Shown here in pieces: positions 1-64,000 of a stretch of 64,000 nucleotides of DNA (the stretch's first letter is position 1; every line of letters begins with the position of its first letter). The notes beneath the pieces were generated by a model. That model was not told where the DNA came from. It searched no databases and saw nothing but the letters and a program-made list of their open reading frames with translations. A program made the translations under genes and the position numbers. Location: NCBI RefSeq assembly GCF_001921205.1, contig NZ_MSIE01000047.1, positions 1-64,000 on the forward strand, given 5' to 3'. This stretch comes from Actinophytocola xanthii (lineage in GTDB: Bacteria > Actinomycetota > Actinomycetes > Mycobacteriales > Pseudonocardiaceae).

Positions 1-70
1 ATCATGCACCATCACTCAGAAGAGCCATACGAGACACTGTCTTAGCCGTAGCGAGTTCACCAATGGTAGT

Positions 71-237
71 GAACACTGGCGCCGGGGCGTCCGAGCCAAC
101 GCCCCGGCCGACGAGGACACCCTCGCCACCCTGGTGCTGCACATGAACCGAGAGATCATCACCACGGCGCCCAGATCGAACTGCTCCGCGACCTGTACCG
201 AACCGGCCGTCGCGCCCACGCTGCGGCAACCCCGTGA
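71..237 (+). pseudogene. decayed coding fragment, family unknown
   Basis: No intact gene is seen in the first 265 bases. One plus-strand frame from about 71 reads EHWRRGVRANAPADEDTL and continues to about 165. A neighbouring frame then gives QIELLRDLYRTGRR and stops at TGA 235-237. The two pieces have normal amino-acid composition and join naturally, which suggests one broken reading frame whose start is lost. I do not recognise the family. This could also be chance open frame in high-GC DNA. Confidence 0.3.
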
Positions 238-265
238 CACGCCGCGACCCGTCCTGCGATGACCG

Positions 266-1393
266 CTACCGACTGCGCCGCTGACGAAGAGGCGCGTCGA
301 CGGAGGGCCGAAGCCGCCGCGTGAGCCGGTAAAGTCCGCGCGGGGGAGGTTTCTCGTCCGCGGCAGGCGTGTAGTGGAGGGCCTCGATGTGCTCCCAGTG
401 CAGGAGCGACATCAGTTGGGCGTTGGTCTCCCGCTCCTCGTGCGTGTCCCGAGGCCGGCGAAGGCCGAGCCGTTCGTATAGCGTGAAGCGATCGACGTCG
501 ATGACCGTCGCGACGGCGGTGCCGTACTCGTCCGCCGCGGCGATCGCGGCGCGATAGGCCAGATAGGCGAGACCGTAGGGCACCAGGGCGATCAGCAACC
601 ACCAGCCGTCGGTCGCCAGCGCGGCGACCGTGAGCACGGTTGCCAGGAGCGAGACGAAACAGAGCCGGACGGTCGTGTCCAGGAGTTGCCGGGTGTCCCG
701 GACGTACGCCACGTGCGCTTCCGGCACGACCAGGAGGAAGTGTGGGGCAGTGGTCATCGCGTCCAGCCCGTACTGGCTGCCGGCCCGGTCCTCGTAGCGC
801 CGCAGTGTGTTGCCCAGTCGGGTCGGCAGGATGCGGCGGCCGTCCGGGAAGCGTTCCGCCCGATGTCGCAACGCGTCTCTGGCGATCACGAGCGGGATGA
901 CGTGGTTCGCGTCGCGCTCGTCGAGAAATCGGTCGCGCTTCTCCTCCAGAACGTCGTCGTCCAGGTCATCGGAATACGTCCGGTGGCCCGTGAAGCTCTC
1001 CTCGATGGTCTTGTCCAATGCGTCGAGGCGGTCCCTGATGCGTTGCGCCCGGCCGCGGTGGCGCGCGACGCCCAGCCGCATGGCACCGAGCGCGACGGCA
1101 GAGGTGCCCCAGTAACCCTCTAGCAGTTGCACAGTCGCGAACTGCAGGGGATGCAGGAACAGTGCGAGGACGAACGTGCTCAGCAGCAGCCAGGCGGCCT
1201 GCGGGATCGACCAGTCAGCGAGCCGGACGCCGAGTGCCGCCAGGTTCGGCTCCGCTCGCCAGGCGTCGCTCTTGACCAGCAGATAGGTCCAGAGCACCAG
1301 GAAGAGCGTCGGGACCATCGTGACGATGCTGAAGTACCTGCCTACCCGGCCGCCTGCGGTCAGTGCGGCGTCCGCCATCGATGGCGCTGCCAT
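266..1393 (-). CDS. multi-pass membrane protein of unknown function
   Basis: This 375-residue protein has hydrophobic segments near residues 21-40 and 63-91 and a hydrophobic pair near 240-287. They flank a large charged, Arg/Asp-rich soluble region (about 100-230) and a charged C-terminal tail. That pattern fits a membrane anchor with a cytoplasmic middle domain. No catalytic motif or family is recognised. The ATG at 1393-1391 abuts the stop codon of the upstream zinc-ribbon gene with no spacing, so the two are very probably co-transcribed and translationally coupled. It lies outside the repeats that bound the neighbouring island. Possible roles include an accessory effector or sensor, but the sequence alone does not decide. 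Confidence 0.6.
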   Translation of the reverse strand: MAAPSMADAALTAGGRVGRYFSIVTMVPTLFLVLWTYLLVKSDAWRAEPNLAALGVRLADWSIPQAAWLLLSTFVLALFLHPLQFATVQLLEGYWGTSAVALGAMRLGVARHRGRAQRIRDRLDALDKTIEESFTGHRTYSDDLDDDVLEEKRDRFLDERDANHVIPLVIARDALRHRAERFPDGRRILPTRLGNTLRRYEDRAGSQYGLDAMTTAPHFLLVVPEAHVAYVRDTRQLLDTTVRLCFVSLLATVLTVAALATDGWWLLIALVPYGLAYLAYRAAIAAADEYGTAVATVIDVDRFTLYERLGLRRPRDTHEERETNAQLMSLLHWEHIEALHYTPAADEKPPPRGLYRLTRRLRPSVDAPLRQRRSR

Positions 1394-1636
1394 TCACCGG
1401 TTCTTCTTCGGGGTTCGCGGTGGTAGCCGGTCGACGAGGAGGTCACAGGAACTGCAGTGGTACTGACCGTTGGCGAGCTTCCGGAGCCGGCCGTCGCAGT
1501 TCCTCGTCGTGCACGGCGCGGACTGCCGATTCGGCCTGCGGCCGGGCATGCGGGGACTGCCTCCGGTGTAGCTGAGTCGTGGTACCAAGGTCACGGCGAG
1601 CAGCGCCAGCACTGGACCGGCCGAGCGAGAGCGCAC
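1394..1636 (-). CDS. small zinc-ribbon protein
   Basis: This is an 80-residue protein. I chose the GTG at 1636 because a GGAGGT ribosome binding site (complement of 1644-1649) lies 7 bases upstream. The same frame stays open much further upstream, but that part reads like out-of-frame sequence. The N-terminus has a short hydrophobic stretch (about residues 5-20). The C-terminal half carries a CX4C pair and then a CX2C pair in HCSSCDLL, a typical zinc ribbon, followed by a basic tail. Its TGA touches the ATG of the downstream membrane protein. A small zinc-binding partner of that protein is the simplest reading. Function is unknown. Confidence 0.5.
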   Translation of the reverse strand: MRSRSAGPVLALLAVTLVPRLSYTGGSPRMPGRRPNRQSAPCTTRNCDGRLRKLANGQYHCSSCDLLVDRLPPRTPKKNR

Positions 1637-1696
1637 CCCAGTCACCTCCCACTTCGGTGAACTCCAACATGGTAGGACTGTCGATCGTTCACGTCG

Positions 1697-1957
1697 ATGG
1701 GATGGCTGATGGGGCGGCTGGTGAGATGGGTGGTTGCGTGGCTCCGGTCGTGGGGCAGGCGTGCGTCGGCGGCCTTGCTGTGGCGGCCGTGGCTGTCGCC
1801 CGTGGCCGGGGTAGTCCTGCTCGCTGTGGCCGGTCAGCTCGGGGTGGGGTGGCTCATCGGTGCCTGTGTTGCCGTCGGTCTTGTCGGTGGCGGTGCGTTG
1901 GTCGGGCTGGCCGGGCTGGGCAGGTCGGCGCGAGATGTCAGTCCGAGTGGTCGGTGA
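1697..1957 (+). CDS. small hydrophobic protein, two predicted membrane helices
   Basis: The 86 codons begin with Trp/Arg-rich sequence (MGWLMGRLVRWVVAWLRSWG) and are followed by two hydrophobic stretches near residues 33-48 and 50-70. The composition is typical of small two-helix membrane proteins on actinobacterial mobile DNA. It is divergent from the zinc-ribbon gene. No convincing ribosome binding site precedes the ATG, so the start and even the reality of the gene are uncertain. Confidence 0.35.
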   Translation: MGWLMGRLVRWVVAWLRSWGRRASAALLWRPWLSPVAGVVLLAVAGQLGVGWLIGACVAVGLVGGGALVGLAGLGRSARDVSPSGR

Positions 1958-2575
1958 GGGTGTTTTCTGTCCAGATAGCGTGTGTGTGGTTGCCTCACAC
2001 GCCCGCTTCTGGCTGCCCACCAGACTTGACTGACAGTGACCACGCCGCCGCGGCAGCGGCTGTTCGAGCAGCCCACACAGCTGCGTCACGAGCAGCATGG
2101 ACAGCTGGATCATCGGCAGACTAGGTCGAGGCCTATTGTCCGAGGACGGGGCCACATCGCTGGCCAGCGTGGGTGTACAGCGCAAGCCGACGCAGAAAGG
2201 GGTGTTGCTAGGGACTTAAAACCCCCACGTGTCCGAGGAGGATTCTGCACACTATTCACCCCTCGTGTGCTCAATCTGTGAGTTCAGTACCGAACGACAG
2301 ATCGCGGAGTGGGAGAGCCCGGCCCGCCAGCAGCTGGGCATCGTTGGCTGCTCCACCAAATGACAATCACCAGGTTCGATTCCACCGAAGTCAGGAGGTT
2401 AATCCCGCGGCGCGACGCCAGACGAGCATGCGCACGCGACGAAGCTCCATAACTTCGCCCCGGAGCCGAGAACGGCGCAGACCTCAACATCCGGTCCTGG
2501 TCCTGGGGCGCTTTGTGCGCATCGTCTGTCGATGGCAAGATTCCCGTCGTTGTGTGGCCGGTGAGGGGAGCAGCG
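1958..2575. other. gene-poor stretch at the left edge of the island
   Basis: About 620 bases lie between the small membrane ORF and the first island gene. The stretch holds the left direct repeat (2210-2261). A short plus-strand frame after it (about 2284-2373) reads STERQIAEWESPARQQLGIV and stops at TGA, which may be a gene remnant. The promoter of the island operon should lie in the last 150 bases, but I cannot pick -35/-10 boxes with confidence. Confidence 0.4.
2210..2261. repeat. left direct repeat, tRNA-3'-end-like (putative attL scar)
   Basis: Positions 2221-2261 match 13686-13726 without gaps at 36 of 41 positions, with perfect blocks of 19 bases (2221-2239) and 16 bases (2246-2261). 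With a one-base indel the match extends left to 2210. Read on the minus strand it contains a degraded T-arm (GGGGGTTTTAAGTCCC against GGGGGTTCAAGTCCC in the right copy and in the tRNA-Leu at 13873-13956). Direct orientation and tRNA homology suggest an integration scar. Confidence 0.65.
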
Positions 2576-5500
2576 GTGTCAAAGGGCGAGATGGATCGAC
2601 TGGTCGGCGAATTGTTCTGTGGGCCAGCGGCTCCCTATGGTAGATACGCGGTGCCCGGTGGTGCCGCGGTCGACGGCGTAGAACTGATTCGCGACACCCT
2701 GTTCCGGTACGACCTGATGGACTCGACGACCAAGCCGGTCACGCTGCAGACATACTGGGACGTCTCGGAACTGGGTGGTCGGCTGTGGGACCAGGAGGTG
2801 CGTATCCTTCTTCGCGCCGCCTCGACCCGGCACCCAGCGTTGCCGGCGGTCGTCAAAGGCGGGTTCGTGGAGGGCGTGGGTGGCCGTCCCGGATTCGCGT
2901 TCGTCCTCACCGAGGGCTTCAACGAGCGCCTCGTGGACGCTTCGAACGTCATTCCGTTCATGCACGAGCATCCCGCCGAAGCGGTTCACCAACTATCACT
3001 CCTCGCCGACGCGCTGAGCGTTCTGCACGGCATGGGGGTCGTGCACCGAAATCTCTGGCCGGGCACCATCGATGTCGACACGTCACAGGCGGGTGAGCTG
3101 CCACGGCTGCGCCTTTCCCGGTTCGAGATGAGCCGGCTGGTGTCCGATCTGCTGCGCTCACCCACCATCGACGCCGACCGTGGAGCACAGGCGCGCCAAC
3201 TGTTTCTTGACCAGGGTGCGCGGGCGGCCCGGTACGTGCCACCGGAGCGGCTGGCCTTCCTTTACCCCGACGAGGAAGGAGCGCCCATCGAAGACGAACG
3301 ATCCGATGTATTCAGTCTGGGCATGCTTGTGTCCGAGTGGTTTCTCGGATCACTGCCCGAGCTGCCGGACGACGTCGACCGGCCGAACGAACGGCGAGCC
3401 TGGTTGACACAGATGCAGGAGGAACGTCGACAGCGGATCCGAATCGACACGACCCTGCCGTCTCACCTGACCGAGCTGCTGCATGAGATGACGGAGCCCG
3501 CGTGCCGCCACCGTCCGCGCGCCGCGGAGGTCGTGTCCCGGATCAGCAAGCACTACGAGGCGATGACCGAGCTGTGGTCCACGAGCGTCGAACTTCCCTA
3601 CCTGGTAGCTTTCCAGCCCTCGGAGTTTCTCGACACGGCACTGCGATGGGGATGGATCAGTGCGGATCCGACGACCTCTGAGGGGCGCGAGCAGCTGGCC
3701 GACTTCATCGAGCGGGATCTGCGGCGCGCGAAGTTGGTCCACTCCGAGGACGGGGCCGAGAGCGCCATCCGCTACAGCGGGGACAGCAAGTCGAAAAGCG
3801 AGGCACGGCAGGTGCTGCTCGGTGAGCGAGTCCTATGGTACTGCCGCCCGTGGCGGGAGCAGTCCGCCTACGGCGGACAAGGCGCGGCAGTGGACGAGGT
3901 CCTCCTGATCAGGTATGTCGTCGGCCTCGAGTCCGAGCGAGGACGGACCTCGATGAGGGCGTTGCGCCGCGGGGGCCGCGAACGGCCGGTGCCCGCCGTC
4001 GAGGCGGTGCCGACCGACATGGCCCGCGCGGAGTTCACGGCACGGCGGAAGGGCAGGCCAGCCTGGTCGTCGTTGATCCAGGCGGTCGGGTCCAGCACGG
4101 TCGTGAGCGGCGAGGTGCGGCATCAGGAGCAGGCCTTCGACTGGCTGGTCGAGTTTCAGTGGGTCGAGCTGCGGGCGCGGCAGTACGCCTACGAACTCCT
4201 CGACGTCGACGGTGAGCGCGCCGTGGTGCGGTTCGATCAGGACCGCGACTCCGCACGCGGCTACCGGTCCGCGTTGGCGACGCTGTACGCCGAGAGCGAG
4301 TCGCGCCGACCGCTGTTCGCGGACTTCTTCGCGGGACTCACCGAAGACGACGAGGACGAACAGGGCATCGATGTACGCGGTGACGACAACGGTGAGCCCA
4401 GCCGTCCGGAGGGGTTGCGTGCGTACTACCACGACCGGAAGAGCGGCGACGCGATCACGGTGCGGGTGCCGGGCGGCGCCAACCGGCTGCCCGCTCAGGG
4501 GTGGCTCTGCCCGGCTTCGGACCGGGGCAGCCAGCGGGTGCTGATGCGACAGGAGGCCGCCCGCCAGGAGCTCCTGGACAACCGGGTGCTGGCGAGCCAG
4601 CTGCGCAAGCCGCTGACCATCGAAGGGCGACGCGAGCCGTGGGCGAAGGCGCCAGGGGACCTCATGGGGGACGGGCGTGCGGCTGTCGTTGACATGCTGG
4701 CGATACAGCCGTTCTTCGCTCTGCAGGGCCCACCGGGAACCGGCAAGACGACCGTCGCCGCACACGCGATCGCGGCCTACCTTCGGCGCGAGACCGGCCG
4801 AGTGCTCGTGTCGGCACAGTCCAACTTCGCGCTCGACAACCTCGCTCGGTCAGTACTCCGGGAGACCAACGCCGTGGACGGGAACGGCCGGCCTCGCGAC
4901 AACTCCGAGGTCATCGCGCTGCGTGTGTCATCGGCCGCCGGGGCCGACCGGGTGGACACCGCGCTGCGCCCGTTCGGGCTCGTCGAGCTCACCGGGCGAC
5001 GAGCCGACGCTTTGCGACGGCATGCCGACGCCGAACTGGTCGGCCGGCGCGACCCGAGGGCACGGGAGGTTCTCGGCCACTGGCGGCGGGTCGTCGACTC
5101 GTGCGAACCCGAACTCGCCGACCGGCTGCGGCGCGGCGCCAACGTCGTGTTCGCCACCTGTGCGGCCGCCACCCCCGAGGCGGTGGCCCGTGCCGGTTCG
5201 TCGGCCACCTACGACTGGGTCGTCATCGAGGAGGCGGCCAAAGCCTGGCCCACCGAACTGGCCATCCCACTGGTCCGCGGCCTGCGGTGGACCCTGATCG
5301 GCGACCACCACCAGCTTCCCGCACACCGCAGGCGCGAGGTGGAGGACTTCCTCACCGAGAGCGCACGGCACGATAACACCGAACTCGCACTGGACGACCA
5401 GGTGCTCGACTCGTACAAGAAGTTCTTCGACCTGTTCGGTGCGTTGTTCGACGACACCGTGGATCACAACGACACCAGCGCGCACCGGGCGACTCGGACG

Positions 5501-6169
5501 TTGAGCACGCAGTTCCGGATGCGGGAACCGATCTGCGAGGTCGTCAGCCGGGTCTTCTACCCGGCTGACGAGAACGAGGACCAGCCGCTCGGGCCTGGTC
5601 TGCTCACCACCGGGCGGGCGGAGACACCAGCGTGGCCGACCGCGCCGGACTGGTTGCACGACCACGCGCTTGTCTGGCTGGACACCAGTGAGCTGCAGAA
5701 GGAGGGCGACGAGCCGTACTGGCAGAACCAGACCGAGGCGGAGCTCGTGAAGTCGCTGGTGTCGAAGCTGCGCCCGAGACCGTCATCGCTGCCCAGCGCG
5801 AGCGATCGGCAGCCGCTCGCCGTGCTGACGCCCTACCGGCAGCAGGCCAGACTGCTGACGGAGGACCGGGACGTGGAGCCGTACGTGTCGACATTGCACG
5901 CGTTCCAGGGCCGACAGGCCGATGTCGTGATCGTGTCGATGGTCCGTGACACCGTCCGGGGCGACGCGGACAAGCCGTGGCTCAGCATCGGCCACCTCAC
6001 CCAGGCGCAGCTGGTCAATGTGATGCTCTCCCGGGCGAGGGACCTCCTGGTGATCGTCGGTGACCTGCCGCACCTGGTGAACAGCGGGTCGCCGACCTGG
6101 CGGCGGCTCGGTCTCGCTTTCGAGGAGTTCGGCGTCGTGATCCCAGCGAGCCGGATGAGCGCCGGATGA
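2576..6169 (+). CDS. pseudokinase-SF1 helicase fusion (Mokosh MkoA-like)
   Basis: This 1197-residue protein starts at GTG 2576, preceded by GAGGGGAG at optimal distance. Residues about 40-330 form a protein-kinase-like fold: alphaC Glu74, the catalytic-loop region VVHRNLWPG (H157-N159), a YVPPER APE-like motif near 220, and DVFSLG from D244. The catalytic Asp of HRD is Asn, DFG is RFE (182-184), and the beta3 Lys is not evident, so it looks like a pseudokinase. Residues about 700-1190 are a UPF1/COG1112-type helicase: Walker A GPPGTGKT (718-725), VIEEAAKA (from 883), GDHHQLP, a TLHAFQGRQADVVIV motif V and VNVMLSRARD motif VI, all intact. The middle 330-690 is unassigned. The stop overlaps the PLD gene start (ATGA). 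Kinase-helicase plus PLD is the layout of type I Mokosh anti-phage systems; defence is inferred from that. Confidence 0.8.
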   Translation: MSKGEMDRLVGELFCGPAAPYGRYAVPGGAAVDGVELIRDTLFRYDLMDSTTKPVTLQTYWDVSELGGRLWDQEVRILLRAASTRHPALPAVVKGGFVEGVGGRPGFAFVLTEGFNERLVDASNVIPFMHEHPAEAVHQLSLLADALSVLHGMGVVHRNLWPGTIDVDTSQAGELPRLRLSRFEMSRLVSDLLRSPTIDADRGAQARQLFLDQGARAARYVPPERLAFLYPDEEGAPIEDERSDVFSLGMLVSEWFLGSLPELPDDVDRPNERRAWLTQMQEERRQRIRIDTTLPSHLTELLHEMTEPACRHRPRAAEVVSRISKHYEAMTELWSTSVELPYLVAFQPSEFLDTALRWGWISADPTTSEGREQLADFIERDLRRAKLVHSEDGAESAIRYSGDSKSKSEARQVLLGERVLWYCRPWREQSAYGGQGAAVDEVLLIRYVVGLESERGRTSMRALRRGGRERPVPAVEAVPTDMARAEFTARRKGRPAWSSLIQAVGSSTVVSGEVRHQEQAFDWLVEFQWVELRARQYAYELLDVDGERAVVRFDQDRDSARGYRSALATLYAESESRRPLFADFFAGLTEDDEDEQGIDVRGDDNGEPSRPEGLRAYYHDRKSGDAITVRVPGGANRLPAQGWLCPASDRGSQRVLMRQEAARQELLDNRVLASQLRKPLTIEGRREPWAKAPGDLMGDGRAAVVDMLAIQPFFALQGPPGTGKTTVAAHAIAAYLRRETGRVLVSAQSNFALDNLARSVLRETNAVDGNGRPRDNSEVIALRVSSAAGADRVDTALRPFGLVELTGRRADALRRHADAELVGRRDPRAREVLGHWRRVVDSCEPELADRLRRGANVVFATCAAATPEAVARAGSSATYDWVVIEEAAKAWPTELAIPLVRGLRWTLIGDHHQLPAHRRREVEDFLTESARHDNTELALDDQVLDSYKKFFDLFGALFDDTVDHNDTSAHRATRTLSTQFRMREPICEVVSRVFYPADENEDQPLGPGLLTTGRAETPAWPTAPDWLHDHALVWLDTSELQKEGDEPYWQNQTEAELVKSLVSKLRPRPSSLPSASDRQPLAVLTPYRQQARLLTEDRDVEPYVSTLHAFQGRQADVVIVSMVRDTVRGDADKPWLSIGHLTQAQLVNVMLSRARDLLVIVGDLPHLVNSGSPTWRRLGLAFEEFGVVIPASRMSAG

Positions 6170-9100
6170 GCGAGCCCACGACGGTCTACGTGCCCTGCGA
6201 CGTCATTCCCGTCCGAGCCGAGTTCTCATACGGATCTGGGCTCTCGCCGATGGAGGAGTCGACCCTGCGCGCGGTGGTCGCGGGGTTCGACGCCGTGGCC
6301 GAGCTGAGCTCCCTGCTCGGCCTCGGTGAACGACTGACCCTCGACCTCATTTCCGACCTGTGGCACCGCGGATATCTGCTGCTGGACTTCTCCCGCGGCA
6401 CCCTGCAGCCGAGCGCGCAGGTGCGACAGGCCGTGCTGGCCGACGACCTGTCCGAGCTCCACGGTGCCGAGCGCGTCGACGAGCAGCGGATGATCATGGT
6501 CGAAAAGCTCACCGGCCATGTGCTGTCCGTTCGCCGTGGTCGCAAACACGTGCGCGACAACAGGTTCGTCGTTCCGATCGACGTAAACGGCGGCTGGGCG
6601 GAACAGGTCACCGGCGCCCAGCTCGCCGCCGTGCTCGACGAGGAGGAGTCGCAAACCACGACGGACCTGTCCGCGCCACCGACTCGTCAGCGGCAGGTGG
6701 TGTCGGTGCACCGCCTCCCGGTCGGGGTCCAGACGGCCATTGAGCAACGCTGGCTGCCGGTGGAGATCCGCGTCGGGGTCGACCCTGACACGGAGGGAAT
6801 CCTAGTGTCCGTGAGCGGCACCACCCTCCCTGCGGACCGACGCACCGAGGCGGGCCGGCGCATTACCCGGCTGCTGGAGGAGTACTCGGACTCTACGTTC
6901 GCGCGGTACCTGCGAGGGCGGGCAACCAGGCGGTACGAGGATCCGCGGTCGCTTGAGGTGCAGCTCGAGCGCCTGGAGAAGCGCGCGGCCAGGGCCGTGA
7001 CCGCACCCGCCGGCACGCGCACCGCCTACCACCGGGAGCTGTCGAGCGAAGCACGGCAGGTGTACGGACTCCTCCAGCAACGGGTCCGCTCGGAGGTCGA
7101 CGCTCGTCTGGTCGGTGGGCGTGACGAGCAGCTGGCGGCGGTACTCGCGCTCATCGAGAGCGCCCGCCAGCAAATCGTCCTGGTCAGTCCGCAGATCCAG
7201 CGCGACGGCCTGTTGCCGCTGATCGAACCGCTGCGCGCGGCACTGAAGGACGGCCGGCAGGTAGCCATTGTGTGGGGCTCCCGCCGCGACGACCAGCTCG
7301 ACAGCTGGGTACGGACGGCGTTGATGGACCTGCGGGGCGCCGCCGGACGCGACGCCACGAACCTGCGCATGGTGTGGACACCCCGGCCGGCACGGATGAA
7401 CGCCCGCCTGGCCATCGCGGACGATCGTCGAGCGATCATCACCGGCGCGCCGCTACTCGACCCGCAGCGGGACCGGCGCCAGTTGGGTGTCGAGCTCACC
7501 GCACCCGACGGCGGTATGGCGTGCGAACCGATCGAGTCACTGCTGCGCTGGGTCGCCCGCGCCATGCCCGAGTATCGCCTCGGCCAGGCGCTGTACGTGC
7601 GCCACAGCGAGTTCACACAGCAGGCCGACGACAGCGGCGCGGCCGAGCTTGTCTCGTTCCCCGACCCACCCCTCGACCGGCAGGGCGACGAGGTGGCCGA
7701 CAGTGCCGTCCTGGCGTGGGGGGAGGCGTGGGTCGGTGTCGCGGCGTCGTTCCGCGAACGCCTGGCAGCCCGGCACCGTGTCTGGGCCGAGATCCTGGAA
7801 GACGGCGCCCATCGGGAGGCGCTGTCGCGGCTGCTGCGCGAGCCCCGGCAGCGGATCACCGTCAGCTCGGTCCGGGTCAGCGCACAGGTGATCACGCCGC
7901 GGTTCGTCGCGACGCTGCGCAACCAGGCCGAGGCCGGCGCCCGGATCAGCCTGACGCACCGGCGCTCCGCCGAGAACGATCCGGCCGGGCCACTGCACGA
8001 GTTGAGCCGGGCTTTCCCCAACCGCGTGCGGATCGAGCGGATCTCGACGTCGGCCCCCGTCATGGCTGGCGACGACGAGACCGTGGTCACCAGCTTCGAC
8101 CTGCTGTCGCTGGGCGCGAGCTCCACCGTTCGGTCGCGGTACCCATTCGGCTCGGAGCTCGGCGTCCGGATCGTCGGGGCCGAACTCGCCGCCCTCGTTC
8201 ATCAGATCATCGCGAACAGCGCGGGCACGCCGGCCGACGACGGGCCGGGGGAGGGCGACCCGGCCGAAACCGGTCCGTCGCGCCACGTTCCGGCATCCGG
8301 CGCCCAACGGCTGCTCAACGACTTCGCCGCGGCGGACGGCCCGGACCAGGCGCGGCGGGTCAGGGACGCGGTGGCCGGGTCTGCCGATCCGATCGCACTC
8401 CTCGACGAGCTCGAGCACGTCCGGCCGGGCCGGACGGTGCTCCGACTCGCCGCGGCGGCCCTGGTCTGCCGGCACGATCTGCGGGAGCTGGCGGCGACGC
8501 AGCGATGGCTCCAGTGGCTGGTGTTGGACCAGTGGCGAGCCGGACTGTTCCCGGCCGCAGCGGTGCTGCGCCAGGTGCTGCCGGACACGGGGTGGTCGCC
8601 GCGGCCCGTCCTGGCGACGATGGCTGCGGCGCACCGCACCCGGTGGAGCCCGCACGCCGTGTACGCGGCGGTCGTCGATGGTCTGCAGGACAAGGAGAAG
8701 TCGGCCATCGTGGCCGTTGGGGTGACAGATCTGCTGCTCGGGACCGACGACATGGACCAGTTGGCGGTCGGCAAGCTCAACGACGCGCTCGAACTGCTCG
8801 AGGGGGTGCAGTCGCCGTGGGACGGTTTGGCGGCGGCCGCGTCGCGGTACTGGGACACCTACCACAAGCCGGTCCCGTTGCGCCACATCCTCGAGGCCGA
8901 CGACAATTCACGGCTCGACGACGAGCTCGCCGCAGCCTGGCAGCAGCTCACGACGGCACTGCTGCACGCGGCACGCACGACGTTCGACTTCGACAACGGC
9001 CAGAAGATCCACGGCCGCCTCTTCCATCCGGACGGAGTCTTCGGCGGGATGGGCGCCATCGCCGAGGCGCACGACGGTGCCGCGCTGCGCTCGTGGCTCG

Positions 9101-9438
9101 ATGTGCACGGCGGACGGGGCGCGAGCGGGCTGATCGACCAGGCGACCCGTGAGGCGCTGCCTCGCGGCGGCAGCCTGCACAGTCGGCGGCGGCGCAGCTA
9201 CGAACAGCGGCTGGCCGCCGTCCTGACGGCCGCTCGGCTCGTTCGGGAGCTGAGCGCGGCGCAGACCAACGCACCCGACTCGAACTGGGTCGACGACGCG
9301 CGGCCGGTCGCGCGGGAGCTGGCCGGCCTGTGGCCATCGCTCGTGTCGGCGACTGACGAGACCGAGGAACCGGAGCGGTACCTGATCCGGAGCGCGCTGA
9401 AGACATTGGAGCCCGTGGCCCGTTGGGGGGAGCCGTGA
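6166..9438 (+). CDS. PLD-fold protein with degenerate HKD motifs (Mokosh MkoB-like)
   Basis: This 1090-residue protein starts at an ATG that overlaps the previous stop by 4 bases. Residues about 300-470 and 560-680 resemble the two halves of a phospholipase D nuclease fold. Where HxKx4D is expected, the first half reads N412-A-R414 with D419, in a typical context (LAIADDRRAIITGAPLLD). The second half reads S629-A-P631 with D636 (VMAGDDETVVTSFD). Neither half keeps the catalytic His or Lys, so nuclease activity by the usual mechanism is doubtful. The N-terminal 280 residues and C-terminal 400 residues are unassigned; the C-terminal part is helical and Ala-rich. In Mokosh-type systems the PLD protein partners the helicase. 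Here it may bind nucleic acid rather than cut it. The stop overlaps the next GTG by 4 bases. Confidence 0.75.
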   Translation: MSEPTTVYVPCDVIPVRAEFSYGSGLSPMEESTLRAVVAGFDAVAELSSLLGLGERLTLDLISDLWHRGYLLLDFSRGTLQPSAQVRQAVLADDLSELHGAERVDEQRMIMVEKLTGHVLSVRRGRKHVRDNRFVVPIDVNGGWAEQVTGAQLAAVLDEEESQTTTDLSAPPTRQRQVVSVHRLPVGVQTAIEQRWLPVEIRVGVDPDTEGILVSVSGTTLPADRRTEAGRRITRLLEEYSDSTFARYLRGRATRRYEDPRSLEVQLERLEKRAARAVTAPAGTRTAYHRELSSEARQVYGLLQQRVRSEVDARLVGGRDEQLAAVLALIESARQQIVLVSPQIQRDGLLPLIEPLRAALKDGRQVAIVWGSRRDDQLDSWVRTALMDLRGAAGRDATNLRMVWTPRPARMNARLAIADDRRAIITGAPLLDPQRDRRQLGVELTAPDGGMACEPIESLLRWVARAMPEYRLGQALYVRHSEFTQQADDSGAAELVSFPDPPLDRQGDEVADSAVLAWGEAWVGVAASFRERLAARHRVWAEILEDGAHREALSRLLREPRQRITVSSVRVSAQVITPRFVATLRNQAEAGARISLTHRRSAENDPAGPLHELSRAFPNRVRIERISTSAPVMAGDDETVVTSFDLLSLGASSTVRSRYPFGSELGVRIVGAELAALVHQIIANSAGTPADDGPGEGDPAETGPSRHVPASGAQRLLNDFAAADGPDQARRVRDAVAGSADPIALLDELEHVRPGRTVLRLAAAALVCRHDLRELAATQRWLQWLVLDQWRAGLFPAAAVLRQVLPDTGWSPRPVLATMAAAHRTRWSPHAVYAAVVDGLQDKEKSAIVAVGVTDLLLGTDDMDQLAVGKLNDALELLEGVQSPWDGLAAAASRYWDTYHKPVPLRHILEADDNSRLDDELAAAWQQLTTALLHAARTTFDFDNGQKIHGRLFHPDGVFGGMGAIAEAHDGAALRSWLDVHGGRGASGLIDQATREALPRGGSLHSRRRRSYEQRLAAVLTAARLVRELSAAQTNAPDSNWVDDARPVARELAGLWPSLVSATDETEEPERYLIRSALKTLEPVARWGEP

Positions 9439-12002
9439 CCGACTTCATCCACGAGATCTTCGCGGAATGGCGAGATCGTTGGAGGTACCCGTCCGCAGTC
9501 GCTCTGCTGGCGGATCCGTCGCGCACGCCGTCGAACGCCGAGCTGGCGGATGCCGTCGCCATCGATCTCGGCGCGCCACCCGCCACCAGGAACGACTCCG
9601 TGCGGGTGTTGATCGATGCCGGTGAGTTCGGGGCAGTGTCCGCTATCGTGCCGGCCGGGGAACTGACTGACGAGCTGCGCGCCCGGCTCGACGAGGCTCG
9701 CACCACGGCGCTTCGCGAGCTGGACCGCCGCCACGACGAGTTGCTGGCGCGCGGCAGGCGAGCGAGACACGCGAGGCTCGTGGAACGGTCGAGGCTGACG
9801 CTCGAGGCCGAACTCCATCCCGCTCGCGTTGCCAGGGAGCTCGACGAGTGGGAGGAGGGGATCGAGCAGGCGGAGCAAGAGCTCGCCGAGGAGCTCGAGC
9901 GCCAGCTCGTCGAGCGGGGCGCGAAGACACACCCCGCCTGGGCCGAAGCCGTTCGAGCGTGCCTGGCCGTGCGTGAGTTCCCGACGGCCGCCGGAATGAT
10001 CGACGTTGGACCGGACGCAGAGGCGTTCGGCGGGCCCATTGGGGTGCCACCTGGACAGGAACGCTGGCCGTGGCGAGGACGTACCGTGGCCGAGGTGCTC
10101 GCCTGGTACACGGACGGCGCCGCCGAGCCGCCGCCCGAGTTCATCGACCGTTGGCGACCGGCGGGCTCCGACACCGCGGGCTGGCAGCTGCTCCACGCCC
10201 TTGGCGCGCTGCTGGCCGGCCCGATGGACGCGGCCGTGGTCCAGTCGTTCGCGGAGGCGTTGGACACCGTGCTCGGCGTCGAAGGCACCCGGCACGCGGT
10301 CGCCGCCGATGGTGACGGGTTCCGCACCGTCCTGTACGGCGTTCACGACCGCCGGCTCGTCCGGCTCGGGGTCCCGGACTCGCTCGCGGTATGGACGAGC
10401 GCCAACGGCGGCTCACCGGGCGCGCGTGAGGCGGCGACCGCATGGCTCGACCTGACCTCGTTCCACGTCACCGCCCCGCCGCCGTCGGGAGTTGCCCGGC
10501 TGACCGCCGACGTCCTGTTCCGGCTGCTCGCGCCGACACCAGGCGGCCAGCCGATGTCTGTCGCGAGCCGGCGGATCAACCTGTTGCGCGCGGTATACCC
10601 GCAGCTGCCGATGCGGTATGTCTTTCCGGAGCACGGTGGTCGCCTGAACGAGGGCAGCAACCACGAGCTCCGCGACGACGTGGCGTGGCTGCTCGATTTG
10701 TTGGGTGTGCAGGCACGCATGGGCGTAGTGGACGCGATCTGCTACGACACCGCGGGCTACCCACCCGCCGTCAGCGCGGCGTTCGACGGTCTCCTGCCCC
10801 ATGCCGTCGCTCGCCCCACCGAGCTGACCGTCGACGATCTCGCCGCATGGCGTCATGACCCCACGGTCCAAGCCGCCTTCCGCGAACGCGTACACGACGC
10901 GCTGCGGGAAGACCCCGAGATCACGGTGGTCACACTCGTCGCCGTGTGGATCTATGAAGACAACTCCGACACCTGGTTCGGGAAGGCCGAAATCGATGAA
11001 TGGCTGGTCGACTTCTTCGACGATGACCAGGTAGAACCGGCACGCTCGGTTCTGTCGGATGTCGGGGTGCTGCTGGAACGTGCCGTCTCGGCCGGCCTCC
11101 TCCGGCGGAACCAGGACCGGTACTCGTTTCGCACCCCGGGGTTGGTTAGTGTTCTGAATGACGATGTCCACGGCCGAGTCGTGGAGGCACTCGACCGCGT
11201 CCGGCAACGGCATCGCCTGGTCATGACGCAGGTCGATCTGCGGCTGCGCGACGACATGTTGACCTCGACTCTGCATTCGATCAAGAACGAGCTCTTCGCA
11301 CTGAGGTCTCGGCTGGGATCGCTCGCGGCCATGGCGACCAGGCCGGCGTCCGAGGAAGACGCGAGAGGGCTGCTTGCGAACATCGCCGCCCAGTTGACGG
11401 ACGCCGGCACGGGCGTCGCCGTGCTCGAACAACGCTGCCAGAGCCTGTTGCGCAAGATGACGAGCGCGATACTCGACCCGGAGTCGTTCGACGTCAACGA
11501 GCTGGCGAGAGAGCTCAAGCGGTACTTCGAGTGGCAGAACCCGGGAGAGATCGCGGTGCGTGTGGACGCATCCGGCGAGCCGCTGGTCCTGTTTGCCAGA
11601 AAGATCCTGGTCCGGCTGGCTCTCGAGAACCTCATGATGAACGCCCTCCAGGCGCAAGCTTCTGTCGATGCGCCCAAGCGAGCGATCGTGTTGCACCTGC
11701 ATCGGTCTGAAGGGGAGCTGCCGGGAACGGCGATCGCTTACGTCGTCATCGACATCGAGGACGCCGGACCGGGTCTGCCCCCGCGCGTCGCCAAGAGCTT
11801 CTCCGCCGGTGAGCTCGTACCCGCCCGGGAAGGCGAGGTGAGCCGGGGGATCGACTTCACGCGCGGACATGTGACCAGCAGCGGCGGGACGTTCGACTAC
11901 CTCGGTCGCTCCGAGGAACTGGGCGGTGCGCACTTCCGGATCCGACTGCCACTGCACACGCCTTCGGATCCGCCGCAGGAGCCGGTGCGGCCCGAGGACT
12001 GA
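9435..12002 (+). CDS. soluble GHKL sensor histidine kinase, large N-terminal sensor region
   Basis: The chosen start is GTG 9435 (855 residues). It overlaps the PLD stop as GTGA and is preceded by GGGGGGAG; a TTG at 9423 in the same frame is less likely. Residues about 80-160 are a charged coiled coil. Residues 160-590 are of unknown fold, with no membrane segments. At 611-625 an H-box-like LHSIKNELFALR gives H614 as likely phospho-acceptor. The C-terminal ATPase domain has the N box (E731, N732, N736), the G1 box DAGPG (D776, G778, G780) and a G2 region with GIDFTRGHVTSSGG. Ser follows the His, where Glu or Asp is usual. Coupling to the helicase-PLD pair suggests that it senses the state of that complex or a cytoplasmic trigger. 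Its probable partner is the convergent response regulator, 3 bases away. Confidence 0.75.
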   Translation: MTDFIHEIFAEWRDRWRYPSAVALLADPSRTPSNAELADAVAIDLGAPPATRNDSVRVLIDAGEFGAVSAIVPAGELTDELRARLDEARTTALRELDRRHDELLARGRRARHARLVERSRLTLEAELHPARVARELDEWEEGIEQAEQELAEELERQLVERGAKTHPAWAEAVRACLAVREFPTAAGMIDVGPDAEAFGGPIGVPPGQERWPWRGRTVAEVLAWYTDGAAEPPPEFIDRWRPAGSDTAGWQLLHALGALLAGPMDAAVVQSFAEALDTVLGVEGTRHAVAADGDGFRTVLYGVHDRRLVRLGVPDSLAVWTSANGGSPGAREAATAWLDLTSFHVTAPPPSGVARLTADVLFRLLAPTPGGQPMSVASRRINLLRAVYPQLPMRYVFPEHGGRLNEGSNHELRDDVAWLLDLLGVQARMGVVDAICYDTAGYPPAVSAAFDGLLPHAVARPTELTVDDLAAWRHDPTVQAAFRERVHDALREDPEITVVTLVAVWIYEDNSDTWFGKAEIDEWLVDFFDDDQVEPARSVLSDVGVLLERAVSAGLLRRNQDRYSFRTPGLVSVLNDDVHGRVVEALDRVRQRHRLVMTQVDLRLRDDMLTSTLHSIKNELFALRSRLGSLAAMATRPASEEDARGLLANIAAQLTDAGTGVAVLEQRCQSLLRKMTSAILDPESFDVNELARELKRYFEWQNPGEIAVRVDASGEPLVLFARKILVRLALENLMMNALQAQASVDAPKRAIVLHLHRSEGELPGTAIAYVVIDIEDAGPGLPPRVAKSFSAGELVPAREGEVSRGIDFTRGHVTSSGGTFDYLGRSEELGGAHFRIRLPLHTPSDPPQEPVRPED

Positions 12003-12005
12003 TGA

Positions 12006-12974
12006 TCAGTCGCGGGGACGCCCCTCACGGATTGCTCGCTCCACCGAGTCCGGCAGCGTCGGCAACGAGTTGTCCGGGCCTTTGAGGAAAACGCCGGACA
12101 GCTTGTACTGCCGCCTCGTCGCCTCGGTGTCCCCAGGCAACGGAGCTCCCGAGATCAACAGCGTCGGGATGGGAGTGTTATCGCGCAGGTACTCGAGCAC
12201 CACGATGCCTTCCATGTCCGTGCTGCTCGACGTGAGATGAAGATCGACGAGTGCGACATCGAAGTCCAAGGGCTCGTCGACGACGAACTTGTGCCAGTCC
12301 GCGAGCGACCGCAGGATGACATAGTCGTAGCGTGGGGCGAGCATGCTCGCGAAGTCATCACCGATCTGGTCCTCGACGATCAACACCCGCTTTCGCCCCG
12401 GCGTCCGCCCCGACTCGCTCGCGGCGAACCACAGCCCCGCCGGGATCTCGGTGGAGGGAAAGTGGTTCAAGAAGGTCGCCAGCGCGGACAGTGAGCGCAG
12501 GTCAGGCGGTGACAGGTGGGCTAATTTCTTCAGCAGTTCGGCCCGGGCCTGATAGACCCGATACCAGTACTTCCTGGTAACGGGGTAATGCTGGCGAGGG
12601 TCACCGTCCCACAATTCCAGGAGTTCGTTCATTTTCGCCGGATCCGCGGTGTTCGGCAACGCCTTCACGCCGGCCACGAACACATCAGCGTCCACCGACC
12701 CGTCGTCGAGTTCGATGCGGTAGTACCGATTCCGCTGCGCCGGCAGCGGCACGTAGTCACGAAGCCGGCTCATCGCCTTGTGCACGGCGATGTCGGTCGG
12801 CCGCTGACCGTCGGGCCAGACCTCCGCCAGCCTGTAGACGGGCAACCTGCGGTCCGGTGCGAGCGACAGCGCGATCAGGAGATTCGCCAACAGGTCGGGG
12901 AGGGCATCGCCGTTGACCAGCACTTCGCCGAGAAGACGAACAGTGACCTCAGAGTCAGCCATGAAATTCGGCAC
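12006..12974 (-). CDS. response regulator, N-terminal winged-helix (SARP-like) and C-terminal receiver
   Basis: This 322-residue protein has an N-terminal region (about 8-100) resembling the OmpR/SARP winged helix (VRLLGEVLVNG, AVHKAMSRLRDYV). A helical linker follows (about 105-190). The receiver domain (about 196-310) has acidic pair E201/D202, phospho-acceptor D244 in VALVDLHL, LLISGAP for the Ser/Thr, and Lys in FLKG. Receiver-last is the reverse of the usual OmpR order. The start may be GTG 12974 or ATG 12962; neither has a strong ribosome binding site. It converges on the histidine kinase gene with a 3-base gap, so it has its own promoter at the right side of the island. It probably regulates the island operon or a host target in response to the kinase. 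Confidence 0.75.
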   Translation of the reverse strand: MPNFMADSEVTVRLLGEVLVNGDALPDLLANLLIALSLAPDRRLPVYRLAEVWPDGQRPTDIAVHKAMSRLRDYVPLPAQRNRYYRIELDDGSVDADVFVAGVKALPNTADPAKMNELLELWDGDPRQHYPVTRKYWYRVYQARAELLKKLAHLSPPDLRSLSALATFLNHFPSTEIPAGLWFAASESGRTPGRKRVLIVEDQIGDDFASMLAPRYDYVILRSLADWHKFVVDEPLDFDVALVDLHLTSSSTDMEGIVVLEYLRDNTPIPTLLISGAPLPGDTEATRRQYKLSGVFLKGPDNSLPTLPDSVERAIREGRPRD

Positions 12975-13133
12975 GGAAGCACGGTACTAGCCCGAACGCG
13001 AGAGTATGACAGGAACCGTTGACATTCGCCTGACCAATTCCTGCCCGGACGCCCCCCGCCGCTCGACCGTGACACCGAGATGTCAGCGCGCAGTGTATAT
13101 GGCCGGTCATTCAGAACCGGTTCACTGAGTGTC

Positions 13134-13376
13134 ATGAGCTGGTTCCTCTCTTCTCACCCCCGCCGACGGTGCCCCAGCAGCTGCGAACACCGGCCCGCCG
13201 AGACGCAGCAGCCGGCCGAACCACCGGCAACGGTAGGACTCGACCTACGCACGCTGGTGCTGCTCCTCCTCGCCGGCGGCGCCGTCTGGCTGGCGGTCGC
13301 GCACCCCGCACTCGCGGTCGCGATGCTGTTCGGCCTGACCGTCCTGTGGTCACTGGACCGCCTTGTCCGCAGCTGA
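13134..13376 (+). CDS. small membrane protein
   Basis: This is an 80-residue ORF from ATG 13134; an in-frame ATG at 13080 is possible but lies closer to the divergent regulator promoter. It has a Cys/Arg/Pro-rich N-terminus (to about residue 32) and then one or two hydrophobic helices (LRTLVLLLLAGGAVWLAVA, then ALAVAMLFGLTVLWSL), ending in basic residues. It resembles small actinobacterial membrane proteins of unknown role. It is divergent from the response regulator and lies inside the right repeat, so it may belong to the island. Confidence 0.45.
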   Translation: MSWFLSSHPRRRCPSSCEHRPAETQQPAEPPATVGLDLRTLVLLLLAGGAVWLAVAHPALAVAMLFGLTVLWSLDRLVRS

Positions 13377-13872
13377 CCCCCGACGCACCGCCGTCGACCG
13401 AACACACGGACGCCGAGCACCGGTGTTGTCAAAGGGGATCGCGCTTAAGGACGTCCGCGTATCCACTGCGGGTACCTAGCCGACTCGGATCTGGTGGCGG
13501 AAGACGCAGGCGAGAGCATCTGGATGCGACTTGTGGAGGCCGAAGCAAAGCTCCGCCATCACCGGCGATGGATCGGAGCACATCCCGCAAACCGACAGCC
13601 ACTACCTTGCGCAACACAGCCGGTACGGTCAGTAACTCCCTGAATACTCCATATATGTGAGATCGGGGGTGTCCCAGGGACTTGAACCCCCACGTGTCCG
13701 AGGACGGAGTTGCACACTATTCACCCGCCGGGTCTTCGGCGGATGAGTTCCATCCGGCCGTACTCGGCGAGGCACGCCGACACGGGCCTTCCAGCGCACA
13801 TGCGCTAAGATGTCGATCGATGAGCGCCTGAACCCCGACGGGAACGTGAAGATCGTTCATGGGGTAGTGATG
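13377..13872. other. gene-poor stretch at the right edge of the island
   Basis: About 500 bases contain the right direct repeat (13676-13726). A short plus-strand frame (about 13490-13638) reads LVAEDAGESIWMRLVEAEAK and may be a remnant. Another plus-strand frame from ATG 13810 runs into the tRNA gene. No intact gene is convincing, and no integrase remnant could be identified. Confidence 0.4.
13676..13726. repeat. right direct repeat, tRNA-3'-end-like (putative attR scar)
   Basis: This is the partner of 2210-2261, 11.465 kb away in the same orientation. It shares two exact blocks with the tRNA-Leu gene: 18 bases of T-arm (13677-13694 equals 13883-13900) and 10 bases of acceptor 3' end (13694-13703 equals 13872-13881). 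The order of the two blocks is reversed relative to the tRNA. On the minus strand, a copy of the tRNA 3' end is followed directly by a second T-arm. This permutation is what serial integration at a tRNA 3' end would leave. Confidence 0.65.
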
Positions 13873-13956
13873 TGTCCGAGGGGGGACTTGAACCCCCACG
13901 CCCTTGTCGGGCACTAGCACCTCAAGCTAGCGCGTCTGCCATTCCGCCACTCGGAC
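13873..13956 (-). tRNA. tRNA-Leu (anticodon GAG)
   Basis: This 84-base class II tRNA has acceptor stem GTCCGAG (13956-13950) pairing perfectly with CTCGGAC (13880-13874) and discriminator A at 13873. The anticodon stem CTAGC/GCTAG encloses loop TTGAGGT, giving anticodon GAG for CUC codons. A variable arm (CCGACAAGGG region) and a perfect T-arm GGGGG-TTCAAGT-CCCCC are present. The CCA is not fully encoded (CA follows the discriminator). It is intact and is the likely integration target of the neighbouring island. Confidence 0.95.
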
Positions 13957-14029
13957 CAGGTGATGGGGGATAGCGTAGCTGATCCGTTTCGGGCGGCCCA
14001 ACCGGGCCTACTGGTGGTAGGAAGGCCCC

Positions 14030-15364
14030 GTGACCGAGCAGACGAACGCCACCACCACCTCCCTTCTCGAGGACGAGGCCGTGCAGCTCACCAGTGAGCT
14101 GATCAGGATCGACACCACCAACACGGGCGAACCGGACACCACGGTCGGGGAGCGGGAGGCGGCTGAGTTCGTTGCCGGCAAGTTGCGGGAGGTGGGGTAC
14201 GAGCCCACCTACGTCGAGTCGGGGGCGGCTGGGCGGGGGAACGTGTTCGTGCGGTTGGCGGGGGCTGACCGGGGGCGGGGGGCGTTGCTGGTGCACGGGC
14301 ACCTGGACGTGGTGCCCGCCGACGCCACCGAATGGTCTGTGCACCCGTTCTCGGGAGCTGTGCAGGACGGGTACATCTGGGGCCGCGGCGCCGTCGACAT
14401 GAAGGACATGGTGGGGATGACCCTCGCCGTGGCTCGGCGGTTCAAGCGGGACGGGGTCGTGCCTCCCCGCGACATCGTGTTCGCCTTTCTCGCCGACGAG
14501 GAGGCGGGGGGAGCTCTGGGGGCGCAGTGGTTGGTGAACCACCGGCCCGACCTCTTTGACGGGGTCACCGAGGCCGTGGGGGAGGTGGGGGGCTTCTCCG
14601 TCACCCTCGCCGAGGGGGTGCGGGCCTACACGATCGAGGTCGCCGAGAAGGGGATCGCGTGGATGCGGTTGCGCGTCCGCGGCCGGGCGGGCCACGGGTC
14701 GATGATCCACGAGGACAACGCGGTGACCAAGCTCGCCGAGGCCGTCACCCGGCTGGGCAACCACCAGTTCCCGCTGGTCGTCACCGACTCGGTGCGGGCC
14801 TTCCTGGATTCGGTCACCGAGCTCACGGGGCTCGAGTTCGGCGAGGAGGACCTGCCGGGAGCCGTCGGCAAGTTGGGGCCTCTCGCCCGGGTGGTCGGCG
14901 CCACCCTCCGCGACACGGCCAACCCCACCATGCTTCGCGCCGGCTACAAGGCGAACGTCATCCCCTCGGTGGCCGAGGCCGTCGTCGACTGTCGGGTGCT
15001 GCCGGGGCGGGAGGAGGCCTTCGAGCGGGAGCTGGACGAGATCCTCGGGCCCGACGTCGAGCGCGAGTGGATCAGCCACCTTCCCGCGGTCGAGACCTCC
15101 TTCGACGGGGACCTGGTGGAGGCCATGACCGCGGCCGTGCAGGCGGAGGATCCCGGGGCTCGAACGATCCCCTACATGCTCTCGGGGGGCACCGACGCGA
15201 AGGCGATCCACACCCTGGGGATCCGGTGCTTCGGGTTCGCTCCGCTCCGGCTTCCCGCCGACCTGGACTTCACCGCGCTGTTCCACGGGGTCGACGAGCG
15301 GGTGCCGGTCGACGCCGTTCGGTTCGGGGCCCGGGTGCTCGACCGCTTTCTGCGGAGCTGCTGA
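14030..15364 (+). CDS. M20 family metallopeptidase
   Basis: This 444-residue protein is of the usual length for ArgE/DapE/CPG2-type M20 peptidases. The metal-binding and catalytic landmarks are in order: LVHGHLDVVPA (first His and Asp), GRGAVDMKDM (bridging Asp), and FLADEEAGG (catalytic Glu followed by metal Glu). A C-terminal GGTDAKAIHTLGIRCFGF precedes FHGVDERVPV, which holds the last His. A lid domain lies between about 185 and 300. It probably acts in the cytoplasm on dipeptides or acylated amino acids; the substrate cannot be read from sequence. GTG start at 14030. A paralogue with the same motifs is at 31938-33254. It begins 73 bases from the divergent tRNA-Leu and is followed by a hairpin terminator. 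Confidence 0.9.
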   Translation: MTEQTNATTTSLLEDEAVQLTSELIRIDTTNTGEPDTTVGEREAAEFVAGKLREVGYEPTYVESGAAGRGNVFVRLAGADRGRGALLVHGHLDVVPADATEWSVHPFSGAVQDGYIWGRGAVDMKDMVGMTLAVARRFKRDGVVPPRDIVFAFLADEEAGGALGAQWLVNHRPDLFDGVTEAVGEVGGFSVTLAEGVRAYTIEVAEKGIAWMRLRVRGRAGHGSMIHEDNAVTKLAEAVTRLGNHQFPLVVTDSVRAFLDSVTELTGLEFGEEDLPGAVGKLGPLARVVGATLRDTANPTMLRAGYKANVIPSVAEAVVDCRVLPGREEAFERELDEILGPDVEREWISHLPAVETSFDGDLVEAMTAAVQAEDPGARTIPYMLSGGTDAKAIHTLGIRCFGFAPLRLPADLDFTALFHGVDERVPVDAVRFGARVLDRFLRSC

Positions 15365-15395
15365 ACCGTTCGGGGCCCCCGGGCGTAAGACACCC

Positions 15396-15419
15396 GTGCC
15401 GGACCAGAATGTCCGGCAC
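15396..15419 (+). terminator. intrinsic hairpin after the M20 peptidase gene
   Basis: GTGCCGGAC and GTCCGGCAC form a perfect 9-bp stem around a 6-base loop, 32 bases after the stop codon. There is no U-tract, which is common for actinobacterial terminators. It separates this gene from the DUF2231 gene at 15446. Confidence 0.6.
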
Positions 15420-15445
15420 ACCCGAACCTGATCCCGGAGGCATCA

Positions 15446-15994
15446 GTGCCCGATTTCGTCGGCGGACTACCGCTACACCCCCTCGTCGTGCACTTCGTGG
15501 TGGTGTTACTGCCACTCGCGGTGCTCGGGTCGATCCTGACCGCTGTCTGGCCCGCGGTCCGCCGCCGGTTCGGCTGGCTCGCGGTGGCCGCCGCCGGCGC
15601 CGGCACCGTCCTCACCCCCATCGCGACCAGCAGCGGCGACTTCCTCGAGTCCCGGCTGGGCACCAACCCGGGGATCCAGGAGCACGGCCGGCTCGGGGAC
15701 ATGCTCTTCTGGTGGGCGCTGCCGCTGTTCGTCGCCGTGACCGTGCTGATGGTGCTGCACCAGCGGGCGGAGAAGGCCGCACGTGCGCACGCCGTGGACA
15801 CCGCCGACGGCGGCGCGGGCGTCACCACCGAGACCAGGCGCGCCACCGGCACCTCGGTCGTGATGCTCGTCATGGCCGTGGTCACCGTCGGTGTCGCCAT
15901 CGGGACCGCGATCCACACCTACCGGGTCGGCGACGCGGGTGCCAGGCTCGTCTGGGAGTTCGTCGAGGACCAGCCGCCCGCCAACGGCGGCTGA
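15446..15994 (+). CDS. DUF2231 family membrane protein
   Basis: This 182-residue protein starts at GTG 15446, with GGAGG 5 bases upstream. It opens with GLPLHPLVVHFVVVLLPLAV, the characteristic N-terminal HP-x-xVH motif of DUF2231 (PF09990), and has about four membrane helices (near 12-35, 46-66, 85-105, 138-158). The conserved His residues may bind metal or haem in the membrane, but the biochemical role is unknown. The gene stands alone between a terminator and the convergent DUF5703 gene. Confidence 0.85.
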   Translation: MPDFVGGLPLHPLVVHFVVVLLPLAVLGSILTAVWPAVRRRFGWLAVAAAGAGTVLTPIATSSGDFLESRLGTNPGIQEHGRLGDMLFWWALPLFVAVTVLMVLHQRAEKAARAHAVDTADGGAGVTTETRRATGTSVVMLVMAVVTVGVAIGTAIHTYRVGDAGARLVWEFVEDQPPANGG

Positions 15995-16001
15995 GCCAGG
16001 G

Positions 16002-16217
16002 TCAGGTACTCAGGCCGGGCAGGATGCCGACGGTGCGGCGGCGTTTGAGCAGCACCCGTCGGCTCCCGTCCGAGTACAGCCGGACGTTGGACAGCTCCCA
16101 CCCGGCGAACTCGGCGTGGATGGCCAGCTGTGTGGCCGCTGCGCGGCGGGACACCCCCGGCGGCAGGCGCAACGGCCGGTACTCCCAGTCCCCGTCGATC
16201 ACCCCGTCTGCACTCAT
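16002..16217 (-). CDS. DUF5703 family small protein
   Basis: This 71-residue protein has the pattern WEYRPLRLPPGVSR, then FAGWELSNVRLYSDGSRRV and a basic end with KRRR. It matches the small actinobacterial DUF5703 family as I remember it; function unknown. Its ATG overlaps the TGA of the upstream lipoprotein gene by 4 bases (16214-16217), so the two are co-translated. The GWEL and LYxDGxR positions are the conserved ones. Confidence 0.7.
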   Translation of the reverse strand: MSADGVIDGDWEYRPLRLPPGVSRRAAATQLAIHAEFAGWELSNVRLYSDGSRRVLLKRRRTVGILPGLST

Positions 16218-17224
16218 GGCGCAATCACCTGCATTCCCTTTCCGGTTGCGGACGCGACCACCACGCGCCCGCTGATCGGGTCGACCGCCACGGCGTTCGG
16301 TTGCCGCACCGTCGGGAAGCGATGCTTCTCCACCGGCTCCTCGCCTGCCACGTCGAACCCGACAACCTCATTCGTCTCGGTGAGCGTCACCCACACGATG
16401 TCCCGCTCGGCGTCGTAGGCCAGCGCGTACGGCGCCCCGGGCACCGGGTACCGCTGGCGCATGAGCAGAGGGTCCAGCGAGAACGCGAGCAGCGCGCCGC
16501 CGCGGGTGTCGGCCACCAGCACCCGGCCGAAGCGGTCGGTCACGGCGTTCGTCGACCCCTCGCCGGCACGCAGCGCCTGGCCCACCGACCCGTCTGGCAC
16601 GTCGAGCTCGAACACGGCGTTGCGCAGCCGGTCCAGCACCACCGCACCGTCGCCGGTGGAGAGCACCTGGTCGGCGCTGAGCAGGCCGCCGCTGATCATC
16701 CGCTGTACCCGGTCCCCGCCGACCACCGCGACGGCCTTGCGGTCACGCATGGCGACCAACGTCCGGTCGCCGAACGCGGCGGCGCTCACCGGCTCACCGT
16801 CGACGGCGGCGGTCTGGGTGTCCCCGCCCGGCAGCGCGACCCGCACCAGCTCGCCGGTGTCGACGGCCGCCAGCAGCGGACCGCCGGGGCGGGCCAGGGC
16901 CAGCGAGGACGCCGGCCCTGGCAGCTCGACAACCCGCGGGTCCTTCGACAACGCGCCGTCGAACCCGTAGAGCAGCACCGCGGGCGGGTCGGCGACGGCC
17001 ACCGCGAGCACGCGGTGCTCCCCGTCCACGACCAGGGAGGTCGGCACGCCCGGCAGCGCGCTGACCGTGCCGGCTGGCGGCACTGTGCTCGCGGGGGAGC
17101 GGGCCGCGCTCGCCGCGACCGGGTTGTCCGACACCATCAGCTCGTCGCTCGGCTCGCCCGAGGAGCAAGCCGTACCCACCGCGGCGCAGCCCACCAGTAC
17201 CGCGGCCATCATGCGACGCAACAT
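16214..17224 (-). CDS. lipoprotein with beta-propeller-like repeats
   Basis: Start ATG 17224 was chosen over an earlier in-frame GTG because GGAGGT lies 2 bases inside the optimal window upstream. The 336-residue product begins with a basic, hydrophobic signal peptide ending in a lipobox (VGTAC near residues 16-20). A Ser/Pro-rich linker follows. About six repeats then show alternating beta-strand hydrophobicity, with a YncE/SMP-30-like signature near the end (AVDPISGRVVVASATG). It is likely exported, lipidated and surface-anchored, acting as a binding or scaffold protein. No active-site residues are identifiable. It is co-translated with the DUF5703 gene. Confidence 0.75.
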   Translation of the reverse strand: MLRRMMAAVLVGCAAVGTACSSGEPSDELMVSDNPVAASAARSPASTVPPAGTVSALPGVPTSLVVDGEHRVLAVAVADPPAVLLYGFDGALSKDPRVVELPGPASSLALARPGGPLLAAVDTGELVRVALPGGDTQTAAVDGEPVSAAAFGDRTLVAMRDRKAVAVVGGDRVQRMISGGLLSADQVLSTGDGAVVLDRLRNAVFELDVPDGSVGQALRAGEGSTNAVTDRFGRVLVADTRGGALLAFSLDPLLMRQRYPVPGAPYALAYDAERDIVWVTLTETNEVVGFDVAGEEPVEKHRFPTVRQPNAVAVDPISGRVVVASATGKGMQVIAP

Positions 17225-17365
17225 CGACCTCCGACACGTCCACCGTCCGAAGGACGTGACCACGGTGCGTCACACCCTCGAGACGTTCCTCCAGCATCCT
17301 CCAATAACGCCGAGGACGCTAACCTCCGTTCCGGGGTGTCGTGTTCGGGGGCCGGTCACCAGCTG

Positions 17366-18091
17366 TCAGTACCTCGTGACGAGGCCGCTGGCCAGGTCGT
17401 AGACGCCGACGACGATCTCGACACCGTGGTCGTCGAGTGCGGCGCGGATCGCGGGGGAGCGCCGCGGCAGCTCCTCGGCCACCCTCGCCGTCTGGGTCCG
17501 CACGCAGGCGGCCAGGAACCGCTGGGGGTCGGGATCGGCCGGGGTGGCCCGCACCGTGGCCTCGATCGCCCTGGCCACGGTGCTGACCGAGCCGGTCACC
17601 TCGCTGCGTCCCTGCACCAGGTCGATCGCGGCCGCGACCGCGCCGCACCGGGAGTGGCCGAGCACGACGACGACCGGCACGTGCAGGTGCTCCACCGCGT
17701 ACTCGACGCTGCCCACGACGGCGTCGTCGAGCACCTCACCGACCGCACGCACCGTGAACAGGTCGCCGAGCCCCTGGTCGAACAGCAGCTCGGCCGGGAC
17801 CCGGGAGTCCGCGCAGCCGAGCACGCACGCGACGGGGTCCTGCCCCTCGACCAGGCTCCGGCGGTGTGCCGGGTCCTGTCGCGGCCAGCGCTGGCGGCCG
17901 GCGGCGAACCGGGCGTTGCCGGCACGCAGGCGCTGCCAGACCTCGGACGAGGCCGAGGACGGGGACGCGGCGGGGGAGAGGGAGGTGGGCTCGGCGAGCG
18001 CGGTGCGTGCTCCCACCCCGGCCAGCCCGCCGGCGGCGGTGGCGGTACCGAGGGCGAGCATCGAGCGGCGCGAAAACGGTCGTAGCTCCAT
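17366..18091 (-). CDS. exported beta-class carbonic anhydrase (Tat substrate)
   Basis: This 241-residue protein starts at ATG 18091 with a twin-arginine signal (SRRSMLALG at 7-15) and a hydrophobic Ala/Gly stretch, cleavable near ALA-EP (33/34). The mature domain keeps the beta-carbonic anhydrase zinc ligands C93, H146 and C149 and the D95/R97 dyad in GCADSR. The segment after the first strand reads VRAVGEVLDD rather than the RNAGN of cytoplasmic enzymes, as seen in some secreted relatives. It should interconvert CO2 and bicarbonate outside the membrane. It is divergent from a SulP-carbonic anhydrase fusion, which suggests a shared role in supplying bicarbonate for uptake. Confidence 0.9.
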   Translation of the reverse strand: MELRPFSRRSMLALGTATAAGGLAGVGARTALAEPTSLSPAASPSSASSEVWQRLRAGNARFAAGRQRWPRQDPAHRRSLVEGQDPVACVLGCADSRVPAELLFDQGLGDLFTVRAVGEVLDDAVVGSVEYAVEHLHVPVVVVLGHSRCGAVAAAIDLVQGRSEVTGSVSTVARAIEATVRATPADPDPQRFLAACVRTQTARVAEELPRRSPAIRAALDDHGVEIVVGVYDLASGLVTRY

Positions 18092-18410
18092 ACTGTATAC
18101 ATTCTCGGATTTCCCGGAGCTCCTGTACCCCCACGCGGGCATGCCAGCCGAACGGCCCAGTGCGGTCACCCGCCGTCACCGGAGGCGCCCGCCACCACGG
18201 TGATCACCGAGCGGGTGAACTTGGGTCCACCCGAACGAGCAGACCCGGCGCGACATTCCCAGGCCAGACCCCCGTCACGATGTCCTGCCGCATCCCGGGC
18301 GGGTCAGCACGACCGGACAGGTGAGCCGGTTGTCGGGTTTCCTGACGACACGGGCCCTCGACGCCGCCGGCCTCGACCACCTCCCGCACAGCTCACCACC
18401 CGGAGGATGC
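18092..18410. other. divergent regulatory region between carbonic anhydrase and SulP genes
   Basis: This 319-base intergenic stretch contains the promoters of both divergent genes. I see GTATAC close to the carbonic anhydrase start codon and GGAGG just upstream of the SulP ATG. There is no clear operator and no supported small gene. Confidence 0.4.
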
Positions 18411-20594
18411 ATGATCGAGTCCACCTCGGCGACCGCGGCCGACCGGTGCGCGAGCGTGCTCCGCCACGACCTGCCGGCCTCGTTGGTGGTGTTCCTGGTC
18501 GCGGTCCCGCTCTCGATCGGCATCGCGCTGGCCTCGGGTGCCCCGGTCGCCGCCGGGCTCGTCGCCGCGATCGTCGGCGGGGTGGTCGTCGGCCTGCTCG
18601 GCGGCTCGCCACTGCAGGTCAGCGGTCCCGCGGCCGGGCTGATCGTCATCGTCGGAGAGGCCATCACCAGGTTCGGCTGGGCGGCCACCTGCGCGATCAC
18701 CGTGCTGGCCGGTGTGGCGCAGGTGCTGTTCGGGCTGAGCCGGATCGCCAGGGCGGCGCTGGCCATCTCCCCGGCCGTCGTGCACGGGATGCTCGCCGGC
18801 ATCGGCATCACGATCGTGCTCGCCCAGCTGCACGTCCTACTCGGCGGCGACACGCAGGTGTCCCCGGTCGACAACCTCCTCGAGCTTCCCGGCCAGGTGA
18901 TCGACGCCCACGGCCCGGCCACCGCGATCGGCGTGCTCACGCTGGCCATCCTGGTCGCCTGGAACTGGCTGCCCTCCGTCGTGCGGCGCGTGCCGGGCCC
19001 GCTGATCGCGGTACTGGTGGCAACGGTCGTCACGATCGTCGCGACGCTGCCCATCGACCGGGTCCGGCTCCCGGACACCGTGCTCGACGTGACGTTCGCG
19101 CCGGTCCTGCCGAGCGGGGGGTGGGGGGCCTTCGCCCTGACGGTGCTCACCATCGCCCTGGTCGCCAGCGTCGAGTCGCTGCTGTCCGCGGTGGCGGTCG
19201 ACAAGCTGCACACCGGGCCGCGGGCGAACCTGGACCGCGAGCTGATCGGGCAGGGTGCGGCCAACATCGTCTCCGGCTCGCTCGGCGGGCTCCCGGTCAC
19301 CGGGGTGATCGTGCGGAGCTCGACCAACGTCGCCTTCGGGGCGCGCACCCGGGCCTCGGCGATCCTGCACGGCCTCTGGGTCCTGGTGTTCGTCGCCCTG
19401 TTCGCCGGCGTGCTCGCCCACATCCCGCTCGCCGCGCTGGCCAGCCTGCTGGTCTACGTCGGCGTGCGGCTGGTCCACGTCGGACATCTCCGACAGGTCC
19501 GGCGGCACGGCGACCTACCCGTCTACCTGGTGACCGTGCTCGGCGTGCTCGGCGTGGACCTGCTCGGCGGGGTCCTGCTGGGCATCGCCATGGCCGGGGT
19601 GCTCACGCTGCGCCGGCTGCTGTGGACCGGGATCCACGCCGCACAGGACGGCGAGCAGTGGCGGATCGTCATCGAGGGCGCGCTGGCCGCCCTGTCCATC
19701 CCGCGGCTCTCGGCGGTGCTCGCCGCCGTACCGCCCGGCGCCCACGTACGGCTCGAGCTCGTGGTCGACTACCTCGACCACGCCGCCTTCGACACGCTCT
19801 CGGACTGGCAGCGGGCCCACGAACGCACCGGCGGCACCGTCGTCGTCGACGAGTTCGGCCACCCCTGGTTCGGCCAGGGGAAGGCCGGCACCCCGACCGT
19901 GCACCGCGCCGACGCCCGGCGCGGCCCGACCCACTGGTTCGCCCCCTGGTCGGAGTGGCAGCGCCGCACCGAGATCCCCCGGATCGAGGGTGTGCCGGCA
20001 CCCCGCTCCGGCGACGCCGACGCCGTGCGCGTCGGCGAGCCGACGTCGCTGTTGCTGACCTGCGTGGACATCGCCGCGCTACCCGCGAGCACCCCGGGTG
20101 GCCCCGGCAGACCGCTCGCCGTGAGCAACCTCGGGAACCTCGTGCCCGACCCGGGCGCCGACGGGTCGCTCGCCGCGGCGCTCGAGCTCGCCGTCCGCCG
20201 GTTGGGCGCCCGGGAGATCGTGGTCTGCGGGCACGCCTCGTGCACGGCGACGACCGCGCTCGTGCGTGGCGAGCAGAACAGGTCCGCGGCGCTCGGGGGC
20301 TGGCTACGCCACGCGTCGGTGAGCCTGGACCGGGCCCGCACCGGCCCTCCGGTGGACCTCGAGGGCGACGTGTCGCTGCCCGAGTGGGACCGGCTCGCCC
20401 TGCACAACGTCCTGGCCCAACTCGAGCGGCTGCGCGAGCACCCGGCCGTCGCCACGGCGCTCGCCAGGGGCGAGCTGACCCTGACCGGGATGTACGTCGA
20501 CACCGCGACACCCCGGGTGTACGTGTACGACCAGGAGAGCGCCCGGTTCCGCCGGGCCGGGCACCCGGCTCATCCCAACCGCGTCTCCGGGTAG
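18411..20594 (+). CDS. SulP-family anion transporter fused to a carbonic anhydrase-like domain
   Basis: This 727-residue protein starts at ATG 18411 behind CCGGAGG. Residues about 15-410 are 10-12 membrane helices of the SulP/SLC26 fold, with the early LPASLVVFLVAVPLSIGIAL signature. Residues about 425-525 look STAS-like. Residues about 545-700 are a beta-carbonic anhydrase domain with zinc ligands C551, H608 and C611 and the Asp (D553). The Arg that completes the dyad is A555, so catalysis may be weak or lost. The architecture is that of mycobacterial Rv3273-type proteins. The likely cargo is bicarbonate or sulfate; the adjacent carbonic anhydrase favours bicarbonate. The 3' end overlaps the convergent aldo/keto reductase gene by 25 bases. 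Confidence 0.88.
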   Translation: MIESTSATAADRCASVLRHDLPASLVVFLVAVPLSIGIALASGAPVAAGLVAAIVGGVVVGLLGGSPLQVSGPAAGLIVIVGEAITRFGWAATCAITVLAGVAQVLFGLSRIARAALAISPAVVHGMLAGIGITIVLAQLHVLLGGDTQVSPVDNLLELPGQVIDAHGPATAIGVLTLAILVAWNWLPSVVRRVPGPLIAVLVATVVTIVATLPIDRVRLPDTVLDVTFAPVLPSGGWGAFALTVLTIALVASVESLLSAVAVDKLHTGPRANLDRELIGQGAANIVSGSLGGLPVTGVIVRSSTNVAFGARTRASAILHGLWVLVFVALFAGVLAHIPLAALASLLVYVGVRLVHVGHLRQVRRHGDLPVYLVTVLGVLGVDLLGGVLLGIAMAGVLTLRRLLWTGIHAAQDGEQWRIVIEGALAALSIPRLSAVLAAVPPGAHVRLELVVDYLDHAAFDTLSDWQRAHERTGGTVVVDEFGHPWFGQGKAGTPTVHRADARRGPTHWFAPWSEWQRRTEIPRIEGVPAPRSGDADAVRVGEPTSLLLTCVDIAALPASTPGGPGRPLAVSNLGNLVPDPGADGSLAAALELAVRRLGAREIVVCGHASCTATTALVRGEQNRSAALGGWLRHASVSLDRARTGPPVDLEGDVSLPEWDRLALHNVLAQLERLREHPAVATALARGELTLTGMYVDTATPRVYVYDQESARFRRAGHPAHPNRVSG

Positions 20595-21547
20595 CCCAGC
20601 TCGACGTCGCTGACGTCGTCCAACGCGGCGCGGATCGCCTCGGGCAGGGTCAGCTCCTCGGACACCAGCGAACCGAGCAGCTGTCCGGTGTCCCGCGCGC
20701 CGACCACGGCCGAGGCGACGCCCCGCCGGTCGCGCACCCAGGCCAGGGCCACCGACAGGGGAGAGGTGGCGAGCCCGTCGGCGGCAGTCACCACGGCCTG
20801 CACGATCCGGGCGGCGCGCTCGGTGCGGTGGTGCTCCACGTACGGGCCGAGGTGGGGCGAGGCACCGCGGGAGTCGGCCGGGGTGGCCGCACGGTACTTG
20901 CCGGTGAGCACCCCGCGGCCGAGCGGCGCCCAGGCCAGCAGGCCGACGCCGTGGTGCTCGGCGGCCGGCGCGACCTCGCGCTCGATGCCCCGCTCGAGCA
21001 GCGAGTACTCCATCTGCACGCTCACGATCGGCGCTCCGGTCGGCTTGGCCCGCTGCAGTGCCGCCGCGGTGCCCAGCTGCCACCCGCAGTAGTTCGACAC
21101 GCCGACGTAGCGGACCTTTCCGCTGCTCACCGCGGCGTCCACGACGGCGAGTGTCTCCTCGAGGGGGACCGAGACGTCCCAGGCGTGCAGCTGCCACAGG
21201 TCGATGTGGTCCACGGCGAGCCGGCGCAACGACCCCTCGAGCGCGGTGAGCAGCGCCCCTCGCGACGCCCCGCCGCCGAACGGGCCCTCGTCGCGCCTGG
21301 CCACGGCCTTCGTGGCGAGGACGACGTCGTGGCGCGGCACCAGGTCGCCGAGCAGCGTGCCGAGGATGCGCTCGCTCTCCCCGTCGTTGTAGACGTCGGC
21401 CGTGTCGACGAGCGTGCCACCCAGGTCGGCGAACGCGACGAGCTGGCTCGCCGCCTCGTCCGCGTCGGTGTCCCGGCCCCAGCTCATCGTGCCCAGACCG
21501 ATCCTGGACACGCGCAGCCCGCTGTGCCCGAGGTGTCGTTGCTCCAC
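20570..21547 (-). CDS. aldo/keto reductase
   Basis: This 325-residue TIM-barrel NADPH-dependent oxidoreductase is of standard length. The catalytic tetrad is visible: D48 and Y53 in DTADVYNDGESE, K80 in LATKAV and H121 in LWQLHAW. VRYVGVSNYCGWQ and the C-terminal RDRRGVASAVVGARD cofactor-phosphate loop also fit. It resembles the general stress/potassium-channel-beta-like branch, so its substrate is an unspecified carbonyl compound. It is transcribed alone and convergent with the SulP gene, sharing 25 bases of coding sequence. Confidence 0.9.
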   Translation of the reverse strand: MEQRHLGHSGLRVSRIGLGTMSWGRDTDADEAASQLVAFADLGGTLVDTADVYNDGESERILGTLLGDLVPRHDVVLATKAVARRDEGPFGGGASRGALLTALEGSLRRLAVDHIDLWQLHAWDVSVPLEETLAVVDAAVSSGKVRYVGVSNYCGWQLGTAAALQRAKPTGAPIVSVQMEYSLLERGIEREVAPAAEHHGVGLLAWAPLGRGVLTGKYRAATPADSRGASPHLGPYVEHHRTERAARIVQAVVTAADGLATSPLSVALAWVRDRRGVASAVVGARDTGQLLGSLVSEELTLPEAIRAALDDVSDVELGYPETRLG

Positions 21548-21647
21548 CGGGGAAGCCTAAGCGGACCACCCTGTTCCCGCTGGCAGGTCCCCCAGGGCGA
21601 CGGAGGTCCGACAACTGGCGCCCGGTCAACGTCGGTATGGTCGCCGG

Positions 21648-22694
21648 GTGCGACTGGGACTGAACCTCGGCTACTGGGGCGCCGGCAACGACGCCAACAA
21701 CCTCGAGCTGGCCAAGGAGGCGGACCGGCTGGGCTACTCGGTGGCCTGGGCCGCCGAGGCCTACGGCTCGGACGTGCCGACCGTGCTGGCGTGGGTCGCC
21801 GCGCACACCGAGCGGATGGACGTCGGCAGCGCCATCCTGCAGATCCCGGCCCGGCAACCGACGATGACCGCGATGACCGCGGCCACCCTGGACACCCTGT
21901 CCGGCGGCCGGTTCCGGCTCGGGCTGGGGGTCTCCGGGCCCCAGGTGTCCGAGGGCTGGTACGGCGTCAAGTTCGACCGGCCGCTCGCCAGGACCCGCGA
22001 GTACGTCGAGATCGTCCGGCGTGCCCTGCGTCGCGAGCGGGTGTCGTTCGAGGGCGACCACTTCACGCTCCCGCTGCCGGACGGGCCCGGGAAGCCGCTC
22101 AAGCTCATCGTCCACCCGGTACGCGAGAACATCCCGATCTACCTCGCCTCGATCGGCCCGCGCAACCTCGAGCTGACCGGGGAGATCGCCGACGGATGGC
22201 TGGCGATCTTCTACTCCCCCCGGTTCGGTCCGGAGTCGCTGGAGCTGATCCGCAAGGGCCGGGAGAAGGTCGGCAAGTCCCTGGACGGGTTCGACGTGGT
22301 GCCCACGGTGCCGGTCGTGGTCGGCGAGGACTGGCGGGCCGCCGCCGACACCGTCCGCCCCTACGCCGCGCTCTACATCGGTGGCATGGGCAGCCGCGAG
22401 CAGAACTTCTACAACAACCTGGCGTCGCGGATGGGCTACGAGGCCGAGGCCGCCGAGATCCAGGACCTCTACCTGGCCAAGGACTACCAGGGGGCGGCCG
22501 CGAAGGTGCCGCTGGGCTTCCTCGACCAGACCGCCCTGCTCGGTCCGAAGGAGCGTATAGCAGACGGCATGCAGGCCCTCGCCGAGTCGGGGGTCACCAC
22601 ACTGACCGTCTCACCCGTACTGCAAGATCTCGAGCACGGCATCGCGGCGCTACGGGTCGCGGTGGAGGCTCTTGATCTCGCGGGAGTTGGGTAG
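21648..22694 (+). CDS. F420-dependent LLM-class oxidoreductase (Rv3520c-like)
   Basis: This 348-residue luciferase-like TIM barrel starts at GTG 21648. MRLGLNLGYWGAGND, AEAYGSDVP, the SGGRFRLGLGVSGPQV loop and PIYLASIGPRNLELTGEIADGW are typical of actinobacterial F420-dependent oxidoreductases, and the overall pattern fits the Rv3520c group (TIGR03559). It probably transfers hydride from reduced F420 to an unknown substrate. It is the first gene of an operon: its TAG directly abuts the TTG start of uppP, and the phosphomutase gene follows. Confidence 0.88.
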   Translation: MRLGLNLGYWGAGNDANNLELAKEADRLGYSVAWAAEAYGSDVPTVLAWVAAHTERMDVGSAILQIPARQPTMTAMTAATLDTLSGGRFRLGLGVSGPQVSEGWYGVKFDRPLARTREYVEIVRRALRRERVSFEGDHFTLPLPDGPGKPLKLIVHPVRENIPIYLASIGPRNLELTGEIADGWLAIFYSPRFGPESLELIRKGREKVGKSLDGFDVVPTVPVVVGEDWRAAADTVRPYAALYIGGMGSREQNFYNNLASRMGYEAEAAEIQDLYLAKDYQGAAAKVPLGFLDQTALLGPKERIADGMQALAESGVTTLTVSPVLQDLEHGIAALRVAVEALDLAGVG

Positions 22695-23534
22695 TTGAGC
22701 TGGCTGGAAGCCCTCGTTCTCGGACTCGTGCAGGGACTCACCGAGTTCCTCCCGATCTCCTCCAGCGCGCACTTACGAGTCAGCGCGGCCTTCGCGGGCT
22801 GGGACGACCCGGGTGCTGCGTTCACGGCGGTCACCCAGATCGGCACCGAGACCGCGGTGGTGCTGTACTTCCGCAAGAAGATCGGCCGCATCCTGGCCGC
22901 CTGGTTCCGCTCGCTGCGCCGGCCCGCCACCTGGCGGGACGACCCGGACGCGCGGATGGGCTGGCTGGTGATCGTCGGCACGCTGCCGATCGCGATCCTG
23001 GGGGTGCTGTTCCAGGACCAGATCGAGCACGCCTTCCGCGACCTGCGGCTGATCGCCATGACGCTGATCGTGTTCGGCATCCTGCTCGGCCTGGCCGACC
23101 ACTTCGGACGGCGTGAGCGCGACCTGGACCACCTCACGGTGCCGCACGGCATCGGGTTCGGGTTCGCCCAGGCGCTGGCGCTGATCCCGGGCGTGTCCCG
23201 GTCCGGCGGCACGATCACGGCGGGCCGGCTGCTCGGCTACCGGCGCGAGGAGGCCGCGGAGTACGCGTTCCTGCTCGCGGTGCCGGCGGTGTTCGCCTCG
23301 GGCCTGTACAAGCTGACCGACATCGGCGGCACCGCGGCGCCCGCCTGGGGGCCCACGATCGTCGCGACGATCGTCGCCTTCGTCGTCGGCTACGCGGTGA
23401 TCGCCTGGCTGATGCGGTACATCACCACGCACAGCTTCCTGCCGTTCGTCGTCTACCGGCTCGCCCTGGGCGCCCTGATCCTGATCCTGGTCGCGACCGG
23501 TGCGCTGGAGCCCGACGCCGGCCCCGCGGTGTGA
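22695..23534 (+). CDS. uppP: undecaprenyl-diphosphatase UppP (BacA)
   Basis: This 279-residue integral membrane phosphatase regenerates undecaprenyl phosphate from the diphosphate for peptidoglycan and other wall-polymer synthesis, and confers bacitracin tolerance. The signature motifs are present: QGLTEFLPISSSAHL near residues 13-27 and PGVSRSGGT near 160-168, with about eight helices. It starts at TTG 22695, immediately after the TAG of the F420 oxidoreductase gene, so translation is coupled. The order oxidoreductase-uppP-phosphomutase resembles the mycobacterial uppP neighbourhood. Confidence 0.95.
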   Translation: MSWLEALVLGLVQGLTEFLPISSSAHLRVSAAFAGWDDPGAAFTAVTQIGTETAVVLYFRKKIGRILAAWFRSLRRPATWRDDPDARMGWLVIVGTLPIAILGVLFQDQIEHAFRDLRLIAMTLIVFGILLGLADHFGRRERDLDHLTVPHGIGFGFAQALALIPGVSRSGGTITAGRLLGYRREEAAEYAFLLAVPAVFASGLYKLTDIGGTAAPAWGPTIVATIVAFVVGYAVIAWLMRYITTHSFLPFVVYRLALGALILILVATGALEPDAGPAV

Positions 23535-23546
23535 TCTACTGGCGCC

Positions 23547-24245
23547 GTGGCCACAGTCGTTCTGCTCAGGCATGCCCGCTCCACGGCCAACGGGGCGGGG
23601 GTGCTCGCCGGGCGCACGCCCGGCATCGAGCTGGACGAGACCGGCCGCCGGCAGGCCGAGCAGCTCGTGGCCCGGCTCGAGCCGGTGCCGCTGGCCGCGG
23701 CGGTCTGCTCGCCGCTGCTGCGGTGCGAGCAGACGATCGCGCCGCTGATCGCGGCCAGGGGCCTCGTGCCGGTCACCGAACCCGGTCTGTCCGAAGTGGA
23801 TTACGGGGAGTGGACCGGCCGTGAGCTGAAGACGCTGTTCAAGGAGAAGCTGTGGTCGGTCGTGCAGCAGCACCCCTCGGCGGCGGTCTTCCCGGGCGGT
23901 GAGGGCCTGGCCGGCATGCAGAACCGCGCCGTCGCGGCGGTCCGTGAACACGACGCGCGGATCACGGCCGAGCACGGACAGCGGGCGGTCTGGCTGCTGT
24001 GCAGCCACGGCGACGTGCTGAAGGCGATCCTCGCGGACGCGTTGGGCCAGCACCTGGACGGCTTCCAGCGGATCGTGGTGAACCCCGCGTCGGTGTCGGT
24101 GATCCAGTACACCGACACCCGTCCGTTCGTCCTGCGGATGAACGACAACGGGGGCGAGCTGGCGAGCATCGTGCCGCCCGAGCCCAGCCCGGAGGTCCCC
24201 CAGGGCGACGCCACGCCCGGCGGCGAGACGGGTAGCACCGCGTAG
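23547..24245 (+). CDS. histidine phosphatase family protein (MSMEG_4193-type phosphomutase)
   Basis: This 232-residue protein starts at GTG 23547, 12 bases after uppP. The phosphohistidine motif is LLRHARSTANGAG near residues 6-18, with RHA instead of RHG, and a second catalytic His sits in LLCSHGDVLK. The variant motif and the context match the TIGR03848 group found with DUF3090 and SCO1664-type proteins. Those two partner genes are present in this window but 24 kb away. The substrate is unknown. The C-terminal 25 residues are a polar tail. Confidence 0.85.
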   Translation: MATVVLLRHARSTANGAGVLAGRTPGIELDETGRRQAEQLVARLEPVPLAAAVCSPLLRCEQTIAPLIAARGLVPVTEPGLSEVDYGEWTGRELKTLFKEKLWSVVQQHPSAAVFPGGEGLAGMQNRAVAAVREHDARITAEHGQRAVWLLCSHGDVLKAILADALGQHLDGFQRIVVNPASVSVIQYTDTRPFVLRMNDNGGELASIVPPEPSPEVPQGDATPGGETGSTA

Positions 24246-24369
24246 TCGAGAAAGTGCGTCACGAGATCACGTCGATGTCGGTGAAACCCACATGCGACAT
24301 CCGACGACTATGCCAGTATTCGTGCACCGCCGGAGTCGCCGGTTGGAGGTCGAGAAAAGAAGGGACGAC

Positions 24370-24918
24370 ATGACGCAGTCATATGGTGGGCAGCAGCAGC
24401 CCGGCGGGCAGTATCCCGACAGTGGGGGGCTCCCGCAGGCACCGGGCTACGGCTCGATGCCGCAGGCGCCGCAGGAGTTCTCGAGCGGTCCGATCCCGCG
24501 CCCGGGGGTGGCGACCACCGCCGCGGTGCTCGCGTTCGTCCAGGCTGGGCTCACCACGATCACGACCCTGCTGATGTGGGTCGGCCTGTTCGGGTCCGGC
24601 GGCGATTTCGAGGCCCTGCCGCTGATCCTCACGATCGCGCAGACGATCGGCATCGTCCTGCTGATCATGGGTGGGGTGCAGGTCCTGGGCGGCAAGAGCC
24701 GTAACCTGCTGATCGCCGGCGCCGCTCTGGAGCTCGCGATCTGCGTTACCTGGCTGCTCCAGTTCGCCATGGCGGAGTCCGAGGGCATCGATCTCCTCGA
24801 GGACCTCAAGGCGGGTGGCATCGCGATCGCGATCGGTTTCGCGGTCATGCCGGCACTCATCATCTTCATGTCGGTGAGCCGGCAGACGAGCGAGTACCTG
24901 CGGTCCCGCCGCCGCTGA
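24370..24918 (+). CDS. four-helix membrane protein with Gln/Pro/Gly-rich N-terminus
   Basis: This 182-residue protein starts at ATG 24370, preceded by AAGGGACG; a longer in-frame start at 24292 is less likely. The first 45 residues are a flexible Gln/Gly/Pro-rich cytoplasmic segment (GQQQPGGQYPD). Four predicted helices follow (near 53-75, 86-106, 112-133, 146-168) and a basic end. Proteins of this layout are common and uncharacterised in actinomycetes. It is convergent with the GH92 gene, with only 10 bases between the two stops. Confidence 0.75.
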   Translation: MTQSYGGQQQPGGQYPDSGGLPQAPGYGSMPQAPQEFSSGPIPRPGVATTAAVLAFVQAGLTTITTLLMWVGLFGSGGDFEALPLILTIAQTIGIVLLIMGGVQVLGGKSRNLLIAGAALELAICVTWLLQFAMAESEGIDLLEDLKAGGIAIAIGFAVMPALIIFMSVSRQTSEYLRSRRR

Positions 24919-24928
24919 GGTCCCGCGT

Positions 24929-27900
24929 TCAGCGCGCGAGGAGTTCGACCTGAGCGAGGGTGAGCGTCGGCGCACCCGTGTTCTCCGTGATGTCCAACCG
25001 GTAGTGGGTGAACCGCCCCGGGTTGGCCACCGCGAAGGCGCGGGTCTGCCGGCGCCACCGGAACGCCTCCCCGGTCCGCTCGTCCAGCACTGTCCAGCTG
25101 ACCCCGTCGACCGACCCGCGCAGCACCCAGCTGCGCGGGTCGTCGTGTCCGGTGCCCGAGGTGAGCGTGTAGTACCGAACGGTCGCCCCCTCACCGGCGA
25201 CGCGGTGGCCGACCCAGGGCGCCGGGGTGGGGAAGGTGACCTGCGTGCGGCTGGTGTCGTCGAACAGCGCGGCCAGGTTCACCCCCTCGCTGCCCCCGTG
25301 CTCCCCGCCAGCCAGGCCGGTGAGGTCGACCATCGTGGCGGGCAGGGTCCCGGCGGGGGTGAGCGAGGGCGGCACCGCGTCGGCGCCGCAGCCCCAGGTC
25401 GAGGGGGTCGGCCCCATGTGGAAGTCGAGCACGGCACCGCGGGCGATCACCTCGTGCGGCAGCCACGCCTTGTCCCACGGGGCGCCGTTGACCATCAGGC
25501 CCTGCACGTAGATGTTCTCCGGGCTGTTGTTGGGCGCGTTCACCACGAGCCGGGCGTCCGCACCGAGCTGGACCGACATCCGACGGAACAGCGGTGAGCC
25601 GATGACGTACTCGGGGCTGCCGACCCGCAGCGGGTACAGGCCGAGCGCGCCGAACAGCCACCACGCCGACATCTCCCCGTTGTCCTCGTCGCCGAGGTAG
25701 CCCTGCCCGATCTCGCTGCCGGCGTAGAGCCGCGAGAGGACCTCACGCACCTTCTCCTGGGTGCGCCAGAGCGCCCCGGCGTAGGCGTACATGAAGGCGA
25801 TGTGGTGCGAGGGCTGGTTGGAGTGGCCGTACTGGCCCATCCGCACGTCCCGCGCCTCGGCCATCTCGTGGATCGGGCGCCAGTAGGCCCCGCGCGCCCG
25901 ACCGGTCTCCGGCGTGGCGAAGAACTCGTCGAGGCGCGCGGCGAGCGCGGCGGGTCCGCCGAGCAGCGCGGCGAGCCCCGCGCCGTCGTGGGGGACCGAG
26001 AACGCCGTGTTCCAGCCGTTGGTCTCCACGTAGTCCCCGCCCCAGGCACGCGGGTCGTACTCGTTGGCCGCGCGACGCCAGCGCCCGCTGTCCTTGCGTC
26101 CCTGGAAGAACCCGGTCGTCGGGTGGAAGGAGTGGACGTAGTTGAGCGCCCGGTCGAGGAAGTACCCGTGGTTGTCCCGGTCGCCGACCGCGGCGGCGAG
26201 GTTGGCGATGGCGAAGTCGTTGACGCAGCCCTCCAGCGTCCAGGACAGGCCGGACTCGGTCGAGCAGGGGGTGAAGCGGAGGAAGATCGAGCGGTCCAGG
26301 CCCTTGCGACCCACTTCGGGGCTGGGCGGGGCGACCGTGGCGTTGCGCAGCGCCGACTCGTAGACCGCGGGCAGGTCGATTCCGGGCACGCCCTTGAGGT
26401 AGGCGTCGGCCAGGGCGACGTCGGAGCTGGTGCCGGTCATCAGGTCGGCGTGGCCGGGGGAGGACCAGCGGGCGATCCAGCCGGAGTCGCGGTACTGCTG
26501 GACGAAGCCGTCCACGAGCTCGGCGCAGCGGCGCGGGTCCAGCAGCGCGTAGGCCGGCCAGGTGGTGCGGTAGGTGTCCCAGAACCCGTTGTTGACGTAG
26601 AGGCGACCCGGCACGAGCGCGGCGCCGGTCTGGATCGGCGTGCTCTTCCTGGCCGGCGGCAGGAACGGGCTGGCGTAGGCGTACTGGGGCGCTTCGGCGG
26701 TGCCGGTGTTCTCGTGGCCGCGGTTGGGGTAGAGGAACAGCCGGTACAGGTTGGAGTACAGGGTGGTGAGCTGGTCGTCGCTGGCGCCCTCGACGTCGAC
26801 CCGCCCGAGGATCTCGTCCCAGAGCCCGGCCGCGCGTTCGCGGACGGTCTCGAAGGTGTCCTCGTCGGGGATCTCCAGCCACAGGTTGCGCCTGGCCTGG
26901 GCGAGGCTGACCAGCGAGGTGGCGACCCGCATGGTCACCACGGTCTCGCCGTCGGGGTCGGGCTCGAACCGCAGGTAGCCGGTGACCCGCCGGGACAGCC
27001 CGCGCCACAGCCGGCCGGACGCGGTGATCGGCCGGTCGAAGGTCGCGTGGACGAACATCCTGCTGGCCCCGGCCGAGAGTCCACTGCGGACGTCGGAGTA
27101 CCCGGATATGGTGCCGGCGACCGGATCGAGGGTGAGCCCGCCGTGCCGGTTGACGTTGTCGAAGATCAGGTTGGCGTCCTCGCCGGGGAAGGTGAACCGC
27201 AGGATCGCGGCGTGGTCGGTCGGTGCGACGTCGACCCGGATGCCGTTGGTGAACCGCACGCCGTAGTGGTGCGGTCGGGCGATCTCGTTGCGGTGCCGGA
27301 AGGTCAGCGCACGCCGACGGCGCCAGGCGGAGGGGCGGCGGGCCGCGGCGGAGGGGAGCACCTGGAAGGTCTGCCGGTCGCCCATCCACGGGCTCGGCTG
27401 GTGGCTGACCGCGAGCGCCTGGAGTGCGGGCAGGTTCCGGTCGGTGTTGGTCCTCGCGTAGGTGTAGATCCAGTCGAGGGCGCCGGCGTCGGTGACCGGG
27501 GTCCAGAAGTTGAACCCGTGGGGCACGGCGGTGGCGGGGAAGGTGTTGCCGCGCGAGTAGGCCTTGAGCGAGTTCGTGCCGCGGGTGGTGACCACGTGGT
27601 CGACCGGGCGGCGGGGCTCGGCGCGGGGGCGGTCCACGACGGCGATGTCGTCGACCCAGCCGGCGAACTCGGCCGGACCGTGCGGGTTGTCGTAGGCGAG
27701 CAGGATCCTGGTGACGACCTTGCCCTCGGCCACGCCGCCGATCCGCACCGACCGGTGGTTCCACTGGTTGGGCGAGAGCGCCTTGGACTCTCCCTGCCCG
27801 CGCGGGGTCAGCAGGAACCCGAGCTGGTCGGTCAGCCCGAGCCCGGAGAGGTAGGACCCGTCGTCGAAGGCGAGGTCGACCGCGACGAAGGTGCTGGGGT

Positions 27901-28228
27901 AGCGCAGGTCCTCGCCGAGCAGCTCGGGCAGGATCACGTACTCCAGCACGGTGTCCCGGGAGACCAGCAGGTCCACCAGGAACAGCCGGTTCACCACGTG
28001 GGCGGGACCGCGACCGTGGTGGCCGCCCTGGTAGCGCAGGGCGCGGCGCCCGGTGAAGCCCATCCCGGGGCGCCCGGTGTACGGCTTGGCCGGGCCGCCG
28101 CCCTCCTTGGTGCTCATGGTCGCACCGACCGCCCGGGGAGTGTTGTTCCCGTCGGTGTCCACGGTGTCGATCCAGGTCAGCGGGGGGTCGGTGTTCTCGA
28201 AGGACGAGAGGAAACCCCGTGCGCTCAT
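24929..28228 (-). CDS. GH92 alpha-mannosidase with C-terminal F5/8-type carbohydrate-binding domain
   Basis: This 1099-residue protein starts at ATG 28228 with GGGGAG upstream; the same frame stays open far upstream without coding character. After an N-terminal beta-sandwich region (about 1-270), the GH92 (alpha-1,2/1,3-mannosidase) signatures follow in order: HGFNFWTPVTD, VNNGFWDTYRTTWPAY, VETNGWNTAFSVPHD, GYLGDEDNGEMSAWWLFGAL, YVIGSPLF and NNSPENIYVQG. Residues about 965-1099 form a discoidin-like domain (YYTLTSGTGHDDPRSWVLRG, THYRLDITEN). GH92 enzymes are calcium-dependent inverting exo-mannosidases. No signal peptide is present, which is unusual because most relatives are exported, so it may act on imported manno-oligosaccharides or leave by another route. 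Confidence 0.9.
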   Translation of the reverse strand: MSARGFLSSFENTDPPLTWIDTVDTDGNNTPRAVGATMSTKEGGGPAKPYTGRPGMGFTGRRALRYQGGHHGRGPAHVVNRLFLVDLLVSRDTVLEYVILPELLGEDLRYPSTFVAVDLAFDDGSYLSGLGLTDQLGFLLTPRGQGESKALSPNQWNHRSVRIGGVAEGKVVTRILLAYDNPHGPAEFAGWVDDIAVVDRPRAEPRRPVDHVVTTRGTNSLKAYSRGNTFPATAVPHGFNFWTPVTDAGALDWIYTYARTNTDRNLPALQALAVSHQPSPWMGDRQTFQVLPSAAARRPSAWRRRRALTFRHRNEIARPHHYGVRFTNGIRVDVAPTDHAAILRFTFPGEDANLIFDNVNRHGGLTLDPVAGTISGYSDVRSGLSAGASRMFVHATFDRPITASGRLWRGLSRRVTGYLRFEPDPDGETVVTMRVATSLVSLAQARRNLWLEIPDEDTFETVRERAAGLWDEILGRVDVEGASDDQLTTLYSNLYRLFLYPNRGHENTGTAEAPQYAYASPFLPPARKSTPIQTGAALVPGRLYVNNGFWDTYRTTWPAYALLDPRRCAELVDGFVQQYRDSGWIARWSSPGHADLMTGTSSDVALADAYLKGVPGIDLPAVYESALRNATVAPPSPEVGRKGLDRSIFLRFTPCSTESGLSWTLEGCVNDFAIANLAAAVGDRDNHGYFLDRALNYVHSFHPTTGFFQGRKDSGRWRRAANEYDPRAWGGDYVETNGWNTAFSVPHDGAGLAALLGGPAALAARLDEFFATPETGRARGAYWRPIHEMAEARDVRMGQYGHSNQPSHHIAFMYAYAGALWRTQEKVREVLSRLYAGSEIGQGYLGDEDNGEMSAWWLFGALGLYPLRVGSPEYVIGSPLFRRMSVQLGADARLVVNAPNNSPENIYVQGLMVNGAPWDKAWLPHEVIARGAVLDFHMGPTPSTWGCGADAVPPSLTPAGTLPATMVDLTGLAGGEHGGSEGVNLAALFDDTSRTQVTFPTPAPWVGHRVAGEGATVRYYTLTSGTGHDDPRSWVLRGSVDGVSWTVLDERTGEAFRWRRQTRAFAVANPGRFTHYRLDITENTGAPTLTLAQVELLAR

Positions 28229-28300
28229 GCCGTGACACTCCCCGAGAAACCATTCCGACGCCGGTGGCGCATGATCCCATTGCCGGGGCACACTGCTTCG

Positions 28301-29149
28301 ATGCACCCTGCGCGCCGCCTCTGGGCCTCGCTCGAGCCGTTGCACGACGTCGTCTACTTCGCCCCCACCGTCCGCGACACCGGGAAGACCCTCGGTCTGC
28401 GCGGCTTCTGGATGACCTACTTCGCCTTCCGGGCCGCGCCGCTGGGCGCCGTCGGGCCGGGGCCGGTCCTCGCGACGTTCGCCGGGTTCGAGCCGTCGAT
28501 GGTGGCCAAGGCGCTGCCGGACGCCTGGACCAGGACGACGCCGGCCGCGTGCCTGGCGGCCCGCCTCGAGGTGAGCGCCGCGGCGCTGCGCGGGCTGGTG
28601 GACGAGCAGGCCTGCGGGGAGGTCGTCCCCGTGCTGGCCCCGGTGCTCGCCGCCGCGGACCCGACCGGTCGCCCGCTCTACGCCGCCAACGCCGGGCTGC
28701 CGCTGCCCGCCGACGAGGTCGGGGCGCTGTGGCAGCTCGCGACGACCCTGCGCGAGCACCGGGGCGACGGCCACGTAGCCGCCCTGGTGGCGAACGGGGT
28801 CACCGGTCTGGAGGCGCTGCTGCTGCAGACCGGCGCCGGCACCTTCCCCGACGAGGTACTGCGCACGGTGCGCGGCTGGTCGGAGCAGTGGTGGTCGGCG
28901 GCGGCAGCGGGTCTGCGGGAACGGGACCTGCTCACCGGGGACGGCGCGCTCACCTCCGTGGGCCGCGCGCTGCTCGACGACGTCGAGGCCCGCACGGACG
29001 CCGCGTCCTGGAACGGCTGCCTCGCGGCGCTGGGGGAGGAGGGCGCCCGACGGCTGGTCGAGGTGCTGGCACCGTCGGTCGAGGCGGTCTGGTCCTCGGG
29101 GATCCTGCCGGAGGTCAACCCGACCGGGTTGCGGCGCCAATCCGCTTGA
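28301..29149 (+). CDS. SCO6745-family protein
   Basis: This 282-residue helical protein starts at ATG 28301. It opens with MHPARRLWASLEPLHDVVYFAP, the conserved start of an actinobacterial family annotated after Streptomyces SCO6745. It continues with GFWMTYFAFRAAPLG, two internal Ala/Leu-rich helical modules, and a C-terminal winged-helix-like LRERDLLTGDGALTSVGRAL segment. The role is unknown; the tail may bind DNA. It is divergent from the GH92 gene across 72 bases and lies just upstream of the ABC exporter. Confidence 0.75.
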   Translation: MHPARRLWASLEPLHDVVYFAPTVRDTGKTLGLRGFWMTYFAFRAAPLGAVGPGPVLATFAGFEPSMVAKALPDAWTRTTPAACLAARLEVSAAALRGLVDEQACGEVVPVLAPVLAAADPTGRPLYAANAGLPLPADEVGALWQLATTLREHRGDGHVAALVANGVTGLEALLLQTGAGTFPDEVLRTVRGWSEQWWSAAAAGLRERDLLTGDGALTSVGRALLDDVEARTDAASWNGCLAALGEEGARRLVEVLAPSVEAVWSSGILPEVNPTGLRRQSA

Positions 29150-29182
29150 CCTCGACCTCGGTGCAGCTTCTACCTTTCCCGC

Positions 29183-31063
29183 ATGGACATGGAGACCACG
29201 GCGTGGATGTCGATGTACCACGCCATGCACGCCACGGAGGACCGGCGGCCGTTCTCGATGCGCACGGTGCGTCGGATCGGCCGGTTCGCGCGGCCGCACC
29301 GTCGGCTGCTGAGCTGGTTCATGCTGCTGAGCGTGGTCACCGCGGTGTTGGCGGTGGCCACGCCGGTGCTCGCCGGGCAGGTCGTCGACGCGATCGTCGG
29401 CGGCTCGGCGGCGTCCGTGGTGGTCCGGCTGGCCGTGCTGATCGCCGTGATCGCGCTCGTCGAGGCCGGGCTCGGCCTGCTGACCCGGTGGCTGTCGGCC
29501 CGGATCGGTGAGGGGCTGATCCTCGACCTGCGCACCGCGGTGTTCGACCACGTGCAGCGGATGCCGATCGCGTTCTTCACCCGCACCCGAACCGGCGCGC
29601 TGGTCAGCCGGCTGAACAACGACGTGATCGGTGCCCAGCGGGCGTTCAGCGACACGCTGTCCGGGGTGGTCTCCAACCTCGTGATGCTGGCCCTGACGCT
29701 GGTCGTGATGTTCGGGATGTCCTGGCAGATCACCCTGTTGGCGCTGGTGCTGCTGCCGGTGTTCGTGCTGCCGGCACGGCGCATGGGCACCCGGCTGGCG
29801 CGGCTGGAACGCGAGGCGGCCAACCACAACTCGGTGATGAGCACGCAGATGACCGAGCGCTTCTCCGCACCCGGGGCGACGCTGGTGAAGCTGTTCGGCC
29901 GCCCCGAGGACGAGTCGACCGAGTTCGCGGTCCGGGCCAGGCGGGTACGCGACATCGGCGTGCGCACGGCGATGGTGCAGTCGGTGTTCGTCACCGCACT
30001 GACCGTGGTGTCCGCGCTGGCCCTGGCGGTGGTCTACGGCGTGGGTGGGGTCTTCGCGCTGCGCGGGCAACTCGACGCCGGGACCGTCGTCGCGCTGTCG
30101 TTCCTGCTCACCCGGCTGTACGCGCCGTTAACCGCGCTGGCGAGCGCCCGGGTCGAGGTGATGAGCGCGCTGGTGTCGTTCGAGCGGGTGTTCGAGGTGC
30201 TCGACCTCGAGCCGCTGATCAAGGAGAAGCCGGACGCCCGGTCGCTGCCCGACGGGCCGGTCACGGTGGAGTTCGACGCGGTCGGCTTCGCCTACCCGGC
30301 CGCGGACAAGGTCTCGCTGGCCTCGCTCGAGGAGGTCGCCAAGCTCGACGCGCGGGGCGGGACCCAGGTTCTGCACGACATCTCCTTCCGGGTCGAACCG
30401 GGACAGCTGGTGGCCCTGGTCGGCTCCTCGGGGGCGGGGAAGTCCACGATCGCCTCGCTGGTGCCCCGGCTCTACGACGTCGACACGGGCGCGGTGCGGC
30501 TGTCCGGGGTGGACGTGCGGGACGTGACGTTCTCCTCGATGCGGGACACCCTGGGGCTGGTGACCCAGGACGGGCATCTGTTCCACGAGTCGGTGCGGTC
30601 CAACCTGATGCTGGCCAACCCGGCGGCGAGCGAGGCTGACCTGTGGGACGCGCTGCGGCGAGCCCGCCTCGACGGGTTGATCGCCGAGCTGCCGGACGGG
30701 CTGGACACGGTCGTTGGCGAGCGCGGCTACCGGCTCTCCGGTGGCGAGCGGCAGCGGCTGACGATCGCGCGGCTGCTGCTGGCACGGCCGAGGGTGGTGA
30801 TCCTCGACGAGGCGACGGCACACCTGGACTCGACCTCGGAGGCGGCGGTCCAGGCGGCGCTGACCGAGGCGTTGTCCGGCCGGACGGCGCTGGTGATCGC
30901 GCACCGGTTGTCCACGGTGCGGGCGGCGGACCTGATCCTGGTGGTCGAGGACGGCCGGATCGTCGAGCGCGGCACGCACGCCGACCTGCTCGCCGCCGGC
31001 GGGCGCTACGAGGAGCTCTACCGGACCCAGTTCGACCAGGCACCCACCACGGTGACCGCGTGA
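29183..31063 (+). CDS. ABC exporter half-transporter (permease-ATPase fusion)
   Basis: This 626-residue type IV ABC exporter has six membrane helices in residues about 45-330, with a TRTGALVSRLNNDV coupling region. The ATPase domain is canonical: Walker A GSSGAGKST near 413-421, LVTQDGHLFHESV Q-loop region, signature LSGGERQR, Walker B VVILDEATAHLD and H-loop IAHRLST. All catalytic residues are present, so it can work as a homodimer. About 20 residues (YPAADKVSLASLEEVAKLDA) are inserted between the first strand and Walker A, as in a mycobacterial/actinobacterial multidrug-like subgroup. The substrate is unknown. The start may be the ATG at 29183 or one of several ATGs within the next 17 codons. 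The GNAT gene follows after 20 bases. Confidence 0.9.
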   Translation: MDMETTAWMSMYHAMHATEDRRPFSMRTVRRIGRFARPHRRLLSWFMLLSVVTAVLAVATPVLAGQVVDAIVGGSAASVVVRLAVLIAVIALVEAGLGLLTRWLSARIGEGLILDLRTAVFDHVQRMPIAFFTRTRTGALVSRLNNDVIGAQRAFSDTLSGVVSNLVMLALTLVVMFGMSWQITLLALVLLPVFVLPARRMGTRLARLEREAANHNSVMSTQMTERFSAPGATLVKLFGRPEDESTEFAVRARRVRDIGVRTAMVQSVFVTALTVVSALALAVVYGVGGVFALRGQLDAGTVVALSFLLTRLYAPLTALASARVEVMSALVSFERVFEVLDLEPLIKEKPDARSLPDGPVTVEFDAVGFAYPAADKVSLASLEEVAKLDARGGTQVLHDISFRVEPGQLVALVGSSGAGKSTIASLVPRLYDVDTGAVRLSGVDVRDVTFSSMRDTLGLVTQDGHLFHESVRSNLMLANPAASEADLWDALRRARLDGLIAELPDGLDTVVGERGYRLSGGERQRLTIARLLLARPRVVILDEATAHLDSTSEAAVQAALTEALSGRTALVIAHRLSTVRAADLILVVEDGRIVERGTHADLLAAGGRYEELYRTQFDQAPTTVTA

Positions 31064-31083
31064 CGCCCGTGTTCGACTGAGGC

Positions 31084-31827
31084 GTGTTCGACGAGCTGAT
31101 GCGCCGGGGCTGGCCCGCGCTAGCGGAGTCCGACCTGGACGGTTGGCTGGCGCGGGTGTCCGGCGGGGTGACCCAACGGGCGAACTCGGTGGCCTCGCTG
31201 GCCGAGCCGGCCGACGTGGACGCCGCGGTGTCCGCGGTGGAGCGGCTCTACGCCGAGCACGGCCTGCCCGCGGTCTTCCAGGTGGGACCGACCGCGCGCC
31301 CGGCGGACCTGGACGCGCGGCTCGCGGCCCGCGGCTACGAGTTCGGCTCACCGACGGTGTTCGAGGTCGCCGAGACCGCGGCGGTGCTGGCCAGGCTCCC
31401 GGCGCACCCGGTCCCGGTCACGCTCGCCGACGAACCCGACGAGTCCTGGATGGACCTGTGGTGGCGGGTCGACGGCCGGGGCGGGGCGGACGCGCGTGCG
31501 GTGGCCCGGGCGATCCTCACCGGCGGCCCGGCCCGCTACGCCGCTGTGGACGGTCCGCACGGCGCGCTCGCGGTGGCCCGGCTGGCCCTGGTGGGGGAGT
31601 GGGGCGGGCTCTACTGCCTGGCGGTGCACCCGGCCGCGCGGCGGCGGGGCCTGGGCACGGCGGTCACCCGGGCCCTGCTGGCCGACGCGGCACCGGCCGG
31701 GGTGTCGCGGTGCTGGCTGCAGGTCCGGGCGGAGAATGCGGCGGCCCTGGCGTTGTACGAGGCCGCCGGGTTCACCCCGGCGGCCCGCTACCACTACCGC
31801 ACTAGTCCGCCTCCCCGGGATTCTTAG
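31084..31827 (+). CDS. GNAT family N-acetyltransferase
   Basis: This 247-residue protein starts at GTG 31084. The C-terminal half is a GNAT domain with the acetyl-CoA loop LAVHPAARRRGLGTAVTRAL (Q/RxxGxG/A type, near residues 180-199). CWLQVRAENAAALALYEAAGF then gives strands and helix beta6-alpha4. The N-terminal 110 residues form a second, degenerate GNAT-like or substrate-binding half, as in mycothiol-type and related double-GNAT proteins. The substrate is unknown. It probably shares a transcript with the ABC exporter. Confidence 0.88.
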   Translation: MFDELMRRGWPALAESDLDGWLARVSGGVTQRANSVASLAEPADVDAAVSAVERLYAEHGLPAVFQVGPTARPADLDARLAARGYEFGSPTVFEVAETAAVLARLPAHPVPVTLADEPDESWMDLWWRVDGRGGADARAVARAILTGGPARYAAVDGPHGALAVARLALVGEWGGLYCLAVHPAARRRGLGTAVTRALLADAAPAGVSRCWLQVRAENAAALALYEAAGFTPAARYHYRTSPPPRDS

Positions 31828-31937
31828 TGTTGGTCGCCTTGGGTGAGTGGGTCAGGTTGATCACGTGCTTGTGGCTGGGTTGCGTCACGTTCCCCTGAGG
31901 TAACTGTTGTGGAGGCGGAGCAGAGACCGAGTGTGTG

Positions 31938-33254
31938 TCACACGGTGGAGAGGAAGCGGTCGAGCACGTTCGTCCCGAAGCGGAGGCCCTCGACCGGGAC
32001 GCGCTCGTCGACGCCGTGGGCCATCAGCCGGTGGTCGAAATCCTCCGGGAGCCACAGCGGCGCGAACCCGTAGCAGTCGATGCCCAGGGCCGCGAAGGCC
32101 TTGGCGTCGGTGCCGCCGCCCATGCAGAACGGGACCACGACGCCCTCGGGGTCCTCCGCGGTGAGCGCGCCGGCCATCGCGGTGAACCAGGGGGAGTCGA
32201 CCGGTGCCTGCACCGGTGGCTGGCGGGCCAGGAACTCGCGGGTGACCTCGGGGCCGATCAGGCGGTCCACCTCGGCCAGCAGTTCCTCCTCGGTTCCGGG
32301 CAGCACGCGGGTGTCGATCCTGGCCTGGGCGAGGCCCGGGATCACGTTCACCTTGTACCCCGCGGCGAGCACGGTGGGTGTCGTGCTGTTACGCACGGTG
32401 TTCTCAGCGATCTTCGCGGCCGGGCCGAAGCGGCGCAGGGTCGCGTCCACGGCGTCGTCGTCGGAAAGGTCGACCTCGAAGCCGAGAGCGGCGCCGGCCC
32501 GCTCGAAGAACGCCTGTACGGCCGGGGTGAGCCGCACCGGCCAGCGGTGCTCGGCCAGGCGCGCCACCGCGGCCACGAGCTTGATCACCGCGTTGTCGTC
32601 GTTGCGGCGTGAGCCGTGGCCGGCGCGGCCGTTGGTGGACAGCAGCAGGTGCGAGGTGCCGCGCTCGGCGGTGGCCACCGGGTACAGCCGCACCGGTGCG
32701 CCGTCGGCCGAGGCCGCGCGGACGGTGTAGCCGCCGGACTCGCCGATGGCCGCGGCCACCCCGTCGAACAGGGAGCGGTGCTCGTCGATGAGCCAGTGCG
32801 CGCCCCACTCGCCGTTGTCCTCCTCGTCGGCGACGAACGCGAGGACGATGTCGCGGCGCGGACCCCGTCCCTCGTCGGCCCAGCGGTGCAGGACGGTCAG
32901 CAGGGTGGCGCACATGTCCTTCATGTCCACCGCCCCCCGCCCCCAGACGAAGCCGTCGCGGATCTCACCGGAGAACGGCGGGACAGTCCACTCGTGCGGG
33001 TCGGCCGGCACCACGTCGATGTGCGCGTGCACGAGCAGCGGGGGGAGCATGGGGTCGGAGCCGGCGACCCGGGTGACGACATTGCTGCGACGCGGTGAGC
33101 GTTCGAGCAACGTCGGCGAGAGCCCCGCCGCGGACAGCTGGGCGGCGATGAACTCCGCCGCCTCCCGTTCCCCCTTCGACTCACCGCCACCCAGGTTCGT
33201 GGTGTCGAACCTGATCAGCTGCGCGCACAACTCCTCGACCGCGGGCTCACCCAT
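31938..33254 (-). CDS. M20 family metallopeptidase, dipeptide cluster
   Basis: This 438-residue protein starts at ATG 33254, preceded by GGAAGGAAG. Metal and catalytic motifs are LVHAHIDVVPA, GRGAVDMKDM and FVADEEDNGE, a lid domain with GHGSRRNDD, and the late GGTDAKAFAALGIDCYGF with HGVDERVPV. It is a paralogue of 14030-15364 with the same architecture. Its start overlaps the end of the D-aminopeptidase gene by 8 bases, so the two are coupled. Beside a dipeptide importer, a dipeptidase or amidohydrolase role is likely. Confidence 0.9.
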   Translation of the reverse strand: MGEPAVEELCAQLIRFDTTNLGGGESKGEREAAEFIAAQLSAAGLSPTLLERSPRRSNVVTRVAGSDPMLPPLLVHAHIDVVPADPHEWTVPPFSGEIRDGFVWGRGAVDMKDMCATLLTVLHRWADEGRGPRRDIVLAFVADEEDNGEWGAHWLIDEHRSLFDGVAAAIGESGGYTVRAASADGAPVRLYPVATAERGTSHLLLSTNGRAGHGSRRNDDNAVIKLVAAVARLAEHRWPVRLTPAVQAFFERAGAALGFEVDLSDDDAVDATLRRFGPAAKIAENTVRNSTTPTVLAAGYKVNVIPGLAQARIDTRVLPGTEEELLAEVDRLIGPEVTREFLARQPPVQAPVDSPWFTAMAGALTAEDPEGVVVPFCMGGGTDAKAFAALGIDCYGFAPLWLPEDFDHRLMAHGVDERVPVEGLRFGTNVLDRFLSTV

Positions 33255-34077
33255 AGCTTCCTTCCACGGCACCGCTCGCGATCGCGGTGACCACCTTGAA
33301 TGCCTTCATCGCTGCTGTCATCGACGCCGCGTCGAACCCGACCCGACGCACGTCGACCTGCTCGACCGTCGGTACGACGGCCGCCGCCGCGGCGAGGTGC
33401 GCGGCGTCGAACTCGATCTCGATCCGGTGGGCGGCCGGCGCGGGGGCCGTGGTGGCGCCGGCGAGCGCCATGGCCTCGCGGGCCGCCTCCTCGATCTCGG
33501 TCGCGGTCACCGAGGGCGGCTTGCAGATCGCCGCGTAGCGGCTCACGCACTGCTTGACCGCCACCGCCGAGGCCGACGGCGCGTACCCCGCGGCGTCGGC
33601 GCAGGTGAGGTCGTCCCCGGTGACCAGCAGGACCGGCACGCCGTACTCGGCGGCCAGCGCCGCGTTGAGCCGGCCCTCGCTGGCCCGTGTCCCGTCCAGC
33701 CAGACCCCGGTGATCTGGTTGGGCAGGTACGTGTGGGACAGCACCCCGTCCAGGCCGGCCGCCGCGTGGTAGCCGAGGAACACCACACCGTCCACCCCGG
33801 AGTCGATGCCCTGCATCATCGACAGCGGCTTGTGCCGGCCGGTGAGCAGCCGCGCCCTGGGGTCGAGCCGCTCGAGCAGGATGTTGCGCTGCGCCGAGTG
33901 GGCCTCGTTGACGAGCACGTCGGTGGCGCCGCCGGCGAACAGGCCCGCCACGCAGGCGTTGACGTCCCCGGTGAACATCGGTCGGAACCGCTCCCACTGA
34001 GGGCTGTTCGTCTCCACATCAGCCGTCCAGGTGACGCCGGTGGCGCCCTCCATGTCGGCCGAAATCATGATCCGCAC
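33247..34077 (-). CDS. dppA: M55 family D-aminopeptidase (DppA-like)
   Basis: This 276-residue protein starts MRIMISADMEGATGV, the M55 signature with zinc ligands D8 and E10. It continues with DVLVNEAHS, FLGYHAAAG (metal His) and GVPVLLVTGDDLTCADA. Bacillus DppA cleaves D-Ala-containing peptides and is encoded with a dipeptide ABC transporter. The same association is seen here, with the transporter genes divergent across 99 bases. It probably releases D-amino acids from peptidoglycan-derived dipeptides in the cytoplasm. The downstream M20 peptidase gene overlaps its 3' end. Confidence 0.9.
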   Translation of the reverse strand: MRIMISADMEGATGVTWTADVETNSPQWERFRPMFTGDVNACVAGLFAGGATDVLVNEAHSAQRNILLERLDPRARLLTGRHKPLSMMQGIDSGVDGVVFLGYHAAAGLDGVLSHTYLPNQITGVWLDGTRASEGRLNAALAAEYGVPVLLVTGDDLTCADAAGYAPSASAVAVKQCVSRYAAICKPPSVTATEIEEAAREAMALAGATTAPAPAAHRIEIEFDAAHLAAAAAVVPTVEQVDVRRVGFDAASMTAAMKAFKVVTAIASGAVEGSYG

Positions 34078-34176
34078 GGCTACACGTTACGGCTTGGTAC
34101 ACGTTGCCGACACAGATTGACTTCCTCGGGCGACAAGTGGTTACTTCCTTCCAACTATCAGGAAGAGGTGATCATA

Positions 34177-36051
34177 GTGAGATCGAGGCGCGTCGCGCTC
34201 GGTATCACCTTGTTGGTAACTGCCCTGGTCACCGTACCCGTAGCGGTGCCAGCCGGCGCGCCCGAGGCACATGCCGTGAGCGAGCAGCAGACGAAGATCC
34301 TCCGGGTGGGTGTAACCCAGGAGGTCGATTCGCTCAACCCGTTCATCTCCATCACCCGTACGGGTACCGACATCCTGCGGACGGGCTTCGACTACCTGAC
34401 CGTCTACAACCAGGAGGACTACTCGCCGATCGGGAGCCTGGCCGAGAGCTGGGAGACCTCGCAGGACAAGCTCACCTGGACGTTCAAGCTCCGGGACGGT
34501 CTCAAGTGGTCCGACGGCGAGCCGTTGACCGCCGAGGATCCCGCGTGGACGTTCAACAAGATGCTCGACGACGAGGTCGCGCGGACCGCGAATGGCTCGT
34601 ACGTCAAGCAGTGGGAGTCGGTGGAGGCGACCGACGAGCACACCCTGGTGATCAAGACCAAGGTTCCACAGGCGACGATGCTCGCCCTGGACATCCCGAT
34701 CGTGCCCGAGCACGTCTGGTCCAAGGTCGCCGACATCGGTGCCGCTCCGCAGTTCCCCATGGTCGGCAGCGGCCCCTACACCATCCAGGAGTTCAAGGAG
34801 GCCCAGTTCACCAAGCTGAAGGCCAACCCGAACTTCTGGCGGGGCAAGCCCAAGGTCGAGGAGCTGCACTTCATCTACTACCGCAACTCCGACGCCGCGG
34901 TCACCGCTCTGCAGAACGGTGAGATCGACCTGGTCAACCGGCTCAACCCGACCCAGTTCGACTCGCTGGAGTCCAACCCGGACATCGCGCGCAACAAGGC
35001 GCAGAACCGGCGCTTCAACGAGATCCTGATCAACCCAGGCGCGGCGACGTTTGACGGCAAGCCGATCGGCGACGGCAACCCGGCGCTCAAGGACATCAAG
35101 CTCCGGCAGGCCATCGCCACCGCGATCGACTCGAAGACCCTGGTCGACAAGGTGTGGGGCGGCTACGCCGAGGAGGCCCAGGGCTACATCCCGCCGGTCT
35201 TCGGCGAGTTCGCCTGGAGCCCGCCCGAGGACCTCAAGCGCGAGTTCAGCCTGGACGAGGCCAACGCCATGCTCGACGAGGCCGGCTACCGCAAGGGACC
35301 GAACGGCGTCCGGCTGGACAAGCAGGGCAAGCCGCTGAACCTGCGCCTGATGACCCACGCCGAGGCCAACCTCGACGAGGTGGCCGGCCCGTTCGTCAAG
35401 GGATGGCTCGCCGAGATCGGCATCAACATCACCCTCCAGCCGCTGTCGGACAACCAGGTCAACGAGAGCACCACCCGGGGCGAGTTCGACCTGGCCTTCT
35501 CCGGGTGGAACGCCAACCCCGACCCGGACTACGTGCTGTCCCTGCAGACCTGCGCCAGCCGGCCCAACGCCGAGGGCAAGGGCAACACGCCGGACTCGTT
35601 CCTGTGCGACGAGGAGTACGACGAGCTCTACAACCAGCAGCTGCAGGAGTTCGACCGCGGCAAGCGGGTCGACCTCGTCAAGCAGATGCAGGAGGTGCTC
35701 CACGACCGGGCCACGCTGGTGATCCTGGGCTACGACAACGCGCTCGAGGCGTACCGCAAGGACGCCTTCGAGGGCTTCCCGCTCCAGCCCCGCGAGGGCG
35801 GTGTGATCATGAACCAGCAGGGCTACTGGGGCTACTACGGCGCCACGCCCGCCGGCGAGGGCCCGGTCCCGGTGTTCAACGACGACGGCACGGCCTCGGC
35901 GAGCGACGCCGAGACCTCCGAGGCCGCCGACGAGGAGAGCTCCAACACCGGGGTGGTGCTGGCCATTGTCGGCGGAGTGATCCTGGTCCTGCTGGTCGGC
36001 GGCCTGCTGTTCGCCCGCGGCCGGCGCCGCACGGCGGACGAGCGCGAGTAA
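34177..36051 (+). CDS. dipeptide/oligopeptide ABC transporter substrate-binding protein, C-terminally anchored
   Basis: This 624-residue protein starts at GTG 34177 with AGGAAGAGG at 34160-34168. A Sec signal peptide (about 1-33, cleaving near AHA-VS) lacks a lipobox Cys. The family-5 binding-protein core (about 40-555) shows the typical SLNPFISI, LAESWETSQDKLTWTFKLRD and LRQAIATAID elements. After a Glu/Ala/Ser-rich linker, a single membrane helix (VVLAIVGGVILVLLVGGLLF) and a basic tail end the protein. Instead of a lipid anchor, the receptor is held by its C-terminus. It should deliver di- or oligopeptides to the two permeases encoded next. Confidence 0.92.
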   Translation: MRSRRVALGITLLVTALVTVPVAVPAGAPEAHAVSEQQTKILRVGVTQEVDSLNPFISITRTGTDILRTGFDYLTVYNQEDYSPIGSLAESWETSQDKLTWTFKLRDGLKWSDGEPLTAEDPAWTFNKMLDDEVARTANGSYVKQWESVEATDEHTLVIKTKVPQATMLALDIPIVPEHVWSKVADIGAAPQFPMVGSGPYTIQEFKEAQFTKLKANPNFWRGKPKVEELHFIYYRNSDAAVTALQNGEIDLVNRLNPTQFDSLESNPDIARNKAQNRRFNEILINPGAATFDGKPIGDGNPALKDIKLRQAIATAIDSKTLVDKVWGGYAEEAQGYIPPVFGEFAWSPPEDLKREFSLDEANAMLDEAGYRKGPNGVRLDKQGKPLNLRLMTHAEANLDEVAGPFVKGWLAEIGINITLQPLSDNQVNESTTRGEFDLAFSGWNANPDPDYVLSLQTCASRPNAEGKGNTPDSFLCDEEYDELYNQQLQEFDRGKRVDLVKQMQEVLHDRATLVILGYDNALEAYRKDAFEGFPLQPREGGVIMNQQGYWGYYGATPAGEGPVPVFNDDGTASASDAETSEAADEESSNTGVVLAIVGGVILVLLVGGLLFARGRRRTADERE

Positions 36052-36075
36052 CAGAGCAACGCGAGTAGGAGATTC

Positions 36076-37101
36076 GTGTCGGACATCCTCACCCCGACCG
36101 AGGACGCGCTGGCGGAGGCGCCGCCACCCACCCGTGGTGGCGGCGCCCTCCGCTACGTGCTGACCAAGATCGGTGGCGGTCTGGTCAGCATGGCGCTGGT
36201 GGTCGTCCTGGGGTTCCTGCTGTTCCGGGTGCTGCCCGGGGACGTCATCCAGACCATGTTCCGCGGCCGGCCGGCCTCCCCGGAGCTGATGGCCGAGGCC
36301 GAGGAGAGGCTGGGGCTGAACAAGCCGCTGTTCGAGCAGTTCCTCGACTACCTGTGGCGGCTGCTGCACGGGGACCTCGGCCAGTCCTACGTGTTCAACG
36401 TGCCGGTCACCGACAAGATCCTCGAGCGGCTGGGCCCGACCCTGCTGCTGGTCGGCGTGGCCACGCTGATCGCGGTGGCGCTGGGGCTGTGGCTGGGCAC
36501 CCGCTCGGCCTGGCGACGGGGGAGCAGGTTCGACCGGATCTCCACCGGAGTCGCGCTGGCGCTGTGGTCGACGCCGACGTTCTGGCTGGGCATGCTGCTG
36601 CTCGCGGCGACCAGCGGGCTGTTCCCGACGGCCGGGATCGTCTACTCCGACACCGCTCCCGACTTCCTCTCCCAGGCACTGGACGTCGCCCACCACATGG
36701 TGCTGCCGACGATCACCCTCGTCGCGGTGATCTACGCGCAGTACCAGCTGGTCATGCGCTCCTCGCTGCTGGAGGAGATGGGCGCGGACTACCTCACCAC
36801 GGCGCGGGCGAAGGGCCTGCGCGACGACCTGGTGCGCCGGCGCCACGCGGTGCCCAACGCGCTGCTGCCCACGGTGACCCTGGTGTTCCTGCACCTGGGC
36901 TTCGTGATCGCCGGCGCGGTCAGCGTGGAGACCGTGTTCTCCTGGCCGGGCCTGGGCCTGCTCACCTACGATGCGCTGCGCGTGCGTGACCTGCCGCTGC
37001 TGCAGGGCACGTTCGTCGTCCTGGCCGGAGCGGTGATCCTCATGAACGTGCTGGCCGACGTGCTCTACCGCGTCCTCGACCCGCGGGTGCGTGCATCGTG
37101 A
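36076..37101 (+). CDS. dppB: dipeptide ABC transporter permease, DppB type
   Basis: This 341-residue permease starts at GTG 36076 with TAGGAG upstream. It has six helices; the first is near residues 35-58. The inner-membrane coupling loop is EEMGADYLTTARAKGLRDD, the standard EAA motif of DppB/OppB proteins. LFRVLPGDVIQTMF is the typical N-terminal pattern. It is 24 bases after the binding-protein gene and overlaps the next permease gene by 4 bases. Confidence 0.93.
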   Translation: MSDILTPTEDALAEAPPPTRGGGALRYVLTKIGGGLVSMALVVVLGFLLFRVLPGDVIQTMFRGRPASPELMAEAEERLGLNKPLFEQFLDYLWRLLHGDLGQSYVFNVPVTDKILERLGPTLLLVGVATLIAVALGLWLGTRSAWRRGSRFDRISTGVALALWSTPTFWLGMLLLAATSGLFPTAGIVYSDTAPDFLSQALDVAHHMVLPTITLVAVIYAQYQLVMRSSLLEEMGADYLTTARAKGLRDDLVRRRHAVPNALLPTVTLVFLHLGFVIAGAVSVETVFSWPGLGLLTYDALRVRDLPLLQGTFVVLAGAVILMNVLADVLYRVLDPRVRAS

Positions 37102-38000
37102 CCGCCCCCAGCCCCCGCGCGCTCGCCTGGCGCCGGCGCGGTGCCGCGTTCGCCGCCGGGTGGAAGCAGTACGCGAGCCAGCGGGCGGGCCTGGTCGGCC
37201 TGGGCCTGCTGGTTCTGATCGTGCTGCTCGCCGTGCTCGCCCCCTACATCTCCGACCAGCAGGGCCTGGACGTGACCAAGGCAACCGGCGGGCGGATGGA
37301 GCCGCCGAGCGGGGAGTTCCCGCTGGGCACCGACCGCGTCGGGCGCTCGGTGCTGCTGCTGACGCTGTGGGGAGCGCGGGTCTCGCTGCTGGTGGGCTTC
37401 GTCGCCACGCTGCTCTCGATCGCGATCGGGACGATCATCGGCATCCTCGCCGCGCACTACGGCCGTTGGGTGTCCGCCGGCCTGATGCGGGTCACCGACT
37501 TCTTCCTGGTGCTTCCCTCGCTGGTGCTGGCGATCGCGCTGTCCACGGTGCTCGAGCGCGGGGTCGGCACGATCATCCTGGCCATCGGGCTCACCTCGTG
37601 GCCGTCGGCGGCCCGGCTGGTCCGCGCGCAGACCCTGACGATCGAGGCCCGGCCCTACATCGAGCGGTCCAAGGCCCTGGGCGGCGGACACCTGCACGTG
37701 ATCGGCAAGCACGTGCTGCCGGCTGTGCTGCCGCTGGTGTTCGTGAACACGACGCTCGCGGTCGGCTCGGCCATCGTGGCCGAGTCGACGCTGTCGTTCC
37801 TCGGCCTCGGCGACCCGGATCCGATGCGGCCCTCCTGGGGGTCGATGCTGCGCTCGGCCTGGCTGGACAGCGCGGTCATCGCCGGGGCCTGGTGGTACCT
37901 GCTGCCGCCGGGCATCGCGATCGGGATCGTGGTGCTGGCGTTCACCATGTGCGGGCGGGCGCTGGAAGCCGTCCTCAACCCACGGCTGCGGGAGGGCTGA
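37098..38000 (+). CDS. dppC: dipeptide ABC transporter permease, DppC type
   Basis: This 300-residue permease starts at GTG 37098, overlapping the DppB stop as GTGA. LGTDRVGRSVLLLTLWGARVS is the conserved DppC/OppC periplasmic motif, and the EAA loop is PYIERSKALGGGHLHVIGKHVLP. Six helices fit. The N-terminal 25 residues are Arg-rich and cytoplasmic. It forms the translocation pore with DppB. Confidence 0.93.
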   Translation: MTAPSPRALAWRRRGAAFAAGWKQYASQRAGLVGLGLLVLIVLLAVLAPYISDQQGLDVTKATGGRMEPPSGEFPLGTDRVGRSVLLLTLWGARVSLLVGFVATLLSIAIGTIIGILAAHYGRWVSAGLMRVTDFFLVLPSLVLAIALSTVLERGVGTIILAIGLTSWPSAARLVRAQTLTIEARPYIERSKALGGGHLHVIGKHVLPAVLPLVFVNTTLAVGSAIVAESTLSFLGLGDPDPMRPSWGSMLRSAWLDSAVIAGAWWYLLPPGIAIGIVVLAFTMCGRALEAVLNPRLREG

Positions 38001-38003
38001 GGC

Positions 38004-39638
38004 GTGGCACTGCTCGACATCAAGGACCTGACCGTCCGCTACACCGGGCGCGGGCGGGAGATCGAGGCCGTGCGCGGGGTGAACCTCTCGCTCGCCCCCG
38101 GCGACACGCTCGGGCTAGCGGGCGAGTCCGGGTGCGGCAAGTCGACGCTCGCCATGTCGGTACTGCGGCTGCTGCCGGCCTCCGCCCGGATCGGCGGTGA
38201 GATCCTGCTCGACGGCGAGGACGTCAACACCATGAAGTGGGGCCGGCTGCGGGCCGTGCGATGGACGACCGCGGCGATCGTGTTCCAGGGCGCCATGCAC
38301 GCGCTGAACCCGGTACGCCGGGTCCGCGACCAGATCGCCGAACCGATCGTGCTGCACGCCGACACCCCGCCCCCACCCGCGGCCCTGCGCCGCCGGGTCG
38401 ACGAGCTGCTCGCCCAGGTCGAGCTGCCCGCCGAGAAGGGCGAGTCGTACCCGCACGAGCTCTCCGGCGGCCAGAAGCAACGCGTCATGATCGCCATGGC
38501 GCTGGCCTGCGAGCCGAGGCTGGTGATCGCCGACGAGCCGACGACCGCGCTCGACGTAATCGTCCAGGCCCAGGTGCTCGCGCTGCTGAGCAGGCTGGTC
38601 ACCGAGCAGGACATCGGCCTGATCATGATCAGCCACGACCTGGCCGTGCTCGCCGCGACCTGCCGCCGCCTCGCGGTGATGTACGAGGGCAGGCTCGTGG
38701 AGGAGGGGGAGTCGGCCGCGGTGATCGGCCGGCCCGAGCACCCGCACACCGCCGCGCTGGCCGCGGCGTTCCCCACCGTCGGGGACCCCGAGTACCGGTA
38801 CGCGCCGGCCACCTCCAGCGAGCTGGGCCTGCCCGACCCGCCGCCCCCGCCGAGCGGGGAGCCGCTGCTGCGCACCGAGGGCCTGCGGGTCACGTTCACC
38901 GGCCGAGGCCGGTCGGTGACGACGGCGGTGGCGGGGGTGGACCTGGAGGTGCACGCGGGGGAGATCGTCGCCCTGGTCGGCCAGTCCGGGTCCGGCAAGA
39001 CGACCCTCGCCCGGACCGTCCTGGGCCTGCAGCGGCCCACGGCCGGCCGCGTGGTGTTCGACGGCACGCCGCTGCCGACCGGCACGCGGGGCCTGCGGGC
39101 GTACCGCCGGCAGGTGCAGCTGGTGCTGCAGGACCCGACCAGCGCCCTGAACCCGCGGCACAGCGTCTACGAGTCGGTCGCCGAGGGCCTGCGCATCCAC
39201 AAGATGCCGGGCGACGAGCGTGCGCGGGTGGCCGCGGCGCTGGAGGCGGCGGAGCTGCGGCCGGCGGAGGAGTTCATGCCGCTGCTGCCCCACCAGCTCT
39301 CCGGCGGGCAGCGCCAGCGGGTGGTGATCGCCGGGGCGTTGGCCCTGGAACCACGACTGCTGGTGGCCGACGAGCCGGTGGCCTCACTCGACGCGTCGGT
39401 CCGCGGGGAGATCCTGGCGCTGCTGCTGCGGCTGCGTGCCCGCCTGGGGCTCGCCGCGCTGGTGATCACCCACGACCTCGGCCTGGCCTGGAACATCGCC
39501 GACCGCGTCGCGGTGATGTACCGCGGCGAGCTGGTCGAGGTGGGCCCGGTGGACGAGGTACTCCGCTCGCCCACCCACGACTACACCCGCTCCCTGCTGG
39601 CAGCCCTACCAACCCTGGGAACCCCCGCCGAGCACTAA
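38004..39638 (+). CDS. dipeptide ABC transporter ATPase, DppD-DppF fusion
   Basis: This 544-residue protein has two complete ATPase domains. Domain one (about 1-265) has Walker A GESGCGKST, signature LSGGQKQRV and Walker B LVIADEPTTALD. Domain two (about 290-540) has GQSGSGKTT, LSGGQRQRV and LLVADEPVASLD. A Pro-rich linker joins them. Both have the H-loop ISHDLAV/ITHDLGL. Each domain ends in the oligopeptide/dipeptide-family C-terminal region (HPHTAALAAAFP and THDYTRSLLAALP). It replaces the separate DppD and DppF ATPases. Starts at GTG 38004, three bases after the DppC stop. Confidence 0.93.
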   Translation: MALLDIKDLTVRYTGRGREIEAVRGVNLSLAPGDTLGLAGESGCGKSTLAMSVLRLLPASARIGGEILLDGEDVNTMKWGRLRAVRWTTAAIVFQGAMHALNPVRRVRDQIAEPIVLHADTPPPPAALRRRVDELLAQVELPAEKGESYPHELSGGQKQRVMIAMALACEPRLVIADEPTTALDVIVQAQVLALLSRLVTEQDIGLIMISHDLAVLAATCRRLAVMYEGRLVEEGESAAVIGRPEHPHTAALAAAFPTVGDPEYRYAPATSSELGLPDPPPPPSGEPLLRTEGLRVTFTGRGRSVTTAVAGVDLEVHAGEIVALVGQSGSGKTTLARTVLGLQRPTAGRVVFDGTPLPTGTRGLRAYRRQVQLVLQDPTSALNPRHSVYESVAEGLRIHKMPGDERARVAAALEAAELRPAEEFMPLLPHQLSGGQRQRVVIAGALALEPRLLVADEPVASLDASVRGEILALLLRLRARLGLAALVITHDLGLAWNIADRVAVMYRGELVEVGPVDEVLRSPTHDYTRSLLAALPTLGTPAEH

Positions 39639-39656
39639 GGCACGCCCGTCTCCGGA

Positions 39657-41033
39657 TCAGGACCGCTCCCCGCGGATCCCCCGCAGCGAGCGGTCCAGCG
39701 CGGACGCGGCCAGGAAGAGGATCGCCGCGCCGAGCATGACCAGGGCCAGGTCGTGCAGGCCGGCGGTGTCGGCGCCGTGGCCGAGGAACGCGCCGTTGGC
39801 CGCGGCGGCGAGCATCGCGCCGAGGTAGGAGAAGGTCCGCAGCAACCCGGCCGACGCACCCATTCGCTCCGCCTCGACCTGGTGGTACATGGCGTTCTGG
39901 TTGCCCAGTGCGTTGAGCCCCTGCGGAAGGCCGAGGACCGCGGCGATCAGCACGAGCAGCCACACCGGGCTGGCGCCGTCCACGAACAACAGCAGCGCGC
40001 AGCCGGTGACCTGGGTCAGCCCGCCGACGACCAGCTTGCCGCGGACCTCGACCCGCCGTCCCGTGATGGCGGATACCGTGATCGCGGTGAGGAACAGCGG
40101 CAGCAGCACGAGCCCCGCCACCGTGGGCGAGAGCCCCCGGCCGTGCTCGAGCCACTGGGTGAACCCGTAGAGGAACGAGTAGGAGACGGCGAAGGTCAGC
40201 AGCGTCCGCCCGAACGTCACCAGCAGCGGTCCGTTGCCGCCCAGCACCCGCAGGTCGATGAACGGGTCGTCGACCCGCAGCTCCCGCACGGCGAGCGCGG
40301 CGCCGGCGGCGAGGGTCACCGGGACCAGATACCAGTGCCGCCAGTCCATCAGGAACAGCAGCAGTGCGGTCAGCGCGACGGCGAACAACGCCATCCCGGG
40401 CAGGTCCAGCCGGGCCGGGCGCCGCTCGCGGCGCGGCAGCCGCCACACGCCCAGGGCGAGGCAGGCGAGCGAGAGCGGGACGTTGACGGTGAACGTGGTC
40501 CGCCACCCACCGAGCTCGGTCAGCAACCCGCCGAGGGTCGGCCCGACCACCGACACGACCTGCCCGGCCACCGCCAGCACGGTCAGCGCACCGGTCGGGC
40601 TCCCCGACCCCGCCTCCCCGCGGATCAGCGACATCGCCGCCGGGTAGCCGGCGCAGGTGCCCAGGCCGAGGAGCACCCGCGCGGCGATCAGCACCCCGAG
40701 GTCGGGCGCCACCGCGCCGAGCACCCCGGCCACGCCGACCAGCCCGGCGCCGACCAGGTACACCGGCCGGGGTCCGACCATGTCGACCAGCCGGCCGGCG
40801 ACCGGCTGGCCGACGGCCGTGGCGAGGTACAGGGCGGACACCAACCAGGCGGTCTCGGCCGGCGGGGCGCCGAACGCCACGCCGATCGGGACGAGCGCCA
40901 CCGCGATCATCGAGGAGTTGACCGGGTTCAGCACCACGCCGAGCACCATCGGCAGGATCAGCGAGCGGTCGAAACCCGCCGCGGTCACGGCCGGGGACGC
41001 CGGCGGCCGCTGCGTTCCGGTGCCCTCCGCCAT
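39657..41033 (-). CDS. MFS transporter, 14-helix DHA2-like drug exporter
   Basis: This 458-residue major facilitator protein has the motif-A loop GRLVDMVGPRPVYLVGAGL after helix 2, motif C-like GPTLGGLLTELGGWRTTFTVNVP, and up to 14 hydrophobic segments. This fits proton-coupled DHA2 (EmrB/QacA) exporters, though it is slightly short for that group. The substrate is unknown. It is convergent with the Dpp ATPase gene (18 bases) and divergent from the MptB-type gene. Confidence 0.88.
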   Translation of the reverse strand: MAEGTGTQRPPASPAVTAAGFDRSLILPMVLGVVLNPVNSSMIAVALVPIGVAFGAPPAETAWLVSALYLATAVGQPVAGRLVDMVGPRPVYLVGAGLVGVAGVLGAVAPDLGVLIAARVLLGLGTCAGYPAAMSLIRGEAGSGSPTGALTVLAVAGQVVSVVGPTLGGLLTELGGWRTTFTVNVPLSLACLALGVWRLPRRERRPARLDLPGMALFAVALTALLLFLMDWRHWYLVPVTLAAGAALAVRELRVDDPFIDLRVLGGNGPLLVTFGRTLLTFAVSYSFLYGFTQWLEHGRGLSPTVAGLVLLPLFLTAITVSAITGRRVEVRGKLVVGGLTQVTGCALLLFVDGASPVWLLVLIAAVLGLPQGLNALGNQNAMYHQVEAERMGASAGLLRTFSYLGAMLAAAANGAFLGHGADTAGLHDLALVMLGAAILFLAASALDRSLRGIRGERS

Positions 41034-41209
41034 GGCGGCACCGTATTTTCCCCCGCCCCTGACTGTCCAGCTGGGACCGAGGCGACACGCGCCGGACGAG
41101 GCGCCGCCCGGTGATCGCTACCACCGGTGTCCCGGCAGGTACCGCGGGTCGAGCCGAAACGGGCCGCTCCGGCAAACAGACCAACGCTCCTGTGTAATCT
41201 CAAGCCGCC

Positions 41210-42757
41210 ATGTCTACCACCACCGGGGCGCCACCTGTGACCACCGTCGACGACGCGACCTCCGCGGAATCCGGTGTGCGGCGCACGCATCCGCTGCCGG
41301 TACGCACGATCGCGCTCGGCACGGTCGGGAGCCTGCTGATCCTGGTCAGCGCGCTCGGTGCGGGCGCCATCCTCGCGCAGGACCCGCTGATCGGCCGGGG
41401 CGCGATGTCCTGGATCCGGTACGGCCACGGGCGCATGCTGGCGACCGTCGTGCTCTACACCGGCTTCCTGCTGGTCGTCTGGGCCTGGGTGCGCCTGGGC
41501 CGGCACGTGCTGGCCGGGCGGGTGGGCACCAGGCCGGTCCTGGTGGCGGCGGCCTGCTGGATCGTCCCGATGCTGCTCTCGCCGCCGGTGTTCAGCCGCG
41601 ACGCCTACCTCTACATCGCCTACGGAACCCTGCCGCTGCACGGGTTCGACCCGTTCACCGTCGGGCCGGGCAACCTCGACGTGGACCCGGTGGTGGACAA
41701 CGTCGACTCGTTCTGGCAGAGCACGCCCGCGCCCTACGGGCCGCTGTTCATCCTGCTCGCCAAGGGAGTCATCTCGCTCACCGGCACGAACATGATCCTG
41801 GGCGTGCTGCTGATGCGGCTCGGCCTCGTGGTCGGCGTGCTGCTGCTGATGTGGGCTCTGCCGGTGCTGGTCCGTCACCTCGGCGGGCGGCTGCCGGTCG
41901 CGATGTGGCTGGCGATCGCCGGCCCGATGACCGTGGTGCACCTGATCGGCGGCCCGCACAACGACGTCCTCATGGTCGGTTTCCTGGCCGCGGGAACGGC
42001 GCTCGTGCTCGAGCGGCGCCATGTCGCCGGCATCGCGCTGGTGACGGTCGGCGTCGCGGTGAAGGCCACCGGTGCGGTGGCGCTGCCGTTCCTGGTGTGG
42101 GTCTGGGCCGGGCACCTCCACTCGACCCGCTGGCGGAACTTCGCCCGCGCGTGCGCCTGCTCGGTCGGGATCTTCGTGGCCACGTTCGCCGTCGCCACGC
42201 TCGTCTCCGGGGTCAACCTGGGCTGGATCGCCGCGCTGGACGCGCCGACGGCCATCGTGAACTGGCTGTCGCTGCCCACCGGGGTGGGGGAGATCATCCA
42301 CTCGGTGGTCGGGCTGGTCATCGACCTGGACAAGGTCTACTTCGTCAACGCGCTGCGCGTGGTCGGCGGGATCCTGATGATCGTGATCCTGGTCAAGCAG
42401 TGGTGGCGGGCCAGGGACGGCGGACCCGACGCGGTCAAGCGGGCCGCGATCGCCCTGCTGGTGGTGGCGATCCTCTCCCCGGCCACCCTGCCCTGGTACC
42501 TCACCTGGGGCTTCATGCTCGCCGCCGCCCTGCCCTGGAAGCGCCGACAGCTCGCGGTGCAGGTGAGCCTGGCCGTGTTCCTGGTGCTGACCTACACCCC
42601 CGCCGGCGACGACCTGCTCTACAACTGGCTGTTCATCGCCTGCGCCGCGGGCGTCTCGGTGCTCGCCGGCGTCTCGCTGCTGCGCCACGACCCGCTCAAC
42701 CTGTTCGCCGCCGACCGGGAACCACTTCTCGCGGTCGGGCCCGGTGTTACGCGCTGA
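41210..42757 (+). CDS. MptB-type polyprenol-phosphomannose alpha-1,6-mannosyltransferase
   Basis: This 515-residue GT-C membrane glycosyltransferase has about 12-13 helices. The first external loop carries FSRDAYLYIAYGTLPLHGFD, with the RD catalytic-Asp pattern, then FWQSTPAPYGPLFILL and the GGPHNDVLMVGFL segment. All are typical of proteins annotated MptB in actinobacteria. These elongate alpha-1,6-mannan chains of lipoglycans on the outer face, using polyprenyl-phosphate mannose. In non-mycobacterial actinomycetes the acceptor is unproven. The next gene is a close paralogue whose start overlaps this stop by 14 bases. Confidence 0.85.
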   Translation: MSTTTGAPPVTTVDDATSAESGVRRTHPLPVRTIALGTVGSLLILVSALGAGAILAQDPLIGRGAMSWIRYGHGRMLATVVLYTGFLLVVWAWVRLGRHVLAGRVGTRPVLVAAACWIVPMLLSPPVFSRDAYLYIAYGTLPLHGFDPFTVGPGNLDVDPVVDNVDSFWQSTPAPYGPLFILLAKGVISLTGTNMILGVLLMRLGLVVGVLLLMWALPVLVRHLGGRLPVAMWLAIAGPMTVVHLIGGPHNDVLMVGFLAAGTALVLERRHVAGIALVTVGVAVKATGAVALPFLVWVWAGHLHSTRWRNFARACACSVGIFVATFAVATLVSGVNLGWIAALDAPTAIVNWLSLPTGVGEIIHSVVGLVIDLDKVYFVNALRVVGGILMIVILVKQWWRARDGGPDAVKRAAIALLVVAILSPATLPWYLTWGFMLAAALPWKRRQLAVQVSLAVFLVLTYTPAGDDLLYNWLFIACAAGVSVLAGVSLLRHDPLNLFAADREPLLAVGPGVTR

Positions 42758-44249
42758 CCCCGCCGCCCCTGAGATGGCCCCCGAGATGGCCACCGAGCAG
42801 GTGGGGCGGAGCGGGCAGCGGCCGTGGCGGCGGCCCCTCGTCCTGGGCACGGTCGGCTCGGTCCTGATCCTCGTCGGCGGGCTGGGCGCCGCGGCCGGCG
42901 CCGTGCGCGACCCGCTGATGTCCGAGGGGCCGATCTCGTGGATGCGTTACGGCCACGGGAAGATGCTCGCCGCCCTCGTCGTCTACCTCGGTTACGTGCT
43001 GCTGGTGACGGCCTGGGTGCGGCTGGGCCGCCACGTCCTGGCCGGCCGGGCCGGCACCCGTCCGGTGCTGCTCGCCGCCGCGTGCTGGACGGTACCGCCG
43101 CTGGTCGCGCCGGTCGCGCTGTTCACCCGGGACGTGTACTCCTACCTCGCCCAGGGAGCCATCGCGCTGCAGGGCTTCGACCCGTTCACGGTCGGGCCGA
43201 CCGTGCTGCCCGAGCCCGAGTTCATCGAGAACGTGCACCCGTTCTGGCAGAGCACGCCCGCTCCGTACGGACCGCTGTTCATCCTGCTCGTCAAGGGGAT
43301 CGTCGCGGTGACCGGGACGAACATCGTCGCCGGGGTGTTGGCGGTCAAGCTGACGAACCTGCTCGGGCTGGCGCTGCTGCTGTGGGCGCTGCCCAGGCTG
43401 GTGCGCCACCTCGGCGGCAGCCTGCCGGTGGCGGCGTGGCTGCTGGTCGCCGGGCCGCTCACTGTGGTGCACCTGCTCGGCGGTCCACACAACGACCTGC
43501 TGATGGTCGGTTTCCTGGCCGCGGGAACGGCGCTGGTGCTGGACCGCCGGCACGTGGCGGGCATCGCGCTGGTGACGCTCGGCGTGGCGGTGAAGGCCAG
43601 CGCGGCGGTCGCGCTGCCGTTCCTGGTCTGGGTGTGGGCGGGGCACCTGGCCTCCGCCGGGTGGCGGGCCTTCGCGCGGGCGTGCGCCGGCGCGGTCGCG
43701 GTGTTCGCCGTGGTGTTCGGCGCGGTCACCCTGGCCGCCGGGGTGGACCTGGGCTGGGTGACGATGGTGAACGCCTCGTCCCGGCTGGTGAACTGGCTGT
43801 CGCTGCCGACCGCGGCGGGGGAGCTGCTGCACGCGGTCTTCGGCGGTCTGCTCGACCTGTCCCGCGACCCGTTCGTCACCGTCACGCGGGTGCTCGGCAC
43901 CGTGCTGTTGGTGGTCGTGCTCGCCCGGCAGTGGTGGGCGGCGCGGGTAGGCGGTGTTGCCGCGGTACGCCGGGCGGGCGTGGCCCTGTTCGCGGTCGCG
44001 GTGCTCTCGCCCACGATGCTGCCCTGGTACCTGACGTGGGCCCTGGCGATCGCGGCGGCGTGGGCGTGGAAGCCCCGGCAGCTCGCGGTGGCAGTGGGGC
44101 TCAGCGCGTTCATGGCCGCGCCGTACTCGCCCGAGGGCGAGACCATGCTCTACGTGTGGGGACTGATGATCGCCGCGATCGCCCTGTCGGTGCTGGCGGC
44201 GGTGTCGCTCGTACGCCCCGACCCGCTCCGCCTGTCCGAGCGCTCCTGA
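42744..44249 (+). CDS. MptB-type mannosyltransferase, second copy
   Basis: This 501-residue paralogue of the previous protein has the same sequence order: FTRDVYSYLAQGAIALQGFD, FWQSTPAPYGPLFILL and GGPHNDLLMVGFLAAG. GTG 42744 gives a 14-base overlap with the upstream gene; ATG 42774 is an alternative start. The tandem arrangement and conserved loops indicate local duplication with divergence, perhaps for different acceptors or chain positions. It has about 12 helices. It ends shortly before the ArsR operator region. Confidence 0.83.
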   Translation: MLRADPAAPEMAPEMATEQVGRSGQRPWRRPLVLGTVGSVLILVGGLGAAAGAVRDPLMSEGPISWMRYGHGKMLAALVVYLGYVLLVTAWVRLGRHVLAGRAGTRPVLLAAACWTVPPLVAPVALFTRDVYSYLAQGAIALQGFDPFTVGPTVLPEPEFIENVHPFWQSTPAPYGPLFILLVKGIVAVTGTNIVAGVLAVKLTNLLGLALLLWALPRLVRHLGGSLPVAAWLLVAGPLTVVHLLGGPHNDLLMVGFLAAGTALVLDRRHVAGIALVTLGVAVKASAAVALPFLVWVWAGHLASAGWRAFARACAGAVAVFAVVFGAVTLAAGVDLGWVTMVNASSRLVNWLSLPTAAGELLHAVFGGLLDLSRDPFVTVTRVLGTVLLVVVLARQWWAARVGGVAAVRRAGVALFAVAVLSPTMLPWYLTWALAIAAAWAWKPRQLAVAVGLSAFMAAPYSPEGETMLYVWGLMIAAIALSVLAAVSLVRPDPLRLSERS

Positions 44250-44257
44250 TCGACATC

Positions 44258-44310
44258 TTGACGTGCAGCCGTTTGGCTGCATAAACTCCATCATGCAGCC
44301 AAACGGCTGC
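44258..44310 (+). promoter_or_regulatory. promoter with two palindromic ArsR operators
   Basis: TTGACG (44258-44263) and CATAAA (44280-44285) form a promoter with 16-base spacing. A 16-base palindrome GCAGCCGTTTGGCTGC (44265-44280) fills the spacer. Its exact reverse complement lies at 44295-44310, over the expected transcription start, 30 bases centre to centre. The layout indicates autorepression of the downstream ArsR gene. Confidence 0.75.
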
Positions 44311-44327
44311 ATGTTGAGGGGTGAGAC

Positions 44328-45128
44328 ATGGACGAGGTGTTCCGGGCGCTGGCCGACCCCAGCCGCCGCCAACTGCTCGACAAACTCAACGACCGCAACG
44401 GCCAGAGCCTGCGCGAGCTGTGCGCCGGGCTGGAGATGGCGCGCCAGTCGGTCAGCAAGCACCTCGCCGTCCTCGTCGAGGCCAACCTCGTGACGACCGC
44501 ATGGCAGGGGCGGGAGAAGTTGCACTACCTCAACGCCGAACCCATCAACGGCATCGCCCGACGCTGGATCCACCGGTACGACCGGGACCGGGTCGACGCG
44601 CTGGCCGACCTGAAGGCAGCCCTGGAGGAGCCCGTGGAGACCACGTTCGTCTACACCACCTATATCCGCACCACCCCCGAGCGGCTCTGGCGCGCGCTGA
44701 CCGAGCCGGAGTTCACCCGCCGGTACTGGGGCGGGCTGGAGCTCGTCTCCGACTGGCGGGTGGGCTCCCCGGTCCTGCTGCGCGCCGAGCCGGACGGACC
44801 GGCCCAGGACCACGACCAGGTCGTGCTCGAGGCCGACCCGCACCGCAGGCTCGCCTACAGCTGGCACAACTACCAGCCCGAGCACGCCGAACTGTTCGGC
44901 TGGTCTGCCGAACGGCTGGACGAGCTGCGGCGCGAGCCGCGCACGCGGGTCGGTTTCGACCTCGCCGACCTCGGGGACGGGCGGGTCCGGCTCACCGTGA
45001 CCCACGCCGGGTTCGCCGGCGAGACCGAGATGTACAAGGCGGTCAGCGGCCGGCTCGAGCACACCGGCGGCTGGCCGGAGCTGCTCGCCGACCTGAAGAC
45101 GCTGCTGGAGTCGGCACTGGTCGGGTAG
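44328..45128 (+). CDS. ArsR-type repressor fused to an SRPBCC (AHSA1-like) domain
   Basis: This 266-residue protein has two domains. Residues about 1-95 are an ArsR winged helix (FRALADPSRRQLLDKL, MARQSVSKHLAVLVEANLV as recognition region). Residues about 105-265 are a START/SRPBCC ligand-binding fold of the AHSA1 type (IRTTPERLWRALTEPEFTRRYWG, GRVRLTVTHAGF). No metal-binding Cys pair is seen, so sensing is probably of a hydrophobic ligand in the SRPBCC cavity. Two palindromes overlap its own promoter. GAGGGGTGAG precedes the ATG. It has no downstream partner in the same direction, so its targets may be only itself and distant genes. Confidence 0.9.
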   Translation: MDEVFRALADPSRRQLLDKLNDRNGQSLRELCAGLEMARQSVSKHLAVLVEANLVTTAWQGREKLHYLNAEPINGIARRWIHRYDRDRVDALADLKAALEEPVETTFVYTTYIRTTPERLWRALTEPEFTRRYWGGLELVSDWRVGSPVLLRAEPDGPAQDHDQVVLEADPHRRLAYSWHNYQPEHAELFGWSAERLDELRREPRTRVGFDLADLGDGRVRLTVTHAGFAGETEMYKAVSGRLEHTGGWPELLADLKTLLESALVG

Positions 45129-45138
45129 GCCACCGACC

Positions 45139-45171
45139 ACGGGTCCCACGGCGCCGCGCCACGGGACCCGT
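45139..45171 (+). terminator. hairpin after the ArsR-SRPBCC gene
   Basis: ACGGGTCCC (45139-45147) pairs perfectly with GGGACCCGT (45163-45171) around a 15-base GC-rich loop that can itself pair. It starts 11 bases after the stop codon and has no U-tract. Confidence 0.6.
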
Positions 45172-45183
45172 TCCGACCAGCGG

Positions 45184-45420
45184 CTACGAGCCGACGACGT
45201 CGCGGGTCACGGCCGCCTGCTCGGTGAGCACCCCGCTGATCATCGTCTGGGTCTCGTTGATCTTGTCCACGATCACGCTGATCCCCGAGCGAGACCACGA
45301 CGCTGCCGGCGTCGCCCTGGATCGCGGTGATCAGCCTGGCCACGTTCTGCCTCGGCGACCACCTCCTCGGCGTGTACGCTGTCCTGCCTGTGTCCCGACC
45401 TGAAGAAAGCCATGCCTCAC
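45184..45420 (-). pseudogene. decayed methyl-accepting chemotaxis protein fragment
   Basis: Reading from the stop at 45184-45186 on the minus strand, one frame gives IVDKINETQTMISGVLTEQ then AAVTRDVVGS. That is the signature C-terminal signalling end of chemotaxis receptors (compare INDIQ-T-IA-AVEEQ). Upstream, a second frame gives NVARLITAIQGDAGSVV, and a third gives EEVVAEAE near 45375. A start-like MAFFRSGHRQ lies near 45415. At least two frameshifts and a large deletion separate the pieces. The 340-base gap between the ArsR and LD-carboxypeptidase genes is therefore the remnant of a receptor-like gene, not empty spacer. Confidence 0.6.
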
Positions 45421-45471
45421 CTCGCCTTGACTCGGATGGATGTGAGGAATGGCCCAGGATGTGTTCGGGTG

Positions 45472-46383
45472 TCAACTCAGGGCCGCCTGGGCCAGGATGA
45501 GCGTGCCCGCGTCCGCGTCGAGCGTCGCCTCGACGCCCAGGGGCATGGTCAGCTGGGCCGGCACGTGACCGAACCCGAGCTCCCAGACCATGGGTACGCC
45601 GAGGCCGCCGAGCAGGTCGCCCAGCACCGCGTACACCTCCTCGGGGGTACCGCAGCCGGTCCACGACCCGAGCGCGATACCGGCCACGCCGGTGAACCAC
45701 CCGGCGCGCAGCAGCTGGGTGACCATCCGGTCGAGCTGGTAGGGCGCCTCGTTGACGTCCTCGAGCAGCACGATCGCCCCCTCCGGGGGTGGCGGCGCGG
45801 CGCCCACGCAGGCGGCCAGCAGGCTGAGGTTGCCGCCGACCACCGTTCCGGTCACGCTGCCGTGGTTCACCGTCGCGACGGTCGGGCCGGTCAGCACGCA
45901 CATGCTCTCCGGCTCGAACAACGTGGCACGCAGGTGCTTCTGCGCCGCCGCGTCGAAGGACGGGCCGGCCAGGATCGGCGAGAACAACGTGACCTGGTTC
46001 AGGTGCTCGCCGATCGCCGCGTGCAGCGCGGTGATGTCGCTCGAGCCGGTGAACACCTTCGGACCCGCGGCCGCCAGCTCCGGCCAGTCGAGCAGGTCGA
46101 GGACCCGCATCGAGCCGTAGCCGCCACGCGCGCAGACGACCGCGGCGACCTCCGGGTCGCACCACGCGCGCTGCAGGTCACGAGCGCGGTCGGCGTCCGT
46201 GCCGGCGAGGTAGGGCAGCTCCGGGTGCCGGTCGAGGACATGGTCGGCGACGACGGCCCGCAGCCCCCACTCGTGCAGCACCGCCACACTCGTGTCCAGG
46301 TAGTTCCGCGACACCGGCCCGGCGGGCGCGACCACCGCGACGGTGTCACCCGAACGCAACCGCCGCGGCCGCGTGCGGCTCAT
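45472..46383 (-). CDS. LD-carboxypeptidase, S66 family
   Basis: This 303-residue protein begins with the LRSGDTVAVVAPAGPVS strand. The nucleophile region is FTGSSDITALHAAIG (catalytic Ser near residue 110), preceded by ARGGYGSMRVLDLLDW. The later LGFGHVPAQLTMPLGV supplies the catalytic His and the Glu lies in the ALGSW/VLLEDVNE half. S66 enzymes remove the terminal D-Ala from muropeptide tetrapeptides during wall recycling. The ATG overlaps the stop of the upstream S9 peptidase gene by 4 bases. Confidence 0.9.
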   Translation of the reverse strand: MSRTRPRRLRSGDTVAVVAPAGPVSRNYLDTSVAVLHEWGLRAVVADHVLDRHPELPYLAGTDADRARDLQRAWCDPEVAAVVCARGGYGSMRVLDLLDWPELAAAGPKVFTGSSDITALHAAIGEHLNQVTLFSPILAGPSFDAAAQKHLRATLFEPESMCVLTGPTVATVNHGSVTGTVVGGNLSLLAACVGAAPPPPEGAIVLLEDVNEAPYQLDRMVTQLLRAGWFTGVAGIALGSWTGCGTPEEVYAVLGDLLGGLGVPMVWELGFGHVPAQLTMPLGVEATLDADAGTLILAQAALS

Positions 46384-48314
46384 GAGCGCAGCTCCAGTGG
46401 GGGGATTCCGGGTGGGGTGAAGCCGAACACCTGGCCGTAGAACGACAGCTCGGCCTCCAGCGCAGCCTGGATGGTCTCCGCCTTGCGGAAGCCGTGCTGC
46501 TCGCCCTCGAAGGTCAGGTAGGCGTGGGGGATGCCGGTGCCGTCCAGGGAGGCGACGAACCGGTCGGCCTGCGCCGGCGGGCACACCTCGTCCTCCAGGC
46601 CCTGCAACAGCAGGACCGGGCCGGCCAGGCGGTCGACGCGGTTGATGGGGGAGCGCTCGACGTAGCGCCGCTCGTGCTCGGGCAACGTGCCCACCAGACC
46701 GTCGAGGTAGCGCGACTCGAAGTCGTGGGTCTCGCCGACGAAGGCCAGCATGTCCAGCACCGGGTACATGATCGTCGCGCAGCGGTAGGTGTCCACGCTG
46801 GTGATGGAGGCGGCCGAGGTCCACCCGCCCGCGCTGCCGCCGCGGATGGCGAGCCGGGACCGGTCCGCCGACCCCTCGTCGGCCAGGGCGGTGGCGACCG
46901 CGGCGCAGTCGTGCACGTCGACGACGCCCCACTGCCCGTTCAGCGACTCGCGGAACTCTCGCCCGTACCCGGTCGAGCCGCCGTAGTTGACCGCGACCAC
47001 GCCGATGCCGCGGCTGGTGAGGTAGGCGAACTCGAGATCGAGGACAGGCCGCGCGCGTCCGGTCGGCCCGCCGTGGACGTGCACCACGAACGGCGGCGCC
47101 TCGCCCTCCGGCCCGGCGAAGGCGGGGTTGCGCGGCGGGTACACCAGCGCCGGCACCGACCGGCCGTCCGGCCCGGCGAACACCCGCTCGACGGGAACCG
47201 GCAGGTAGGCGGGGTCTGGCGGGTCGGGCCGCGGCGGGGTCAGCTCGGTCGTGGCGCCGGTCGCGGGGTCGAGCCGGACCACCGCGACCTCCCGCGCCGC
47301 CGAACCGGCCGCGCCCACCACCTCGCCGTCCAGCACGCCCACGTCCGCCGACCACCAGGACAGGTCGGTGACCACCTCGGTGACCGTGCCGGCGTGCTCG
47401 TCGAGCACGGCGAGGCGCCCGGAGGCGAGCACGGCGAACCGCCCCTCGCCGAGCGGGGCGAACCAGCGCATGCCCGGCATCCAGAGCGGGCCGCCGAGCT
47501 CCTTCTCGCAGGGTGCGAGGTTGCGGACGGCACCGTCGCGGCCGACGCGGAACAGGTTCCACCAGCCGTCCGGGTCGGTCAGCGCGAGCAGGGTCTCGGG
47601 CGACTCCCACTCGACCTGGCACACGCTCTCCGCCGGCCCGCCGGCGAGCACCGTGTGGGCGGTCGGATCCGCGAGCGGCGCGACGCACAGCTCGCTGCCG
47701 TCCCAGGGCATGCGGGGGTGGTCCCAGCCGATCCAGGCCAGGTGGGCGCCGTCGGGGGAGAGGCGGGCGCCGGCCATGAAGCGGTGGCTCGCGGCCAGCG
47801 CCCGCACCTCGCCGCCGCCGTCGACCGGCACGGCGACCAGGTCGCGGCGGATGTCGGTCGGCCGGTCCCCGGTGACCGTCTCCCGCACGCACAGCACGGT
47901 GCCCTCCGGGCCGGGGGAGAGGTCGCCGTAGCGGACCCCGTGGTGGCGCTGCGGCTCGGCGGTGATCGGCGTCGGCGCGCCGGAGCCGTCCACCGGGGCA
48001 GCGTAGAGGCGCTGGTCGTCCCAGTGGGTGAACACCAGCAGCTCGCCCGCCGCGCCGGGGACCACCGTCCAGGGCCGGCTGCCGTACTCGTGCATACGGT
48101 TGCGGACGTTCCACGGCGCCGGCAGCACCTCGACCGGCTCGGCGCCGTCCCCCTCGTGGAGCAGGGCGTTGCGGCCGCCCTCGGCAGGCCTGCCCGCCAC
48201 CCACCAGACGCGGCCGGCGTGCGTGCCGACCCACTTCGGCTCTCCGCCCGCGAGACCGACCTCGGCCGCGCTCAGCGGTGACTCCCAGCTCCCGAACGGT
48301 GCGATCTTCACCAC
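46380..48314 (-). CDS. S9 family prolyl oligopeptidase-like serine peptidase
   Basis: This 644-residue protein has an N-terminal beta-propeller (about 1-380) and a C-terminal alpha/beta hydrolase (about 385-640). The triad is visible: Ser in IRGGSAGGWTS, Asp in QGLEDEVCPP and His in EGEQHGFRK. FVVHVHGGPTGRARP provides the oxyanion region. It lacks a signal peptide, so it is a cytoplasmic acylaminoacyl- or oligopeptidase. Co-translated with the LD-carboxypeptidase gene (ATGA overlap), it may process peptides from the same pool. It is divergent from the DUF3090 gene. Confidence 0.92.
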   Translation of the reverse strand: MVKIAPFGSWESPLSAAEVGLAGGEPKWVGTHAGRVWWVAGRPAEGGRNALLHEGDGAEPVEVLPAPWNVRNRMHEYGSRPWTVVPGAAGELLVFTHWDDQRLYAAPVDGSGAPTPITAEPQRHHGVRYGDLSPGPEGTVLCVRETVTGDRPTDIRRDLVAVPVDGGGEVRALAASHRFMAGARLSPDGAHLAWIGWDHPRMPWDGSELCVAPLADPTAHTVLAGGPAESVCQVEWESPETLLALTDPDGWWNLFRVGRDGAVRNLAPCEKELGGPLWMPGMRWFAPLGEGRFAVLASGRLAVLDEHAGTVTEVVTDLSWWSADVGVLDGEVVGAAGSAAREVAVVRLDPATGATTELTPPRPDPPDPAYLPVPVERVFAGPDGRSVPALVYPPRNPAFAGPEGEAPPFVVHVHGGPTGRARPVLDLEFAYLTSRGIGVVAVNYGGSTGYGREFRESLNGQWGVVDVHDCAAVATALADEGSADRSRLAIRGGSAGGWTSAASITSVDTYRCATIMYPVLDMLAFVGETHDFESRYLDGLVGTLPEHERRYVERSPINRVDRLAGPVLLLQGLEDEVCPPAQADRFVASLDGTGIPHAYLTFEGEQHGFRKAETIQAALEAELSFYGQVFGFTPPGIPPLELRS

Positions 48315-48434
48315 GGGAGAAACCCTAGTCGCTGTCCAGCGCGGGGTCGCCGCCCACGACCCGCCAGGGACCGGACATCATTGGCGGGAACAGGCCTGCT
48401 CGAGCGGCTTGTTTGCCGTAGGGTCGGAGGTGCC

Positions 48435-49007
48435 ATGGCTCGCGTTATACATGTCTTCCGCCAACCTGATCGGTTCGTCGCCGGCACGGTTGGCCAACCC
48501 GGTGACCGCACGTTCTACCTGCAGGCTTCGGAGAGCGCCAAGACGGTGAGCGTCACGCTCGAGAAGCAACAGGTGGCCGTGCTCGCCGAACGCATCGGAT
48601 CGCTGCTGGAGGAGGTCGCGCGCCGGTTCGGCGCCGATCTGCCCGACGAGACACCCGAGGAGCTGGTCGACGCCGACCCGCTGGTCGTGCCGGTCGAGGA
48701 GGAGTTCCGGGTCGGCACGATGGGGCTGGGCTGGGACTCGGAGACCCGCGCGGTGGTGATCGAGCTGCTCGCGGTGACCGAGGGTGACGTCGACGAGTCC
48801 GTCGTGCTCGACGACACCCCGGAGGGCCCGGACGCGGTCCGGGTGTTCCTCACCCCCGCCGAGGCCCGTGCCTTCGCCGAGCGGGCCGACCGGGTGATCA
48901 ACGCTGGTCGCAAGCCGTGCCCACTGTGCGGGGAGCCGCTGGACCCGGCCGGGCACGTGTGCCCCCGGCAGAACGGCTACCGGCGCACCGAGGACGAGAC
49001 GGCCTGA
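48435..49007 (+). CDS. DUF3090 family protein
   Basis: This 190-residue protein starts at ATG 48435. It has MARVIHVFRQPDRFVAGTVG, then LQASESAKTVSVTLEKQQV and a C-terminal zinc-ribbon-like CPLCGEPLDPAGHVCPRQNGY (CX2C...C). These are the hallmarks of DUF3090 (TIGR03847), which in actinomycetes usually sits beside a SCO1664-type gene and an MSMEG_4193-type phosphomutase. Function is unknown. The SCO1664-type gene follows after one base; the phosphomutase is at 23547-24245 instead. Confidence 0.92.
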   Translation: MARVIHVFRQPDRFVAGTVGQPGDRTFYLQASESAKTVSVTLEKQQVAVLAERIGSLLEEVARRFGADLPDETPEELVDADPLVVPVEEEFRVGTMGLGWDSETRAVVIELLAVTEGDVDESVVLDDTPEGPDAVRVFLTPAEARAFAERADRVINAGRKPCPLCGEPLDPAGHVCPRQNGYRRTEDETA

Positions 49008-49008
49008 G

Positions 49009-49803
49009 TTGCTGCCTTCCGATCCGGCCGTCGCCGAGCTCCTCACCCGCGGTCGCATCGAGATCGAGGGCCGCCTCGTCGACGCCTCCAACGCCACCCT
49101 GTTCTGCGAGATCACCGGCGGCGACGCGGTGGCCCACTGCGTGTACAAGCCGATCAGCGGCGAGCGGTCGCTGTGGGACTTCCCGGACGGCACGCTCGCC
49201 GGCCGCGAGATCGGCGCGTACCTGGTGTCGGAGGCGGCCGGTCTGTCGCTGATCCCGCCGACCGTGCTGCGCCCCGGACCGTTCGGCCCCGGCATGGTGC
49301 AGCTGTGGATCGACACCAAGGAGGGCGACGACCTGGTCGACGTCCTCGCCCCCGATCAGGTGCCCGTGGGGTGGAAGCGGGTGTTACGGGCCCACGACCG
49401 GTTCGGCGACCCCGCCGTGCTCGTCCACGCCGACCACCCGAGCGTCCGCATGCTCGCCGCGCTGGACGTCGTGATCAACAACGCCGACCGCAAGGGCGGC
49501 CACGTCCTGCACGGCACCGACGGCAACGTCTACGGCGTGGACCACGGGATCTGCCTGCACGCCGAGCACAAGCTGCGGACGGTCCTGTGGGGCTGGGTCG
49601 GCGAGCCGCTGCCCGAGGACGTCGTGGCGATGCTCGACACCCTATGGGCCGCGCTGGACAGAAGCCTCGGCGAGCGGTTGGCCGAGCACCTGACCCGTGC
49701 CGAGGTCCGCGCGCTGCGCCGGCGGGTGGAGCAGTTCCAGCGGTCCAACGAGTTCCCCACGCCAGGCGCCGACTACCGCGCCATCCCCTGGCCGGCCTTC
49801 TAG
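49009..49803 (+). CDS. SCO1664-family protein (kinase-like fold)
   Basis: This 264-residue protein starts at TTG 49009, one base after the DUF3090 stop. The landmarks of the TIGR03843/SCO1664 family are CVYKPISGERSLWDFPDGTL (Lys in a P-loop-free kinase-like beta3), LDVVINNADRKGGHVL (catalytic-loop-like Asn/Asp) and VYGVDHGICLHAEHKLRTV (metal-binding Asp). This places it with the PI3/4-kinase-like HipA-related fold. The substrate is unknown. Intact catalytic-looking residues suggest an active phosphotransferase. Confidence 0.9.
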   Translation: MLPSDPAVAELLTRGRIEIEGRLVDASNATLFCEITGGDAVAHCVYKPISGERSLWDFPDGTLAGREIGAYLVSEAAGLSLIPPTVLRPGPFGPGMVQLWIDTKEGDDLVDVLAPDQVPVGWKRVLRAHDRFGDPAVLVHADHPSVRMLAALDVVINNADRKGGHVLHGTDGNVYGVDHGICLHAEHKLRTVLWGWVGEPLPEDVVAMLDTLWAALDRSLGERLAEHLTRAEVRALRRRVEQFQRSNEFPTPGADYRAIPWPAF

Positions 49804-49815
49804 GCTGGTCCGCTT

Positions 49816-50928
49816 CTAGTCCGGTCCGACCCAGACGACGTCCCGCGAGCCCGCCTCGGGCGCGGCGAACTCGAGCAGCCGGGTGCCTTCGACGACGAGT
49901 GCGGCGCGGTCGTCCTCGCCGACCGGCGCCCAGGAGGTGATCGTGAGCGTCGCGGCCGACCGCTCCCGGCTGATCCGCCACTCGCCACGGACGAAGCCAT
50001 CCACGAGGAACGTGCCGGGGACCACCCCGTTGCGGCTGGCGAACAGCCGCCGCCGGAGGTCCTCGGAGATGATCCGGGTGCGGTCGGCGTGGGAGAGCAG
50101 CACGTTGTCGAACTCGGGCAGGAACCGGACCGGCACCGGCAGGTCGGGATCGGGGCGGGGCGCTGCCGGCAGGTCGTACAGCGTCCGCCCCCGCTCGTCG
50201 CGCAACGCCAGCAGGTCCATGGCCTCGACCACCTCCCGCAGCCCGGTCAGGCCCGACCAGGTCCGCAGGTCGGCGACCGTGGCCGGGCCGAACGCCGCCA
50301 GGTACCGCGCCACCATCGCCGCCGGGTCCGGTGCGGCGTCCAGCTCCCGGCCCAGCCAGGTGTCGGCCGGCTGGTAGGCGGTGCGCCCGCTGCGGCCCCA
50401 GACCGCTCGGGGCGGGACCTGCACCAGCGGCAGCGCTCCCCGTGCCGCGTGGGCGAGTGCGCCCGGCGGGCGGTCCGGCCAGCTGCGCGCGAGGGCCGCT
50501 CCCAACTCGGCCGCGGTGAGTGGACCGGCGGCCAGCGCCTCCCTGGCGCAGCCCGCGAGCGCGTCGAGGTCCAGGCCGACGAGCCCGGCCGCGTGCTGGC
50601 TGTTCCTGCGCAGATCCCGGTCCAGCACCGGCTGCACCAGCGGCCGCAGCAGCCCCACGTCGGCGGCGGTCACCAGGTGCACGGTGCCGCGCATCAGCAC
50701 GATCCGCACGGCACGGCGGTCGAGGAGCGCGTCGGCCAGCTCGGTGGGATCGAAGTTCGCGATGCGGGTCCAGAGGCCGTAGTAAGGCGGGAACGGCGCC
50801 TGGGCCTGCATGCCGACCAGGTGCTCGACGACCTCGAGCGCTGGGCGCGTCACCCGCTCGGTCAGCAGCTGGCGGGCCAGCGTCGCGCGGTTGAGCGCGC
50901 GAACGTCGAGCACGGTGGAACCGGTCAT
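49816..50928 (-). CDS. winged-helix DNA-binding protein, AlkZ/AlkX-like glycosylase family
   Basis: This 370-residue protein starts at ATG 50928 with GAGGAG 5 bases upstream. It belongs to the HTH_42 family (PF06224), three tandem winged helices. The catalytic QxQ motif of the AlkZ/YcaQ glycosylases is present as Q41-A-Q43 in HLVGMQAQAP, and RGTVHLVTAADV and LPEFDNVLLSHADR are family landmarks. Relatives unhook interstrand crosslinks or excise bulky alkylated bases, and some are self-resistance genes in antibiotic clusters. Here no biosynthetic cluster is visible, so general DNA repair is more likely. It is convergent with the SCO1664-type gene. Confidence 0.85.
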   Translation of the reverse strand: MTGSTVLDVRALNRATLARQLLTERVTRPALEVVEHLVGMQAQAPFPPYYGLWTRIANFDPTELADALLDRRAVRIVLMRGTVHLVTAADVGLLRPLVQPVLDRDLRRNSQHAAGLVGLDLDALAGCAREALAAGPLTAAELGAALARSWPDRPPGALAHAARGALPLVQVPPRAVWGRSGRTAYQPADTWLGRELDAAPDPAAMVARYLAAFGPATVADLRTWSGLTGLREVVEAMDLLALRDERGRTLYDLPAAPRPDPDLPVPVRFLPEFDNVLLSHADRTRIISEDLRRRLFASRNGVVPGTFLVDGFVRGEWRISRERSAATLTITSWAPVGEDDRAALVVEGTRLLEFAAPEAGSRDVVWVGPD

Positions 50929-51028
50929 GCCGCTCCTCCCTCTCCTCGCCCGGATCGTCGCACCCGGGGGCGACACTCCGGGGCGATGGGTGCCCGCGCT
51001 GCGCGGACGTGCCCTAAGGTCGCCCGTC

Positions 51029-51850
51029 GTGAGCTCCCAGCACAGCGACCGCTATGGCCGAGACGTCCTGTCCCGCAAGCCGGCCCGGCGGGCGGTGCCG
51101 GAGGTGAGCGCGGAGCCCGGGCTCGTCGTCGAGGACCCGGCGAGCGGGTTCTGCGGCGCGGTGACCCGCTTCGAGCACGGCAACGTCGTGCTCGAGGACC
51201 GGCACGGGCGGCACCGGGTGTTTCCGCTCACCCCCGCCGGCTTCCTGCTCGAGGGGAAGCCGGTGACGCTGGTCCGCCCGGTCGCCCGGCCGGCACCGGC
51301 CACAACGGTGTCGGCGTCGGGGTCGGTTCGGGTCCAGGGCCACACCGCACGCACCGCCCGGGACAGCCGGCTGTGGGTGGAGGGCATCCACGACGCCGAA
51401 CTCGTCGAGCGGGTGTGGGGACACGACCTGCGGGTCGAGGGCGTGGTCGTCGAACCGCTGCACGGGATCGACGACCTGCCCGGGATGGTCGCCGAGTTCG
51501 GCACCGGCCCCGGGCGCCGTCTCGGCGTGCTGGTCGACCACCTCGTCGCCGGCAGCAAGGAGTCCCGGATCGTCGAGACCCTGCGCGAACCGCACGTCCT
51601 GGTCACCGGGCACCCCTACGTCGACGTGTGGCAGGCGGTCAAACCCGGGTCGGTCGGGATCCGGGAGTGGCCGGTCGTCCCCCGCGGAGTCCCCTGGAAG
51701 GAGGGCGTGTGCCGCGCGCTGCGCTGGGGCGAGCCCGCCGACGGCTGGCGCCGCGTGCTCGCCGGCGTGCGCAACTTCAAGGACCTCGAGACCCCGCTGA
51801 TCGGCGCCGTGGAACGGCTTATCGACTTCGTTACCACCGGTGAAGAGTAG
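51029..51850 (+). CDS. DUF3097 family protein
   Basis: This 273-residue protein starts at GTG 51029 with AAGGT upstream. The N-terminal beta barrel (GAVTRFEHGNVVLEDRHGR) is followed by a TOPRIM-like or nucleotide-binding core with LWVEGIHDAELVERVWG and LGVLVDHLVAGSKESRI, and a C-terminal CRALRWGEPADGWRRVL. These are conserved throughout DUF3097 in actinomycetes. Acidic residues in EGIHDAE and DHL resemble TOPRIM metal sites. The biochemical role is unknown. Confidence 0.9.
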   Translation: MSSQHSDRYGRDVLSRKPARRAVPEVSAEPGLVVEDPASGFCGAVTRFEHGNVVLEDRHGRHRVFPLTPAGFLLEGKPVTLVRPVARPAPATTVSASGSVRVQGHTARTARDSRLWVEGIHDAELVERVWGHDLRVEGVVVEPLHGIDDLPGMVAEFGTGPGRRLGVLVDHLVAGSKESRIVETLREPHVLVTGHPYVDVWQAVKPGSVGIREWPVVPRGVPWKEGVCRALRWGEPADGWRRVLAGVRNFKDLETPLIGAVERLIDFVTTGEE

Positions 51851-51885
51851 TGACCCAGGCGGCTCGACTCTGAAATCATGACGCC

Positions 51886-52311
51886 ATGGCCGCAGTGTTC
51901 TGGCTCATCGGGGGAATCGCGCTGATCTCGGCCGAGATCCTCTCCGGTGACTTCTTCCTGCTGATGGTGGGCGTCGGCGCCCTGGCCGGCGCGGGTGCCG
52001 AGTGGGCGTCGGGCAACACGCTCATCGCCGCGCTGGTGTTCGCGTTCGTCTCGATCGGGCTGGTGACCTTCGCCCGGCCCTGGCTCAAACGCCGCATGCA
52101 CGGGGCGCTGGTGCACACCAACGTCGACGCGCTGATCGGGCGCCGGGCGGTCGTGGTGGAGCCGGTCGACGAGCACGGCGGGCAGGTGCGGCTCGACGGT
52201 GACGTCTGGACCGCGCGCACGGTCACCAGCGAGACGATCTCGCCGGGCTCCTCGGTCACCGTCGTCGAGATCGCCGGGGCGACCGCGGTCGTGCTGGCGG
52301 ACTCCGACTGA
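51886..52311 (+). CDS. NfeD family membrane protein
   Basis: This 141-residue short-form NfeD has two or three N-terminal helices (about 4-24, 28-44, 46-64) and a C-terminal OB-fold (about 80-138: LIGRRAVVVEPVDEHGGQVRLDGDVW). NfeD proteins partner SPFH/flotillin-type proteins in membrane microdomains. The SPFH gene lies 129 bases downstream in the same direction, supporting a functional pair. Confidence 0.9.
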   Translation: MAAVFWLIGGIALISAEILSGDFFLLMVGVGALAGAGAEWASGNTLIAALVFAFVSIGLVTFARPWLKRRMHGALVHTNVDALIGRRAVVVEPVDEHGGQVRLDGDVWTARTVTSETISPGSSVTVVEIAGATAVVLADSD

Positions 52312-52440
52312 TGCAACCAGGTGAACGCGCCCATCTTCCGGTGGGACGCGATGCCGGCATGAACAGGCCCGGGGTGACCATGTGATCTACTTCCTGCGCG
52401 CCTACCGGGAAGCGCCAACCCCAGCCGGAGTGGAGGCACG

Positions 52441-53826
52441 TTGACCATCCTCATCGTCGTCCTGGTCGTGGTTCTGTTCGTCCTCACGGTCGTGGTCAAG
52501 TCCATCCTGGTGATCCCCCAGGCGCAGTCCGCGGTGATCGAGCGCCTCGGCCGGTTCCGGTCGGTCGCCGAGCCCGGCCTGAACTTCCTCGTGCCGTTCC
52601 TCGACCGGGTGCGCGCCCGCATCGACCGCCGCGAGCAGGTCGTCTCGTTCCCGCCGCAGCCGGTGATCACCCAGGACAACCTGACCGTGTCCATCGACAC
52701 CGTCGTCTACTTCCAGGTGACCAACCCCCGGGACGCGGTCTACGAGATCTCCGACTACATCGTCGGCGTCGAGCAGCTCACCACGACCACCCTGCGCAAC
52801 GTGGTCGGTGGGATGAGCCTGGAGGAGACCCTGACCTCCCGCGACTCCATCAACGGACAGCTGCGCGGGGTCCTGGACGAGGCCACCGGCCGGTGGGGCA
52901 TCCGCGTCGCCCGGGTCGAGCTGAAGGCCATCGACCCCCCGCTGTCCATCCAGGACTCCATGGAGAAGCAGATGCGCGCCGACCGGGAGAAGCGCGCGAT
53001 GATCCTCACCGCGGAGGGCACCCGCGAGGCCGCCATCAAGACCGCGGAGGGCCAGAAGCAGAGCCAGATCCTCTCCGCCGAGGGCGCCAAGCAGGCCGCC
53101 ATCCTCGCCTCCGAGGGTGAGCGCCAGTCGCGCATCCTGCGGGCCCAGGGTGAACGCGCTGCCCGCTACCTCCAGGCTCAGGGCCAGGCCAAGGCCATCG
53201 AGAAGGTCTTCGACGCGATCAAGGCCGGCAAGCCGACGCCGGAGGTGCTGGCCTACCAGTACCTCCAGACGCTGCCGCAGATGGCGCAGGGCGACGCGAA
53301 CAAGGTGTGGATGCTGCCCAACGACTTCGGCAAGGCGCTCGAGGGCTTCGCCAAGGCCCTGGGTGCGCCGGGGGAGGACGGCGTCTTCCGCTACGAGCCG
53401 CCCGCCTACGAGCCGCCGAACCGCGCCGACACCGACGACGACGAGATCGCCAGTTGGTTCGACACCTCGACCGACCCGGAGGTGGCCGAGGCCGTCCGGG
53501 CCGCCGAGGCGGTCGCCCGCCAGGAGGTGCCCAGCCCGCTGTCGGTGGGCAAGCCGTCGACGCCCGCTCCGCTGAGCGCCGGGGTGCGGCCGCTGCCGCC
53601 CCAGGCACCCGCCCAGCCGGTTGCGCCGGTTCAGCAGCCGGCTCCGCAGCAGACCCAGGTGATCCAGCAGCCCCCGGCCGACCAGGGTGGCGGCGGGGCA
53701 CAGCCCACGCCGGCACCGCGACCGAACCCCCAGCCGGGACCGGGGCCGCAGCAGGGCTACCCGCAGCAGGCCAGGCCGGTCGAGTCGACCGAGCTGTCCG
53801 ACGAGCCGCCGCCGCAGCGGTACTGA
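52441..53826 (+). CDS. SPFH/Band 7 domain protein (stomatin/QmcA-like)
   Basis: This 461-residue protein starts at TTG 52441 with GGAGG upstream. A single N-terminal membrane helix (2-24) precedes the SPFH domain (about 28-190: IPQAQSAVIERLGRF, FPPQPVITQDNLTVSIDTVV). A long Ala/Glu/Gln coiled coil (about 190-260) and an acidic linker follow. Residues about 360-455 are a Pro/Gln-rich disordered tail ending in PPPQRY. It should oligomerise at the inner membrane and organise proteins or lipids, together with NfeD. The disordered tail is longer than in most bacterial relatives. Confidence 0.92.
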   Translation: MTILIVVLVVVLFVLTVVVKSILVIPQAQSAVIERLGRFRSVAEPGLNFLVPFLDRVRARIDRREQVVSFPPQPVITQDNLTVSIDTVVYFQVTNPRDAVYEISDYIVGVEQLTTTTLRNVVGGMSLEETLTSRDSINGQLRGVLDEATGRWGIRVARVELKAIDPPLSIQDSMEKQMRADREKRAMILTAEGTREAAIKTAEGQKQSQILSAEGAKQAAILASEGERQSRILRAQGERAARYLQAQGQAKAIEKVFDAIKAGKPTPEVLAYQYLQTLPQMAQGDANKVWMLPNDFGKALEGFAKALGAPGEDGVFRYEPPAYEPPNRADTDDDEIASWFDTSTDPEVAEAVRAAEAVARQEVPSPLSVGKPSTPAPLSAGVRPLPPQAPAQPVAPVQQPAPQQTQVIQQPPADQGGGGAQPTPAPRPNPQPGPGPQQGYPQQARPVESTELSDEPPPQRY

Positions 53827-53902
53827 TCCCGGCAGGACGGGAGGACCGTCCGCGGGCGATCGTCCTCGGCGGGTCGCGGCCCGGCGGGCCACGGCGTGCG
53901 CG

Positions 53903-54727
53903 GTGCTCATCCTGGGTGCCTCGCTGTGCATCCAGCTGTCGGCCGCGCTGGTCAAGGGTCTGTTCGACCCGGTAGGCACCGTCGGGGTGAGCGGGCTGCG
54001 GATGGCGGTCGCCGCGGTGGTGCTGCTGGCGCTGACCCGGCCGGCACCGCACGGGCGGCCCCGGCGGGAATGGGCCGGCATCCTGCTCTACGGCGTCGCG
54101 ATGGCCGGGATGAACGTGCTGTTCTACAACGCCGTCGCCACCCTGCCGCTCGGGATCGCGGTGACCCTGGAGTTCCTCGGCCCGTTCGCCGTCGCCGTCC
54201 TCGGCACGCGGACCCGGTGGCAGGTGGTGTTCCCGCTGGCGGCCCTGACCGGTGTCGCGCTGATCAGCGACCCCACCGGCGGCCTGACCGGGTCCGGCCT
54301 CGCCTGGGGGCTCGGCGCCGCCGTGGCCTTCGGCGGCTACACCCTGCTCGCCGGTGTCGTCGGCCGTGCCTCGACCGGCTTCTCGGGGCTCGCGCTGTCG
54401 GTCACCGTCGGCGCGCTGCTGCTGGCGCCGTTCTCGGTCACGGGCGCGCCCCGGGTGCCGGGCGCGGAGGGCTGGCTGCTGCTCGCCGCGTCGGGCGTGG
54501 TGGGGGTGGCCCTCGCGTTCAGCCTCACCTACACCGCGACCCGGCTGACCTCTCCGCGGGTAACCGGCACCCTGCTGGCCGTGGACCCGGCCATGGGCGC
54601 GCTGGTCGGCGCGCTGGTGCTCGACGAGCGCCTCACGCCCGCCGTCGCACTGGGCGTCGTGCTCGTCGTCCTGTCCGGCGCGGCCGTCACCTGGTTGGCC
54701 GGGGCACGGGCCGAACGGACTCGGTGA
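53903..54727 (+). CDS. EamA/DMT family transporter
   Basis: This is a ten-helix drug/metabolite transporter of the RhtA/EamA kind, with two internal repeats. AVATLPLGIAVTLEFLGPFAV (first half) and TRLTSPRVTGTLLAVDPAMG (second half) are the conserved helix 3-4 and 8-9 segments. The only normal start codon in frame near the N-terminus is GTG 53903, which begins inside the first helix. The frame extends upstream to 53822 with an Arg-rich sequence typical of the cytoplasmic N-terminus, so a rare start codon upstream is possible. It probably exports amino acids or related metabolites. Confidence 0.85.
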   Translation: MLILGASLCIQLSAALVKGLFDPVGTVGVSGLRMAVAAVVLLALTRPAPHGRPRREWAGILLYGVAMAGMNVLFYNAVATLPLGIAVTLEFLGPFAVAVLGTRTRWQVVFPLAALTGVALISDPTGGLTGSGLAWGLGAAVAFGGYTLLAGVVGRASTGFSGLALSVTVGALLLAPFSVTGAPRVPGAEGWLLLAASGVVGVALAFSLTYTATRLTSPRVTGTLLAVDPAMGALVGALVLDERLTPAVALGVVLVVLSGAAVTWLAGARAERTR

Positions 54728-54739
54728 CCCCGCGCCCGC

Positions 54740-55654
54740 TCAGGCGGCCACCCGCAGCCGCACCGATGTCGCCGCCAGCCCCACGGCGGGGGTGAGCCCG
54801 GCTGTGCAGCTCGCCGCCCGCGGCGGGGCGATCTCCCGCTCCACCACGTTCACCTGCCAGACCCGGCCGTCGACGTGGCTGACCGTCGTGAGCCACCCCT
54901 CGGCGGGGTTCGCAACGACCTCCACCGCCAGCGCGTCCGGATCGCTCACCCGCTCCTGCTCCCGCACCGCCAGCTCCGCCGCCTGCCCGGGCAGCGGCCA
55001 GGTGGACCGGCCCCGGCAGCCCTCGGTCACCACGCCTGGTCCGCCGTCGAGCAGGCGGGCCGCGGCGGCAACGTCGAGTCGGCCGTAGGCGTAGCCGGTC
55101 GGCAGCAGGACAGCGGTGGGGGAGAAGCGGTGCCCGCCGATGTGGGTGCACTCCCACACCGCCTCGCCGTGCGTGCCCGCCAGCGCCGCCGCGACCGGCC
55201 GGCCCAGCAGCGCACAGCACACGTCACGCCGACCGTTCGTGCACACCAGCAGCAGCCGCTCGGCCGACGGCGTGCCCAGCCCGCCCGGCACCCCGGCGCC
55301 GGCCTGGACGAAGTCGAGGTCGAGCAGTTCCTTGGGGTCCTGAACCGTCGTGCGCTCCAGCCACGTCCGCCCGGGCGCGGTGTGCGCCAGGTAGACGTGG
55401 CGGGGGACTGGGCGGTGGCGGTCGGGATGGCTGCCCGGCCGGCGGATCAGCACGACACGCACCCCGGTACCCGCGGAGAGCCGGGTCAGCTCGCGCGCCA
55501 CGCCCTCGTCGAGATGGCTCGCCGCCAGCGCGTCCCGGCCCCACGGGCCGGGCTGCTCGAGACACAGCCAGGTCTGGGCCGTGGCGGCCGTGCCCGCCAG
55601 CGGCTCACCTATCCCCTCGGCCACCGCCGAGCAGCGCATGCCTTCCATCCACAC
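54740..55654 (-). CDS. sucrase/ferredoxin-like family protein
   Basis: This 304-residue protein is of the Suc_Fer-like family (PF06999), a thioredoxin-fold [2Fe-2S] ferredoxin relative. The cluster-binding pattern is LLVCTNGRRDVCCALLGRP followed by WECTHIGGHRFSPT, with additional conserved LPTGYAYGRLD. The N-terminal half is a degenerate second thioredoxin-like domain. No sucrase activity is implied. The start could be ATG 55654, 55648 or 55639. It is convergent with the EamA gene and divergent from the ABC exporter operon. Confidence 0.85.
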   Translation of the reverse strand: MWMEGMRCSAVAEGIGEPLAGTAATAQTWLCLEQPGPWGRDALAASHLDEGVARELTRLSAGTGVRVVLIRRPGSHPDRHRPVPRHVYLAHTAPGRTWLERTTVQDPKELLDLDFVQAGAGVPGGLGTPSAERLLLVCTNGRRDVCCALLGRPVAAALAGTHGEAVWECTHIGGHRFSPTAVLLPTGYAYGRLDVAAAARLLDGGPGVVTEGCRGRSTWPLPGQAAELAVREQERVSDPDALAVEVVANPAEGWLTTVSHVDGRVWQVNVVEREIAPPRAASCTAGLTPAVGLAATSVRLRVAA

Positions 55655-55789
55655 CAGACTCTCACGCCCCGGGGCTGGCCGTGCGCCCGCTCACCGACGG
55701 TTCGAGTGATACCCCAGCCGGTCAAGCCGAACCTCAGCTCCGCTCGATCGGTCGACCCGCGACCACGTCCACCACCTAGGGTGACAGGC

Positions 55790-57526
55790 GTGCGCCTCAC
55801 GGTCCCCTACGCCGATCCGGGCACGCCGGACAGCCGGGGACCCGGGCGCTACCTGCTGTGGTTGGTGCGCAGACAACCGGCCCGGGTGCTGCTTGGCTCG
55901 CTGCTCGCCAGCGCCTGGCTCGTGGGCCTGGTCGTCCAGCCGCTGCTGCTCGCCCGCGCCATCGACGACGGGCTGCGCACGCGCGACCTGGCCAGCATCC
56001 TGCTCTGGACCGCGGCCCTGCTGGCCGCGGGCGCGGCCAACGCCGGCCTCGGCGTGCTCCGCCACCGCACGATGACCTTCATCCGGCTCGACGCCGGCTT
56101 CCGCACCGTCCAGGTGGTCGTGCGTCATGCGGCGGCCGTCGGCGCCGAGCTGCCGCGCCGGACCAGCTCGGGGGAGGTGGTCAGCATCGGCGCCGCCGAC
56201 CTCGACCGGATCATGCGGACGATGACCAGCACCGGCCCGGGCATCGGCGCCGTCATCACCTACGCCGTGGTCGCGGTCCTGCTGGTCGACATCTCGCCCG
56301 TGCTCGCGCTCGTCGTGCTGCTGGGCGTGCCGGCGCTGATGCTGTCGCTGGCCTCCCTGCTCCGGCGGGTACGGGAGACCGAGACCGCCTACCGGGAGCA
56401 GCAGGGTGCGCTCGCCGCCCGCGCCGGCGACATCGTCGCCGGCCTGCGCGTCCTGTGCGGCATCGGCGGCAAGGACCGCTTCGCCCACCGCTACCGCCGC
56501 GACTCCGCGGCACTGCGCGAGCAGGGCTACCGGGTCGGTGCCACGGCGAGCTGGGTCGAGGGCATCTCCGTCGGCCTGCCCAGCCTCTTCCTCGCCGCCG
56601 TCACCTGGCTCGCCGCTCGCATGAGCGCGGCGGGGGAGATCACCGTCGGCGAGATGGTCGCCGTCTACGGCTACGTCGCCGTGCTCGCCACCCCCGTCTT
56701 CTTCATCATCGAGGGAGCACTCGACATCAACCGCGGCCTGGTCGCCGCCCGCCGGGTCGTCCGGGTCCTCGCGCTGCGCCCGGCCGTGACCGACAGAGGC
56801 ACCGACAGAGGTACCGAGAGAGGCACCGTGCCCTGCCCGCAGGGGCCGGCCGAACTGCACGACCCCGTCTCCGGGCTCACCGTCCGACCGGGCGAGCTGC
56901 TCGTGCTCGCCCCCGCCCAACCCGCCGACGCACTCGCCGTGGTCGACCGCCTCGGCCGCTTCGTCGACTCCGACGCCACCTGGGACGGGGCGCCGCTGGC
57001 CGCCATGCCGCTCGCCGAGGTACGCCGACGCATCCTCGTCGCCGACAACGACGCCCACCTGTTCGCCGGGCCGCTGCGCGAGGTCGTCGCGAGCGAGCAC
57101 GACCACACCGACGAGGCCATCGCCCACGCCATCCGCAGCGCGGCCGCCGAGGACGTCCTCACCGGCCTCCCGGCCGGGCTCGGCTCACCCGTCGAGGCCC
57201 AGGGCCGCAACCTCTCCGGCGGACAGCGCCAGCGCGTCCGGCTGGTCCGCGCCCTGCTCGCCGACCCCGAGGTGCTCATCCTCGTCGAGCCGACCTCCGC
57301 TGTGGACGCCCACACCGAGGCGGCCGCAGCCGCGGGCCTGCGCACCCACCGACGCGACCGGACCACCGTCGTCGTCGCCACCTCGCCGTTGCTGCTCGCC
57401 CGCGCCGACCGGGTCGCCTACCTCCTCGACGGCCGGGTCGCGGCCACCGGCACCCACGCCGAGCTGCTCGCCACCGAGCCGGGCTACCGCGCCCTGGCCC
57501 ACCGCGGCGAGGAACTCGTCCCGTGA
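55790..57526 (+). CDS. ABC exporter subunit with degenerate ATP site (heterodimer partner A)
   Basis: This 578-residue protein starts at GTG 55790 and has six membrane helices (residues about 25-300) and an ATPase domain. The ATP-binding half is broken: the Walker A position reads APAQPADA (374-381) with D380 for the essential Lys, and Walker B reads ILVE with V499 for Asp. The signature LSGGQ (475-479) is intact. A tandem-repeat linker (TDRGTDRGTERG) sits between the membrane and ATPase domains. The next gene, overlapping by 4 bases, has the opposite set of defects, so together they make one good and one dead ATP site. The substrate is unknown. Confidence 0.9.
   Translation: MRLTVPYADPGTPDSRGPGRYLLWLVRRQPARVLLGSLLASAWLVGLVVQPLLLARAIDDGLRTRDLASILLWTAALLAAGAANAGLGVLRHRTMTFIRLDAGFRTVQVVVRHAAAVGAELPRRTSSGEVVSIGAADLDRIMRTMTSTGPGIGAVITYAVVAVLLVDISPVLALVVLLGVPALMLSLASLLRRVRETETAYREQQGALAARAGDIVAGLRVLCGIGGKDRFAHRYRRDSAALREQGYRVGATASWVEGISVGLPSLFLAAVTWLAARMSAAGEITVGEMVAVYGYVAVLATPVFFIIEGALDINRGLVAARRVVRVLALRPAVTDRGTDRGTERGTVPCPQGPAELHDPVSGLTVRPGELLVLAPAQPADALAVVDRLGRFVDSDATWDGAPLAAMPLAEVRRRILVADNDAHLFAGPLREVVASEHDHTDEAIAHAIRSAAAEDVLTGLPAGLGSPVEAQGRNLSGGQRQRVRLVRALLADPEVLILVEPTSAVDAHTEAAAAAGLRTHRRDRTTVVVATSPLLLARADRVAYLLDGRVAATGTHAELLATEPGYRALAHRGEELVP
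56789..56824 (+). repeat. 12-bp tandem repeat, three units, coding
   Basis: The units ACCGACAGAGGC, ACCGACAGAGGT and ACCGAGAGAGGC encode TDRG, TDRG and TERG in the linker of the degenerate ABC subunit. Because the unit is a multiple of three, copy-number changes would alter linker length without frameshift. Confidence 0.85.
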
Positions 57527-59283
57527 CCGCCGCCCGGCTGCCGGTCGCCGACCGCGCCGCGGTCCGCCGCGCCTACCTCGACCTCGCCCGCACCGACCGC
57601 CGCGGCACCGCCCTGGTCCTGCTGACCACCTGTCTCGCCGCCACCGCGGCCCTCGTCCCGCCCTGGCTGATCGGGCGCATCGTCAACCTCGTCGAGTCCG
57701 GGACGGCGAGCACCGGCAGCGTCGACCTGCTCGCCGTCGGGATCCTCACCTCCGCCGCGGCCGGCGTCCTGCTCACCCGCCAGTCCCGCTATCTCGCCCA
57801 CCGCTTCGCCGAACGGGCCCTGGCCGAGCTGCGCGAGGAGTTCGTCGACCGCACCCTCGCCCTGCCCACGACCGTCGTCGAGCGGGCCGGCAGCGGTGAC
57901 CTCATGGCCAGGACCACCGCCGACATCGCCACGATCGGCGGCGCCCTGCGCGACGCCGCACCCGAGGTGTTCGTCGGCGTGCTGCAGACCCTGCTCATCC
58001 TCGTCGCGATCACCCTGCTCGACCCGCTGCTCGGGCTGTGCGCGCTCGCGGGGATCGCCAGCCTCTGGTGGGCGGCGCGCTGGTACCTGCGCCGAGCCCG
58101 GACGGCCTACCTGGCCGAGGGCGCCGCCACCTCCGAGATGTCCGAGAGCCTCGCCGCCACCGTCGAGGGGGCGCGCACGGTCGAGGCGTTCGCCCTGGGC
58201 GAGCGCCGGGTCCGCGACGGCGACCTGCGGGTGCGCGAGGCGCACCGCACCCGGGTACACACCCTGTTCCTGCGCAACGTGCTGTTCCCGCAGATGGACT
58301 TCTCCTACGTCCTCGCTCTCGGGCTCGTGCTGATGGTCGGCGGGCTGCTGCACGTCAACGGCTCGGTCACGCTCGGCGTCGTGGTGTCGGCGAGCCTCTA
58401 CACCCTGCAGGTCGTCGAGCCGCTCGCCCGGCTGCTCATGTGGATGGAGAGCATCCAGCGCAGCACCGCCTCGATGGCGCGGGTCAAGGGCGTCGGCAAC
58501 GCCGGCGGCGACCCTCCGCCCGGCGGCACGCCCGGCGACGACCGCATCGAGGTCCGCAGCGTGCGCTACGCCTACCCCGGCCGCGAGGGGAGCGACGCCG
58601 TCCGCGACGTGCTCGAGGACGTCGACCTGGCCGTGCGGCCAGGGGAGCGGCTGGCGATCGTCGGTCCCTCCGGTGCCGGCAAGTCGACCCTCGGCCGGCT
58701 GCTCGCCGGCGTCGACGCACCCCGCGTGGGCTCGGTCACCGTCGGCGGGGTGCCGGTCGCCGACCTCGCGCCCGACGAGCTGCGCCGGCGGATCGTCCTG
58801 GTCACCCAGGAGCACCACGTGTTCATCGGGACCCTCCGCGACAACCTCGCGATCGCCGCGCCCGACGCGCCCGACGCACGGATCCTCGATGCCCTCGACG
58901 CGGTCGACGCCGCCTGGGCACGGGCCCTGCCCGAGGGCCTGGACACGCCGCTCGGCGCGGGCAACGCCGAGCTCGACGCGGCCCAGGCCCAGCAGCTCGC
59001 ACTCGCCAGGGTGCTGCTGGCCGACCCGCACACGGTCGTGCTCGACGAGGCCACGGCCCTGCTCGACCCCACCACCGCCCGGCACGCCGAGCGCGCGATG
59101 GCGGCCGTGCTCGCCGGACGCACGGTGATCGCGATCGCCCACCGCCTGCACACCGCCCACTACGCCGACCGGGTCGCGGTGATGGCCGCCGGAAGGATCA
59201 CCGAGCTGGGCAGCCACGACGAGCTCGTGGCCGCCGACGGCGCCTACGCCGCCCTCTGGCGCTCCTGGCACGGAGCGGGGTGA
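57523..59283 (+). CDS. ABC exporter subunit with canonical Walker motifs and altered signature (heterodimer partner B)
   Basis: This 586-residue permease-ATPase starts at GTG 57523, overlapping the previous stop as GTGA. Six helices lie within about 25-320. Walker A GPSGAGKS (381-388) and Walker B with D508/E509 are intact, and the H-loop is IAHRLHT. The signature is LDAAQ (484-488) instead of LSGGQ. In the heterodimer its ATP site is completed by the LSGGQ of partner A, while the other site pairs a dead Walker A with this altered signature. Comparable asymmetric exporters are known (for example BmrCD- and TM287/288-type). The substrate is unknown. Confidence 0.92.
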   Translation: MTAARLPVADRAAVRRAYLDLARTDRRGTALVLLTTCLAATAALVPPWLIGRIVNLVESGTASTGSVDLLAVGILTSAAAGVLLTRQSRYLAHRFAERALAELREEFVDRTLALPTTVVERAGSGDLMARTTADIATIGGALRDAAPEVFVGVLQTLLILVAITLLDPLLGLCALAGIASLWWAARWYLRRARTAYLAEGAATSEMSESLAATVEGARTVEAFALGERRVRDGDLRVREAHRTRVHTLFLRNVLFPQMDFSYVLALGLVLMVGGLLHVNGSVTLGVVVSASLYTLQVVEPLARLLMWMESIQRSTASMARVKGVGNAGGDPPPGGTPGDDRIEVRSVRYAYPGREGSDAVRDVLEDVDLAVRPGERLAIVGPSGAGKSTLGRLLAGVDAPRVGSVTVGGVPVADLAPDELRRRIVLVTQEHHVFIGTLRDNLAIAAPDAPDARILDALDAVDAAWARALPEGLDTPLGAGNAELDAAQAQQLALARVLLADPHTVVLDEATALLDPTTARHAERAMAAVLAGRTVIAIAHRLHTAHYADRVAVMAAGRITELGSHDELVAADGAYAALWRSWHGAG

Positions 59284-59295
59284 GCCGGGTGTCGC

Positions 59296-60297
59296 CTACG
59301 GCCGCCGAGCCGCGATGAGCTCGTCGCCGAGGGAGGTGCGGTGGTAGAGCACGGAGTGTCCGTCGCGGTGGGAGGCCACGATGCCGGCTCGGCGGAGCGC
59401 CTTGAGGTGCGCGCTGACCGTGGGGGCGGCCAGGCCGAGCCGGCTGGCCAGGAGACTGGTGGACATCGGCAGGTCGAGTTGGGCGAGGATCGCGGCACGG
59501 CTGACGCCCAGCACACCGGCCAGCGCCGAGTCGGGTGGGGCGGGACGGGCTTCCTGGAGCCGGCCGAGTCCACGCGGTGAGTAGTTCACCGCCGGTTGCG
59601 GGTCGGCGGTGCGGACGATGACGTCGGGCCAGGCGAAGACGCAGGGAACCAGCAGAAGGCCGTGTTGACGCAGGTCGGCCGTTCCGTCGTAGTACTTGAC
59701 GACGCTGAGGGTGTCGCGGTCGAAGCTGACCGCCGGGTGCAGGGTCCGGAACAGCTGGCGTACGCCGCCGGCGGCGAGTTCCCGCAAGCGGTGGGCGAGA
59801 TCGGCTTGCAGCAGCGCCAGCATGCGCGGCCAGTCGGGCGCGATGCTCACCCGCCAGTAGCGCTCGAGGGCGGCGACGATTCGGGCGAGTCCGGACCGGG
59901 GGTCGGCGATCAGATCCTCCAGCACCGAGCGGCGGTGGATAACCCCCGGTCCGCGCATGGCGATCGGATGCTGGGCGAGGTGTGCCAGCTCGGTGGCGAC
60001 CAGACGGGGATCGGTGGCGGCCAGCGACTCCAGACCGGTGTCGAAGGTGGGTGCCCGGCGCGTCGGGATCGGGAGCAGGAAGTCCGGGAGGTAGCCGGTG
60101 GGACGTACCACCGCGGTGAGCAGGCTCAGGTCGTCGTGGTCACTACGGCGGCACCGAACCTGCGCGAGCCAGGGCGCGTGTGGGCCGGTAGGTGAACCGG
60201 TGGTCAGTGTCCGCAGGCTGGCCACGGCCTCCCAGAGCGGGGAGACGGCGAACCGAACCTGGCTGAGGTCCTCGACGCCGAACCGCAGTCGAATCAC
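59296..60297 (-). CDS. DUF5937 family ArsR-like transcriptional regulator
   Basis: This 333-residue protein starts at GTG 60297 (VIRLRFGVEDLSQVRFAVSP, the conserved opening of DUF5937). The large N-terminal domain (about 1-250) is a presumed ligand-sensing region. The C-terminal ArsR winged helix (about 255-330) carries MSTSLLASRLGLAAPTVSAH as helix-turn-helix and SHRDGHSVLYHRT as wing. This sensor-first order is typical of the family. It is divergent from the questin-oxidase-like gene, with 107 bases between, and probably controls it. Confidence 0.85.
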   Translation of the reverse strand: MIRLRFGVEDLSQVRFAVSPLWEAVASLRTLTTGSPTGPHAPWLAQVRCRRSDHDDLSLLTAVVRPTGYLPDFLLPIPTRRAPTFDTGLESLAATDPRLVATELAHLAQHPIAMRGPGVIHRRSVLEDLIADPRSGLARIVAALERYWRVSIAPDWPRMLALLQADLAHRLRELAAGGVRQLFRTLHPAVSFDRDTLSVVKYYDGTADLRQHGLLLVPCVFAWPDVIVRTADPQPAVNYSPRGLGRLQEARPAPPDSALAGVLGVSRAAILAQLDLPMSTSLLASRLGLAAPTVSAHLKALRRAGIVASHRDGHSVLYHRTSLGDELIAARRP

Positions 60298-60404
60298 CCT
60301 GGGAAGGTTAGCGAGGAGATTAGGCCCCACCCTAATCCTGGACCGCCTGGTCGTCCTCCGCGCATGCTCGTGCCACGGCGACGAGCAGTCCGGTGAGGCG
60401 AGTG

Positions 60405-61466
60405 ATGACATTCAACGCGGTTCTCGACGAGGCGTATCAGCGGCTGCACGGCAAGGGGCCGGAGTTCGGCGGGGACGAGGAAGGCAACCACGGCCTGACC
60501 AACCATGGCCCGATGGCGGTCGAGGTGATGGTGCGCCGCGGCCTTGATCTGGACGTGCACCGCTGGCTGGACCGCTACCTCGACCGCCTGACCGAGCTGC
60601 CCGACGGGGTCCAGCGGATCACCGCGGACACCTGGCGCGCCGCTCTCGGCGATCCCCGGCGCATCGGTGACTGGACGGCCTACTTCCTCCAGCAGGTCGC
60701 GGAGCGACCATGGCGGCAGGTGCTCACCACATGGTGGCCCCGGCTGCTGGCCGGCATCGTCGCCGGCTCGACCCACGGGGTGATCCGGGTCGGGCACGCG
60801 GTTCGTGCCCTGCGCGCTGTGGATCAGGACCACGTCGCGGCCGCCGAGCTGGCCCACGGTCTTGCCTTCTGGGCGGCCCGATGGCGTGCCCTGCCCGGCA
60901 TCGCCGCGCCGGCCGGCGTCCTACCCGCGCGAGCCGCGCTGGCCGGCGTGCCCCGGTTGGCCGAGCAGAGCGGTGTCATCGCGCACCGCCTGAACCGACT
61001 CGCCGAGCTGCCCGGATGGCCGGCGGCGCTGGCCGCCCTGCGGCCGGTGGCCAGAGCCGCCGACGTACCGGACCGCCTGGCCGACCTGGTCCGGGCCGCC
61101 GTGCTCGGGTATCTCCGCCACGGTCGGGCGAGCCCGGTGCTGCTGGTGCACACCGCGACCGCCCCCAACGCCGTGCGACACATCCTGCCCGTGCTGCCCG
61201 TCCCGATGTGGACGCCCAGCTTCGCCGCGGTCTGGCACGCCAGCGCGGCCATCACCGCCGCCTACGCCCCTACGCGAGCGGAACCGCTGTCGGCACCGAC
61301 GATCGGGGGCGATCCGGCGGTCACGGTGCTCGACCAGGCAGCCCGGCACGGCGACGAGCACGTCATCAAGTTCGCCGACACCGTGCTCGACGTCTTCGAG
61401 CACAACGGTGACCCCGACGTCCTCGCCGCCGCTCTGCTCGCCTCCCGACTCATCCCGTCGCCGTGA
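60405..61466 (+). CDS. questin oxidase-like family protein (DUF4243)
   Basis: This 353-residue protein starts at ATG 60405; the adjacent GTG 60402 is an alternative. YQRLHGKGPEFGGDEEGNHGLTNHGPMAVE, GSTHGVIRVGHAVRAL and a late VHTATAPNAVRHILPVLP are the conserved His/Asn blocks of the questin-oxidase-like family (PF14027), whose fungal members open anthraquinone rings by Baeyer-Villiger-type oxidation without a recognisable flavin site. The bacterial substrate is unknown. The DUF5937 regulator is divergent, which suggests a small inducible oxidation module. Confidence 0.8.
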   Translation: MTFNAVLDEAYQRLHGKGPEFGGDEEGNHGLTNHGPMAVEVMVRRGLDLDVHRWLDRYLDRLTELPDGVQRITADTWRAALGDPRRIGDWTAYFLQQVAERPWRQVLTTWWPRLLAGIVAGSTHGVIRVGHAVRALRAVDQDHVAAAELAHGLAFWAARWRALPGIAAPAGVLPARAALAGVPRLAEQSGVIAHRLNRLAELPGWPAALAALRPVARAADVPDRLADLVRAAVLGYLRHGRASPVLLVHTATAPNAVRHILPVLPVPMWTPSFAAVWHASAAITAAYAPTRAEPLSAPTIGGDPAVTVLDQAARHGDEHVIKFADTVLDVFEHNGDPDVLAAALLASRLIPSP

Positions 61467-61492
61467 GCGATCCACGAGCGGACGACAAAGCG

Positions 61493-62449
61493 CTATGTCG
61501 ACTCAATGTCGTCACAGTAGTGGCCGACCAGCTCACGTCCGATGCGCGCCAGCTCCGCCCGCACCGCCGTCGACTCCACAACGCTCAGCCCCGCACCCCA
61601 GCCGGCCAGGTGCTGGGCGATCATCAGCGGGGTAGGGGCAGCGACCTGCACGCGGGCCTGTCCGTCCCGCTCGGCGAGCACCACGCAGTGCCGGCCGAAC
61701 TGGCCGCGCAGCACCCGCACGAGCCGAGCGTCCACCAGGACCACCGCGCTGACCAGCGACCGGCGCCGCTCGACCTCCTCGACGACCTCGTCCCACTCGG
61801 CTGACAGGTCCAGCTCCGCCGGCCGGGCCGCCTCCTCGTCGGTGACCTCGGCGGAGGCGATCCGGTCCACCCGGAAGGTCCGCCGGCCCTCGGCGGTGCC
61901 GGCCACGAGGTACCAGATGCCGTCCTTGTCCACCAGGCCCCACGGGTCGATCAGCCGGCTCGTCCGCTCCCGCGTCCGCCCGGCGTAGTCCAGGCGCACA
62001 CGCCGCCCGCGCACGACCGCGTCCCGCAGCGCCGCCACCAGCTCCGGCCGCTCGGGCAGCGGATCGCCCCAGCCGGCGGGATCGACGACGACGGCGCCCG
62101 CCGCGGCCCTGGCCTCGGCCCGGAAGGGGCGGGGGAGTGCCGCCAGCAGCTTGCGCAGCGCCGCCTGAGCCTCGGGCGTGTCCGCACCGGCCGGGCCGAG
62201 CAGCAGGAACAGCGCCTGCGCCTCGGTGGCGGTCATGCCGCTGAGGTCGGTCCGGGCACCGCCGACCAGCGACCAGCCACCGCCGCGGCCGGGCTGGGGA
62301 TACACGGGGACGCCCGCGGCGGAGAGCGCCTCGAGGTCGCGGCGCGCGGTGGCCACCGAGACCTCCAGTTCCCGCGCCACCTCGGCCGCCGTCACCCGAC
62401 CCCGGTCCTGCATGAGCAGGAGGGTCGCCACCAACCGGTCCGCACGCAT
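61493..62449 (-). CDS. YafY-type HTH/WYL-domain transcriptional regulator
   Basis: This 318-residue protein starts at ATG 62449. An N-terminal DeoR-like helix-turn-helix (MRADRLVATLLLMQDRGRVTAAEVARELEVSVATARRDL) is followed by the WYL domain (about 135-215), with GIWYLVAGTAEGRRTFRVDRI in place of the name-giving W-Y-L, and a C-terminal WCX region. It is divergent from the VOC gene, and a 25-base palindrome lies between them. The ligand may be a nucleotide or oligonucleotide, as in other WYL proteins. Confidence 0.92.
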   Translation of the reverse strand: MRADRLVATLLLMQDRGRVTAAEVARELEVSVATARRDLEALSAAGVPVYPQPGRGGGWSLVGGARTDLSGMTATEAQALFLLLGPAGADTPEAQAALRKLLAALPRPFRAEARAAAGAVVVDPAGWGDPLPERPELVAALRDAVVRGRRVRLDYAGRTRERTSRLIDPWGLVDKDGIWYLVAGTAEGRRTFRVDRIASAEVTDEEAARPAELDLSAEWDEVVEEVERRRSLVSAVVLVDARLVRVLRGQFGRHCVVLAERDGQARVQVAAPTPLMIAQHLAGWGAGLSVVESTAVRAELARIGRELVGHYCDDIEST

Positions 62450-62467
62450 GGCCGAAGTCTGCCGCAA

Positions 62468-62492
62468 AAAGTGGTCATGAGATGAGCACTTT
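62468..62492. promoter_or_regulatory. 25-base palindromic operator between WYL and VOC genes
   Basis: AAAGTG (62468-62473) and CACTTT (62487-62492) are perfect inverted arms, and the middle (TCAT...ATGA) is also symmetric. The site lies 19 bases upstream of the WYL start and 20 upstream of the VOC start, so one bound regulator could control both divergent genes. Confidence 0.65.
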
Positions 62493-62511
62493 GACGGCGA
62501 GACTCGGTTCC

Positions 62512-62922
62512 ATGTTGAAGGGAATGGCAACGATCAGCTACTTCGCCGACGATCTCGCCGCGGCGACCGCCTGGTACACGACGCTGCTGGGCGTCGAGCC
62601 GTACTTCGTGCGACCGCTCGAGGGGCCGCCGGCCTACGTCGAGTTCCGCATCGGGGACTACCAGCACGAGCTCGGCATCATCGACCGCGACTGGGCACCG
62701 CACCGCGACACCCAGCCCGGCGGCGTCGTCTGCTTCTGGCACGTCGAGGACCTCGACGCGGCGCTGGCGACCCTGCACGAGATGGGCGCGAGGACACACG
62801 AGCCGAGGACGCCGCGAGGTGACGGGTTCGTGACGGCCTCGGTCATCGACCCGTTCGGCAACATCCTGGGGGTGATGTCCAACCCGCACTACGTCGCCGT
62901 CCGGGACGACAAGTTGACATAA
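62512..62922 (+). CDS. VOC family (glyoxalase/bleomycin-resistance fold) protein
   Basis: This 136-residue protein starts at ATG 62512; ATG 62524 is an alternative start, directly after AAGGGA. Two beta-alpha-beta-beta-beta modules: ISYFADDLAAATAWYTTLLG with YVEFRIGDYQHELGI, and VVCFWHVEDLDAALATLHEMGA with ASVIDPFGNILGVMSN. The substrate is unknown; relatives act as dioxygenases, epimerases or drug-binding proteins. It is divergent from the WYL regulator with a shared operator. Confidence 0.88.
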   Translation: MLKGMATISYFADDLAAATAWYTTLLGVEPYFVRPLEGPPAYVEFRIGDYQHELGIIDRDWAPHRDTQPGGVVCFWHVEDLDAALATLHEMGARTHEPRTPRGDGFVTASVIDPFGNILGVMSNPHYVAVRDDKLT

Positions 62923-62928
62923 TGTAGA

Positions 62929-63303
62929 TTATCGAACTTCGCGAACGAGGTGGGTCGCACGGTCCAGGGCGGCCCGGGCGCGGCGCAGCTGCCAGTGGCA
63001 GGTCGGTGAGACGGTGCCGCCGCCGCGGTGGTTGACCGCGCGCCGCAGCTGCCGGAGAGCCGCGTCGACCGGCCCGCCGGGCTCGGCCGCCGCCAGCGCG
63101 GCCAGCTCGTCCAGGACCGGCGAGACAGACCGCGCGAAGACGCTCAGGACGTCGTGGACGCTGGTGTCGGCCCTGGTGTCGGCCCTGGTGTCGGCCCTGT
63201 CCTGCGCGTCGTCGAGGAGCTGGAGCGGCGGCAACGCGGCGTCGAGCGCCTCGCGCAGCACGCCGACCGGGTCGGCCACCACGGCGCGCGTTGGCTCGTT
63301 CAC
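62929..63303 (-). CDS. small helical protein with RADT tandem repeats
   Basis: This 124-residue protein starts at GTG 63303. It is all-helical and Ala/Asp/Arg-rich: VLREALDAALPPLQLLDD, then three RADT repeats, then SVHDVLSVFARSVSPVLDEL, and HWQLRRARAALDRATHLV at the end. I do not recognise a family. Its 3' end is 6 bases from the convergent VOC stop. The 48-base palindrome upstream separates it from the EAL-linked gene. Confidence 0.6.
   Translation of the reverse strand: MNEPTRAVVADPVGVLREALDAALPPLQLLDDAQDRADTRADTRADTSVHDVLSVFARSVSPVLDELAALAAAEPGGPVDAALRQLRRAVNHRGGGTVSPTCHWQLRRARAALDRATHLVREVR
63163..63198. repeat. perfect 12-bp tandem repeat, three units, coding
   Basis: GGTGTCGGCCCT occurs three times without change and encodes RADT on the minus strand. 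Identical units suggest recent slippage, and copy number may vary among strains. Confidence 0.9.
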
Positions 63304-63342
63304 CGGTCCGAGCCTACCTCCGACACCACTCCCCGAGGGCCA

Positions 63343-63390
63343 GGAACACCTCTCCTTTTTCGTCACGTGACGAAAAAGGAGAGGTGTTCC
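63343..63390. terminator. 48-base perfect palindrome (likely bidirectional terminator)
   Basis: The two 24-base arms are exact reverse complements with no spacer, centred on CACGTG (63364-63369), with runs of five T and five A inside the arms. It lies 9 bases beyond the stop of the minus-strand gene ending at 63399 and 40 bases before the next gene start. A terminator is the simplest role; a protein-binding site is possible. Confidence 0.6.
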
Positions 63391-63398
63391 CGTACCGC

Positions 63399-63671
63399 TC
63401 AGGCCGCGGTCGCCGCCTCGACGAGGACGCGTTCCACGCGCGCGATCAGCGAGGCCCGCCGCAGACACCAGACCCGGAACGCGCGACGGTCGTCCGCATC
63501 GAGCGCGGCGTCGATCTGCGCGGTCGTGTTCATGATGCAGACCTGTAGTCCGCTGATCTCGGCGCTGCTGTCGGACCTGGACATCGCTCGGCTCATCGCG
63601 ACCACCGCCACTGGCTGGGTGTCGGGCAACGGGTGCGGCGGATTCGGGACCCGCCGCCCTTCCATCGTCAC
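63399..63671 (-). CDS. small protein coupled to the EAL-domain gene
   Basis: This is a 90-residue ORF from GTG 63671, which overlaps the TGA of the upstream EAL gene (GTGA); ATG 63665 is an alternative. The C-terminal part IDAALDADDRRAFRVWCLRRA is clearly helical and looks protein-like. The first 45 residues are polar and Pro/Ser-rich. The family is unknown. Coupling suggests a role with the EAL protein, perhaps as a small regulator. Confidence 0.5.
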   Translation of the reverse strand: MTMEGRRVPNPPHPLPDTQPVAVVAMSRAMSRSDSSAEISGLQVCIMNTTAQIDAALDADDRRAFRVWCLRRASLIARVERVLVEAATAA

Positions 63672-64000
63672 CCAGGCGTCTCGAGCGACGCTGGAACGTC
63701 GCTGAGGGCGCGCGGCCGGCGCATCCAGGCCCCGTGCGGGCGGGCCAGCAGCTCCCGCAGCGGTTCCGGCCTGCCGAGGTGGAATCCCTGGGCGACCCGC
63801 ACCCCCAACCGGGACAGCGCCTCCACCTGGGTCGCGCGCTCCACCCACTCGGCCACGACCGAGATGCCCAGGCCACGGGCGATGTCGACGATGCCGTGCA
63901 CCAGCACGGTGTCCCTGCTGCCGTAGTCGATCCCGCGGACGAACTCACCGTCGATCTTGATTCCGGTGATCGGCAGCTGTTTGAGGTGGACGAAGGAGCC
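63668..64000 (-). CDS. EAL-domain protein (c-di-GMP phosphodiesterase type), partial
   Basis: The C-terminal 110 residues of a minus-strand gene run off the window end. LPITGIKIDGEFVRG (the KIDxxFV motif of EAL domains), GISVVAEWVE (the conserved Glu) and GVRVAQGFHLGRPEPL (the QGF-x-GRP motif) identify a c-di-GMP phosphodiesterase fold. The residues seen match active enzymes, but the EAL signature itself lies outside the window. The 3' end overlaps a small ORF by 4 bases. Confidence 0.9.
   Translation of the reverse strand, partial: GSFVHLKQLPITGIKIDGEFVRGIDYGSRDTVLVHGIVDIARGLGISVVAEWVERATQVEALSRLGVRVAQGFHLGRPEPLRELLARPHGAWMRRPRALSDVPASLETPG

What the first reader, a model, noticed from the sequence alone, without database searches (positions are those of the whole stretch)
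2210..13726. Mokosh-like operon extended with a two-component system on a tRNA-Leu-associated island
A kinase-like domain fused to an SF1 helicase and a PLD-fold protein overlap by 4 bases, which is the layout of type I Mokosh anti-phage systems. A soluble histidine kinase is coupled by another 4-base overlap, and a response regulator converges on it. I know of no described Mokosh variant with a built-in two-component pair. The four genes are bounded by direct repeats next to a tRNA. Gene overlaps and motifs are seen; the defence role is inference from family architecture.
Basis: partly seen in the sequence, partly recalled or inferred. Interest (0 to 1): 0.88.

Follow-up and report, generated by a model that had tools for sequence, protein, structure and literature searches.

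The report
Mokosh defence locus with phosphorelay
A bacterial anti-virus gene pair has been extended, in this genome and in 26 other actinobacterial loci, with a sensor kinase and a DNA-binding response regulator that probably switch on interchangeable defence genes next door, so an internal virus alarm may use the classic two-component signalling pathway.

Summary
Confirmed and extended. At 2576-12974 lie homologues of Mokosh MkoA (PADLOC 799.8 bits) and MkoB (375.8), a cytosolic histidine kinase (HK) and a convergent response regulator (RR). The set recurs in 26 further distinct loci; RR convergent with HK in 27 of 27. In a 298-genome sample 4 of 4 HK hits lie in the set. The RR is a SARP-type DNA-binding domain plus receiver with invariant D202, D244, K298. 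The window's PLD protein has lost both HKD motifs, as 16 of 27 sets have; 21 of 21 proteobacterial two-gene MkoBs keep both. A fifth gene lies beside 25 of 27 sets, 24 divergent from the RR: TIR-S1 (12), small membrane-like ORF (11), kinase (1), TCAD9-death-like domain (1). SARP-like 11-bp repeats are enriched there. Best reading: a Mokosh-derived nucleic-acid sensor feeding a phosphorelay that induces a swappable effector. Homology, order and motif loss are shown; sensing, phosphotransfer, induction and defence are inferred. The island sits at a tRNA-Leu hotspot. New variant of a known kind.

The parts
2210..2261 (+). left att-like direct repeat of the island
   Evidence: 48 of 53 aligned columns identical to 13676-13726; D1
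2576..6169 (+). MkoA homologue: pseudokinase domain + SF1 helicase (1197 aa from GTG 2576; longest ORF starts TTG 2513)
   Evidence: PADLOC MkoA PDLC03920 799.8 bits, E 1.4e-240; Pfam AAA_12, AAA_11, Pkinase
2978..3538 (+). kinase-like part; HRN in place of HRD, RFE in place of DFG: predicted inactive
   Evidence: Pfam Pkinase E 3e-8; motif alignment
4679..6064 (+). SF1 helicase part, Walker A GPPGTGKT and EEAAK kept
   Evidence: Pfam; motifs
6166..9438 (+). MkoB homologue, long form (1090 aa), PLD fold; both HKD motifs degenerate (near 7396-7425 NxR and 8047-8076 SxP)
   Evidence: PADLOC MkoB PDLC03922 375.8 bits
9435..12002 (+). third protein: about 570-residue conserved N-terminal region of unknown fold + histidine kinase core (DHp and CA)
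   Evidence: HATPase_c; AlphaFold2 pLDDT 86.9; Foldseek to HK proteins, best E 7e-9; profile vs ZraS 3.5e-23, cols 597-819
11274..11276 (+). codon of the predicted phospho-acceptor His618 (numbered from TTG 9423)
   Evidence: position; column conservation
12006..12974 (-). response regulator: N-terminal SARP-like winged helix/BTAD, C-terminal receiver; convergent with the HK
   Evidence: profile vs EmbR 2.5e-10 and AfsR 3e-9 (cols 5-189), MtrA and RegX3 receivers; pLDDT 91.0; Foldseek receivers E 1e-4; no Pfam family at E 1 for the window's own sequence
12243..12245 (-). codon of the predicted phospho-acceptor Asp244
   Evidence: invariant in A3, position
13071..13088 (-). second operator-like site CGCTGACATCTCGGTGTC
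   Evidence: sixth best in window 1-16000 with a motif whose training set included the window
13110..13127 (-). SARP-operator-like 11-bp direct repeat CAGTGAACCGGTTCTGAA
   Evidence: motif trained without the window and its sister: fraction 0.004 of 235 control regions scores as high; best of window 1-16000 (not held out)
13134..13376 (+). tentative fifth gene: small membrane-like protein, 80 aa (98 aa from 13080)
   Evidence: KD 2.08, divergent from the RR; no convincing homologue in 13 other loci searched, only a 26-residue match at E 0.007 elsewhere in L082
13676..13726 (+). right att-like direct repeat
   Evidence: 34 nt 97% identical about 15 kb from the same tRNA in congener L166 and 39 nt 92% in L169
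13872..13956 (-). tRNA-Leu(GAG), insertion site of the island
   Evidence: ARAGORN; syntenic in 5 of 5 congeners

Best explanation
This is a Mokosh type I derivative in which the helicase/PLD-fold pair acts chiefly as an intracellular sensor for foreign nucleic acid, and a phosphorelay carries the signal. Proposed steps: (1) MkoA and MkoB engage phage nucleic acid (inferred). (2) Through the N-terminal region of the third protein they activate its histidine kinase, which phosphorylates itself on His618 (inferred; catalytic residues shown). (3) The phosphate passes to Asp244 of the convergent SARP-type response regulator (inferred; supported by catalytic residues and by the lack of the aligned His in the RR-less loci). 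(4) The regulator binds 11-bp heptamer repeats next to itself and induces a divergent, interchangeable effector gene: a TIR-S1 protein, small membrane-like protein, kinase or death-like-domain protein in relatives, and in the window tentatively the small membrane-like ORF at 13134 (inferred from position, motif and effector families). (5) The effector harms or arrests the infected cell (inferred). Relatives with intact PLD motifs may also cut nucleic acid directly.
For: Recurrence: 27 distinct loci with MkoA-MkoB-HK and convergent RR; 4 of 4 HK hits in 298 genomes of the order lie in the set. Linked parts: MkoB and the third protein share one open frame in L006, L076, L081 and L088. Competent relay: HK fold, receiver with invariant D202, D244, K298 in 26 aligned RRs, and D and K also in L005. 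Coupling: acceptor His in its column in 24 of 27 RR+ loci and one column off in 2; in 0 of 26 distinct RR-less loci with a third gene. PLD motifs: none in 16 of 27 full sets; both in 21 of 21 proteobacterial two-gene MkoBs, 4 of which (L127, L128, L130, L131) look like copies. Effectors: 25 of 27 loci carry a fifth gene of four kinds, 24 of them divergent from the RR. Operator: motif signal at spacing 11 in 14-17 of 26 loci, 0-8 at spacings 9, 10, 12, 13, and 1-5 of 26 upstream of MkoA; held-out motif in the top 5% of 235 controls in 14 of 26. In L065, where the TIR-S1 gene sits divergent from MkoA instead, the best site of the locus is there.
Against: Nothing here tests function. L054, the closest relative of the window (66% MkoA identity), has neither a divergent effector nor the motif. 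The window's small ORF has no convincing homologue, and small membrane-like ORFs occur beside 26 of 174 free control gene starts, 14.9% (48 of 509 of all). On the MkoA tree, His/RR absence with a kept ATPase is one clade, so one event; L081 and L097, which lack the kinase part and RR, add two. The ATPase-only clade has also lost every HKD motif without having an RR, so PLD loss is not tied to the relay. 12 of 26 loci do not place the motif in the top 5%, while 4 of 26 MkoA-upstream regions do (L063, L065, L067, L104). Exact repeats are less striking against real DNA (7 of 27 vs 17 of 238, p 0.005) than against shuffles. In L005 the RR carries bDLD3 instead of a DNA-binding domain, so output there is not transcriptional. 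L088 lacks an aligned His. Single-sequence Pfam finds the receiver in only 4 of 26 RRs.
Confidence: 0.6

Rival explanations
1. The relay works at protein level: the phosphorylated RR (or the HK) switches the MkoA-MkoB complex itself, and the SARP domain and divergent gene are secondary.
For: MkoB shares one frame with the third protein in four loci; L005 has bDLD3 instead of the SARP domain; in 9 of 27 sets both PLD motifs are intact, so the complex could still be the effector.
Against: In the window and 15 other sets both PLD motifs are lost, leaving little to switch but the helicase; 11-bp repeats and effector-like genes mark the RR-divergent region.
Confidence: 0.2
2. The pair only regulates expression of the locus (autoregulation of rr or of the mko operon), with MkoA-MkoB as a helicase-only effector.
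For: Operator-like sites also lie close to the RR start (12943-12960, 13071-13088); 4 of 26 MkoA-upstream regions score in the top 5%; autoregulation is common in two-component systems (recalled).
Against: The motif is not enriched upstream of MkoA (1-5 of 26 loci); the fifth gene recurs in 25 of 27 loci and belongs in part to known defence families.
Confidence: 0.12
3. The HK and RR are an unrelated two-component system that merely sits in the same island.
For: Ordinary two-component genes do lie near some loci (L081 722-2885).
Against: 27 of 27 conserved order and orientation, shared frames with MkoB, no other locus with this HK family at E 1e-10 in 298 genomes, and joint absence of kinase part and RR.
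Confidence: 0.03
4. The locus is decaying: pseudokinase and dead PLD show a defence island losing function.
For: Both catalytic sites are lost in the window.
Against: All four frames are open and helicase, HK and RR motifs are kept; the same losses are shared by whole clades; pseudokinases are also found in proteobacterial two-gene systems.
Confidence: 0.05

Closest known systems
Mokosh type I (MkoA + MkoB; PADLOC PDLC03920 and PDLC03922; Millman et al. 2022, recalled, not read)
   Same: Kinase-like + SF1 helicase protein followed by a PLD-fold protein, overlapping genes; 799.8 and 375.8 bits.
   Different: MkoB about 1090 aa, both HKD motifs lost in the window, third protein with histidine kinase, convergent SARP-receiver RR, divergent fifth gene. 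Among 22 proteobacterial loci (one, L118, cut after MkoA), 7 actinobacterial short-MkoB loci and 4 loci of Myxococcota and Planctomycetota, none has the HK family and none the RR family beyond one weak 24-bit hit far from the genes in L115.
vWA-MoxR ternary conflict systems with effector-associated and death-like domains (Kaur et al.; PMC7159879 and PMC8195603, passages seen)
   Same: Swappable effectors; bDLD3 and TCAD9 occur in our L005 locus.
   Different: Those passages report receiver domains without histidine kinases; here a matched HK and RR are core parts, and MoxR or vWA proteins are not among the core genes.
Schlafen RNase fused to a minimal histidine kinase and wHTH near BREX loci (PMC12839542, passage seen)
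   Same: A histidine kinase inside a defence context.
   Different: One fusion protein beside BREX; no helicase/PLD pair and no separate receiver protein in that passage.
SARP regulators AfsR and EmbR (PMC10972967, passages seen)
   Same: DNA-binding/BTAD domain, 11-bp heptamer repeats.
   Different: Here the SARP part is joined to a C-terminal receiver and paired with a histidine kinase; the AfsR passage describes serine/threonine kinases.

Membership tests
Mokosh type I | MkoA: kinase-like domain fused to SF1 helicase | tested here: met
   PADLOC 799.8 bits over residues 62-1190 of the 1218-aa frame; Pfam Pkinase and AAA_11/12
Mokosh type I | MkoB with PLD fold next to MkoA | tested here: met
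   PADLOC 375.8 bits, 4-base overlap; Pfam gave no family for the window's own MkoB
Mokosh type I | catalytic HKD motifs of the PLD protein | tested here: not met
   none in the window; both in 21 of 21 proteobacterial two-gene MkoBs. Whether activity defines the family is not settled, so: Mokosh derivative, not canonical Mokosh
Mokosh type I | active Ser/Thr kinase (HRD, DFG) | tested here: not met
   HRN and RFE; no HRD pattern in 22 of 22 proteobacterial MkoAs, confirmed by alignment in 14 of 14 taken, so not a usable criterion
Mokosh type I | protection against phage | not testable with these tools
   needs phage challenge
Two-component system | histidine kinase with acceptor His and N/G boxes | tested here: met
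   His618; N740, D780, G782, G784 and G809 invariant over the 39 sequences of A2
Two-component system | receiver with acidic pocket, acceptor Asp and Lys | tested here: met
   D202, D244, K298 invariant in 26
Two-component system | phosphotransfer between the pair | not testable with these tools
   needs purified proteins
SARP regulator | OmpR-like winged helix + BTAD | tested here: met
   profile match to EmbR cols 6-136 and AfsR cols 5-189; single-sequence Pfam hits are rare (1 of 26 BTAD, 1 of 26 Trans_reg_C, none for the window)
SARP regulator | heptamer direct repeats at 11-bp spacing | tested here: inconclusive
   enriched over the clade; one held-out site in the window; binding not tested

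The most novel reading that the evidence does not exclude
A distinct defence architecture: a helicase plus catalytically dead PLD-fold sensor wired to a cytoplasmic histidine kinase and a SARP-receiver regulator that transcriptionally releases interchangeable effectors (TIR-S1, small membrane protein, kinase, death-like-domain protein) across a divergent promoter, so that infection is reported by a two-component phosphorelay with swappable ends.
Probability: 0.45. Interest if true: 0.93.

Novelty: new variant of a known kind. Interest (0 to 1): 0.82.

Why it matters
Two-component systems are the best-known bacterial signalling route, yet the conflict-system papers whose passages I saw report receivers without histidine kinases. 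A phosphorelay built into a helicase-based defence system would link infection sensing to regulated gene expression rather than to direct nuclease attack, would help explain how systems with dead catalytic domains persist, and offers an easy readout: a promoter that should fire on infection.

Tried and rejected
Kinase swap: I first read the dead MkoA kinase as replaced by the histidine kinase. Rejected: 22 of 22 proteobacterial MkoAs show no HRD pattern and 14 of 14 taken into an alignment lack HRD and DFG, so the loss is not tied to the HK. The HRD pattern was found in 6 of 7 actinobacterial short-MkoB loci (L039, L040, L041, L148, L149, L150, not L151; L041 reads DFA for DFG).

His/RR co-absence as many independent events: rejected. 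The tree (quick LG+G4, 61 rows) puts the 17 ATPase-only rows in one clade; the independent-pairs test finds one pair.

Two-component genes near L081 (722-1609, 1860-2885) as displaced parts of the system: rejected by eye as an ordinary LuxR-type pair.

A conserved partner downstream of the RR-less loci: none found. Relatives in viral contigs with the MkoA alignment and in plasmids for HK and MkoB: none. Plasmid and phage searches with MkoA gave only partial helicase matches. Genome scan with the single HK protein: none; the scan with an MkoA alignment worked. N-terminal region of the third protein: no Pfam family reaches its cutoff there, and the 50 Foldseek rows shown are histidine-kinase or related two-component proteins (aligned ranges are not given). 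Of the 20 lower-scoring MkoA genomes I looked at 11 loci (one of them, L045, a second match in G236): helicase only, no MkoB, HK or RR (L042-L052).

Rows dropped before counts: duplicates L069, L107, L096, L147; from the tree also L062, L085, L094, L099, L105, L108 (contig ends or broken frames); from the motif test L005 (no DNA-binding domain); A2 holds the window and 38 of the 42 HK stretches listed (L066, frame broken in the HK, and L086, L090, L105 left out).
Full report
OBSERVATION. The window is bases 1-64000 of a 101,502-base contig of an unnamed 8.34-Mb actinobacterial genome. PADLOC names the first two MkoA (799.8 bits) and MkoB (375.8 bits). Pfam finds kinase-like and helicase domains in the first and a histidine-kinase ATPase in the third; nothing in MkoB or the RR at E 1. 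The flanking repeats align with 48 of 53 columns identical.

ISLAND. The junction tRNA-Leu(GAG) - M20 peptidase is syntenic in 5 of 5 congeners, and homology to the window's left ends at the tRNA 3' end (in one, L165, at 13809). MkoB occurs in 1 of 6 genomes of the genus, the window's own. The right repeat recurs 15-16 kb from the same tRNA in 2 of the 5 congener stretches (34 nt at 97%, 39 nt at 92%); in these (L166, L169) a gene that I take, by eye and without a family search, for a serine recombinase lies next to the tRNA. By eye I saw no recombinase frame in the window's island. So the locus looks like cargo of a recurrent integration hotspot.

RECURRENCE. HK search of 298 genomes of the order gave 4 hits at E 1e-10 (own, G047, G113, G236), all four in the four-gene set; 396 genomes drawn from the phylum gave only the own hit. 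MkoA at 600 bits or more is in 8 of the same 298 genomes (28 at E 1e-40): 4 with HK and RR, 1 with an ATPase-only third gene and no RR (G142), 3 two-gene (G088, G123, G195). In 394 genomes drawn from the class, MkoB is in 12: 1 full set (own), 3 ATPase-only (G142, G816, G877), 7 two-gene (G088, G123, G195, G485, G726, G950, G992), 1 weak hit with nothing around it (G973). A scan of 84,980 species genomes with an MkoA alignment kept the best 80 of 95 loci: 25 full sets (2 of them duplicates of G113 and G236), 19 ATPase-only, 7 with another third gene, 7 without a third gene or cut by contig ends, 22 proteobacterial loci without third gene (L118 cut after MkoA). This scan is biased towards the query. 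Together: 27 distinct full sets, window included, among others in Streptomyces, Amycolatopsis, Actinomadura, Nonomuraea, Nocardiopsis and Klenkia; RR convergent with HK in 27 of 27.

THE PAIR. The HK model (pLDDT 86.9) matches solved HK proteins by fold (best E 7e-9) and by profile (ZraS 3.5e-23, cols 597-819); His618 lies in the helix 582-638. The RR model (pLDDT 91.0) matches receivers; the profile adds EmbR 2.5e-10 and AfsR 3e-9 for the N-terminal part, although single-sequence Pfam finds the receiver in 4, and BTAD or Trans_reg_C in 1 each, of 26. D202, D244 and K298 are invariant in 26 RRs, and L005 has D and K too. The acceptor His is in its column in 24 of 27 RR+ loci, one column off in L055 and L068, and not aligned in L088; none of 26 distinct RR-less loci with a third gene has it there (L087 has a His two columns away). 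Eighteen of those 26 still have the ATPase domain in the same frame (in L108 it lies in a second frame).

MODULARITY. The third protein keeps its N-terminal region while the C-terminal part changes: histidine kinase, ATPase without the His, a P-loop NTPase-like part in L072, L073 and L080 (weak Pfam, below cutoffs), or nothing (L081, L097). MkoB and the third protein share one open frame in L006, L076, L081 and L088, which suggests contact. On the MkoA tree the full sets need 3 changes, the ATPase-only rows are one clade (100), and the rows without a third gene lie on the other side of a branch. L081 and L097 lie inside clades of full sets and lack both kinase part and RR. This is a quick tree with long branches.

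DEAD SITES. MkoA of the window has HRN and RFE instead of HRD and DFG. This is not special to the full sets: no HRD pattern in 22 of 22 proteobacterial MkoAs, 14 of 14 by alignment; 6 of 7 actinobacterial short-MkoB loci keep HRD. The PLD motifs differ: by pattern, 21 of 21 proteobacterial MkoBs have both HKD motifs (L127, L128, L130 and L131 look like copies); the full sets have both in 9, one in 2, none in 16 of 27 (window among the 16); the ATPase-only clade has none, although it has no RR. Helicase Walker A is kept in the window.

FIFTH GENE. Twelve of 27 full sets hold a TIR-S1 gene (PADLOC CBASS TIR effector 5e-11 to 6e-4 in 6 of 6 scanned; Pfam S1 in 7 of 7 scanned), in 11 divergent from the RR and in L065 divergent from MkoA. 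A profile built on 11 of them finds L066 as the twelfth and, in the 73 loci scanned, nothing else outside full sets but one weak hit (L041, 32.8 bits). Eleven have a small membrane-like ORF divergent from the RR: ten by rule, L059 by 58% identity to L058; control, 26 of 174 free gene starts. L058, L059, L061 and L104 are 48-60% identical, L055 and L068 75%, L057 35% to L055; the ORFs of the window, L056, L082 and L103 are not linked to them by similarity (L056, L059, L068 and L082 were searched only as targets). L007 has a kinase (PADLOC PD-T4-6 4e-26). L005 has a TCAD9-bDLD3 protein facing an RR that carries bDLD3. L054 and L088 have none that I found. Of the 16 sets without PLD motifs 15 have such a gene. 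The small-ORF comparison was made after seeing the data and its rows are related.

OPERATOR. SARP sites are heptamer repeats, classically 11 bp apart (PMC10972967, passages). Exact 7-mers at 11 or 22 occur in 7 of 27 RR-divergent regions and 17 of 238 controls (Fisher 0.005); against shuffles 16 repeats were seen and 1.9 expected. A two-heptamer motif (about CGCTGA[AC]) learnt with each group of relatives left out puts 14 of 26 loci in the top 5% of 235 controls; five other seed words gave 4 to 16; upstream of MkoA 4 of 26 reach the top 5% (L063, L065, L067, L104). Against shuffles, spacing 11 gives 14-17 of 26, spacings 9, 10, 12, 13 give 0-8, and a motif trained upstream of MkoA 1-5. The window's held-out site, 13110-13127, is matched by a fraction 0.004 of controls. 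In L065 the best site of the locus lies between TIR-S1 and MkoA, whereas its RR-divergent region scores low (0.97 of controls as high). The whole-locus ranks are not held out.

READING. The simplest account is a sensor-relay-effector circuit as stated under best explanation. Shown: homology, gene order, catalytic residues kept or lost, co-absence, motif enrichment. Inferred: ligand, complex formation, phosphotransfer, induction, cell fate, defence.

LITERATURE. Searches of the held open-access library: Mokosh + defense (34 papers, 30 listed), two-component + anti-phage defense (6), death-like domain or histidine kinase (10 listed), MkoA or MkoB (33 papers, 15 listed, one on the defence system), SARP + phage defense (0), two-component + defense island (1), AfsR + SARP repeats (24, 6 listed), Mokosh + helicase + phospholipase D (1), Mokosh with two-component terms (5,217 with two of four terms, ten listed, none with Mokosh). 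None of the listings showed Mokosh linked to a two-component system; subscription papers and bioRxiv preprints are largely not held. Passages seen: PMC12839542, PMC8195603, PMC7159879, PMC10972967, PMC10952713, PMC11291487 (it says that Mokosh degrades viral transcripts). Millman et al. 2022 is recalled.

Noticed in passing
L072:7443-9545, L073:16707-19016, L080:16863-19037: Myxococcota/Planctomycetota Mokosh loci whose third protein keeps the N-terminal region but ends in a P-loop NTPase-like part (weak Pfam hits) instead of a histidine kinase.
   Followed up: partly
L038, L075, L078, L079, L084-L087, L089-L091, L093, L095, L098, L100-L102, L105, L108, L146: Sister clade with an ATPase-only third protein, no aligned acceptor His (not checked for L146), no RR and no HKD motif in MkoB: how it could act is unclear.
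   Followed up: partly
L092:18617-19957 (-): A protein with a receiver-like start (LLLLVDDDRHAHESL, by eye) converges on a third gene that lacks a kinase domain; no Pfam hit at E 1.
   Followed up: no
L165, L166, L169 next to tRNA-Leu: Congeners carry other islands at the same tRNA-Leu(GAG), with genes that look by eye like serine recombinases and, in L166 and L169, low-GC3 cargo genes.
   Followed up: partly
L041:6157-7938 (-): The MkoB frame of a two-gene actinobacterial locus gives a weak hit (32.8 bits) to the TIR-S1 profile.
   Followed up: no
L005:5889-7460 (-) and 7874-8998 (+): TCAD9-bDLD3 protein facing a receiver protein that also carries bDLD3: death-like-domain coupling in place of the SARP domain.
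   Followed up: partly
window 266-1393 (-): Protein left of the island with no tblastn match in the five congener stretches compared.
   Followed up: no
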